DNA from: Defluviitalea phaphyphila
GTDB lineage: Bacteria > Bacillota > Clostridia > Lachnospirales > Defluviitaleaceae
DNA: 37,700 nt
Direction of reading: 5' to 3'
Assembly (NCBI RefSeq): GCF_001466305.1
Contig: NZ_JWID01000011.1
Location: 57,784-95,483 of the forward strand
Below are positions 1-37,700 of the stretch, piece by piece. Position 1 is the stretch's first letter. The number at the start of each line of letters is the position of its first letter. The notes beneath the pieces are model-generated. The model was not told where the DNA came from and searched no databases. It saw only the letters and a program-made list of their open reading frames with translations. Both the position numbers and the translations under genes were made by a program.

Positions 1-84
<84 letters not shown>

Positions 85-113
85 AAGAGTAATCATACAT
101 TATTTTATAATAT

Positions 114-195
114 GGAGGGATTCCCGAGCGGTCAAAGGGGGCAGACTGTAAATCTGTTGGCTCAGCCTTCGAAGGTTCGAATCCTTCTCCCTCCA
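114..195 (+). tRNA. tRNA-Tyr (GTA)
   Basis: The acceptor arm GGAGGGA pairs with TCCCTCC and the discriminator is A. The anticodon loop CTGTAAA gives anticodon GTA. A long variable arm and the T-loop GGTTCGAATCC are present, as expected of a type II bacterial tyrosine tRNA. The 3' CCA is not encoded. It is the first of five tandem tRNAs directly behind the 16S gene. Confidence 0.96.
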
Positions 196-222
196 TAGTG
201 CTGTATGCTGTTACTATATTTT

Positions 223-309
223 GCCGGAGTGGCGGAACTGGCAGACGCACAGGACTTAAAATCCTGCGGTCCTATAAAGACCGTACCGGTTCGATTCCGG
301 TCTCCGGCA
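223..309 (+). tRNA. tRNA-Leu (TAA)
   Basis: The acceptor arm GCCGGAG pairs with CTCCGGC, discriminator A. The anticodon loop CTTAAAA gives TAA. A long variable arm (GGTCCTATAAAGACC) makes it a type II tRNA, as leucine tRNAs are. No CCA is encoded. Confidence 0.96.
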
Positions 310-316
310 TACATAA

Positions 317-389
<73 letters not shown>

Positions 390-393
390 TTGT

Positions 394-464
394 GCGGGTG
401 TAGTTCAATGGTAGAACACCAGCCTTCCAAGCTGGATACGTGGGTTCGATTCCCATCACCCGCT
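394..464 (+). tRNA. tRNA-Gly (TCC)
   Basis: The acceptor arm GCGGGTG pairs with CACCCGC, discriminator T. The anticodon loop CTTCCAA gives TCC. It is only four bases behind tRNA-Phe, so the two are certainly one transcript. No CCA is encoded. Confidence 0.96.
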
Positions 465-490
465 TTTTAAAACTTATATATATTTTAAAT

Positions 491-562
491 GCGCGAGTGG
501 CTCAGTGGTAGAGCATCGCCTTGCCAAGGCGAGGGTCGCGGGTTCGAATCCCGTTTCGCGCT
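491..562 (+). tRNA. tRNA-Gly (GCC)
   Basis: The acceptor arm GCGCGAG pairs with TTCGCGC (last pair G-T), discriminator T. The anticodon loop TTGCCAA gives GCC. It is the last tRNA of the cluster and is followed by a terminator. No CCA is encoded. Confidence 0.95.
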
Positions 563-581
563 TTTTATTATTTTAGATTTT

Positions 582-623
582 ATTAGGGCAGGGTTATATA
601 TAATCCTGCCCTAATATTTTTAT
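582..623 (+). terminator. Rho-independent terminator of the 16S-tRNA cluster
   Basis: ATTAGGGCAGG (582-592) pairs perfectly with CCTGCCCTAAT (605-615), followed by a T-rich run. It ends the stable-RNA transcript before the dipeptidase promoter, so no 23S rRNA belongs to this transcript. Confidence 0.9.
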
Positions 624-628
624 ATTAA

Positions 629-659
629 TTGACTAATTTAGCAGTAATCTTAATATAAT
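629..659 (+). promoter_or_regulatory. Candidate sigma-A promoter of the dipeptidase gene
   Basis: TTGACT (629-634) and TATAAT (654-659) are separated by 19 bases, slightly longer than ideal. It sits between the tRNA terminator and the TTG start at 699. Confidence 0.5.
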
Positions 660-698
660 GATTATAGAATTACATTTTGATAGAAGGAAGTTATTTAA

Positions 699-1631
699 TT
701 GAGTTATTTAGATTTACATTGTGATACTTTATTTAAATTACAAAAAAACAATAAATTATCTATATTTAAAAATCCTTATCAAGTTGATTTGGAACGATTA
801 AAATATATAAAAGCAATAGGACAATTTTTTGCAATATATATTGATTCTAAAAATCAATATAATAAAAATTATTTTAATGAAATAATATCTATCATTGAAT
901 ATTTAAAAATGCAGTTGAATAAAAGACCAGAATATGCTGAAATTATTAAAACAAAGAAACAATTTTACAAGGTTCAAAAAGATAATAAATTAGCAATTTT
1001 TTTAACTGTAGAAGATGGAGGATTAATTGCTGATAATTTTTACGAAGCTTATAAAGCAGGTATAAGATTAGTAACTCTAACATGGAATTATAATAATAAG
1101 ATAGGTTATTCAAGTTTTAATGAAAAATATAATAATTATGGCCTTACTGATTTTGGGAAAGAAATCGTAAGGACAATGAATGAATTAGGTATTATAATAG
1201 ATGTTTCTCATTTATCTGATAAGGGATTTTGGGATGTAATTAATATTAGTCAAAAACCTGTTGTTGCTTCTCATTCTAATTCAAGAAATATATATAATCA
1301 TAGGAGAAATTTAAGTGATGAGATGATTAAAGCTTTGGCTAATAAAGGCGGTATTATGGGAATAAATTTTTCTTGTAATTTAGTGGGAGATAGTTTAGAA
1401 ACTAAAACTATTGATTTATATAAGCATATTGTTCATATAATTAATATAGGAGGAACTGATGTATTAGCTATAGGCAGTGATTACGATGGTATAGCAAATG
1501 TGACAGATTTTGGCGATATATCTGGATTACCTATTTTAGCTCAAAGACTTAAAAATTTAGGTATTAAACCATCTATAATAGATAAAATTATGTATAAAAA
1601 TGCCATAAGAGTTATTAATGATGTTCTTTGA
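699..1631 (+). CDS. Membrane dipeptidase family (M19) metallopeptidase
   Basis: A 310-residue cytosolic protein of the renal/membrane dipeptidase family M19, which hydrolyses dipeptides at a zinc-bound site in a TIM-barrel fold. The family's metal ligands are visible: HxD in LHCDT at residues 6-10, an internal VEDGG, then VSHLSD, SHSNSR and finally GSDYDG near residue 255. The length fits bacterial members, and no signal peptide is seen, so a cytosolic site is inferred. The start is TTG with a GAAGGAAG ribosome-binding site just upstream. It has its own candidate promoter and appears monocistronic. Substrate specificity (general or D-amino-acid dipeptides) cannot be read from sequence. Confidence 0.9.
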   Translation: MSYLDLHCDTLFKLQKNNKLSIFKNPYQVDLERLKYIKAIGQFFAIYIDSKNQYNKNYFNEIISIIEYLKMQLNKRPEYAEIIKTKKQFYKVQKDNKLAIFLTVEDGGLIADNFYEAYKAGIRLVTLTWNYNNKIGYSSFNEKYNNYGLTDFGKEIVRTMNELGIIIDVSHLSDKGFWDVINISQKPVVASHSNSRNIYNHRRNLSDEMIKALANKGGIMGINFSCNLVGDSLETKTIDLYKHIVHIINIGGTDVLAIGSDYDGIANVTDFGDISGLPILAQRLKNLGIKPSIIDKIMYKNAIRVINDVL

Positions 1632-1740
1632 TAACAAATAACTATGTAGTGTCAAATATATGTTTTTATTTGTAGTTTGTACTATGTCATTATTTATCCT
1701 CATATAAATTAATAAAGAAACATGTATTATAGGAGGATAA

Positions 1741-3081
1741 ATGATGTTTTTTGTAGCAGATATAAGAAAACATATAAAAATTTTAATTGTGATTATGCTT
1801 TTTATAGGGGTTATGATATTTTTTAAATATTATAATTTAGTATTAATTGAAGTAGAAGGAGACCGAGCAATTATTAATGTTAACTTTTTAATTCCTATGG
1901 AGCAAATAGGAATAGAAAAAGATATAGAAGTTAAATCTTTTTTTCCTAATTCAAAAGTTAAGTGCAATTTAAAATGGGAAAGTGAAAATCGACTAAGAAT
2001 TTTTTTGCAAGAATTAAGTGAATTAAAAGGACAAAAAGTTATTTTTGAAATAAAAGATGCTAAATCAAAGATTCCTTTTTTCACTAAAACTTTTTCAAAA
2101 TCAATACAATTTCAAACAGAACCTAAACTTTTAGAAATAGAAAACGAACAAAATGTGCCTACGGAGGGGCCTATAATTCTTAAATTCAATTCGCCTATGG
2201 ATTATAAGAGTATTCATAAATATATACAATCAGATATTGAATTTGATATAAAACCTTATAAATTTGATAACGGTAAACGTATTGATTATAGCATATGGAA
2301 TTTATATCCTAAAGAAAAAATGAAAAATGATTCTAATTATTTATTAATTATTAAAAGTGGATTAAAAGCTCAATGTGGAAATATATTAAAAGAAGATATT
2401 CAAAAACAAATACATACTGCTTCTAAACCTGAAATTATAAAAACATTTCCTAAACATGAAGCTAAATGGGTTGCCTTATATCCTAAAATTACAATTGAAA
2501 TGGATGAAGAATTATCCGATGCCATTGCAGTAATTAATGGAGTTAAACAAAATATAAAAATAAAAGATAATAAATTGGAATTTTTCCCTCATGATATTTT
2601 ACAACCAGAACAAGAATATACTATAAATATTCAAGGAATCTCAAAATATGGAGAAAAAACTAATCCATATATTTTAAAGTTTACAACTATGCCTTTAAAG
2701 GAAGACGAATTATGGGTAGAAGTATCATTAAAAGAAAAACATGAAGTGTTAATTCATAAAGGAAATAAAATAATAAAGAAAATGCCTGCCTCTGGAGGAG
2801 TTCCTGAAGAACCTACAGTTTTAGGAACTTTTTTCATTCAAGATAGAGGTCTTAGCTTTTTTTCAGAACGTTTTAAAGAAGGCGCAACTTATTGGGTTAG
2901 AATTATAGATCAATATCTATTTCATAGTGTTCCTAGGGATGTTAATTGGAATATAATAGAATCAGAATTGAAAAAAATAGGAAAACCTGCAAGCCATGGA
3001 TGTGTAAGGCTTTTAGAAGAAGATGCAAAGTGGTTTTATGAAAATATTCCAGAAGGAACCATGGTTATTATACATGATTAA
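1741..3081 (+). CDS. L,D-transpeptidase (YkuD) with Ig-like extracytoplasmic domains
   Basis: A 446-residue cell-wall enzyme that would cross-link peptidoglycan by 3-3 bonds or modify it outside the membrane. A single membrane anchor lies at about residues 12-28. Two or more bacterial Ig-like (Big_5-like) domains fill roughly 95-320, with phrases such as EGPIILKFNSPMD and LYPKITIEMDEEL. The YkuD catalytic domain fills the C-terminus and ends in SHGCVRL with the nucleophilic cysteine near residue 421. AGGAGG at 1731-1736 is only 4 bases from the first ATG but 7 from a second ATG at 1744, so the true start may be the second. It is followed by a radical SAM gene with its own ribosome-binding site and no obvious terminator. 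Confidence 0.9.
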   Translation: MMFFVADIRKHIKILIVIMLFIGVMIFFKYYNLVLIEVEGDRAIINVNFLIPMEQIGIEKDIEVKSFFPNSKVKCNLKWESENRLRIFLQELSELKGQKVIFEIKDAKSKIPFFTKTFSKSIQFQTEPKLLEIENEQNVPTEGPIILKFNSPMDYKSIHKYIQSDIEFDIKPYKFDNGKRIDYSIWNLYPKEKMKNDSNYLLIIKSGLKAQCGNILKEDIQKQIHTASKPEIIKTFPKHEAKWVALYPKITIEMDEELSDAIAVINGVKQNIKIKDNKLEFFPHDILQPEQEYTINIQGISKYGEKTNPYILKFTTMPLKEDELWVEVSLKEKHEVLIHKGNKIIKKMPASGGVPEEPTVLGTFFIQDRGLSFFSERFKEGATYWVRIIDQYLFHSVPRDVNWNIIESELKKIGKPASHGCVRLLEEDAKWFYENIPEGTMVIIHD

Positions 3082-3181
3082 AAATAATAAAACTCTTTTT
3101 TTCTATGCATAATAATTGAGAATAACTTTTTTACAAGAAGATTTTGTAATATAATAAAACAAAAGAAAAAGGAGAATAATA

Positions 3182-4942
3182 ATGAATATTATTTTATCTA
3201 CATTAAATGCTAAATATATACATACTTCTCTAGCACTTAATTCTATTAAAAGCTATTGTACTAATTATAAAAATGATATCAAAATTGTAGAGTTTACAAT
3301 AAATCATCAAGAAAACTATATTTTAAATGAAATATATAAATTACAACCAGATATATTAGGGTTTTCATGTTATATTTGGAATATAGAAAATATTCTCGAA
3401 TTAATAAAAATTATAAAAAAAATCCTTCCTCATACCATAATAATTTTAGGAGGGCCTGAAGTATCTTATGATGGAGAAACATTAATGGAGAAATATAAAG
3501 ATATAGATATTATTGTTTTTGGGGAAGGAGAACAAACTTTTTATGATATAATAGAGCACTTCAAAAAAGGAAATAAAAGTTTAGAGGAAATAGATGGTAT
3601 AATATATCGTATAGGAGAAAAAATAATAAAAAATAAACCAAGAATGCCTCTTAATTTAGATGATATTCCTTTTGTATATGAAAATTTTTCCGATATAAGA
3701 AATAGGATTATTTATTATGAGACTAGTAGAGGATGCCCATATAACTGTCAGTATTGTTTATCTTCAATAGAAGATAGGGTGAGATTTTTATCTTTAGATA
3801 GAGTATATTCAGATTTACAGCGTTTTTTAGATGAAAGAGTAAAACAAGTCAAATTTGTTGACAGAACATTTAACGCAAGCAAAAATCATGCCTTAGCCAT
3901 ATGGAAATATTTAATTGAAAATGATAATGGAATAACTAATTTTCATTTCGAAATAGCAGGAGAAATTTTAGAAGATGATATTATCGAATTTTTATCTAAG
4001 GCAAGACCAGGATTATTTCAATTTGAAATAGGAGTTCAAACAACTAATAAAGAAACCTTAAAAAATATATCTAGAAAAATGGATTTTAAAAAATTAAAAA
4101 AGGTTGTACAAAGTATACAAAAAGGGAAAAATATACATCAGCATTTAGATTTAATAGCAGGGCTTCCAGGAGAGGATTATAAATCTTTTAGAAATTCTTT
4201 TAATGATGTACATAATTTATATCCAGAACAATTACAATTAGGATTTTTAAAAGTTTTAAAAGGTTCAGGTTTATGGAAAAAAGCTAAACAATACGGGTTA
4301 GTATATAAAGATAAAGCTCCTTATGAGATTTTATTTACAAGAGAATTAAATTATAAAGAAATGTTAAAGCTAAAAATGATTGAAGAAATGGTAGAAACAT
4401 ATTATAACTCTACTCATTTTTATTACAGTATAAGATATATGTTACATTTTTTTGATACTCCATTTGATTTTTATGAAGCTTTGGGAGAATATTGGGAAAA
4501 AGAAGGATATCATCATGTTAAGCATAATAAAATCAAATTATATACTATTCTCTATGAATTTTTTAAAAATACAGTACAAGAAAAAGAAGAAATACTAAAA
4601 GAAATATTAAAATTTGATATGTGTTTAATGGAAAAAGTAAAAAAAGTTCCTGAATGGATGCCTATTAATGAAGAAAAATACAAGCTAAGAATAAGAAATT
4701 TTTATAAAAATAAGGAAAATATAGAAAAATATTTACCTAATTTAATAGGATTTTCTTCAAAAACTATTAGCCATATAGCTCATTTAGAGGTATTTCTTGT
4801 GGATTTTACATATTGGATTAAAAGTATTAAAGCGGGTAAAGAAATATTAAAAATAGAGAAAAAACCAACGCCTATTTTGTTTGATTATAATTCAAAAGAT
4901 AATATTTTAGGACATGCTACTTTTTACAAAGTAACTATTTGA
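3182..4942 (+). CDS. B12-binding radical SAM protein (DUF4080 type)
   Basis: A 586-residue protein with a cobalamin-binding-like N-terminal domain (about 1-140, with LGGPEVSYDGE and FGEGEQTFYD) and a radical SAM core with the cluster motif CPYNCQYC (CxxxCxxC) near residues 185-192. A long C-terminal region resembles the DUF4080 extension of clostridial homologues. Such enzymes cleave S-adenosylmethionine and are often methyltransferases or methylthiotransferases, but the substrate of this group is unknown to me. The ATG is preceded by AAAGGAG. It stands alone between the transpeptidase and endonuclease III genes. A B12 role is inferred from domain order only; no clear DxHxxG cobalamin-ligand motif is visible. 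Confidence 0.85.
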   Translation: MNIILSTLNAKYIHTSLALNSIKSYCTNYKNDIKIVEFTINHQENYILNEIYKLQPDILGFSCYIWNIENILELIKIIKKILPHTIIILGGPEVSYDGETLMEKYKDIDIIVFGEGEQTFYDIIEHFKKGNKSLEEIDGIIYRIGEKIIKNKPRMPLNLDDIPFVYENFSDIRNRIIYYETSRGCPYNCQYCLSSIEDRVRFLSLDRVYSDLQRFLDERVKQVKFVDRTFNASKNHALAIWKYLIENDNGITNFHFEIAGEILEDDIIEFLSKARPGLFQFEIGVQTTNKETLKNISRKMDFKKLKKVVQSIQKGKNIHQHLDLIAGLPGEDYKSFRNSFNDVHNLYPEQLQLGFLKVLKGSGLWKKAKQYGLVYKDKAPYEILFTRELNYKEMLKLKMIEEMVETYYNSTHFYYSIRYMLHFFDTPFDFYEALGEYWEKEGYHHVKHNKIKLYTILYEFFKNTVQEKEEILKEILKFDMCLMEKVKKVPEWMPINEEKYKLRIRNFYKNKENIEKYLPNLIGFSSKTISHIAHLEVFLVDFTYWIKSIKAGKEILKIEKKPTPILFDYNSKDNILGHATFYKVTI

Positions 4943-4950
4943 AAAACAAT

Positions 4951-5014
4951 ATTTCCCAAATAATGATATTATTTCCCGGGAAATATTTGGAATAAATTAA
5001 AATTATTTCCCAAA
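4951..5014. repeat. Triplicate ATTTCCC motif with a 14-bp palindrome upstream of nth
   Basis: ATTTCCC occurs at 4951, 4971 and 5005. The middle copy forms the perfect palindrome ATTTCCCGGGAAAT (4971-4984), and the outer copies both continue as ATTTCCCAAA. The whole intergenic gap before endonuclease III is made of this. It could be an operator; no T-tract makes it a terminator. Confidence 0.5.
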
Positions 5015-5030
5015 ATTATGAGGTGAGATT

Positions 5031-5690
5031 ATGAATATAGAAACAAAAGTAAAAAAAATATTAGAGCTTTTGGATGAATATTATCCTAAAAATATTAAAT
5101 GTTATTTAAATTATGAAACTCCTTGGCAACTTTTATTTGCGACTATACTTAGTGCACAATGCACTGATGATAGAGTAAATATAGTTACTAAGAATTTATT
5201 TAAAAAATATCCTTCTATTTTAGATTTTGCTCAAGCAGATCAAAAAGAACTAGAACAAGATATAAGGTCTACAGGATTTTACAGAAACAAAGCAAAAAAT
5301 ATAATTTTATGTGCTCAACAATTATTAGAAAAATATAATGGAAAAGTTCCAGATGATATTAACAAATTAACAGAATTAGCTGGAGTAGGTAGAAAAACTG
5401 CTAATGTAATATTAGGAAATATTTATGGGATACCGAGTATTGTAGTTGATACCCATGTAAAAAGAGTATCTAATAGATTAGGACTTACAAATAATACTGA
5501 TCCAACTAAAATTGAATTTGATTTAATGAAAATTTTGCCAGAAGACCATTGGATTAGATATAATACTCAAATTATTGCCCATGGAAGGTCTATTTGTACT
5601 GCAAGGAAACCTAAGTGTAATAATTGTTTTTTATTTCCTTATTGTAATTATGGATTAGATATTGATATGAAAGAAGTTATAAACAAATAA
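5031..5690 (+). CDS. nth: Endonuclease III (DNA glycosylase/AP lyase)
   Basis: A 219-residue base-excision-repair enzyme that removes oxidised pyrimidines and nicks the abasic site. All landmarks are present. The helix-hairpin-helix LAGVGRKTANVILGN (116-130) contains the catalytic lysine at 122. The catalytic aspartate is Asp140 in VDTHVKR. The 4Fe-4S cysteines are at 189, 196, 199 and 205 (C-x6-C-x2-C-x5-C). Length matches the Escherichia coli enzyme. The ATG has a GAGGTGAG ribosome-binding site. Upstream lies a palindromic repeat region that may control it. A small transporter pair follows after 24 bases. Confidence 0.96.
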   Translation: MNIETKVKKILELLDEYYPKNIKCYLNYETPWQLLFATILSAQCTDDRVNIVTKNLFKKYPSILDFAQADQKELEQDIRSTGFYRNKAKNIILCAQQLLEKYNGKVPDDINKLTELAGVGRKTANVILGNIYGIPSIVVDTHVKRVSNRLGLTNNTDPTKIEFDLMKILPEDHWIRYNTQIIAHGRSICTARKPKCNNCFLFPYCNYGLDIDMKEVINK

Positions 5691-5714
5691 ATATTTTAAT
5701 AGGAGGGTAACTTT

Positions 5715-6065
5715 TTGGGAAAAATAAAAATAATAGCTGTAGGATTTGTAACAGGCATGATAAATGGACTTTTTGGAGCAGGAGGAGGAAGTATGGTAGT
5801 TCCTGCTATGGAAAAATTTTTAGATGTAAAAGAACATGAAGCTCATGCTACGGCAATAGCAGTTATTTTACCTTTATCTATTATAAGTACATTTATATAT
5901 GTAAAACATCAAAATATTGTTTGGGAATCAGTATTATATGTTAGTATAGGGGGAATAATAGGAGGGATACTAGGAGCAAAGTTTTTAAAAAAGCTTTCTC
6001 CTAAGTGGCTTCACAAAATATTTGGCTTATTTATGATAGCAGCCTCTATTAGGATGATAATATAA
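5715..6065 (+). CDS. TSUP (TauE/SafE) transporter, N-terminal half-protein
   Basis: A 116-residue integral membrane protein with about four hydrophobic segments. It carries the glycine-rich first-repeat signature of the sulfite exporter TauE/SafE family (GLFGAGGGSMVVPA, about residues 19-32). Usual family members are about 250 residues with two such repeats; this is one repeat. The start is TTG behind AGGAGGG. The stop overlaps the ATG of the next gene by one base (TAATG), so the two are translationally coupled. They probably assemble as a heterodimer that exports or imports a small sulfur or carbon anion; the substrate is unknown. Confidence 0.85.
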   Translation: MGKIKIIAVGFVTGMINGLFGAGGGSMVVPAMEKFLDVKEHEAHATAIAVILPLSIISTFIYVKHQNIVWESVLYVSIGGIIGGILGAKFLKKLSPKWLHKIFGLFMIAASIRMII

Positions 6066-6430
6066 TGATTTTAATAATTATAGGAATTTTATCAGGATTT
6101 ATTAGTGGTATGGGAATTGGTGGAGGAACAATTTTAATCCCCTCTTTGACAATTTTTGCAGAAACATCTCAACATATGTCCCAAAGTATAAATTTGATTT
6201 ATTTTATTCCAACAGCTGTAGCAGCATTGATAATACACATTAAAAATAAAATTATAAAAAAAGAAATTTTAATTTTTTTAATAATAGGAGGAGTATTTGG
6301 GGCATTATTAGGTTCAAGTATAGCCAATTATTTAGAATCAATAATTTTAAAAAAATTATTTGCCATTTTTCTTTTTTTTATGGGGATAGTAGAAATTAAA
6401 AAAACAAAAAAGGAAAAAAAAGGTAAATAG
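6065..6430 (+). CDS. TSUP (TauE/SafE) transporter, C-terminal half-protein
   Basis: A 121-residue membrane protein with four predicted helices. It carries the second copy of the family signature, GMGIGGGTILIPSL (about residues 15-28), and ends in a lysine-rich cytoplasmic tail. It begins on the last base of the preceding half-gene's stop, the typical arrangement for coupled partners. Because each half has its own complete repeat and its own start, this looks like a true split transporter and not a recent frameshift. No ligand-specific residues can be read. Confidence 0.83.
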   Translation: MILIIIGILSGFISGMGIGGGTILIPSLTIFAETSQHMSQSINLIYFIPTAVAALIIHIKNKIIKKEILIFLIIGGVFGALLGSSIANYLESIILKKLFAIFLFFMGIVEIKKTKKEKKGK

Positions 6431-6503
6431 AGAATTATATTTATTAAGGTGTTTACTTTAAGATAGAAGTAAGTGCCAAATATAAATATAAATGGGGGAG
6501 AAA

Positions 6504-7364
6504 ATGGATACAATAAAGAAATGGATAATAAATTATTATCTATGGATAATGTTGGGGTTTTCTATATTAGCAATAGGATTTGCGTGTGCATCTATTTATG
6601 AAGCATATAAATTATTTAATATAAAGAATGAACCTATCATTGAAAAGAAAATAAAAATAATTAAAAAATCTGTAGAAAATACTAAATCTAATAATTTATC
6701 AAAAAAAGAAATTGATATTAAAGTGATAGGAGGAGACACTTTTAAAGAAATACTAGAAAAATTAGAAAATAAAAAAATTATATCAAAAAATGTACTTTTA
6801 AATTATTTGGAAAATAACAACATTAATTTAGAAGGAATAATATTTGAAGGGGAATATAAAATACCAATGGATTCTTCGCCTCAAGAAGTTATATCTATTT
6901 TGACAAAACCTTATGAAGAATGGATTATAAATGAATATAATAATTATAAAGGAATCAATAAAAGTCCCTTAGAAATTATAATTATTGCTTCTATGATCGA
7001 AAAAGAAGCAGCTATAGATGAAGAAAGGCCTATAATTGCGGGAGTAATTTATAATCGTTTAAAAAATAATATGAAGCTTCAAATAGATGCTACTGTTATT
7101 TATGCTTTAGGAGAACATAAAGCTAATCTTTCCTATAAAGACTTAAAAACAAAATCTCCTTACAATACATATATTATAAAAGGACTTCCACCAGGGCCTA
7201 TTTGTACTCCAAGTCAAGAATCAATTAAAGCTGCACTAAATCCTATAGAACATTCATACTTATATTATGTTGTAAGTTCTTATGGAAGTAAAAAACATAA
7301 TTTTGCGGAAACTTATGATGAACATTTAGAAAATGTAGCAAAATATAAAAAGACAATAAAATAG
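6504..7364 (+). CDS. mltG: Endolytic murein transglycosylase MltG (YceG-like)
   Basis: A 286-residue membrane-anchored lytic transglycosylase that cuts nascent glycan strands and so sets their length. An N-terminal membrane helix (about 13-32) is followed by a LysM-like region and the YceG catalytic domain. The active-site glutamate lies in ASMIEKEA (about residue 166), and the family motifs VIYNRL, LQIDATVIYAL, SPYNTY and GLPPGPI follow in order. The chosen ATG at 6504 is three bases behind GGGGGAG; an in-frame ATG at 6492 would put that site inside the gene. It is somewhat shorter than E. coli MltG. A bidirectional terminator separates it from the convergent glycosyltransferase. Confidence 0.92.
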   Translation: MDTIKKWIINYYLWIMLGFSILAIGFACASIYEAYKLFNIKNEPIIEKKIKIIKKSVENTKSNNLSKKEIDIKVIGGDTFKEILEKLENKKIISKNVLLNYLENNNINLEGIIFEGEYKIPMDSSPQEVISILTKPYEEWIINEYNNYKGINKSPLEIIIIASMIEKEAAIDEERPIIAGVIYNRLKNNMKLQIDATVIYALGEHKANLSYKDLKTKSPYNTYIIKGLPPGPICTPSQESIKAALNPIEHSYLYYVVSSYGSKKHNFAETYDEHLENVAKYKKTIK

Positions 7365-7396
7365 CAAAGTTAAATTTTTAGCTTTGCTATTTTATT
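7361..7396. terminator. Bidirectional terminator between mltG and the glycosyltransferase
   Basis: AATAGCAAAG (7361-7370) pairs perfectly with CTTTGCTATT (7383-7392), with a T-rich run after it on the plus strand and an A/T run that serves the minus strand. It lies exactly between two convergent genes. Confidence 0.85.
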
Positions 7397-7416
7397 GTTT
7401 TTATTTTAAATCTAAA

Positions 7417-8580
7417 TTAATTTTTTTCGGGTAAAAGAGATTTATATACCTGTTCTATATTATTCCCAAAGTGAGTAGAAGATAATGGCTCAACCATTAT
7501 GGCAGCATTTTCCGCTAATTTATTTCGAATTTCTTTTTTTGTCAATAGTTCAATTAATATAGAAGGTAATTCTTCATCTTCAGTAAATATTCGCCCATCT
7601 ATGCCATCATTTATTATTCCTTCTATACTTTTATCCTGTTTTGCAACTACTGGAATTTTAGCTGCCATGGCTTCAGCAAAAGTAAGCCCTTGTGTTTCAG
7701 TAATTGAAGCACTTACAAAAACATCGCCTATTTGATAAAATTTACCTATTTCTTTCCAAGGTTGTTCACCAGCAAAAATAACAGATTTAGTAATATTAAG
7801 ATTTTCACATAAGTTTTCTAAGTCTTTTTTTATAGGACCATCTCCTACTATTAAAAGTTTAGTATTAGGGATTTTTGCAAGAATTTTAGGCATTGATTTA
7901 ATAATCACATCAATACTTTTTTCTTTTGCAACTCTACCTATAAATAAAATTACATGATCTGTTTCTTTTATACCTAATTTATTTTTTAGTTGCTCTATTT
8001 CTTTTTTATTGAATTTTTCTTTTTTAAAAGGTTCAATATTGATACCTGTTGGAATAACTTTAATATCTTTTCTAACTCCATATTCTAATAATAATTCTTT
8101 TACTTTATTAGTAGGAGCTATTATTGTATCACATCTGTTACAAAATAATTTGCTTAAGGAACGAGCCATTTTAGGAGTAATTTTTGTCAATTTTCCTTTG
8201 GAAATATAATGAACATAATCTTCATACATTGTGTGATATGTATGAACTATAGGAATATTTAATTTTTTAGACATTATTTTTCCAAATATCCCCAAAGAAA
8301 ATTCTGTTTGAGTATGAATTATATCTAGATTAAGTTGTTTTACTAGTTTTACGGCTTTATGAGAATATATAACTCCTACTCTATGTGATGGAAGAAAAAC
8401 AAAAGGCATACTAGGAAGTCTAAAAACCCTAGGAAGACTTTGTTTGGCTTTGGGATTAGAAGTAGTAAAGATATATACCTTATGACCTTTATCATTTAAT
8501 TCTTTTTCTAAAGTTTTAATAGATGTTACAACTCCGTTAACCTGTGGATAATAAGTATCTGTAAAAATTCCAATATTCAT
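7417..8580 (-). CDS. GT4-family glycosyltransferase, probably diacylglycerol glucosyltransferase type
   Basis: A 387-residue GT-B glycosyltransferase. The N-terminus MNIGIFTDTYYPQVNGV matches the Firmicutes group that glucosylates diacylglycerol or related lipids (1,2-diacylglycerol 3-glucosyltransferase type). The C-terminal sugar-nucleotide site shows FIGRVAKEKS and the GT4 E-x7-E motif in ETQGLTFAEAMA. Expected location is the inner face of the membrane, making glycolipids or lipid anchors. The ATG has GGGGAG upstream. It lies 18 bases behind the TPR membrane gene on the same strand, so the two are likely one operon. The lipid acceptor is inferred from resemblance only; a mannosyltransferase is possible. 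Confidence 0.85.
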   Translation of the reverse strand: MNIGIFTDTYYPQVNGVVTSIKTLEKELNDKGHKVYIFTTSNPKAKQSLPRVFRLPSMPFVFLPSHRVGVIYSHKAVKLVKQLNLDIIHTQTEFSLGIFGKIMSKKLNIPIVHTYHTMYEDYVHYISKGKLTKITPKMARSLSKLFCNRCDTIIAPTNKVKELLLEYGVRKDIKVIPTGINIEPFKKEKFNKKEIEQLKNKLGIKETDHVILFIGRVAKEKSIDVIIKSMPKILAKIPNTKLLIVGDGPIKKDLENLCENLNITKSVIFAGEQPWKEIGKFYQIGDVFVSASITETQGLTFAEAMAAKIPVVAKQDKSIEGIINDGIDGRIFTEDEELPSILIELLTKKEIRNKLAENAAIMVEPLSSTHFGNNIEQVYKSLLPEKN

Positions 8581-8598
8581 AAAAACTCCCCTATTCTT

Positions 8599-9234
8599 TT
8601 ATGAATTCAATATATTATCAATATGATTAATAACTTTTTTTAATATAACATTTCTTTTTTGATTTTTTTCAGCTAATTCTTTTAATTTTAATAATTTACT
8701 TTTTTGGCTATTTTTATTATATATATCTGCAAGCAAAATATAATTTTGACTTAAGTCAGAACCGATAGATATAGATTTTTCAAGTATTTGCACGGCTTCT
8801 TTAACTTTGCCTGCTTCATATAAATATTGTCCCCAGTTTAATAAAGCTCTTATAAGTCTTTGATAATTTTGCTCATAATTAATTAGTATTTCTAAATTAG
8901 CGGAACCATATTTATATTTTAAGTCAGTATTACTTATTCCGTTTAAATTAAGTAATGGTTTAGAAGAAAGAGTTATAGCTAATTGTTGCTGTTCATAAGC
9001 TTGTTTTAGTTTATTAGAAGTTAACTCTTCTTTTTTTAGCATAGGAAGGTCATGTAAAGATATTGAAATATAATCTAAATTTTCAAGAGTTTTTTTTCTA
9101 ACAAACATGGCTTCTCGTTCTTTTTTTAAGAAAGTTTCTCTTGAATTTTTTATTTCTTTTTCAGCTTTTCTAATTTTAATATTATAAAAAATAATAAAAA
9201 TAATAAATATACTAAGAAAAAAAGGAATATTCAT
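8599..9234 (-). CDS. Membrane-anchored TPR-like protein, function unknown
   Basis: A 211-residue protein with one N-terminal membrane helix (about 4-19) followed by a charged coiled-coil-like stretch. The C-terminal half is helical and resembles tetratricopeptide repeats (ALLNWGQYLYEAGKVKEAV at about 130-150, then NYILLADIYNKNSQKSK). It would sit on the membrane facing the cytoplasm. It is the first gene of a minus-strand pair with the glycosyltransferase, which suggests a scaffold or helper role in glycolipid synthesis; that is inference from adjacency. The ATG has AGGAAGAGG upstream. Confidence 0.65.
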   Translation of the reverse strand: MNIPFFLSIFIIFIIFYNIKIRKAEKEIKNSRETFLKKEREAMFVRKKTLENLDYISISLHDLPMLKKEELTSNKLKQAYEQQQLAITLSSKPLLNLNGISNTDLKYKYGSANLEILINYEQNYQRLIRALLNWGQYLYEAGKVKEAVQILEKSISIGSDLSQNYILLADIYNKNSQKSKLLKLKELAEKNQKRNVILKKVINHIDNILNS

Positions 9235-9382
9235 GGCAACCTCTTCCTAATTATTGATTTTCTAATTTATTATAGTCTATTTTTTCCATAAAGTCCATGA
9301 TAAAAATGTACTTTTTATTTTTATATTAGAATAACAAAAATTCTATTGATATGTTATAATAATTTGGTAAGGAGAGATTATT

Positions 9383-9781
9383 ATGCCTAAGCTTGATTTT
9401 TTATACTGGATTCCAGCTATAATTTGGATGTGTGTAATTTTTATTTTATCTTCAATGACTGGTAACGATTTACAGAGGACATTTCCTTTTTTCTCTGATT
9501 TTAATTGGGGACATTTTGTTGCATATTTTATTTTAGCAATTACATATTATATAGGATTATTTAAAAAAGTTAAAAAACCTAGGATATTTTATATAATAAT
9601 TTTATTATGTGTTTTATATGGAATTACTGATGAGGTGCATCAGTTTTTTGTCCCTACTAGAGTACCAGATATAAAAGATTTATTCTCTGATACAATAGGC
9701 TCAATTACTGCTAGTCTTTTTTTAGTAGTAATACACAAATTAAAGGAAAAAGAAGGAAATAATAGGAGTTATTATGAATAA
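9383..9781 (+). CDS. VanZ-like family membrane protein
   Basis: A 132-residue membrane protein with four hydrophobic segments. It has the VanZ-family hallmarks: a polar loop HFVAYFILA, then YGITDEVHQFFVPTRVPDIKD (family pattern DExHQ...R..D..D), then the last helix. Family members include teicoplanin-resistance VanZ, but most copies have no known role. A TATAAT at 9355-9360 may be its -10. Its last eight bases overlap the helicase start, so the two genes are coupled. There is no other van gene in the window, so it should not be read as glycopeptide resistance. Confidence 0.88.
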   Translation: MPKLDFLYWIPAIIWMCVIFILSSMTGNDLQRTFPFFSDFNWGHFVAYFILAITYYIGLFKKVKKPRIFYIIILLCVLYGITDEVHQFFVPTRVPDIKDLFSDTIGSITASLFLVVIHKLKEKEGNNRSYYE

Positions 9782-11969
9782 AGAAAAATTAGAAAAAGAA
9801 TTTATAGAAATTAGAGATCAAATTATAGAAGAAAATTATAAAAATTTAAATGAAAGTCAAAAAAAAGCTGTATTAACAGGAGAAGGACCTCAAATGATTA
9901 TAGCAGGTCCTGGTTCTGGAAAAACTCATGTTATTATGCATAGATTGCATTATCTTACAACTTATGGACCGGTTTATAATACAAAAAAAGTTCCTTTAAT
10001 TATAAATAGAAAAGATATAGATATTATAAAAGAAAATCCAGACCATCCTAGGGCTATAGAACTACTTAATTATTATAGAATTGATCCTAGGAATATTTTA
10101 GTTATAACTTTTACAAAAGCTGCAGCAGAAGAAATGAAGCTTAGATTTTATAATATGAAAAAGGGTGATTTTAAAGGAATTTCTTTTGGAACTTTTCATT
10201 CCGTATTTTTTAGAATTCTTAGGAGTGTATATAATTATTCTTTAGATAAAATTATTAATGAAGACGAAAAAAGATTAATTTTAAAAGAAATTGTAGAAAA
10301 ATTAGAAATAGAATATCATGACGAACAAGAATTCTTAAGTGACCTTCAAAATGAAATAGGAATTATAAAAAATGATTTAATAGATTTAGCCTATTATAAT
10401 TCTATGACTTTACCATCAGAAAAATTTAGAAAGGTAGTTTCATATTATGACAATTATAAATTAAATAATCAAAAAATTGATTTTGATGATATGCTTTATA
10501 ATTGTTATAAACTCCTTTGTAACAATAAGCACGTATTAAATTTTTGGAGAAACAAATATAAATATATTTTAATTGATGAGTTTCAAGATATAAATAAAGT
10601 TCAGTATGAAACTATAAAGCTTTTAAGTTTTCCAAAAAATAATCTATTTATAGTAGGAGATGATGATCAAAGTATATATAAGTTTAGGGGAGCAAGACCT
10701 GAATTTTTGCTTCATTTCCCTAAAGATTTTAATAATACTAGAAAAATTATTTTAGATGTAAATTATCGTTCTACTAAAAAAATTATTAGCATGAGTAATA
10801 GTCTTATTTCAAATAATAAAAACAGATATAAAAAGGAAATAAAGACTTTTAATGAAGAAGGAGAAGCCCCTTTTTTTATTGAATCTAAGGATATTGAAGA
10901 AGAATCACGTAATATTGTAAATTGGATAATTAATTGTAATAAAAAAGGGATTTCTTTTAAAGATATAGCTATTATATTTAGAACAAATATACAGGCTAGA
11001 GCACTAGTAGAAATTTTGATGGATTTAAATATTCCTTTTTGCCTTAGAGATGAAATACCAAATATATATGACCATTGGATAGCAAAAGATCTTATAGCTT
11101 ATATTAAACTTTCAAAAAACATGGGAGATAACAAAAGTCTTGAAAGAATTATAAATAAACCTAAAAGATATATAAGCAAAGGAACAATTTTTGAAGCTAA
11201 GAAAAAAGAAGGAATTTTATTAGATAATTTATACAAAATAAAAAATATAAAAACATGGCAAGTTGATAGATTAGAAGAACTTAAATTTCATTTAAAATAT
11301 ATATCAAAAAAAACTATACCAGAAGCTATTAAATATATTAGAAAAAATATAGGATATGATGAATATATTACAGAATATGCCCAATATAGAAATATAAGCA
11401 TGAAAGGATTAAAAGAAATTTTAGAAGAAATAGAAGAAGGAGCAAAAAATTATCATAGTTATGATAAATGGATTAATCATATTGAAGATGTAGGAAGAAA
11501 AATAAAAGAAGGAAAAATTAAAAAAAATAATAAATTAGATGCTGTAACCCTATCAACAATGCATGGAGCTAAAGGTTTAGAGTTTGAGGCTGTTTGTATA
11601 GCAGGAGTAGTAGAAGGAATTATTCCTCATAATAAGAGTAACTCTTTAGGTGAAATAGAAGAAGAAAGGCGATTATTTTATGTAGGAATCACAAGAGCTA
11701 AAAGGTATTTGCTAATTTCTATTTTAAAAAATAGATATGAAGAAAAAGTAGAACCTTCTAGATTTATAGAAGAAATGATTCCAAAGTCTTCTATAGAACT
11801 ATTTAAAGAAAATACTTATATACATCATAAAATATATGGAAATGGTATAATAAAAAATGTACAAGGAAATATTGCAACAATTAAATTTAAAAAAGGAATT
11901 TTTATTAAAAAAGTCGATTTAAAATATTGTATAGAGAAAAATATAATTTCCATTAAAGATTATAAATAA
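9774..11969 (+). CDS. UvrD/PcrA-family superfamily 1 DNA helicase
   Basis: A 731-residue 3'-5' DNA helicase/translocase of the Rep/UvrD/PcrA family, acting in repair and in removal of proteins or recombination intermediates. The motifs appear in order: Q-motif LNESQKKAV, Walker A AGPGSGKT (about 44-51), motif Ia VITFTKAAAEEM, Walker B LIDEFQDIN, DDDQSIYKFRGA, NYRST, LSTMHGAKGLEF and LFYVGITRAKRYL. About 35 extra residues sit between Walker A and motif Ia relative to PcrA. The C-terminus (HHKIYGNGIIKNVQGNIATI) looks like PcrA's RNA-polymerase-binding tudor-like fold. It overlaps the VanZ-like gene by eight bases. It may be pcrA itself or a clostridial paralogue. Confidence 0.9.
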   Translation: MNKEKLEKEFIEIRDQIIEENYKNLNESQKKAVLTGEGPQMIIAGPGSGKTHVIMHRLHYLTTYGPVYNTKKVPLIINRKDIDIIKENPDHPRAIELLNYYRIDPRNILVITFTKAAAEEMKLRFYNMKKGDFKGISFGTFHSVFFRILRSVYNYSLDKIINEDEKRLILKEIVEKLEIEYHDEQEFLSDLQNEIGIIKNDLIDLAYYNSMTLPSEKFRKVVSYYDNYKLNNQKIDFDDMLYNCYKLLCNNKHVLNFWRNKYKYILIDEFQDINKVQYETIKLLSFPKNNLFIVGDDDQSIYKFRGARPEFLLHFPKDFNNTRKIILDVNYRSTKKIISMSNSLISNNKNRYKKEIKTFNEEGEAPFFIESKDIEEESRNIVNWIINCNKKGISFKDIAIIFRTNIQARALVEILMDLNIPFCLRDEIPNIYDHWIAKDLIAYIKLSKNMGDNKSLERIINKPKRYISKGTIFEAKKKEGILLDNLYKIKNIKTWQVDRLEELKFHLKYISKKTIPEAIKYIRKNIGYDEYITEYAQYRNISMKGLKEILEEIEEGAKNYHSYDKWINHIEDVGRKIKEGKIKKNNKLDAVTLSTMHGAKGLEFEAVCIAGVVEGIIPHNKSNSLGEIEEERRLFYVGITRAKRYLLISILKNRYEEKVEPSRFIEEMIPKSSIELFKENTYIHHKIYGNGIIKNVQGNIATIKFKKGIFIKKVDLKYCIEKNIISIKDYK

Positions 11970-12019
11970 AAATTTATAGTTAAGTAGAGGTAAAGATATT
12001 TAATATAAGGAGGGAATTT

Positions 12020-12136
12020 ATGTTTATCAAAAGAAGATATAAAAAATTCCAAAAAAAAGTAGTTAGTATTTTAGCGTTACTTCTTATAATAGCTCTTATT
12101 TTGACTGCGTTACTTCCTATATTTACTAATTTATAA
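12020..12136 (+). CDS. 38-residue single-helix membrane protein
   Basis: A short gene with an excellent AAGGAGGG ribosome-binding site six bases before its ATG. It encodes a basic N-terminus (MFIKRRYKKFQKK) and one hydrophobic helix (about residues 14-33) ending LLPIFTNL. The layout, basic head plus one helix plus a very short tail, resembles the small Firmicutes membrane peptides of the Prli42/DUF4044 kind, but I cannot assign it. It lies 50 bases behind the helicase gene and may be co-transcribed. Confidence 0.6.
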   Translation: MFIKRRYKKFQKKVVSILALLLIIALILTALLPIFTNL

Positions 12137-12222
12137 AAAGAAAAATTCCTTTGCTATAATAAATAAACAAAAAAATAAAATAATACGTATATATAATAAA
12201 TCATAAAAAGGAGATTTACAAA

Positions 12223-13161
12223 ATGAATGAAGAAAAAATGATGATATTAAAAATGTTAGAGCAAGGGAAAATTACATCGACAGAAGCTGCTAAATTATTA
12301 GAAGCTTTAAAAGAGAGTAAAGGTACTAATTCTTTTTCTCATGATTTAAGTAAAAAGGTTGAAGTTTTTTCAAAAGATTTAGAACCTAAAATAAAAAAAG
12401 TAACTAAAACGTTATTAGGTAAGACAGCTGATATAGCAGATAAAATATCAAAATCTTTAAATCAATCTTTAGGTAATCAAGAGAAGAAAATAGAATTGAA
12501 AGTTAGTTATAATGAAAATATTGAACTCAGATTAAAAGGTAAAAATGGCAAAATCTACATAAAAGGATATAATGGAGATAAAATTACAGCTAATATAAAA
12601 TATAATTGTAAATCTGAAAAAGATATTTTAGAGTTAATTGAAGTGGGAAGTGTCGTTTATCTTAATTATGATGAAAAATATTTTGACAAAATTGAAATAG
12701 AAGCATTTATTCCAGAAAAAGTTTTTAAAAAAATTTATATAGAAACTACTAATAATGATATATATGTAGATGGATTAGAAAGTAAAGAAGCCTATATTTA
12801 CACTTATAATGGAATAATTGAAACAAAACAATGCAATATCGAAAAAATGGAACTTATTACCTCTAATTCTGAAATAATTTTAGATGCTTCTAAAACAGAA
12901 TTAAATAGTTATAATTTTTATGAATGGAGAGCAGAAACTTCTAATGGGGGAATAAAGGTACGTACTATAAATTCTTACAACATAGGATATGATATAGAAG
13001 CCAGTACAGTTTTAAATGGCATACAAGTAAATTTATCAAATATAGATTATAAGGAAAATAAAAAAAATTATATAAAAGGAATTTCTAGTAATTATTCTAT
13101 AGCTTCTAAAAAGATAAAATTAAATTTACAAACGACCAATGCTCCTATAATCATTAGTTAA
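12223..13161 (+). CDS. DUF4097-type beta-strand repeat protein with N-terminal SHOCT-like domain
   Basis: A 312-residue protein. The first 32 residues (EKMMILKMLEQGKITSTEAAKLLEAL) form the short helical SHOCT-like/YvlB N-terminal domain. An amphipathic linker follows, and from about 90 onward there are regular beta strands of the DUF4097 adhesin-like type (phrases such as YIKGYNGDKI, YVDGLESKEAYIYTYNG). There is no signal peptide or membrane helix. Bacillus YvlB-type proteins of this layout are linked to envelope stress (Lia/Psp systems), and a PspA gene lies further along, but they are not adjacent here. The ATG has AAAGGAG upstream. A perfect hairpin terminator follows immediately. Confidence 0.8.
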   Translation: MNEEKMMILKMLEQGKITSTEAAKLLEALKESKGTNSFSHDLSKKVEVFSKDLEPKIKKVTKTLLGKTADIADKISKSLNQSLGNQEKKIELKVSYNENIELRLKGKNGKIYIKGYNGDKITANIKYNCKSEKDILELIEVGSVVYLNYDEKYFDKIEIEAFIPEKVFKKIYIETTNNDIYVDGLESKEAYIYTYNGIIETKQCNIEKMELITSNSEIILDASKTELNSYNFYEWRAETSNGGIKVRTINSYNIGYDIEASTVLNGIQVNLSNIDYKENKKNYIKGISSNYSIASKKIKLNLQTTNAPIIIS

Positions 13162-13188
13162 AGCTTCTTTTGTAAAGAAGCTTTTTAA
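13161..13188 (+). terminator. Terminator after the DUF4097-type gene
   Basis: AAGCTTCTTT (13161-13170) pairs perfectly with AAAGAAGCTT (13174-13183) around a TGT loop, followed by TTT. The hairpin begins at the stop codon. Confidence 0.85.
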
Positions 13189-13252
13189 TTATATCATTTA
13201 TAGTTAATAATATGATATAATTAATTAACATAAATATAGTAGGAGGATATAT

Positions 13253-13810
13253 ATGATAAAAAAACTTAGGATTATTTTTATAATTTTAATCTTTTTTATA
13301 AGTTCCATAAATATTACTTTGGCTGCTACAGATGCACAAATACAAGCAGGAAACAAACTTAGAATTTTAAAGATATTAACAGGATATGAAGATGGTTCTT
13401 TAAGATTAGATAATAATATAAGTAGGGCAGAAATAGCAACTATTTTAATTCGAATTTTAGGATACGAAGATACTGTTATTGTAGGATTAGAAGAATATAC
13501 TTTTAATGATGTAAAAGAAAATCATTGGGCATATGAAAACATAAAAAAAGCGGCTAAATTAGGATTAATTGCAGGATATCCAGATGGTAGTTTTAAACCT
13601 AATGAGTCTATAACTTATGCAGAAATTATTGCAATGATGATAAGACTTACAAAACAAGATAAAGATTTAGAAGGGGAATGGCCTTATAATTATATTAATA
13701 AGGGAATAGAATTAGGGATTATTAAAGAGGGGAATGAAGACTTTAATAAAAAAGTTACTAGAGGAGAAGTATCTGAAATTTTATGGAATACCTTGATTTT
13801 GAAATTATAA
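13253..13810 (+). CDS. Secreted S-layer homology (SLH) domain protein
   Basis: A 185-residue exported protein. A signal peptide (about 1-24, cleaved near TLAATDA) is followed by three SLH-type repeats and nothing else. The first repeat contains GYEDGSLRLDNNISRAEIA. The second has FNDVKENHWAYENIKKAA and GYPDGSFKPNESITYAEI. The third has WPYNYINKGIELGII and VTRGEVSEIL. SLH triplets bind pyruvylated secondary cell-wall polymers, so it should coat the cell surface. AGGAGG precedes the ATG, and terminators flank it on both sides, so it is its own unit. The first repeat is degenerate at its start. Confidence 0.88.
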   Translation: MIKKLRIIFIILIFFISSINITLAATDAQIQAGNKLRILKILTGYEDGSLRLDNNISRAEIATILIRILGYEDTVIVGLEEYTFNDVKENHWAYENIKKAAKLGLIAGYPDGSFKPNESITYAEIIAMMIRLTKQDKDLEGEWPYNYINKGIELGIIKEGNEDFNKKVTRGEVSEILWNTLILKL

Positions 13811-13813
13811 AAT

Positions 13814-13840
13814 AAAAAAGTAGCTTTTGCTACTTTTTTT
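13814..13840 (+). terminator. Terminator after the SLH protein gene
   Basis: AAAAAAGTAGC (13814-13824) pairs with GCTACTTTTTT around a TTTT loop, ending in a T-run. Confidence 0.88.
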
Positions 13841-13884
13841 ATTTTGAATATTAAGATAAGTAATAATATAAATTGTTTGAATGA

Positions 13885-13913
13885 TTGTAAAACAAAGAAA
13901 TATAATATATAAT
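13885..13913 (+). promoter_or_regulatory. Candidate sigma-A promoter of the DUF2225 gene
   Basis: TTGTAA (13885-13890) and TATAAT (13908-13913) are separated by 17 bases, leaving a leader of about 110 bases before the ATG at 14028. I see no riboswitch or other structure in that AT-rich leader. Confidence 0.45.
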
Positions 13914-14027
13914 TATTAATTGAGGAAATTTTATTGATAAGATATAATTTTTAAATAATATATTTTATAAATTATTATTTAAAAATATTAAGACAATATA
14001 AATACTTGCATCGGAGAGTGAATATTC

Positions 14028-14708
14028 ATGAATTTAGAAGAATATTTATATGAAAAAAATGTGGAATGTCCTGTATGTGGAAATAAGTTTAAAGCGATTG
14101 AGGTAAAACAAAAAGCTTATGTTGTAGATTATAGGGATTCTGATTTTTGTGTGCATTATAAAAATATAAATCCTCTACTTTATGATGTTTGGATTTGTCA
14201 ATTATGTGGATATGCTTCATTAAAAAGAACTTTTTCTGATATGTCATTTAAAAGAGCGGAATTGATTAAAAAATATATTACTACTAAATGGGTTGCAAAG
14301 GAAAGTGAAAAAGTTATAGATTATGAAAGTGCTATAAAACGATTTAAATTGGCTTTAATAAGTGCTCAAATTAGTAAAGCAAAGGCAAGTGAGATTGCTT
14401 CTATATGTTTAAAAATTGCTTGGATATATCGTTTTATGGATAATGTAGAGAATGAAAAACAATTTTTACAATATGCTATAGATAAATATACTGAGGCTTA
14501 TTTACAAGAAAGTTTTCCTGTAGAAAATTTGGATAAAACAACAGCTGAATATCTTATTGGTGAATTAAATAGAAGAGTTGGTAATCTTGAAGAAGCAGTT
14601 ACATGGTTTAATAAAGTTATGTCTGATAGAACTGCTTCTGAAAGAATTATGAAATTATGTAGAGAACAATGGAATATAGTAAGAGAAAAATTAAAAATAA
14701 ATGAATAA
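14028..14708 (+). CDS. DUF2225 zinc-ribbon/TPR protein
   Basis: A 226-residue cytosolic protein matching the DUF2225 family of Firmicutes. Two cysteine pairs, CPVCG near residues 15-19 and CQLCG near 57-61, form a split zinc ribbon. The C-terminal two-thirds is helical with TPR-like phrases (AIKRFKLALISAQIS, EIASICLKIAWIYRFMDN, GNLEEAVTWFNKVM). The family's function is not established. The ATG lies behind GGAGAGTG. It is alone between two promoter regions. Confidence 0.85.
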   Translation: MNLEEYLYEKNVECPVCGNKFKAIEVKQKAYVVDYRDSDFCVHYKNINPLLYDVWICQLCGYASLKRTFSDMSFKRAELIKKYITTKWVAKESEKVIDYESAIKRFKLALISAQISKAKASEIASICLKIAWIYRFMDNVENEKQFLQYAIDKYTEAYLQESFPVENLDKTTAEYLIGELNRRVGNLEEAVTWFNKVMSDRTASERIMKLCREQWNIVREKLKINE

Positions 14709-14716
14709 AAAATAAA

Positions 14717-14744
14717 TTGAATTTTTTTTTATATATAGTATAAT
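14717..14744 (+). promoter_or_regulatory. Candidate sigma-A promoter of the AIR-synthase-like/Lrp/aminotransferase operon
   Basis: TTGAAT (14717-14722) and TATAAT (14739-14744) are separated by 16 bases. About 70 bases of leader follow, in which CCTCT (14769-14773) is complementary to the AGAGG of the ribosome-binding site; the pairing is short and only suggestive. Confidence 0.55.
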
Positions 14745-14819
14745 GTAATAATCTAAAAAGATGGAAGCCCTCTATTTCTAAAGTTGTAGTAATTTATATT
14801 GAGAGGAGCTAAATATAAA

Positions 14820-15860
14820 ATGAAAATTGGGAAAGTACCGTCTTCTATATTAAATCAATTAGTATTTGAAAATATAAAAAATAAAAGAAATGAAATTATA
14901 CTTAGGGCAGGTATAGGGGAAGATTGTTCTGCTATAGATTTACAAAATGATGAAATTTTTCTTACTTCTACTGACCCTATTACAGGAGCTTCAGAAGATA
15001 TAGGATATTTAGGGGTTCATATTTCTTGTAATGATATTGCGTCTAGTGGAGGAGAACCTATAGGAGTTTTATTAACTATACTTCTTCCAGAAGATTCTTT
15101 AAAAGAGCAGCTTAATAAAATAATGAAGGAAGCAGAAAGGGCAGCTAAAGAAGTTAATATAGAAATAATAGGTGGACATACAGAAATAACAGATGCTGTT
15201 AATCGTCCAGTTATTTCTACGACAGCCATTGGGAAAGTAAAACGAGAAAAATTAATATCAACAAATAATGCTAAATTAGGACAAGATATTATTATGACAA
15301 AATGGGCAGGATTAGAAGGAACTACTATTTTAGCAAAAGATTTTGAAAAAGAACTTTCTAAAAAATTTTCTAAAGAATTTTTAAATAGAGCTAAAAATTT
15401 TAGCAATTTTTTGTCTGTAGTTCCTGAAGGAATAATAGCAAGAGAACATGGAGCTACATCCATGCATGATGTTACAGAGGGAGGCATCTTAGGAGCAATT
15501 TGGGAAATTGCTGAAGCATCAGGAGTAGGAGTAGAATTGTATTTAGATAAAGTTCCTGTTAAAAAAGAGACGGTAGAAATATGTAAGTATTTTGATATTT
15601 CTCCTTATAAATTAATTTCTAGTGGATCTATGATAATTTCTTCTTATGAAGGAGAAAAACTTGTAAATAAACTTAAAGATAATAATATCGAAGCGGAAAT
15701 CATAGGAAAGATTACAGAAAAAGATAGAATTTGTATACAAAATGGGACATTTACTTCATTAAAACAGCCTGATGTAGATGATTTGTATAAAGCTATTAAA
15801 AATAAAAGGAGGATTTCTTATGAGGGAAGAGATATTGGAGATTTTAGAAAAAAACAGTAA
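14820..15860 (+). CDS. AIR synthase-related protein (HypE/PurM-like fold)
   Basis: A 346-residue protein of the PurM/SelD/HypE ATP-binding superfamily. Characteristic features are GIGEDCSAIDL near the N-terminus, the phosphate-loop-like stretch LGVHISCNDIASSGGEP, the GGHTEIT motif, and the C-terminal MHDVTEGGILGAIWEIAEASG. It lacks the C-terminal PxxC tail of true HypE, so hydrogenase maturation is unlikely. The ATG at 14820 follows GAGAGGAG; a TTG at 14799 overlaps that site and is less likely. It overlaps the Lrp gene by 41 bases. The reaction is unknown; linkage to Lrp and an aminotransferase suggests amino-acid metabolism. Confidence 0.82.
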   Translation: MKIGKVPSSILNQLVFENIKNKRNEIILRAGIGEDCSAIDLQNDEIFLTSTDPITGASEDIGYLGVHISCNDIASSGGEPIGVLLTILLPEDSLKEQLNKIMKEAERAAKEVNIEIIGGHTEITDAVNRPVISTTAIGKVKREKLISTNNAKLGQDIIMTKWAGLEGTTILAKDFEKELSKKFSKEFLNRAKNFSNFLSVVPEGIIAREHGATSMHDVTEGGILGAIWEIAEASGVGVELYLDKVPVKKETVEICKYFDISPYKLISSGSMIISSYEGEKLVNKLKDNNIEAEIIGKITEKDRICIQNGTFTSLKQPDVDDLYKAIKNKRRISYEGRDIGDFRKKQ

Positions 15861-16302
15861 ATTAAATGCTGAAGATATAGCTATTATGTTAAACATTCCT
15901 AAAGAAGAAGTTGAAAAAGAAATAGAACAAATGGAAAAAGAGCAAATTATTTGTGGATATAATACATTAATTAATTGGGAAAAAACTAATAAAGATTTAG
16001 TTACAGCTTTAATTGAGGTTAAGGTAACTCCTCAAAGGGGAGAAGGTTTTGATAAAATTGCAGAAAGAATTTACAGATTTGATGAAGTGAAAGCTGTTTA
16101 TTTAATGTCGGGAGGATTTGATTTAACCGTTATAATAGAAGGTAAAACTATGAAAGAAGTAGCTTTATTTGTTGCACAAAAATTAGCTCCTTTAGAAGCT
16201 GTATTAAGTACAGCAACTCATTTTGTTCTAAAAAAATACAAAGATCATGGAATTAGTTTTGAATTGTCTGATAAAGATGAAAGGATGGTTATCTCCCCAT
16301 GA
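15820..16302 (+). CDS. Lrp/AsnC-family transcriptional regulator
   Basis: A 160-residue regulator. An N-terminal winged HTH (about 1-55: EEILEILEKNSKLNAEDIA...IPKEEVEKEIEQME, then IICGYNTLINW) is followed by a RAM effector domain with the typical VTALIEVKVTP and AVYLMSGGFDLTVIIEG. Such proteins sense amino acids and form octamers. The ATG at 15820 has AAAGGAGG seven bases upstream, inside the preceding gene. Its stop overlaps the next ATG (ATGA), so it is coupled to the aminotransferase. The likely target is its own operon, by inference from linkage. Confidence 0.9.
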   Translation: MREEILEILEKNSKLNAEDIAIMLNIPKEEVEKEIEQMEKEQIICGYNTLINWEKTNKDLVTALIEVKVTPQRGEGFDKIAERIYRFDEVKAVYLMSGGFDLTVIIEGKTMKEVALFVAQKLAPLEAVLSTATHFVLKKYKDHGISFELSDKDERMVISP

Positions 16303-17462
16303 AAAAAGAAATGATTTCATCTAAAGTTAGAGATATTCCGCCTTCGGGAATTAGAAAGTTTTTTGATATTGTTAATGAAATAAAAGATGCTATTTCTCTT
16401 GGAGTGGGAGAACCTGATTTTGATACGCCATGGCATGTAAGAGAAGAAGGAATATATACCTTAGAAAAAGGTAAAACAATATATACATCCAATTCTGGAT
16501 TAATAGAATTAAGGCAAGAAATTAGCACATATTTATCAAGAAGATTTAATATTACTTATAATCCTAAGGACCAAATTCTTGTTACAGTAGGAGCTAGCGA
16601 AGCAATTGATTTAGCTCTTAGAGCTATTTTAAATCCAGGAGACGAAGTATTAATTCCAGAACCTTCTTATGTTTCATATAAACCTTGTACTATTATGGCA
16701 GGAGGGGTTCCTGTTACAATAACTACAAAAGCTGAAGATGAATTTCGCTTAACTCCTAAACAATTAGAATCTCATATTACGGACAAAACTAAAGCACTTA
16801 TTCTTCCATATCCTAATAATCCGACAGGAGCTATTATGGAAAAAGAAGATTTAGAAAAAATAGCACAAATACTTAAAGATAGAGATATATTAGTTATATC
16901 TGATGAAATATATGCTGAATTAACCTATGGGAAACAACATGTATCTATTGCTTCTTTGCCATATATGTATGATAATACATTAGTGATAAATGGATTTTCT
17001 AAAGCTTATGCTATGACAGGATGGAGAATGGGTTATGCAGCTGGTCCTAAGGAGTTAATTTCTGCAATGACTAAAATACATCAATATGCTATCATGTGTG
17101 CTCCTACAACTAGTCAATATGCAGGAATAGAAGCTTTAAGAAATGGAGATTTAGATGTGGCTAAGATGAGAGATTCTTTTAATTATAGGAGAAGAATTAT
17201 GGTTAATGGATTTAGAAAAATGGGAATGGATTGTTTTGAACCTTTAGGAGCATTTTATGTTTTTCCTTCCATAAAAAAATTAGGGATGAGTTCTGAAGAG
17301 TTTTGTACCAAACTTTTATATGAACAAAAAGTAGCTGTTGTACCGGGAACAGCTTTTGGAGAAAGTGGAGAAGGTTTTATTAGATGTTCCTATGCTTACT
17401 CTATAGAAAATATTAAAGAAGCATTAAAACGTATTGAAAAATTTATAAAACAATACAAATAA
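16299..17462 (+). CDS. Class I/II PLP-dependent aminotransferase
   Basis: A 387-residue fold-type I aminotransferase close to the aspartate/aromatic aminotransferases of Firmicutes. Visible landmarks are GVGEPDFDTP, TVGASEAIDLALRA, LPYPNNPTGA, ISDEIYAELTYG and the PLP lysine in GFSKAYAMTGWRMGYAAGP. The C-terminus holds the carboxylate arginine in GFIRCSYA. It starts at an ATGA overlap with the Lrp-type gene, a pair very common in Firmicutes, where the regulator presumably senses the enzyme's substrate. The amino donor cannot be decided from sequence. A shared bidirectional terminator follows. Confidence 0.92.
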   Translation: MKKEMISSKVRDIPPSGIRKFFDIVNEIKDAISLGVGEPDFDTPWHVREEGIYTLEKGKTIYTSNSGLIELRQEISTYLSRRFNITYNPKDQILVTVGASEAIDLALRAILNPGDEVLIPEPSYVSYKPCTIMAGGVPVTITTKAEDEFRLTPKQLESHITDKTKALILPYPNNPTGAIMEKEDLEKIAQILKDRDILVISDEIYAELTYGKQHVSIASLPYMYDNTLVINGFSKAYAMTGWRMGYAAGPKELISAMTKIHQYAIMCAPTTSQYAGIEALRNGDLDVAKMRDSFNYRRRIMVNGFRKMGMDCFEPLGAFYVFPSIKKLGMSSEEFCTKLLYEQKVAVVPGTAFGESGEGFIRCSYAYSIENIKEALKRIEKFIKQYK

Positions 17463-17492
17463 AGAGCAACCTATATAGGTTGCTCTTTATTT
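17461..17492. terminator. Bidirectional terminator between the aminotransferase and perR
   Basis: AAAGAGCAACC (17461-17471) pairs with GGTTGCTCTTT (17478-17488). It begins at the aminotransferase stop and overlaps the last codons of the convergent perR gene. Confidence 0.88.
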
Positions 17493-17905
17493 GTATTGTT
17501 TTGACATTTTGGACAAATTCCGAAAAAATATAGATTTTCATCTAAAAGTTTAAAATTAGTGTCCTTTTCAATTCTTGAACGAATATCATCAAGATAAATT
17601 TCATCCATATCGTGTACAGATTTGCAAGATACACAAATTAAATGAGGATGAGAATGAGTAGTTGCATCGTATCTAAAAGAATCTTCTCCTACATTTAATT
17701 CACGTATAAGATTGACTTTTTTTAAAGCATCTAAAGTTTTATAAACAGTTGCTAAACTCATGGTAGGATGAGTAGATTGTAAAGATTTATATATAGTTTC
17801 AGCACTAGGATGTTCTTTAGAATTAGAAAGCATTCGAAAAATAGCCAATCTTTGAGGTGTTACTTTTAAATTTTTTTCTTTTAAACGTTGTGCTAATTCT
17901 TTCAT
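17471..17905 (-). CDS. perR: Fur-family peroxide regulator PerR
   Basis: A 144-residue metal-dependent repressor. The winged-helix domain (VTPQRLAIFRML...SLATVYKTLDAL) is followed by the dimer/metal domain. Residues align with Bacillus subtilis PerR: H32, D80, H86, H88 and D99 match H37, D85, H91, H93 and D104. Asp at the last place is the PerR hallmark (Fur has Glu). Structural zinc cysteines are the CVSC and CPKC pairs at 91/94 and 131/134. Predicted targets are oxidative-stress genes and probably its own promoter. The ATG at 17905 is eight bases behind AAGGTGG; a GTG at 17917 falls inside that site and is rejected. Confidence 0.93.
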   Translation of the reverse strand: MKELAQRLKEKNLKVTPQRLAIFRMLSNSKEHPSAETIYKSLQSTHPTMSLATVYKTLDALKKVNLIRELNVGEDSFRYDATTHSHPHLICVSCKSVHDMDEIYLDDIRSRIEKDTNFKLLDENLYFFGICPKCQNNTNKEQPI

Positions 17906-17944
17906 AAGAATAACCACCTTATTAATAATAATTTTTATATAGTA

Positions 17945-17973
17945 ATAATAATAGATTTTAATTATTTAGTCAA
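17945..17973 (-). promoter_or_regulatory. Candidate sigma-A promoter of perR
   Basis: On the minus strand TTGACT (17973-17968) and TATTAT (17950-17945) are separated by 17 bases. The region downstream is rich in TTATTA/TAATAA, loosely like Per boxes, which would fit self-repression; that part is weak. Confidence 0.6.
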
Positions 17974-18036
17974 GTAACAAAGTTAAACAAGTATATTAAT
18001 AATTTTAAAGAGTTCTATAATTGGACAATTTTTTAT

Positions 18037-18077
18037 AACGTAAATACGTTGTGTTTAAAAAAAACGTATGTTAAAAT
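18037..18077 (+). promoter_or_regulatory. Palindrome and candidate promoter upstream of the CheX-like gene
   Basis: AACGTAAATACGTT (18037-18050) is a 6-bp perfect inverted repeat with an AA spacer. It runs into a possible -35 (TTGTGT, 18049-18054) that is 17 bases from TAAAAT (18072-18077). A further AACGTA half-site lies at 18063-18068, inside the spacer. A repressor bound here would block the promoter. Confidence 0.45.
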
Positions 18078-18115
18078 AAATATTATTTAATTGAATTTTG
18101 AAAAGGGGGAATTTA

Positions 18116-18592
18116 ATGTCTATAAATGTTAATTTTATTAATCCATTTATACAGGGTACCCAGTCTATTTTAAAAGAAGTATGCAATGAAGATTCTACAT
18201 TAGGTAAAGTATATTTAAAAAAATCTCCCTATCCAAGCAATACTGTCGTAATTATTATTGGAATTACAGGGGATGTTAAAGGACAAGTAATTTTTAGCCT
18301 AAATATAGAAACAGCTTGTTTCATTGCTTCTAAAATGATGATGGGAATGAATATAACAGAATTAGATGAAATGGCCCAAAGTGCTATATCAGAATTAACT
18401 AATATGATTTTAGGAAAGACTGCTACAATATTTTATAATAAAGGAGTTTCTATTGACATTACACCACCCTCTCTACTTATGGGAGATAATATGCAAATAT
18501 CTACTTCCAAAATGCAAACTATATGCATTCCCCTTAATTTAAGAGGAGGAAATATATTTGAAATTGACGTAGCAATACAAGAAAATAAATAG
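18116..18592 (+). CDS. CheX-like chemotaxis phosphatase domain protein
   Basis: A 158-residue protein of the CheC/CheX/FliY family. It has the CheX pattern: INVNFINPFIQGTQSIL at the start, a beta-sheet region GQVIFSLNIETA, and the phosphatase-type E-x2-N motif in SELTNMILGK (about 96-105). CheX dephosphorylates CheY-P. The ATG at 18116 follows AAGGGGGA; a TTG at 18098 is less likely. No che or flagellar gene is adjacent, and it is followed by trmL 15 bases later. It may act on some other receiver-domain protein. Confidence 0.82.
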   Translation: MSINVNFINPFIQGTQSILKEVCNEDSTLGKVYLKKSPYPSNTVVIIIGITGDVKGQVIFSLNIETACFIASKMMMGMNITELDEMAQSAISELTNMILGKTATIFYNKGVSIDITPPSLLMGDNMQISTSKMQTICIPLNLRGGNIFEIDVAIQENK

Positions 18593-18607
18593 AAATGGGT
18601 TGATATT

Positions 18608-19096
18608 ATGAATATTGTTCTTTTAGAACCAGAAATACCACAAAATACTGGTAATATCGCCAGAACTTGTGCTGCAATAGGAGCAGATTTACATTTGATA
18701 AAACCTTTAGGTTTTTCTGTTGAAGATAAATATTTAAAACGAGCAGGTTTAGATTATTGGCATTTATTAAACATACATTATCATGAAAATTTTCAAGATT
18801 TTAAATCAAAATATCCTAAAGGACTATTTTTTATGGCTACGACAAAAGCTAAAAAAACTTATACTGATGTTAAATATACAAAAGACTGTTTTATAATATT
18901 TGGAAAAGAAACAGCTGGAATCCCTGAAGTAATTTTAAAAGATTATCCAGAAACATCTATTCGAATTCCTATGATAGAAAAAGCTCGTTCTCTTAATTTA
19001 TCAAATTCAGTAGCTATTATTGCTTATGAAGCTATGAGACAAATGAATTTTGAAGGATTATTAACGGAAGGAAATTTAAGAGAATATACTTGGTAA
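18608..19096 (+). CDS. trmL: tRNA (cytidine(34)-2'-O)-methyltransferase TrmL
   Basis: A 162-residue SPOUT methyltransferase that 2'-O-methylates the wobble base of tRNA-Leu. The sequence matches the family end to end: MNIVLLEPEIPQNTGNIART, HLIKPLGF, AGLDYW, FGKETAGIPE, IRIPM and RSLNLSNSVAIIAYEAMRQ, the last two forming the knot that binds S-adenosylmethionine. A leucine tRNA gene with TAA anticodon, the known type of substrate, is in this same window. The start is ATG. The gene may be co-transcribed with the CheX-like gene and ends in a clear terminator. Confidence 0.95.
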   Translation: MNIVLLEPEIPQNTGNIARTCAAIGADLHLIKPLGFSVEDKYLKRAGLDYWHLLNIHYHENFQDFKSKYPKGLFFMATTKAKKTYTDVKYTKDCFIIFGKETAGIPEVILKDYPETSIRIPMIEKARSLNLSNSVAIIAYEAMRQMNFEGLLTEGNLREYTW

Positions 19097-19133
19097 AAAA
19101 CCTAGCTAACTTTAAATAGCTAGGTTTTTTTTG
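19095..19133 (+). terminator. Terminator after trmL
   Basis: AAAAAACCTAGCTA (19095-19108) pairs perfectly with TAGCTAGGTTTTTT (19117-19130), ending in a T-run. Confidence 0.92.
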
Positions 19134-19204
19134 AATGAAATAAGTAATAAAAGCATAACCTAAATTATAAAATATTTATATTTTATAAAGAAAGAAGGGT
19201 GGTT

Positions 19205-19405
19205 ATGTTTTGGACAGGTGTTATAATAGGAATTTTTATAGGTTCTGCATTAGGAATATTAATAATGTCTATGGCTATTTCAGCATCTAGGAATAGTTCA
19301 GAAGACCATTCTTTAGAAAAATATGGAATGGAAGCGTCTAAGGAATTATCTCCAGATACTTTGAACAATAAATTTAATACAGAAGATAATAAAAACAATT
19401 CATAA
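19205..19405 (+). CDS. Small single-helix membrane protein (DUF3789-like)
   Basis: A 66-residue protein with one N-terminal glycine-rich membrane helix (MFWTGVIIGIFIGSALGILI and on to about residue 25) and a polar, asparagine- and glutamate-rich tail. The layout resembles small DUF3789-type proteins of Firmicutes, but the match is by eye only. The ATG at 19205 follows AAGGGTGG; a GTG at 19199 overlaps that site. It stands alone after the trmL terminator and before the NlpC/P60 promoter. Confidence 0.6.
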   Translation: MFWTGVIIGIFIGSALGILIMSMAISASRNSSEDHSLEKYGMEASKELSPDTLNNKFNTEDNKNNS

Positions 19406-19470
19406 TTTTATTTTACTTATTAATTTAAAGTTATTTATATAAATTTTATAGAAAGAAACGTTTAAAACAA

Positions 19471-19499
19471 TTGACAAAGAATATATATATTTATATAAT
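19471..19499 (+). promoter_or_regulatory. Consensus sigma-A promoter of the NlpC/P60 gene
   Basis: Perfect TTGACA (19471-19476) and perfect TATAAT (19494-19499) with a 17-base spacer, about 45 bases before the ATG. It is the best vegetative promoter in the window. Confidence 0.88.
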
Positions 19500-19544
19500 A
19501 ATCTTGTAACAATTATGTAACAAATTTTATATGGGGGTCTACAA

Positions 19545-20438
19545 ATGATGAAGTGGCATAAGTTAGTATCATGTATTTTTGTTGCAGGATTATTTTTCTT
19601 TTTAAGTGTTACAAATTCATATGCAAAAACAATAGGAATGAGTATAGAAAATAATGTAGATGTATGGGAAGAAACAACTAATACCGAAAAGATAATTACT
19701 ACTTTGAATAAAGAAGATAAGGTAGAAATATTAGGAATAGAAAAAGACTGCTACATTGTTAAATTAGATGATGGTAATAAAGGATATATTTTAAAAGATT
19801 TGTTAAACATTCTATCAACTGATGGAATATCTACAGGAGATAGGGTAAATATTAGACAAGCTCCTAATACAAGTTCTGAAATTTTGGGACAAGTTAATAA
19901 AGGAGATTCTTTAATTATAATAGGGAAATCAGGAGAATGGTACAATATAGAATATAATAACCAAGAAGCCTGGATTCATAGTAATTATGTTAACCTTATT
20001 GAAGGAGATATATTTCAATTATATGATAATAAAATTTCTTCTAATAATTTAGAAGATAATAATTTAGAAGAAGAAATAGTAAAATATGCTAAACAATTTA
20101 TAGGGACCCCTTATAGATATGGTGGAACAGATTTGTACAGTGGAGTAGATTGTTCAGGATTTACTCAAACAGTAATGGGTAATTTTGGAATAAATTTAAA
20201 TCGAGTATCAAGATATCAAGCAGAAGATGGAATTGAAATTTCTAAAAATGAATTAAAAAAAGGAGATTTAATATTTTTTGATACTTCTGGAAGCAACAAT
20301 GGGCAAATTTCCCATGTGGGCATATATATAGGAAATAATCAATTTATTCATGCAGAAAGTAGTAGAGGAGTATGTATAGATAGTTTAAATCAAGATTATT
20401 ATATTAATACTTATGTAAAAGCTATAAGAGTAATATAA
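19545..20438 (+). CDS. Secreted NlpC/P60 peptidoglycan endopeptidase with SH3 domains
   Basis: A 297-residue exported cell-wall hydrolase. A signal peptide (about 1-27, ending SYA-K) is followed by two bacterial SH3 domains (about 30-82 and 90-150; the second has GDRVNIRQAPNTSSEILGQV). The C-terminal NlpC/P60 papain-like domain spans about 175-297. The catalytic cysteine lies in VDCSGFT, and the histidine in SHVGIYIG, with a further polar residue after it. It should cleave stem peptides of peptidoglycan. A consensus promoter precedes it and a hairpin terminator follows, so it is a single-gene unit. The start is the first of two ATG codons behind GGGGG. Confidence 0.93.
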   Translation: MMKWHKLVSCIFVAGLFFFLSVTNSYAKTIGMSIENNVDVWEETTNTEKIITTLNKEDKVEILGIEKDCYIVKLDDGNKGYILKDLLNILSTDGISTGDRVNIRQAPNTSSEILGQVNKGDSLIIIGKSGEWYNIEYNNQEAWIHSNYVNLIEGDIFQLYDNKISSNNLEDNNLEEEIVKYAKQFIGTPYRYGGTDLYSGVDCSGFTQTVMGNFGINLNRVSRYQAEDGIEISKNELKKGDLIFFDTSGSNNGQISHVGIYIGNNQFIHAESSRGVCIDSLNQDYYINTYVKAIRVI

Positions 20439-20440
20439 AT

Positions 20441-20475
20441 AAAAAGAGTGACTGTAGGTCAGCTCTTTTTTATTT
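20441..20475 (+). terminator. Terminator after the NlpC/P60 gene
   Basis: AAAAAGAG-TGAC pairs with GTCA-(G)-CTCTTTTT with one bulged base, followed by a T-run. Confidence 0.8.
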
Positions 20476-20615
20476 TTTATAAATATTGCATATAATATTT
20501 TTGATATTAAAATATAAATAAAAAATAGTATTTATATGGTTTAATATATAAGTTAATGATATAATATTAATAAAATAAGCATTTTTTATTAGATTTAATT
20601 AGAAAGGATTCATCT

Positions 20616-23000
20616 ATGGAAGAAAAAACATTAAAAACTTTAGAATATGACAAAATTATAGAAAAATTAGCAAATTATGCAGTTTCTCCTATGGCTAAGG
20701 AAATTATTATGAATTTAAAACCTTCTTCTAATTATAATAAAATTATAAAGATGCAAAAGGAAACTAGCGATGCAGTAAGTATGATATTAAGAAAAGGAAG
20801 CATTCCATTAGGCGGATTTAAAGATGTTAGAAATGCTTTAAAAAGAGTGAAAATAGGAGGAATACTTTCTGCTACAGAACTCCTTTATATAGCAGATTTA
20901 CTTAGAGTATGTAGAAAAGTTAAAAATTATTATAAGGATGAAAGAAAACAAGAAAGTTACGAAACATTAAATAGTTTATTTGAAGAAATCACTCCTTTAC
21001 CTACAATAGAAAATGAAATTAGTAGATGTATTATTTCAGAAGAAGAAATTGCTGATGAAGCTAGTACAACTCTCTACAATATTAGAAGAGAAATAAAATT
21101 GGTAAATGAAAAAATAAAAGAACAGCTTCAAAAAATAATTCATTCTCATGCAAATCAATCGATGCTTCAAGAAGCAGTTATTACAATACGAGGAGATAGA
21201 TATTGTGTTCCTGTAAAGCAAGAATATAGATCTCAATTTCCAGGGATTATACATGACCAGTCTTCAACAGGAGCTACCTTATTTATAGAGCCTATATCTG
21301 TTGTAAATATAAATAATTCTTTAAGAGAGTTACAAGTAAAAGAAAATGCAGAAATAGAAAAAATTCTATCAGAACTAACAGCAATGGTAGAAGAAAATTT
21401 AGAAATTATAATTTTGAATATAGAATTACTTACAAAACTAGATTTCATATTTTCTAAAGCACAACTTGCTTTAGAAATGAAAGCCATAGAACCTAAATTC
21501 AATCAAGAAGGACGAATAGTAATAAAAAAAGCAAGACATCCTCTTTTAGATCCCAATACAGTTGTTCCCATTGATATTTATTTAGGAGATAAATTTACTA
21601 CACTTCTTATTACAGGTCCTAATACAGGTGGAAAGACAGTATCATTAAAAACTTTGGGATTATTTACTTTAATGGGACAGGCAGGGCTTCATATTCCTGC
21701 GTTTGATAACTCAGAATTAGCAGTATTTGATGAAGTTTTTGCTGATATAGGAGATGAACAAAGTATTGAACAAAGCCTTAGTACTTTTTCAAGTCATATG
21801 ACTAATATTGTTCATATATTAAAAAAAGTGACTCCAAATTCTTTAGTACTTTTTGATGAATTAGGAGCAGGAACTGACCCTACAGAAGGTGCCGCTCTAG
21901 CTATGGCTATTTTAGATTATCTTCTTAAGATGAAAGTTCGTACAGCAGCAACGACCCATTACAGTGAATTAAAAATTTATGCATTGTCAACAGAAGGAAT
22001 AGAAAATGCATCTTCAGAATTTGACATAGAAACCCTTAAACCAACATATAAGCTTCTTATAGGAATTCCAGGTAAAAGTAATGCTTTTTCCATTTCTAAG
22101 CGATTAGGACTTCCAGAATTTATTATTGAAGAAGCAAATAAGCTTATAGCTAAAGAAGATAAAAAGTTTGAAGATTTAATTATGGACCTTGAAATAAGTA
22201 AAAAAACTGCTATATATGAACAAAATAGAGCAGCCCAATATAGAAGAGAAGCAGAAGAATTAAAGAAACGATTAGAAAAACAAAAAGAAAAATTAGAAAG
22301 CCAAAGGGAAAAACTTATTTTAGAAGCAAAACAAGAAGCAAGAAAAATACTTCAAGAAGCAAAAGAAGAAGCAGATAAAATAATAAAAGAACTTCAAAGG
22401 TCAGCTAGAGAAGCTCAAATAGTAATAAATCAAAAAGATATGGAAGAAGCAAGGGGAAAACTGAGAAAAAAATTAGGAGATATAGAAGAAGAACTAACAA
22501 AAGCAGTTTTACCTAAGAAAACTCTTAAAAAACTTCCTAAAAATTTAAAAAAAGGAGATAGAGTATTTATCACTTCTTTAAATCAAAATGGGATTGTTGT
22601 AATACCTCCAGATAATAATGGAGATGTAACAGTACAAGCAGGAATTATGAAAATAAAAGTTCACTTATCTAATTTAGCTTTAGATGAAACAGAAGAAAAA
22701 GAAAAACAAAAATCTTCAGTTTCTACAATAGGAGCAAAGCGTAGTAAATCAATTAGTATAAAAACAGAAATTGACCTTAGAGGGCAAATGACAGATGAAG
22801 CCATAATTAATACAGAGAAATATTTAGATGATGCATATTTATCTAATTTAAGTCAAGTTACTATTATTCACGGAAAAGGTACAGGAGCCTTAAGAACAGC
22901 TATTCACAAACTTTTAAAAAGACATCCCCATGTTAAATCCTACAGATTAGGGAAATATGGAGAAGGAGAAACAGGAGTTACTATAGTAGAACTTGATTAA
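20616..23000 (+). CDS. mutS2: MutS2 (RqcU-type) ATPase with Smr domain
   Basis: A 794-residue protein of the MutS2 family. It lacks the mismatch-recognition domain of MutS. The order is a core/lever region (1-310), the ABC ATPase with Walker A GPNTGGKT (about 334-341), LVLFDELGAGTDPTEGAAL and the H-loop region TTHYSELK, a long charged coiled coil (about 520-640), a KOW-like stretch, and a C-terminal Smr endonuclease domain (about 715-794: IDLRGQMTDEAI, IIHGKGTGALR). Bacillus MutS2 acts on collided ribosomes and in recombination control. The ATG has AAAGGA upstream. The full usual length is present. Confidence 0.95.
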   Translation: MEEKTLKTLEYDKIIEKLANYAVSPMAKEIIMNLKPSSNYNKIIKMQKETSDAVSMILRKGSIPLGGFKDVRNALKRVKIGGILSATELLYIADLLRVCRKVKNYYKDERKQESYETLNSLFEEITPLPTIENEISRCIISEEEIADEASTTLYNIRREIKLVNEKIKEQLQKIIHSHANQSMLQEAVITIRGDRYCVPVKQEYRSQFPGIIHDQSSTGATLFIEPISVVNINNSLRELQVKENAEIEKILSELTAMVEENLEIIILNIELLTKLDFIFSKAQLALEMKAIEPKFNQEGRIVIKKARHPLLDPNTVVPIDIYLGDKFTTLLITGPNTGGKTVSLKTLGLFTLMGQAGLHIPAFDNSELAVFDEVFADIGDEQSIEQSLSTFSSHMTNIVHILKKVTPNSLVLFDELGAGTDPTEGAALAMAILDYLLKMKVRTAATTHYSELKIYALSTEGIENASSEFDIETLKPTYKLLIGIPGKSNAFSISKRLGLPEFIIEEANKLIAKEDKKFEDLIMDLEISKKTAIYEQNRAAQYRREAEELKKRLEKQKEKLESQREKLILEAKQEARKILQEAKEEADKIIKELQRSAREAQIVINQKDMEEARGKLRKKLGDIEEELTKAVLPKKTLKKLPKNLKKGDRVFITSLNQNGIVVIPPDNNGDVTVQAGIMKIKVHLSNLALDETEEKEKQKSSVSTIGAKRSKSISIKTEIDLRGQMTDEAIINTEKYLDDAYLSNLSQVTIIHGKGTGALRTAIHKLLKRHPHVKSYRLGKYGEGETGVTIVELD

Positions 23001-23014
23001 ATGTTAAAATATTA

Positions 23015-23044
23015 TTGCATTAAATTATGTATTTTATATATAAT
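23015..23044 (+). promoter_or_regulatory. Candidate sigma-A promoter of pspA
   Basis: TTGCAT (23015-23020) and TATAAT (23039-23044) are separated by 18 bases, just upstream of the PspA start. Confidence 0.6.
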
Positions 23045-23073
23045 AAAATTATAAAATATTTGGGAGTGATTAT

Positions 23074-23754
23074 ATGGGAATCTTAGGCAGAATAGTTAAT
23101 GTAATAAAGTCAAATATTAATGACCTTATTGATAAAGCAGAAGATCCAGAAAAAATGATTAAACAATTAATATTTGATATGCAAGAGCAATACACAGAGG
23201 CTAAGGTTCAAGTAGCACAAGCTATAGCTGATGAAAAGAAATTAGAAAGAGAGTATAAAGAACAATTAAAATTACAAGAAGAATGGGCTAAAAAAGCAGA
23301 AATTGCGGTTAAACAGCAAAATGATGATTTAGCAATAAAAGCTTTAAAAAGAAAAAATGAACATCAAAAACTTGCAGAAGAGTATAAAATTAGTCTAGAT
23401 AGCCAAAAAGAAATAACTAAAAAGTTAAAAGATTCACTCCAAGAATTAAATGATAAAATAGAAGAAGCAAAGAGAAAAAGAGATTTATTACTAGCTAGAT
23501 CAAAGAGGGTAAAAGCTAGAGAAACTATAAATAAGACATATGCAAAAATTAATAATACATCTGCCTTTGAGGATTTCAAAAGAATGGAAGAAAAAATAGA
23601 GTCCATAGAGGATAAAGTAAAAGCATATGAAGAATTAGAAAACGAAATAGTAGAAGATAAATTAGATAAAGAATTTAAACAATTAGAAAAATCAAGGGAA
23701 AATTTAGAATTAATGTCTGAATTAAATGAACTTAAAGAAAAAATAGCAAAATAG
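23074..23754 (+). CDS. pspA: PspA/IM30 (ESCRT-III-like) membrane-stress protein
   Basis: A 226-residue, almost wholly alpha-helical coiled-coil protein. The start MGILGRIVNVIKSNINDLIDKAEDPEKMI is split here only by the family's amphipathic helix (about 2-20) and the conserved EDPEKM turn. Long heptad stretches with QVAQAIADEKKL follow. PspA-family proteins bind and repair stressed membranes. It lies directly before a two-component system, and that operon precedes an htrA gene, so an envelope-stress role is well supported by context. The spacer to the regulator contains a stem-loop with no T-tract. Confidence 0.93.
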   Translation: MGILGRIVNVIKSNINDLIDKAEDPEKMIKQLIFDMQEQYTEAKVQVAQAIADEKKLEREYKEQLKLQEEWAKKAEIAVKQQNDDLAIKALKRKNEHQKLAEEYKISLDSQKEITKKLKDSLQELNDKIEEAKRKRDLLLARSKRVKARETINKTYAKINNTSAFEDFKRMEEKIESIEDKVKAYEELENEIVEDKLDKEFKQLEKSRENLELMSELNELKEKIAK

Positions 23755-23760
23755 AATAAT

Positions 23761-23792
23761 AATATAGCCCCTACTTAAGTAGGGGCTATATT
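23761..23792 (+). promoter_or_regulatory. Intercistronic 14-bp stem-loop between pspA and the response regulator
   Basis: AATATAGCCCCTAC (23761-23774) pairs perfectly with GTAGGGGCTATATT (23779-23792) around TTAA. What follows is AAAAGAGGAGG, the ribosome-binding site, not a T-tract. It could therefore cap or stabilise the pspA message, attenuate read-through, or act as a partial terminator; no separate promoter for the regulator is visible. Confidence 0.7.
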
Positions 23793-23810
23793 AAAAGAGG
23801 AGGAAATATA

Positions 23811-24488
23811 TTGGCTTCAAAAATACTTATTGTAGATGATGATATTCATATAGCTGAATTAATTGATTTATATTTAACTAAAGAAGGGTATGAAACAAAA
23901 CAAGCTCATGGAGGGAAGGAAGCTTTACAGCTTTTTTCTTCATTTGCACCTCATTTAGTATTATTAGATATTATGCTTCCTGAAATAGATGGATATGATA
24001 TTTGTAAGGAAATAAGAAAAATAAGTAATATTCCCATTATAATGCTAACGGCTAAAGGAGAAACTTTTGATAAAGTTTTAGGATTGGAATTAGGAGCTGA
24101 TGATTATGTAGTAAAGCCTTTTGAACCTAAGGAATTAATAGCCAGAGTTAAAGCTGTATTAAGGCGTTATGATTCTAAAGAAAAAAATAATAAAAAAATT
24201 GTAGTTCCAAATCTTACAATTGATTTAAGCGATTATTCTGTAACTTATCATGGAAAGAAAATGGAACTTCCTCCAAAAGAATTAGAATTACTATATTTTC
24301 TTGCTTCTAATCCTAATCAAGTTTTTACACGAGATCAACTTTTAGATAGGATTTGGGGATATGATTACATAGGAGATACAAGAACTGTAGATGTACATAT
24401 TAAAAGAATTAGAGAAAAGTTAAATAAAAAAGAAACTTGGAGTATAAAAACTGTTTGGGGAGTAGGTTATAAATTTGAAAATATTTAA
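23811..24488 (+). CDS. OmpR/PhoB-family response regulator
   Basis: A 225-residue regulator. The receiver domain (1-120) has the acidic pair in VDDD, the phosphoacceptor Asp53 in LLDIMLP, LTAKG and the lysine in VVKPFEP. A winged-helix DNA-binding domain (about 130-225) has ELELLYFLASNPNQVFTRDQ and RTVDVHIKRIREKL. It starts at TTG behind AGAGGAGG and overlaps the kinase gene by 14 bases. The neighbouring pspA and htrA genes are likely targets (inference), as in the CssRS-HtrA system of Bacillus. Confidence 0.93.
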   Translation: MASKILIVDDDIHIAELIDLYLTKEGYETKQAHGGKEALQLFSSFAPHLVLLDIMLPEIDGYDICKEIRKISNIPIIMLTAKGETFDKVLGLELGADDYVVKPFEPKELIARVKAVLRRYDSKEKNNKKIVVPNLTIDLSDYSVTYHGKKMELPPKELELLYFLASNPNQVFTRDQLLDRIWGYDYIGDTRTVDVHIKRIREKLNKKETWSIKTVWGVGYKFENI

Positions 24489-25890
24489 ATCACTTTTTGG
24501 AAAACTTTTTACTGTATATATGGGAATTATATTAGGAAGTTTTATTTTATTAGCTGCAATTTTATCACAAGCTTTTGAGTCTTACTTCATACACCAGAAA
24601 AAAGAAATTATGTTAGAACAAGGAGAAAAAATTACAAAAGAATATGCTAAAGCATATTATACAGGAATAATGGATTTAGATCAGCTAAAATTTGAAATGC
24701 AAGTATTAGATAAATATCTTAATTCTATGATTTGGATTGTAGATCATAATGGAAGAATTTATGTAGTATCTAGAAATGAAAACCAATCTTGGCTAGGACA
24801 AAAATTAACTTATGAACAGATAAATGATGTATTTGAAGGAAAGATAGTAACTATACAAGGGAAATTTGGAGGATATTTCAAAGAACCGGTTTTAACCATA
24901 GGATATCCTATACAAATAAATGGGAAAACTTATGGAGCTCTTTTTATGCATACTCCAATTCCAGAAATACAAAAAACAGTAGGTGAGTTGTATAAAATAA
25001 CTTTAATATGTTTGGGATTATCTATTATACTTGCATTTTTCTTTATTTATTTTTTATCAAAACAGATTACTAAACCTATGAAAGAAATGAATGAAGTTGC
25101 GAAAGTTATAGCAGGGGGAGATTTTCAAAGAAGATTAGAAGTAGTAGGTAAAGACGAAGTAGCAGAACTTGCAAATAGTTTTAATTATATGGCAGAAGAA
25201 CTTAATAAGTTAGAAGAACTGCGAAAGGGATTTATAGCTAATATATCTCATGATTTAAGGTCGCCATTAACCTCTATAAAAGGATTCGTTCAAGCAATAC
25301 TAGATGGAACCATTCCGAAAGAAAAGCAGGAAAAATATCTTAAAATCGTATTAGATGAAACAAGAAGGCTTACTAAAATGACTAATGATATAATGGATTT
25401 GACTAAAATGGAAAGTGGACAAATGGAGATTAAAAAAGATAAATTTGAAATTAATAATCTTATTAGAACAGTAATAGAACAATTTGAACAAAGAATATTA
25501 CAAAAAAAGATAACTTTAAAGTTAATTTTAGCTCAAAAAGAGACTATAGTTTTTGCTGATAGAGAACAAATTCAAAGAGTTATATATAATCTTTTAGATA
25601 ATGCAGTAAAATTTGTGCCAGAAGAAGGGAAAATATGGATAGAAACTACCCTTGCTTCTAATAAAATTTTCGTATCTATAAAAAATACAGGAGAAAATAT
25701 TCCTAAAGAAGATATAGCCTATATATGGGATAGATTTCACAAAGGAGATAAATCAAGAGGAAAAGATAAAACAGGAATGGGATTAGGACTTTCTATTGTA
25801 AAACAGATTTTAAAAAATCATGGAGAAATAATAAAAGTAGAAAATGACAAAGATGGAGTAATATTTACATTTAGTATTTCTATTTTATAA
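24475..25890 (+). CDS. Membrane sensor histidine kinase with HAMP domain
   Basis: A 471-residue sensor kinase. Two membrane helices (about 10-32 and 174-194) enclose an extracytoplasmic sensor of about 140 residues with a PAS-like look (MIWIVDHNGRIYVVSRN). A HAMP domain follows (about 195-250), then the phosphoacceptor His259 in ISHDLRSPLTSIKG. The ATPase has NLLDNAVKF (N box), and the G2 box GMGLGLSIVKQIL. It starts at TTG inside the last codons of the response-regulator gene, so the pair is coupled. The stimulus is unknown; misfolded exported protein or membrane damage would fit its neighbours. Confidence 0.93.
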   Translation: MKIFKSLFGKLFTVYMGIILGSFILLAAILSQAFESYFIHQKKEIMLEQGEKITKEYAKAYYTGIMDLDQLKFEMQVLDKYLNSMIWIVDHNGRIYVVSRNENQSWLGQKLTYEQINDVFEGKIVTIQGKFGGYFKEPVLTIGYPIQINGKTYGALFMHTPIPEIQKTVGELYKITLICLGLSIILAFFFIYFLSKQITKPMKEMNEVAKVIAGGDFQRRLEVVGKDEVAELANSFNYMAEELNKLEELRKGFIANISHDLRSPLTSIKGFVQAILDGTIPKEKQEKYLKIVLDETRRLTKMTNDIMDLTKMESGQMEIKKDKFEINNLIRTVIEQFEQRILQKKITLKLILAQKETIVFADREQIQRVIYNLLDNAVKFVPEEGKIWIETTLASNKIFVSIKNTGENIPKEDIAYIWDRFHKGDKSRGKDKTGMGLGLSIVKQILKNHGEIIKVENDKDGVIFTFSISIL

Positions 25891-25977
25891 ATATAATGAA
25901 TATTTACAAAAAGTTCATATTTTATTAAAAACTTATATATATAATAACCTTAAAAATAATGTTAAGGAGGTTTTTAT

Positions 25978-27555
25978 ATGGACGAATTTCGTGATATTAA
26001 TGAAAAAGAAGATGTAAAAGAAGAAATAAAAATAGAAGAAATGGGACCCAAAGATGAAAATGAAACAAAATTTATAAAAGAAGAAATAAAAATAGAAGAA
26101 ATGGGTCCAAAAGATGAAAATGAAACAGAATTTATAAAAGAAGAAATAAAAGTAGAAGAAGTAGAAATAAAAGATGAAAATAAAGAATTTATAAAAGAAG
26201 AACCAAAAACAGAAGAAATTAAAAATGAAAATATTATAGAAGAAGTTGTGGAAGAAAAAAATAATTATTATACTCAAATAATTAAACCACAAAAAAATAA
26301 AAAAAGAAGATTTAAAAAATTAACAGCTTTAATGACGGCTTTAGGAATAATTTTAGGTGGGCTTTCAGTCGGCTTAGGAATTGGTTTGGCAGGTCCTGTT
26401 AATGAATTATTTTTACAACCTGCTTTAAAATCTGCTAGTAATAAATTTTTTAATAATGAAGTATCAGAAGAAAATATAGAAGAAGAAAAAGAATTTTCTT
26501 TTGAAGATATTGAAAATAACAATAATAATGTAGAAGAAGTAGTAAAAAAAGAACAATTACATACTTCTTCAACAAATTCAACAAGTCAGATTACAATACC
26601 AATGATTAATAAAACAATAGGTCCATCAGTAGTATCTATAAAAAATATATATACAGTAAATGATTTTTGGTATGGACAATCTCAACAAGAAGGAACAGGG
26701 TCTGGAATTATATTTCATGTAACTTCAGAGGATGTAAAAATTGTAACAAATTATCATGTAGTAGAAAATTCTCAAAGTCTTGTAGTTACTTTTTTAGGTG
26801 AGTATTCAGTACCAGCAAGTATTGTAGGAGTAGATTCACAAACAGATTTAGCAGTTATAAAAGTAGATCAAAGCGATATTCCTAATGAAATAAAAGGAAA
26901 AATAGTAGCAGCTCCTTTTGGAGATTCTGATGAGATTGAAGTAGGAGAATTAGCAGTAGCTATTGGTAATCCTTTAGGAGAAGCTTATAGTAATACAGTA
27001 ACAGCAGGGATAATAAGTGCTGTAAATCGAACCATTCAACTTACCGATAAAGAAATGACATTAATTCAAACGGATGCAGCTATAAATCCTGGAAATAGTG
27101 GAGGGGCTTTAGTAGGAAGTAAAGGAACAGTTATAGGAATTAATACTATCAAATTAGTTGATACTAGTGTTGAAGGTATGGGATTTGCAATACCTATTAA
27201 TGTTGCAAAGCCAATTATAGAAGAACTTGTAAATAAAGGTTCAGTATCTCGTCCTTATCTTGGAATAGTAGGACAAGATATTAGTGAAAATATAGCAGAA
27301 TTATATGAAGTTCCTGTAGGTGTTTTAGTTAGAGAAGTTCAGCCAGGAAGTGCTGCTTATATAGGAGGATTAAAAGCAGGAGATATTATCATTGAATTTG
27401 ATGGAGAAAAAATTACTTCTATGGAACAGTTAGCTGAAATTATATCAAACCATGAAGTAGGAGATAAAGTTACAGTAAAATTTGTTAGAGATGGAGCTTG
27501 GAAAAAGACTATTACAGTTATACTTCAAGATAAAAGTGAATTAACTCAATGGTAA
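25978..27555 (+). CDS. htrA: HtrA/DegP-type serine protease with repeat-bearing cytoplasmic tail
   Basis: A 525-residue membrane-anchored quality-control protease. An acidic N-terminal tail (1-90) made of three to four 20-residue repeats faces the cytoplasm. A basic stop (KNKKRRFKK) and one membrane helix (about 116-140) follow, then a linker. The trypsin-like domain has H260 (NYHVVEN), D290 (SQTDLAVI) and S374 (NPGNSGGAL). One PDZ domain (about 420-520, RPYLGIVGQDI... GLKAGDIIIEFDG) ends the protein. AAGGAGG precedes the ATG, and a TATAAT at 25940-25945 may be its -10. It lies just behind the kinase gene. The long charged tail is unusual for the family. Confidence 0.93.
   Translation: MDEFRDINEKEDVKEEIKIEEMGPKDENETKFIKEEIKIEEMGPKDENETEFIKEEIKVEEVEIKDENKEFIKEEPKTEEIKNENIIEEVVEEKNNYYTQIIKPQKNKKRRFKKLTALMTALGIILGGLSVGLGIGLAGPVNELFLQPALKSASNKFFNNEVSEENIEEEKEFSFEDIENNNNNVEEVVKKEQLHTSSTNSTSQITIPMINKTIGPSVVSIKNIYTVNDFWYGQSQQEGTGSGIIFHVTSEDVKIVTNYHVVENSQSLVVTFLGEYSVPASIVGVDSQTDLAVIKVDQSDIPNEIKGKIVAAPFGDSDEIEVGELAVAIGNPLGEAYSNTVTAGIISAVNRTIQLTDKEMTLIQTDAAINPGNSGGALVGSKGTVIGINTIKLVDTSVEGMGFAIPINVAKPIIEELVNKGSVSRPYLGIVGQDISENIAELYEVPVGVLVREVQPGSAAYIGGLKAGDIIIEFDGEKITSMEQLAEIISNHEVGDKVTVKFVRDGAWKKTITVILQDKSELTQW
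26017..26193 (+). repeat. 60-bp in-frame tandem repeat in htrA
   Basis: Copies begin at 26017, 26077 and 26137, each encoding KEEIK-(I/V)-EE and a KDEN block. The first two are nearly identical at base level, the third is diverged and three bases shorter, and a fourth is vestigial. The unit is 20 codons, so copy-number change keeps the frame. Confidence 0.9.
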
Positions 27556-27562
27556 ATTTTTA

Positions 27563-27586
27563 GGGCGAAATATTCGCCCATTTTTA
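27563..27586 (+). terminator. Terminator after htrA
   Basis: GGGCGAA (27563-27569) pairs with TTCGCCC (27573-27579), followed by ATTTTTA. Confidence 0.8.
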
Positions 27587-27666
27587 TTGCATTTTTCTAA
27601 TTTTAATGTTTTTTTAATGAAATGTAGCATTTAACTCTAATTTTATGTATAATTTAAACATAGAAG

Positions 27667-27686
27667 CTTCGAATTATTATTCGAAG
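27667..27686 (+). promoter_or_regulatory. Inverted repeat in the yhaM leader
   Basis: CTTCGAAT (27667-27674) pairs with ATTCGAAG (27679-27686) around a four-base loop, ending 22 bases before the ATG. It lies downstream of a TATAAT-like -10 (27648-27653), so it would be in the leader RNA. Function unknown. Confidence 0.4.
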
Positions 27687-27707
27687 AAATTTGAATGGAG
27701 GATTTAA

Positions 27708-28649
27708 ATGCGCTATTTGAAAGACATTAGAGATGGAGAACAAATAATAGGACATTATCTTTGTAAACAAAAACAAACATTAAAATCAAGGGCAGGGAAA
27801 CCCTATATATCCTTAAAATTACAAGACAAAACGGGATTGGTTGATGGTAAGATTTGGGATATTCATAATGAAATAGACGAATTTGATGAAAATTGTTTTG
27901 TTAAAATTGATGGTGTTGTAAGTGTATTTCAAGGAGAATATCAAATAAGTATTAGACGATTAAGAATGAGTATGGAGGGAGAATATGATCCCATGGATTA
28001 TATTCCCTGTACTGAAAAAGATATAAATGGAATGATTGAAAAAATTAAAGAATATATAAATAAAGTAGAAAATGTATATATAAAAAAATTACTTCAATCC
28101 TTTTTTGTTTCGGACGAAGAATTTTTAAAAAAATTTACTTCTCATTCTGCAGCAAGAAGTGTTCATCACAGTTATATGGGAGGTTTATTAGAACATACCT
28201 TATCTGTTGTAGAATATGCAGAATTTCTAGCGAATCATTATACAGGGGTAAATCGTGATATTGTCATTGCAGGGGCAATGCTTCATGATATAGGAAAAAT
28301 AGAAGAATTATCAGAATTTCCTTTAAATGATTATACAGATTTTGGTCAACTACTAGGTCATATTATGATAGGTGTAGAAATGGTAACACAAAAAATAAAT
28401 ATTATAAAAGACTTTCCAGATTCTCTAGCGGCTTTAATAAAGCACTGTATTTTATCTCATCATGGAGAATTTGAATATGGTTCACCTAAAAGACCTAAAA
28501 CTATTGAAGCTATGATTATTCACTGTGCAGATAATACTGATGCAAAAATTAAATTATTCGAAGAAGCTATAAAAGTAGAACACCCTAAAGGAAATTGGGT
28601 TGGATATAATAGAATGTTAGGAAGAAATATAAGAAGAAGTGATTTTTAG
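27708..28649 (+). CDS. yhaM: 3'-5' exoribonuclease YhaM (OB-fold plus HD domain)
   Basis: A 313-residue nuclease that trims RNA, and in some species DNA, from the 3' end. The N-terminal OB-fold (about 1-90, DKTGLVDGKIWD) binds nucleic acid. The HD phosphohydrolase domain carries the metal ligands in VHHSYMGGLLEHT (about 152-164), MLHDIGK (H193, D194) and SHHGEFEYGSPKRPKT. Length and layout match Bacillus YhaM/Staphylococcus Cbf1. The ATG has GGAGG upstream. The stop is immediately followed by the first of the two Cas4-like half-genes, suggesting co-transcription of three nucleases or nuclease parts. Confidence 0.94.
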   Translation: MRYLKDIRDGEQIIGHYLCKQKQTLKSRAGKPYISLKLQDKTGLVDGKIWDIHNEIDEFDENCFVKIDGVVSVFQGEYQISIRRLRMSMEGEYDPMDYIPCTEKDINGMIEKIKEYINKVENVYIKKLLQSFFVSDEEFLKKFTSHSAARSVHHSYMGGLLEHTLSVVEYAEFLANHYTGVNRDIVIAGAMLHDIGKIEELSEFPLNDYTDFGQLLGHIMIGVEMVTQKINIIKDFPDSLAALIKHCILSHHGEFEYGSPKRPKTIEAMIIHCADNTDAKIKLFEEAIKVEHPKGNWVGYNRMLGRNIRRSDF

Positions 28650-28952
28650 GTGAAAATGCATAATGACAGTAAAACGATATCAGCAGGTGAAATAAATAAA
28701 TTTATTTATTGTCCATATCAATGGTATTACACAAGATTATATGGTAGTGATAAATTAAGAGAACTAGTAAAAGAAAGAAATAAAAATTATGGTTATGAGA
28801 ACATAACACAAAATAATTTTGATAGAGGAAATAGATTTCATGCACAATATCATAGATATTATAAAATAAAAAATAGAATAAAGTTTATTTTTTTAATAAT
28901 CTGTGCTATAGCTATAGCCGCTATTATTATTTGGGTGATGCAATATGAGTGA
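28650..28952 (+). CDS. Cas4-like nuclease, N-terminal half with C-terminal membrane helix
   Basis: A protein of 98-100 residues that begins at the yhaM stop (GTG at 28650, or ATG at 28656; the site AGGTG fits neither ideally). Its N-terminus has the Cas4/RecB-type opening EINKFIYCPYQWYYTRLYG with the first cluster cysteine. Later comes FDRGNRFHAQYH, matching the G-x3-H motif of Cas4 nucleases. It then ends in one membrane helix (about 78-98). The catalytic PD and ExK motifs are missing here but present in the next gene, which overlaps by eight bases. I read the two as halves of one membrane-attached nuclease. Homologue support has not been checked. Confidence 0.7.
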   Translation: MKMHNDSKTISAGEINKFIYCPYQWYYTRLYGSDKLRELVKERNKNYGYENITQNNFDRGNRFHAQYHRYYKIKNRIKFIFLIICAIAIAAIIIWVMQYE

Positions 28953-29508
28953 TTTATATATTATATGGGGAATATTGATTTTTCCCCTCTTTTTTATGAT
29001 ATTTAAAAAAAAGGATATTAAAATAAAAAAACCTAAATTAGGAGTTTTTGGAGCAGATATAATTTATACAGATCAAAAAGAAAAAAATAAATCTCCTTAC
29101 GTAGAATATGGTAAAATATTATATTCTAAAAAATATGATATAAAAGGGAAACCAGATTATATATTTAAAAAAAGATGGACAGGAGATTTAATTCCTGTTG
29201 AACTTAAAAGTGGAACAATAAAAAAAGATAATATAAAGCCTTATGAAGGAGATATGATGCAATTAGCAGCATATTTTTTAATTATTGAAGATGTATATCA
29301 TAAAAGACCTAAAGAGGGAAGATTAATATATAGTAATTATATGTTTATTATAAGGAATACATGGAAACTAAGACGAAAAACAAAACATATTCTAGCAGAT
29401 ATGAGAAATATGTTAGAAACGGGAGAACAAAGTGTCAATCCAAATTTCATAAAATGCCGATATTGTATATGTAGAGAAACAGTATGCGAATATTATAAGG
29501 AGGATTGA
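28945..29508 (+). CDS. Cas4-like PD-(D/E)XK nuclease, C-terminal half with N-terminal membrane helix
   Basis: A 187-residue protein. One membrane helix (about 3-20) opens it. Then follow the nuclease motifs in order: GKPDYIF (motif II aspartate), VELKSG (ExK), MMQLAAYFLI (QxxxY helix), and a C-terminal KCRYCICRETVCEYY giving three or four cysteines for an iron-sulfur cluster. This is the rest of a Cas4/Dna2-type exonuclease whose first cysteine and histidine sit in the preceding gene. The ATG overlaps the preceding stop region by eight bases (offset reading frame). There is no CRISPR array or other cas gene in the window, so the role is probably repair-related. Confidence 0.75.
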   Translation: MSDLYIIWGILIFPLFFMIFKKKDIKIKKPKLGVFGADIIYTDQKEKNKSPYVEYGKILYSKKYDIKGKPDYIFKKRWTGDLIPVELKSGTIKKDNIKPYEGDMMQLAAYFLIIEDVYHKRPKEGRLIYSNYMFIIRNTWKLRRKTKHILADMRNMLETGEQSVNPNFIKCRYCICRETVCEYYKED

Positions 29509-29509
29509 C

Positions 29510-29680
29510 ATGAATAAAAATAAATCAAATAAAAATAATAAAAATTTACAAAATAAAAACAAAAAGATATTAGATATTAGTAATGTAAAAAATCCTATAG
29601 AAGAAGCACTTAAAAATAGTAGTGATGAAGTATTAGCAAAAGCTATACAGGATTTGCTAAAAAAAGATATGCTTAATTAA
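29510..29680 (+). CDS. 56-residue basic, asparagine/lysine-rich protein, unknown
   Basis: A short gene with AAGGAGG six bases before its ATG, starting one base after the Cas4-like half-gene. The first 20 residues are almost all Asn and Lys, probably disordered and nucleic-acid-binding. The rest (NPIEEALKNSSDEVLAKAIQDLLKKD) is one or two amphipathic helices. It ends 17 bases before the RlmD-type start. I do not recognise it; its position suggests a partner of the Cas4-like pair or of the methylase. Confidence 0.6.
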   Translation: MNKNKSNKNNKNLQNKNKKILDISNVKNPIEEALKNSSDEVLAKAIQDLLKKDMLN

Positions 29681-29697
29681 GAAAGTTGGAGGAAAAT

Positions 29698-31071
29698 ATG
29701 GATACATTACCAATTAAAAAAAATATGCACTTTGAAATGACAATAGATGACATAGGTGTAAAAGGAGAAGGGATAGGGAAAATAGATAATTTTACAGTAT
29801 TTGTAGAAGGAGCTCTACCAAAAGATAAAATAGAAGTTAGAATAATAAAGGTTAAAAAAAATTATGGTTTTGGAAAATTAATTAGAATTATAGAAGCTTC
29901 TCCTATGAGAATTACTCCTAAATGTCCTTATGCTAAAAGATGTGGTGGATGTCAAATACAGCATTTAGATTATAAAGCACAATTAGAGTTTAAAACTAAA
30001 AAAGTAAAAGATAATATAGAACGAATAGGAAAATTAAATGATGTAATAGTATATCCTACTTTAGGAATGAAAGAACCTTTTTATTATAGAAATAAGGCAC
30101 AATTCCCAGTAGGAATTAAAGATGGAAAAGTTCAAATAGGATTTTATGCTCCTAGAAGCCATGATATTATAGATATTTCAAAATGCTATATACAAGACCC
30201 TATAAATAATAAAATAATAAATATAATTAGAAATTATATTGAAAAGTATAAAATTCCAGTTTATGATGAAAAAAAACATAAAGGACTTATTAGACATATA
30301 TTAACTAGAGTAGGATTTACAACAAAAGAAATCATGGTTTGTATTGTTATTAATGGAGAAAACCTTCCTCATAAAGATAAATTAATATCAAAACTTATAA
30401 AAATTTCTGGAATGACTAGTATTGTGTTAAATCACAATACTAAAAAAACCAATGTAATTTTAGGAGAGAAAATAACCACCCTATGGGGAAAAAATTATAT
30501 AACTGACTATATAGGAGAAATAAAATTTGAAATTTCTCCATTATCTTTTTTTCAAGTAAATCCTATACAAACAAAAGTTTTATATGAAAAAGCTTTAGAA
30601 TACGCAAGATTAATAGGGGAAGAAATAGTATGGGATGCCTACTGTGGCATAGGAACTATCTCACTTTTTCTTGCAAAGAAAGCAAAAAAAGTTTATGGAG
30701 TTGAAATAGTAAACGAAGCCATAGAAGACGCAAGGAAAAACGCAAAAATAAATAATATAGATAACGTAGAATTTTTTGTAGGCAAATCAGAAGAAATAAT
30801 TCCAGAAATGTACGAAAAACAGGGAATAAAAGCAGATGTAATAGTAGTAGATCCCCCACGAAAAGGCTGCGATGAAATTTTGCTTAATACCATGGCAAAA
30901 ATGGAACCAAGAAGAATAGTTTATGTATCCTGTGACCCAGGAACCCTAGCAAGAGATTTAAAAATATTAAATGAAAAAGGATATAAAGTAGAAAAAGTCC
31001 AGCCTGTGGATATGTTCCCAAATACGACGCATGTGGAGTGCGTCACATTGATGTCAAAGGTTGAGAAATAA
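29698..31071 (+). CDS. rlmD: 23S rRNA (uracil-5-)-methyltransferase, RlmD/RlmCD family
   Basis: A 457-residue RNA m5U methylase. An N-terminal TRAM domain (about 1-65, GVKGEGIGKIDNF and FVEGALPKDKIE) is followed by the iron-sulfur cysteines at about 76, 82 and 85 (CPYAKRCGGC), with a fourth in SKCYIQDP. The Rossmann methylase domain has DAYCGIGTISLFLA, VVDPPRKGCDE and the catalytic cysteine in VYVSCDPGTLARDL. In low-GC Gram-positives such enzymes modify U747 and/or U1939. The ATG at 29698 follows TTGGAGGAAA; an in-frame TTG at 29686 overlaps that site. It is the last chromosomal gene before the restriction-modification island. Confidence 0.92.
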   Translation: MDTLPIKKNMHFEMTIDDIGVKGEGIGKIDNFTVFVEGALPKDKIEVRIIKVKKNYGFGKLIRIIEASPMRITPKCPYAKRCGGCQIQHLDYKAQLEFKTKKVKDNIERIGKLNDVIVYPTLGMKEPFYYRNKAQFPVGIKDGKVQIGFYAPRSHDIIDISKCYIQDPINNKIINIIRNYIEKYKIPVYDEKKHKGLIRHILTRVGFTTKEIMVCIVINGENLPHKDKLISKLIKISGMTSIVLNHNTKKTNVILGEKITTLWGKNYITDYIGEIKFEISPLSFFQVNPIQTKVLYEKALEYARLIGEEIVWDAYCGIGTISLFLAKKAKKVYGVEIVNEAIEDARKNAKINNIDNVEFFVGKSEEIIPEMYEKQGIKADVIVVDPPRKGCDEILLNTMAKMEPRRIVYVSCDPGTLARDLKILNEKGYKVEKVQPVDMFPNTTHVECVTLMSKVEK

Positions 31072-31089
31072 AAAAACTGAAAAGCTTGT

Positions 31090-31170
31090 AAATAAAGGGT
31101 TTCCAGACATTTAGCTTTTCACCAGGCCTCTTTGCTGGATGTGGCAATGTTAGGAAACCCTTATTTTTAT
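31090..31170 (+). terminator. Large compound hairpin after rlmD, at the island's left boundary
   Basis: AAGGGTTTCC (31095-31104) pairs perfectly with GGAAACCCTT (31153-31162), followed by ATTTTTATT. Inside the 48-base loop GACATT/AATGTT and CCAG/CTGG pair as further stems. It should terminate the rlmD transcript, but the loop is much larger and richer in GC than any other terminator here. Read-through or a folded insertion scar is possible. Confidence 0.55.
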
Positions 31171-31365
31171 TGTTTGTGGGAATATATCAAAATTAATAGT
31201 TGAGTTACCAGATTAGATAACCGCCATATTTGAGGGGGTTGAGAAAATAGGATAGATTTTAAGCAGCTAAACACAATTATCAGTTTATATGTATCTATGT
31301 GAATCACAGACCATTATAATAAAATTTGATTTCTCATACATTTTTACGAGAAATCGAAATATTAA
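31171..31365. other. Non-coding left flank of the restriction-modification island
   Basis: No credible gene is seen here. The sequence is less AT-rich than the chromosomal spacers to its left. It contains the inverted repeat GATTTCTC...GAGAAATC (31328-31335 and 31348-31355, 12-base spacer), just upstream of the island promoter. That repeat may be an operator for the small HTH protein. Confidence 0.5.
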
Positions 31366-31394
31366 TTGAAAAGTCAAATAAATAGTGTTATAAT
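31328..31394 (+). promoter_or_regulatory. Promoter and candidate operator of the restriction-modification operon
   Basis: TTGAAA (31366-31371) and TATAAT (31389-31394) are separated by 17 bases, about 47 bases before the first ATG. The 8-bp inverted repeat GATTTCTC/GAGAAATC lies just upstream of the -35. In restriction systems a controller protein often binds such a site; the first gene here is a small HTH protein. Confidence 0.65.
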
Positions 31395-31440
31395 AATTTT
31401 CAGTGTGATTTTATTATCCAAGTAAATGTGAGGTGCAAAA

Positions 31441-31653
31441 ATGGGAGTCAATTATAAGAAGTTTTGGAAAAGACTAATAGATGATGATTTGGAAATATCC
31501 GATTTGCATCTTGCCACTGGTATTGCTCCAAGTACATTTTCAAAGATGCGTAAAAATGAGTACGTTTCTTTGGATGTATTGGTGCGTATTTGCAAAGCAT
31601 TAAATTGCCAACTAAGCGAGATAGTCGAGGTTGAACTTGACGATCGGTCATAA
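31441..31653 (+). CDS. Small Xre/Cro-type HTH regulator of the restriction-modification operon
   Basis: A 70-residue protein that is nearly all one helix-turn-helix domain (KKFWKRLIDDDLEISDLHLA, then GIAPSTFSKMRKNEYVSLDV, then LVRICKALNCQLSEIVE). It is the size of restriction-modification controller proteins and of the short HTH_26 type regulators. As first gene behind the island promoter it probably sets the timing of methylase and nuclease expression. GTGAGGTG precedes the ATG. The methylase gene follows after 41 bases. A controller role is inferred from position. Confidence 0.85.
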   Translation: MGVNYKKFWKRLIDDDLEISDLHLATGIAPSTFSKMRKNEYVSLDVLVRICKALNCQLSEIVEVELDDRS

Positions 31654-31694
31654 GTTGAGCTGAACAAACAAATAGTGAAAAGAGGTAATGATTT

Positions 31695-32420
31695 ATGGCT
31701 GATTCAATTTTATATAACGAAGACTGCATACGCGCAATGAAGCGTCTTGCGAGTGATTCAATCGATCTTATTCTAACTGACCCGCCATATAATTTAGGAA
31801 ATTTTATGAAGGATAGGGACACAAACCTAAAAAAGATGCGTGATAACTTTTTTGGTGCAGCTGGCTGGGACAATTTAAGTTTTGAAGAGTGGGAAAAATC
31901 GATGGATAGCTTTTTTAAGGAAGCTGTTCGAGTTCTTAAAAAAGGTAGTGCTATGCTTGTATTCATGTCAATTATAAAAGTGGAGACACTCATTAAGATT
32001 GCTGAGAGACATGGGTTATATTACAAGACTACTGGTATTTGGCATAAATTGAATCCAATGCCACGTAATATGAATTTACATTTTGTAAATTCAACAGAAG
32101 CATGGGTATATTTTACATACAAGAAAAAGACAGGTACATTTAATAATGATGGAAAGGTGTTACATGATTTTATAGAAACAGCAGTAGCAGCGAATGGTGA
32201 GCGTAAATACGGTAAGCATCCTACACAAAAGCCAGTTCAATTGATGGAGTTCTTCATTAAAGTATTAACTAATGAAGGTGATACAGTTCTTGATCCTTTT
32301 ATGGGAAGCGGGAGCACAGGTGTAGCTGCTAAAAAAAATAACAGGAACTTTATAGGGATTGAAATAGATGACAACTATTTTCAGATTGCAACACGTCGTA
32401 TACAAGAGGTGAAAGAATGA
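31695..32420 (+). CDS. Beta-class DNA methyltransferase with DPPY motif (N6-adenine or N4-cytosine)
   Basis: A 241-residue methylase. The catalytic motif IV DPPY is at residues 29-32 and the S-adenosylmethionine motif I DPFMGSGSTG near the C-terminus (about 200-209), an order that defines the beta class. The preceding HPTQKPVQLMEFFI is motif X. DPPY favours N6-adenine, though N4-cytosine cannot be excluded. It would protect one strand of the island's recognition site. The ATG follows AAGAGG at a 10-base distance. Its last four bases overlap the next methylase (ATGA). Base composition is clearly richer in G and C than the chromosomal genes to the left. Confidence 0.93.
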   Translation: MADSILYNEDCIRAMKRLASDSIDLILTDPPYNLGNFMKDRDTNLKKMRDNFFGAAGWDNLSFEEWEKSMDSFFKEAVRVLKKGSAMLVFMSIIKVETLIKIAERHGLYYKTTGIWHKLNPMPRNMNLHFVNSTEAWVYFTYKKKTGTFNNDGKVLHDFIETAVAANGERKYGKHPTQKPVQLMEFFIKVLTNEGDTVLDPFMGSGSTGVAAKKNNRNFIGIEIDDNYFQIATRRIQEVKE

Positions 32421-33490
32421 AGCCAACGGTAATTGATTTATTTGCGGGGGTTGGTGGCCTTTCCCTTGGGTTTGAAATGGCTGGATTTAATGTTGTTCTT
32501 GCAAATGAATACGATAAATCTATTGCAGAGGCATATAAATTGAATCATCCCAATACGAAAATGGTTGTTGCGGATATTAGAAATTTACCAATAGAATATA
32601 CATTTGCTGAGTATCGTGCCAATATAGATGTTATTATTGGTGGACCACCTTGTCAGGGATTTTCTCAGAAAGGGCAACGGAGGACCATTAATGATGAGCG
32701 AAATTTTTTGTTTAAATATTTCGTCGCTGTCGTTGACTATATCCGCCCACAGTATTTTGTAATGGAAAATGTACCGAACATCCTTACGGCTGAAAATGGT
32801 TATTTTAAAAAAGAGATAAACGAGCTGTTTAATAAATTAGGATATTCGTTAAATATGGGTATTTTAAATGCAGCTGACTACGGAGTACCTCAGAATCGAA
32901 GAAGAACGATCATAATCGGTAAAAAAGGGGCACCTGCTCCTGATTTACCAAAACCACATAATACCAGAGTAACTATATGGGATGCAATAAGTGATTTAGC
33001 ATTTTTGAATTCCGGAGAGGGCTCTGAAAAACAAGAGTACAAGTTTGAACCACAGAGTGAGTATCAAATAAAAATGCGAAACGGGAGCCAATATCTTTAT
33101 AATCATGTTGCTACAAGGCATTCAAAGTTAGCACTTGAACGTTTAGCGATGATTCCACCGAATAGTGGGAAAGAAGTTTTACCAGAGGAGCATCTAACAA
33201 AATCAATTTATAGTGGAACATGGACGAGAATGTGTAAAGATGAAGTATCTGTAACGATTACAACGAGATTTGATACACCTTCTTCTGGGAAATTTACACA
33301 CCCATTTTTAGATAGGGCTATCACTGTACGTGAAGCTGCACGTTTGCAGTCATTCCCAGACACCTTTAGATTTATAGGCACAAAAGGATCGCAGATGAAA
33401 CAAGTAGGAAATGCTGTGCCACCTTTACTTGCCAAAGAAATTGCTGAAATAATAAAATTAGATATGGAAAAGGATGGGGGAATCAAATAA
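32417..33490 (+). CDS. DNA (cytosine-5-)-methyltransferase of the island
   Basis: A 357-residue m5C methylase with every key motif in order: I LFAGVGGLSLGF (8-19), IV GGPPCQGFSQ with catalytic Cys79, VI ENVP (117-120), VIII QNRRR (159-163), a variable target-recognition region (about 200-300) and X QVGNAVPP (329-336). It starts at an ATGA overlap with the adenine/N4-cytosine type methylase. Presumably it protects the second strand of an asymmetric site. A related dcm-type solitary role is unlikely because it sits in an operon with two restriction subunits. Confidence 0.95.
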   Translation: MKPTVIDLFAGVGGLSLGFEMAGFNVVLANEYDKSIAEAYKLNHPNTKMVVADIRNLPIEYTFAEYRANIDVIIGGPPCQGFSQKGQRRTINDERNFLFKYFVAVVDYIRPQYFVMENVPNILTAENGYFKKEINELFNKLGYSLNMGILNAADYGVPQNRRRTIIIGKKGAPAPDLPKPHNTRVTIWDAISDLAFLNSGEGSEKQEYKFEPQSEYQIKMRNGSQYLYNHVATRHSKLALERLAMIPPNSGKEVLPEEHLTKSIYSGTWTRMCKDEVSVTITTRFDTPSSGKFTHPFLDRAITVREAARLQSFPDTFRFIGTKGSQMKQVGNAVPPLLAKEIAEIIKLDMEKDGGIK

Positions 33491-33491
33491 C

Positions 33492-35360
33492 ATGAAAAGA
33501 CCAGATAATATTATAAACTATAGTGAGATCGACTTAAAATTAGGTATTAAGTCTTCATTGCCCAATGCTAAATCAACTCTTGCTTTATTAATTCTTTTAT
33601 GGGAAAGCTCTGGTAAACCTGCTGAGTTAGCGTATTCGCAGCAGAAAAATGATGGTATTATTTTAGATAATAAAGTTGAAGAATCGTTAATAGCTACTTT
33701 AAAACCACTTTACTCAACTGTGGGTATATCAGATGAAACATTTATTTCAAAAGTGAATGAAAACCAAATTTTTAAATCACAATTGGAATCTCTAATAGTT
33801 GCATTTGAATTAGTTTGGAAAATGGCTAGGATTAAGTTTACTGATGAAAATAAGCCTGCAAGTGCAGAACGTACTGGGCGCATTAGGTATCCTAAAAAAT
33901 TATATTACACAATACACATGGATATCTTAGACACAGTTATTTCGGCAAATAATGAAGGCTATTATGCAGTTTTACTTAATTGGCTCGGCATCCCGATTAA
34001 TTTTGATACGACTTATGAGTCTATGTTGATTAAAATTCTCACTGTTTTTTCGGAAAATGCTGTTTTTAAACTTGTTGATGGGGATAAGGATGTAATATTT
34101 AATTTAAATAGCATATATAAAAAAATTATCGAAACTAATGATTCTGTGGATATTAACGGTGATAGAGAAGCAAAAGGACCTCTTAGAATTCTTAAATCAT
34201 TATTATCTGATGGGTTAAATCCTTATTTAAACTATAACTCTGGAATAGTGTCTGCAAAAGAAAATATAGAATTATATCAAAGACGAGTAGATGCTTATTT
34301 AGCTTTGTCATCTAGTAGAATTTATGAAGTTGAAGCAAATGCGAATGAAGACATAGTTGCTGAATCGGTATCGGATTATTCGGTGCCACGAAAAACTGGT
34401 GGATGTAATATTCTTTTATATGGTGTGCCTGGTGCCGGTAAAAGTTACACCATAAAAACTGAATATTGTGATGATCCGTTGCGTATGGAGAGAGTTGTAT
34501 TTCATCCAGATTATACATATTCAGATTTTGTAGGTCAAATTTTGCCGAAAGTATCGGAAGAGGGACTGGTAAGCTATGAGTTTACAGAAGGCCCTTTTAC
34601 TCGTTTGCTGAAAAAAGCATACCAAAATCCTGGTGCGGAATACTACCTTATAATTGAAGAAATAAATAGAGGCAATGCCCCTGCAATATTTGGAGATGTG
34701 TTCCAATTATTGGACAGAGATTCTGAAGGAAATAGTGAATATGGCATTTCAAATGCAGATATTGCTAGAAAAGTTTATGGAGATGAAAGCAGATTGGTAC
34801 GCATTCCTTCAAATATGTATATTATAGGAACAATGAATACCTCTGACCAAAATGTTTTCACTCTTGATACAGCATTTCAGCGCAGATGGATTATGAGGAT
34901 GATTGAAAATGATATGAATAAGGTGGAGCAAAAGTTCGCAAATCATAAAATATTGGATTCTGATATCACATGGAAACAATTTAATGCTGTGATAAACGAT
35001 ATAATTCTGAAAAAGAACTTACATATGACATCATCCGAGGATAAACGGCTTGGTGTATTTTTTGTTCACGAACGAGATTTAGAATACAACAATGCTGAAG
35101 ATGACATTTCTCTTCCAGAGGATGAAAGAATCAAAGCGGCTCATGACAATAGCCGCTTTCCGGAAAAGGTATTAAAATATTTATGGGATGATGCGTTCAA
35201 ATTTTCAAGAGATGCTGTTTTTGAAACGAACTTATATTTCAGTTTGGAAGATATAGTTAGAAAATTCAAATCTTCCAAAGGAAATGAAAGGTTTGCTATT
35301 TTTAAAGAAGAGATTTATAATGCGTTCTTATCACCGGAGAATGCAGGCAATGAAGAATGA
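33492..35360 (+). CDS. McrB-like AAA+ GTPase/ATPase restriction subunit (LlaJI R1 type)
   Basis: A 622-residue motor subunit. The N-terminal half (about 1-290) is unlike anything I recognise and should contain the DNA-recognition part. The AAA+ module has Walker A YGVPGAGKSYT (about 309-319), Walker B YYLIIEEINRGNAPAIFG (about 382-399) and the McrB signature MNTSDQNVFTLDTAFQRRW (about 450-468), the counterpart of McrB's MNTAD GTP-specificity motif. The ATG at 33492 has GGGGGA upstream inside the end of the methylase gene; an ATG at 33474 lacks a site. It works with the nuclease encoded next, 19 bases later. Type II LlaJI and type IV McrBC share this plan. Confidence 0.9.
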   Translation: MKRPDNIINYSEIDLKLGIKSSLPNAKSTLALLILLWESSGKPAELAYSQQKNDGIILDNKVEESLIATLKPLYSTVGISDETFISKVNENQIFKSQLESLIVAFELVWKMARIKFTDENKPASAERTGRIRYPKKLYYTIHMDILDTVISANNEGYYAVLLNWLGIPINFDTTYESMLIKILTVFSENAVFKLVDGDKDVIFNLNSIYKKIIETNDSVDINGDREAKGPLRILKSLLSDGLNPYLNYNSGIVSAKENIELYQRRVDAYLALSSSRIYEVEANANEDIVAESVSDYSVPRKTGGCNILLYGVPGAGKSYTIKTEYCDDPLRMERVVFHPDYTYSDFVGQILPKVSEEGLVSYEFTEGPFTRLLKKAYQNPGAEYYLIIEEINRGNAPAIFGDVFQLLDRDSEGNSEYGISNADIARKVYGDESRLVRIPSNMYIIGTMNTSDQNVFTLDTAFQRRWIMRMIENDMNKVEQKFANHKILDSDITWKQFNAVINDIILKKNLHMTSSEDKRLGVFFVHERDLEYNNAEDDISLPEDERIKAAHDNSRFPEKVLKYLWDDAFKFSRDAVFETNLYFSLEDIVRKFKSSKGNERFAIFKEEIYNAFLSPENAGNEE

Positions 35361-35379
35361 ACAAAGGCGGTGAGATAAC

Positions 35380-36669
35380 TTGGCAATAGTGTCTGATTTA
35401 TTTAATCGTTGCCGTGTTAATAAAAACGATGATGGAGATCGCTTTGTCGGTGTTAAAGCTGAAGATGATAATGTAGTTGTTTATTTTCCAATTGGATATG
35501 AATTGCCGAAAACGGAGCAAGATTTACGTCAAGATATACTTCACCTTTTCTCTGTCTTGGCAGAATTTACAAGTCGGGATGACAGGATTCTTCCTATGAA
35601 GAAATTTGAAGCTCCTCAATCAGTGGATTTCCCTATAAATGCTTATTTGGAAATAATTAATTACTTCATGGAGCAAAATGGATATTATACTGAAAAGGAA
35701 CCAGTGTATAAAACAAACGATCGAGGAAAGATAGACTGGTCAAGGACAATAAAAAGGCAGCGTCCGTTAATTCAAGCTAATGGTTCTCCAGTATATACCC
35801 AGTATACTGTAAGGTTCTCGTCTCCGAATGATAAAAATTTGATTACTCAGATACACAAGTATTGTGTTTACGAAAGTTTTTCTAAATTGGGATGGTTGTT
35901 TACTCCACTTCTACCTGAGCAACCTTTATTACGAAGAGATGATAAAATGTTTTTATCAGTGTTGTATGAAAAAATGGCCAATACATATAATGATAGAGAT
36001 AAAAGGCTTTTCTCAGCAATGATTTCCATGATAGAGTATTTGGATGAGCAACCTAATCAGAAACAGTTTTATTTTGGCACAGACCGGTTCGAATATGTAT
36101 GGGAGAAGCTTATTGACAGAGTATTTGGAATAAAAGATAAGCAAAACTATTTCCCTAAAACAAGATGGACTCTTAGGACAGGAAAGAAGAAAACAAATGC
36201 AGCATTGGAACCCGATACTATAATGTTATATGATGGGAAAATATATGTGCTTGATGCAAAGTACTATCGTTTTGGTATTACCGGAGATCCTAACGATTTA
36301 CCAGAGTCTTCGTCGATAAATAAACAAATTACATATGGAGAATACATATATACACAGAAGAAGTTTAAAGAGAAATATGGTGAAGATGTGCCGGTTTATA
36401 ATGCGTTTATTATGCCATACAACGCAAATAATAATTTGTTTAGCTCAAATGAAATATTTTTGAACATTGGTGAAGCTACAGGAGACTGGAAAACAAAAGG
36501 GCATAGGTATGAGAGAGTGCAAGGAATTGTCGTCGATATCCATTATTTAATGCATCATTATATCGGTAAAACTGAAAATCAAATTATGCAATTGGCTAAA
36601 TCTATTGAAAGTGCTTTTGAACGGAATAAAGGTGCATTACCAACGGATAGCATCTCGGCTGTAGTTTAG
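35380..36669 (+). CDS. LlaJI-family PD-(D/E)XK restriction endonuclease subunit (McrC-like)
   Basis: A 429-residue nuclease subunit. The PD-(D/E)XK site is visible as EPDTIMLYDGKIYVLDAKYY, with E277, D279, D292 and K294, preceded by FEYVWEKLIDRVFG (237-250), which is where McrC/LlaJI R2 proteins also have their catalytic domain. The N-terminal part (1-160) contacts the McrB-like partner in related systems. It starts at TTG behind AAGGCGGTGA. Together with the upstream AAA+ gene it should cut unmodified target DNA. The family name rests on gene order and the motif; McrC proper cuts methylated DNA. Confidence 0.85.
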   Translation: MAIVSDLFNRCRVNKNDDGDRFVGVKAEDDNVVVYFPIGYELPKTEQDLRQDILHLFSVLAEFTSRDDRILPMKKFEAPQSVDFPINAYLEIINYFMEQNGYYTEKEPVYKTNDRGKIDWSRTIKRQRPLIQANGSPVYTQYTVRFSSPNDKNLITQIHKYCVYESFSKLGWLFTPLLPEQPLLRRDDKMFLSVLYEKMANTYNDRDKRLFSAMISMIEYLDEQPNQKQFYFGTDRFEYVWEKLIDRVFGIKDKQNYFPKTRWTLRTGKKKTNAALEPDTIMLYDGKIYVLDAKYYRFGITGDPNDLPESSSINKQITYGEYIYTQKKFKEKYGEDVPVYNAFIMPYNANNNLFSSNEIFLNIGEATGDWKTKGHRYERVQGIVVDIHYLMHHYIGKTENQIMQLAKSIESAFERNKGALPTDSISAVV

Positions 36670-36670
36670 A

Positions 36671-36716
36671 AAAAGAAACCCCTGACCTAAATAGAATGGT
36701 TCAGGGGTTTCTTTTT
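36671..36716. terminator. Strong bidirectional terminator closing the restriction-modification operon
   Basis: AAAAGAAACCCCTGA (36671-36685) pairs perfectly with TCAGGGGTTTCTTTT (36701-36715), 15 bp plus three more inner pairs. It also covers the stop codon of the convergent zinc-finger gene. Confidence 0.93.
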
Positions 36717-37273
36717 TCCAATTCCTTCTTTCGCTTTCGATGGTTTCTTTGTGCCATGGAATTACTACATGATGAGGAACAATACTTTTTTTTAGTGGAG
36801 GTAGTTTTAACTAAGAACCATCTGTCACAGTTAGGGTTTTCACATTTGCGATATAGTTCTAAGCCGGGTCTCATATAAAAAATAGAGAAATAAATTCCTG
36901 TTAACATATCAGAAATTGCCCAGGAAGGAGACATGGTTTTAACATCATAGCGAGGATATATACCTTGAAGGTTATACTCCAGTTCTTCACTGATTGTTAT
37001 TTTTGCAATTTCAATCAGTGCTTTTTTCATTTTATCATCAAAATTTAAATTATAACGTTTGCGGATGTTCTCGTCAGTATCGTAATACTCAACTTTTCCG
37101 AAAGAATCAAAACTCTTAATGATTCCAATATTTTTTTGATAATGGAAAAGAAAATCAATCATAAGACGTAACTCATAAGATAAATTGGGCGCATTTCGGT
37201 ATAAGCGTGTAACATTCTTATAAAACTGGGACTGGGTTGCTCCTGGTGTATCTTTATCATATATAAATGTCAA
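36701..37273 (-). CDS. Zinc-finger protein (CGNR/DUF6076-like), probably truncated at its 5' end
   Basis: A 190-residue reading frame. The C-terminus is a zinc finger plus basic tail: YRKCENPNCDRWFLV, then KKYCSSSCSNSMAQRNHRKRK, the treble-clef-like pattern found in CGNR and DUF6076 proteins. The middle (YELRLMIDFLFHYQKN and MLTGIYFSIFYMRPGL) is helical. The only available start is a TTG at 37273 without a ribosome-binding site, and it lies inside what looks like an insertion-sequence end at 37268. I therefore think the N-terminal part was removed by insertion and the remainder may not be expressed. Its role, perhaps regulatory, is unknown. Confidence 0.65.
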   Translation of the reverse strand: MTFIYDKDTPGATQSQFYKNVTRLYRNAPNLSYELRLMIDFLFHYQKNIGIIKSFDSFGKVEYYDTDENIRKRYNLNFDDKMKKALIEIAKITISEELEYNLQGIYPRYDVKTMSPSWAISDMLTGIYFSIFYMRPGLELYRKCENPNCDRWFLVKTTSTKKKYCSSSCSNSMAQRNHRKRKKELEKRNP

Positions 37274-37309
37274 GTTAAGAATGTAACTTTTTGATCATTT
37301 AAGAATGTA
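37268..37309. mobile_element. Possible IS21-type element end (fragment)
   Basis: The stretch starts with TGTCAAG and carries the direct repeat TTAAGAATGTA twice (37275-37285 and 37299-37309), 24 bases apart. TG-starting ends with repeated internal blocks are typical of the IS21 family. It begins exactly where the zinc-finger gene loses its coding sequence and is abutted on the right by another element. No IS21 gene is in the window, so this is a tentative call. Confidence 0.4.
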
Positions 37310-37351
37310 GTTGGTAGTGTAAAAAAATCTGTGCTTAAACGAAAATAATTA

Positions 37352-37397
37352 CTCCTTTCTGGCAATAATTACAGAAAATAATAAAACCAGAAAGGAG
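37352..37397 (+). promoter_or_regulatory. Hairpin that sequesters the transposase ribosome-binding site
   Basis: CTCCTTTCTGG (37352-37362) pairs perfectly with CCAGAAAGGAG (37387-37397) around a 24-base loop. The 3' arm contains the AAAGGAG site (37391-37397), seven bases before the ATG. RNA read in from outside the element would hide the site. Confidence 0.7.
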
Positions 37398-37404
37398 CTT
37401 TTCT

Positions 37405-37700
37405 ATGTCAACATTACCAAAAGAATTTTTAAGACAAATGATTAAAGATGGAAATTTAAAAACAGCAGGAGATCTCCATTCATATCTAAAAAATATATTC
37501 AAAGATACTCTACAAGAAATGTTAGAGGCAGAATTAGATATAGAATTAGGATATGAAAAAGGTGATAGAATCAATAAACAAACAGATAATAGAAGAAATG
37601 GGTATACACAAAAGAAAGTAAAAACTAATTTTGGAGATATGGAAATAAATGTACCTAGAGATAGAAATGGTGAATTCGAACCAGTAGTTGTACCAAAGAA
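37405..37700 (+). CDS. IS256-family (Mutator) transposase, N-terminal part
   Basis: The first 98 residues of a transposase, cut by the window end. It reads MSTLPKEFLRQMIKDGNLKT, then DTLQEMLEAELDIELGYEKG, RRNGYTQKKVKTNFGDMEIN and VPRDRNGEFEPVVVPK, which is the standard N-terminal domain of IS256/Mutator transposases (consensus EMLEAE..D.LGY......RNG...K.....G...I.VPRDR.G.F.P..V.K). The DDE catalytic residues lie beyond the window. The ATG follows AAAGGAG, which can be masked by a hairpin. Codon use is AT-rich like the chromosome, unlike the restriction-modification genes. Confidence 0.93.
   Translation, partial: MSTLPKEFLRQMIKDGNLKTAGDLHSYLKNIFKDTLQEMLEAELDIELGYEKGDRINKQTDNRRNGYTQKKVKTNFGDMEINVPRDRNGEFEPVVVPK

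Follow-up and report, generated by a model that had tools for sequence, protein, structure and literature searches.

Two-gene branch of the Cas4 nuclease family with predicted membrane helices at the cut, found beside yhaM in Defluviitalea phaphyphila and its relatives

INTRODUCTION

Cas4 and AddB nucleases carry an iron-sulfur "iron staple" held by one N-terminal and three C-terminal cysteines (PMC3466216). In the same paper, the Cas4 protein Sso0001 is a 5'-3' exonuclease of single-stranded DNA (ssDNA) that works with magnesium or manganese and also cuts RNA, more slowly, with manganese; a second Cas4, Sso1391, was inactive, and zinc replaces iron in a related fold (PMC3466216). Cas4 homologs encoded outside CRISPR loci (solo-Cas4) have been surveyed, and the abstract of the survey describes their functions as uncharacterized (PMC5704561). 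Its main text, taken without the supplements, contains none of the terms "transmembrane," "split," or "YhaM," and the open-licence literature searched, again excluding supplements, yielded no split or membrane-bound Cas4. YhaM, which is encoded next to the genes described below, degrades single-stranded RNA and ssDNA in vitro (PMC11347170).

Here, we describe a gene pair of Defluviitalea phaphyphila that a first-pass annotation had read as a Cas4-like nuclease divided over two overlapping genes, with a membrane hairpin inserted between its motifs. The window is the whole stretch of DNA that was analyzed (37,700 nucleotides; positions 57,784 to 95,483 of contig NZ_JWID01000011.1), and unlabeled coordinates refer to it.

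RESULTS

A gene pair divided in the same place across many genomes

Both proposed open reading frames (ORFs) are present (Table 1). They overlap by 8 nt, and the downstream gene (the C-half) lies in frame +1 relative to the upstream gene (the N-half). Judged by the close relatives, which have an ATG at the corresponding place, the ATG at 28656 is the likelier N-half start than the GTG.

Table 1. Positions of the gene pair, its neighbors, and its predicted elements in the window
Feature	Position	Strand	Basis or remark
yhaM homolog, directly upstream	27708..28649	+	313 aa; OB fold and HD domain; PF01966, PF01336; PRK13480/YhaM 197.6 bits, below the cut-off of 460
N-half gene	28650..28952	+	100 aa, GTG start; ORF list
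Cys21 codon, putative iron-sulfur ligand of chain 1	28710..28712	+	Invariant in 42/42 pairs
Predicted membrane helix 1, N-half residues about 79-97	28884..28940	+	Sequence; hydropathy of relatives; helix 53-97 of the joined model
C-half gene	28945..29508	+	187 aa; ORF list
Predicted membrane helix 2, C-half residues about 4-20	28954..29004	+	Sequence; hydropathy of relatives; helix 103-118 of the joined model
Codons of Cys171, Cys174, Cys176, and Cys181, putative ligands of chain 2	29455..29487	+	171/174/181 in 42/42 pairs; 176 in 41/42
Small ORF, possible third gene, not universal	29510..29680	+	56 aa; conserved tail DEVLAKAI..LL; tails alike in relatives
RNA methyltransferase, RlmCD/TrmA-like by eye	29686..31071	+	Conserved downstream neighbor

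A C-half query matched 20 of 57 related genomes. One match (L020 in G055) was rejected as an apparent chance match opposite a penicillin-binding-like ORF (by eye), and in G001 the pair is interrupted by a contig end. Searching a collection of species genomes with one degenerate pattern gave 60 stretches, of which 41 were confirmed and are hereafter called the named loci; they include representatives of Anaerotignum, Cellulosilyticum, Niameybacter, Sporanaerobium, Chakrabartyella, and Candidatus Epulonipiscium. The halves are separate ORFs in all 41. Within the order, 95 of 392 genomes contain C-half matches, 86 of them strong (E ≤1.3e-49); 85 have frames of 172 to 228 aa, which fit the C-half alone, and one (G450, discussed below) has a frame of 277 aa. 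Nine genomes (i.e., seven of family f6, G502, and G001) gave only weak matches, of which, apart from those rejected below, only that of G001 was opened. All 28 loci retrieved from this search (L069-L096) are split.

In another class of the same phylum, family f170 has the pair in 19 of 20 genomes and family f151 in both of its genomes, and it was found in none of the 13 and 2 genomes of two further families. All 20 loci fetched from this class count as split, 10 of them on single-contig genomes. One of the class's genomes (L104 in G1009) has the N-half itself in two frames beside an intact C-half, which stems from error or decay. Among 398 genomes of the phylum, a C-half profile found 23 cases, of which 8 are split pairs and the other 15 are Cas4s with cas1-like genes next to them (by eye). 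Weak C-half matches considered as unsplit relatives (L021, L023-L027, and L126-L140) were rejected, as they adjoin cas1-, cas2-, or cas7-like genes (by eye). The sets of 41, 28, and other-class loci partly overlap in genomes, and their counts are not additive.

Relative to the N-half, the C-half is read in frame 0, +1, or +2, with gaps of -74 to +206 nt when the first start codon is taken mechanically. Three frame relations and such widely varying gaps speak against frameshifting and against assembly error. Purifying selection acts on both halves (dN/dS of 0.05 to 0.19 in six locus pairs), which places the observation beyond chance.

Catalytic residues and cysteines divided between the halves

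The motifs were as first described, with a cysteine motif (YCPYQWYY) and G-x3-H in the N-half and the PD, ExK, QxxxY, and cysteine motifs (GKPD, ELK, QLAAY, and CRYCICRETVC) in the C-half. Across 42 pairs (i.e., the window and the 41 named loci), Cys21, Gly60, and His64 of the N-half and Asp71, Glu86, Lys88, Gln106, Tyr110, Cys171, Cys174, and Cys181 of the C-half are invariant. Every pair thus has the complete His, Asp, Glu-x-Lys, and Gln-x3-Tyr set of a PD-(D/E)XK site, together with one N-terminal and three C-terminal cysteines, divided over two chains. The first-pass annotation had counted four cluster cysteines, three of them in the second gene. Four do match the Cas4 staple; the C-half, however, has four cysteines rather than a triad, which makes five in the pair. 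Because Cys176 is missing in L032 (it is present in 41 of 42 pairs) and in the other-class member L103, the residues that match the staple are 21, 171, 174, and 181. The C-terminal spacing is C-x2-C-x6-C in the window and C-x2-C-x5-C in L103 and in single-chain Cas4s.

Profile searches assign the two halves to the two ends of the family, with some blurring at the boundary. The window N-half matched PF12705 at positions 1-50, with 22 bits at a cut-off of 22 (19.4 bits, below the cut-off, in the genome search), and had no NCBIfam match. N-halves of relatives matched the start of TIGR00372 weakly and under its cut-off in three of five cases (1-44, 1-55, and 4-48) and not at all in two, and that of L103 gave a weak Exo5 match, also under the cut-off. 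These matches to the start of PF12705 or, weakly, of TIGR00372 exclude that the first gene belongs to another family, an outcome that would have refuted the original reading. The window C-half scored 73.8 bits against TIGR00372 (cut-off, 65; positions 52-179), matched PADLOC Cas4 models by itself, and scored 19 bits against PF01930, below the cut-off of 22.7, which the L098 and L103 C-halves and those of the two tested plasmids did pass. C-halves of L060 (63.7), B. subtilis (58.7), and Paludisphaera (46.7) fell below the TIGR00372 cut-off. Coverage is not cleanly complementary in every case: the L098 C-half reaches back to TIGR00372 position 8 and that of Paludisphaera to position 33, and the window C-half reaches back to position 11 of one PADLOC model, in each case through the membrane helix.

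A predicted membrane hairpin at the cut and a fused homolog

Each half has one predicted membrane helix, and both helices are located at the cut. The hydrophobic 17-residue peak is at least 1.90 in 40 of the 41 named N-halves and at least 1.77 in all 41 C-halves; the exception, L050, has an N-half peak of 0.18 and no helix. On the expected cytosolic side, net charge is at least +1 in the N-halves and at least +2 in the C-halves, in all 41 of each (L050 included), and on the outer side it mostly stays between -2 and +2; L037 and L046 reach +3 ahead of the C-half helix. The positive-inside rule is an established guide to membrane protein topology, and on account of this inner-side positive charge the soluble part of each chain is expected to be cytosolic, a topology that is inferred and not supported by any experiment. 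At L050 (4731-4967), where the N-half lacks the helix, a single stop codon separates it from the C-half, which continues in the same frame.

A fused homolog whose membrane hairpin sits at the corresponding position, which the first-pass annotation had suggested looking for, exists at L146 (genome G450, family f16). Both halves there occupy one natural 275-aa ORF that overlaps a yhaM-like ORF (by eye), and two hydrophobic segments with a short loop stand where the window has its gene boundary. The protein scored 27.5 bits against PF12705, above the cut-off of 22, and its alignment to one PADLOC Cas4 model spans both halves (6-273). The fused form is known from this one genome only (completeness, 76%). 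Two genomes of family f16 were examined for further members; the only match was the same gene, and the other genome had none.

Structure model of the joined chain

The two frames of the window were joined in silico across an artificial junction and modeled with an alignment of 34 N-half and 35 C-half rows from the named loci, in which some 13 columns close to the membrane helices seem to be misaligned. AlphaFold gave a mean pLDDT of 87.3 and a pTM of 0.78. The best solved match by VIA-align was Cas4-Cas1 7mi5 (7mi5_A; Z 14.4, 169 aligned, rmsd 3.6, end residues 5 and 285), and others were Cas4 8d3l (Z 14.0), human EXO5 (Z 12.4), and AddB (Z 8.8); for 7mi5, 8d3l, and EXO5, the aligned ends fall in both halves. 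Foldseek likewise ranked Cas4s best, with TM-scores by query length of only 0.26 to 0.45 among the 25 best matches, which are low because the hairpin is extra. A sequence profile matched Cas4 8d3l over the C-half only (E 2.4e-5). The proposal that two chains make one nuclease is therefore supported to the extent that the joined chain takes a Cas4 fold across both halves; artificial joining favors contact between the chains, and the heterodimer remains inferred.

Independence from CRISPR-Cas

We built a tree from 27 joined pairs (i.e., the window, 20 of the 41 named loci, three other-class loci, and three plasmids) and 19 single-chain Cas4s. All pairs fell on one side of a branch (96/91) and all Cas4s on the other. 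The Cas4 rows are those met in our searches, not the whole family (L026 was not included, and the motif filter removed L126 and L128), and the position of the root is undetermined. Long branches lead to the Cas4 of the window's own genome and to the B. subtilis pair, and composition is unusual in three split rows (L067 and both planctomycetes).

The first-pass annotation had stated that there is no CRISPR system here. This is correct for the neighborhood of the pair and fails for the genome: another contig (C13) carries cas1, a single-chain cas4, and an array of 28 repeats. The operon there (L116, G000:C13:1-16000, 103-10320) looks type I-B-like by eye, and its cas4 lies at 3357-3890. A cas1 search of 65 pair-bearing genomes, chosen for completeness from the 93 then known (86 of the order and 7 of the other class), gave a match in 32 and none in 33. 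In the order, the pair adjoins yhaM (40 of the 41 named loci) and a methyltransferase gene (41 of 41) rather than cas1 or cas2. From the separate branch, the genomes without a cas1 match, and the separate single-chain cas4, we conclude that the pair is a distinct split branch of the Cas4 family, tethered to the membrane by prediction, and not a CRISPR gene.

Neighboring genes, plasmids, and phages

The pair follows yhaM in the window, as first noted, and in 40 of the 41 named loci yhaM is the gene immediately before it. A methyltransferase gene, presumably RlmCD/TrmA-like in the window (by eye), lies within 400 nt downstream in all 41. The neighborhood differs in the other class, where each of the seven loci read has a polysaccharide deacetylase gene after the pair (by eye; by Pfam for L098), and the split stays. 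Between the C-half and the methyltransferase gene, the window has a small ORF that overlaps or follows the C-half in close relatives. It was rejected as a constant third part, since the strict motif DEVLAKAI..LL occurs in only 4 of the 41 named loci, a lower bound given that similar tails occur elsewhere. Its model, made without an alignment (three helices; pTM 0.38), was left out of use.

A promoter scan found 20 sites in the window versus 26.1 in shuffled sequences, and 6 terminator-like sites were found versus 0.9. One of the latter (27563-27579) follows the gene upstream of yhaM. Another, a hairpin with a T-run, lies inside the start of the C-half gene (28967-28986), and we have no explanation for it. 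Farther downstream, at 31695-36669, is an LlaJI-type restriction-modification cassette with two methyltransferases, an AAA restriction subunit, and an LlaJI restriction endonuclease.

Four plasmid records matched the window C-half. The B. subtilis NRS6107 plasmid (L141, 2342-5663) has, in this order, genes for a DinG-type helicase, a 77-aa ORF, the N-half, the C-half, and Hfq, and the annotated layout in NRS6116 is the same; record CP120602, also among the matches, was not opened. Plasmid pairs of Paludisphaera and Singulisphaera lie near genes for a DNA methyltransferase and a MobF relaxase, and a Planctomyces copy, beside an IS701 transposase gene, has no recognizable N-half. The pair thus occurs in at least two bacterial phyla and on plasmids. 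No tblastn match to the C-half of the window, B. subtilis, or Paludisphaera was found in 50,697 phage records, none of the 24 IMG/VR stretches that fit the single pattern used was confirmed, and BFVD returned general Cas4-like folds.

DISCUSSION

The pair shares with Cas4 (COG1468, PF01930, and TIGR00372) the fold of the joined model, the catalytic motifs, and the arrangement of one N-terminal and three C-terminal cysteines. It differs in its two chains, its predicted membrane hairpin, its separate branch, and the lack of a cas1/cas2 neighborhood; as a Cas4 homolog outside CRISPR loci it qualifies as a solo-Cas4 (PMC5704561). AddB likewise has an iron-sulfur staple nuclease, which is a domain of a large helicase-nuclease, and genes of AddA and AddB size occur elsewhere in the same genome (judged by size). 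Human EXO5 (exonuclease V) has the iron-sulfur nuclease fold and is a single chain; we know of no membrane hairpin in it.

Each of the two genes probably contributes one chain to a single nuclease of the Cas4/AddB type, its fold divided at a membrane hairpin. The complementary halves, the predicted helices with their charge pattern, the fused form, the common branch, and the independence from CRISPR are present in the sequences, and from them we infer, without any experiment, the topology, the dimer, the cluster, and the nuclease activity. Chain 1 would supply the N-terminal cysteine and the motif-I histidine and end in a membrane helix. Chain 2 would begin with the partner helix and supply the metal-binding Asp, Glu, and Lys, the Gln-x3-Tyr motif, and the C-terminal cysteines. 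The cytosolic parts may then come together as one nuclease, kept in place by the pair of helices and by a staple whose ligands come from both chains and bridge the two polypeptides.

The division itself could have other causes. L050 and L144 and the G1009 N-half appear reduced or disrupted, as they might if the split were an assembly error or a decaying pseudogene; the identical cut in single-contig genomes and complete plasmids and the retention of all catalytic residues in 42 of 42 pairs leave that explanation virtually no room, and a sequencing error, which the first-pass annotation had allowed for, is excluded by the split in 41/41, 28/28, and 20/20 loci with three frame relations and the low dN/dS of 0.05 to 0.19. 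Programmed frameshifting or stop read-through, which would join the halves into one chain, could draw on the common 8-nt overlaps and on the fused form; with relations of 0, +1, and +2, gaps of -74 to +206 nt, no common slippery design, and a C-half start codon near the junction, we hold it to be highly improbable. The idea that the pair is a displaced Cas4 of a CRISPR adaptation module, partnering Cas1-Cas2, is just as improbable: it can point to the C-half score above the TIGR00372 cut-off, the PADLOC matches, and the cas1 matches in 32 of 65 pair-bearing genomes, yet 33 of the 65 have no cas1 match, in the window's genome a single-chain cas4 accompanies cas1 and the 28-repeat array, the pair adjoins yhaM (40/41) and the methyltransferase (41/41), and the pairs branch apart from CRISPR Cas4.

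The role of the two-chain nuclease can be assigned from family and context only. Given the activities of Sso0001 and YhaM and the iron staple of Cas4 and AddB, a membrane-tethered, metal-dependent exonuclease would be expected. We tentatively propose, short of even confidence, that the pair acts at the inner membrane face, probably on ssDNA, and is coexpressed with YhaM; its activity is inferred, and its substrate may be DNA that enters or lies at the membrane. It may serve DNA entry, repair, or replication, or else RNA turnover; the fixed neighborhood argues for a housekeeping role, and the plasmid copies argue for DNA transfer or exclusion. Against a role on DNA, the neighbors YhaM and the methyltransferase act on RNA, and such conserved RNA enzymes on both sides could instead point to a membrane nuclease of RNA decay or rRNA maturation, comparable in placement to RNase Y, which sits at the membrane. 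A Cas4 homolog did cut RNA with manganese, but the same tested Cas4 preferred DNA (PMC3466216); moreover, the other-class neighbors differ, with a polysaccharide deacetylase downstream, and the plasmid copies lie among DNA-processing genes, which makes an RNA role unlikely. A defense or exclusion nuclease that degrades foreign DNA crossing the membrane would suit the predicted placement and the plasmid copies in B. subtilis and planctomycetes, and a Synechococcus Cas4-like protein is reported to lower plasmid transfer or maintenance (PMC10653904). However, the order keeps one fixed neighborhood, and in one family 19 of 20 genomes carry the pair, unlike patchy defense genes, and we regard defense as doubtful, if not quite so doubtful as the RNA role.

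The pair adds a new variant to the Cas4 family, one whose split membrane form is absent from the open-licence literature searched. Such a family is easily hidden in databases as a "CRISPR-associated Cas4" plus a hypothetical protein, and its C-halves may sit unnoticed in the solo-Cas4 survey data (PMC5704561). Because a C-half alone can pass the curated cas4 cut-off, as that of the window does, automatic annotation and CRISPR counts can err in these genomes. It is conceivable, though we would not yet lean toward it, that the pairs are an ancient family of obligately two-chain, membrane-anchored ssDNA nucleases, in which staple and active site are completed only when the chains meet and the cluster is an assembly- or redox-controlled lock; the substrate would be ssDNA at the inner membrane face, in entry, transfer, or replication. 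An iron-sulfur site common to two membrane proteins, if true, would be a simple redox or assembly handle on a nuclease. The branch narrows the solo-Cas4 question to proteins with a predicted place at the membrane, a yhaM neighborhood in one order, and an activity that may be tied to the meeting of two chains.
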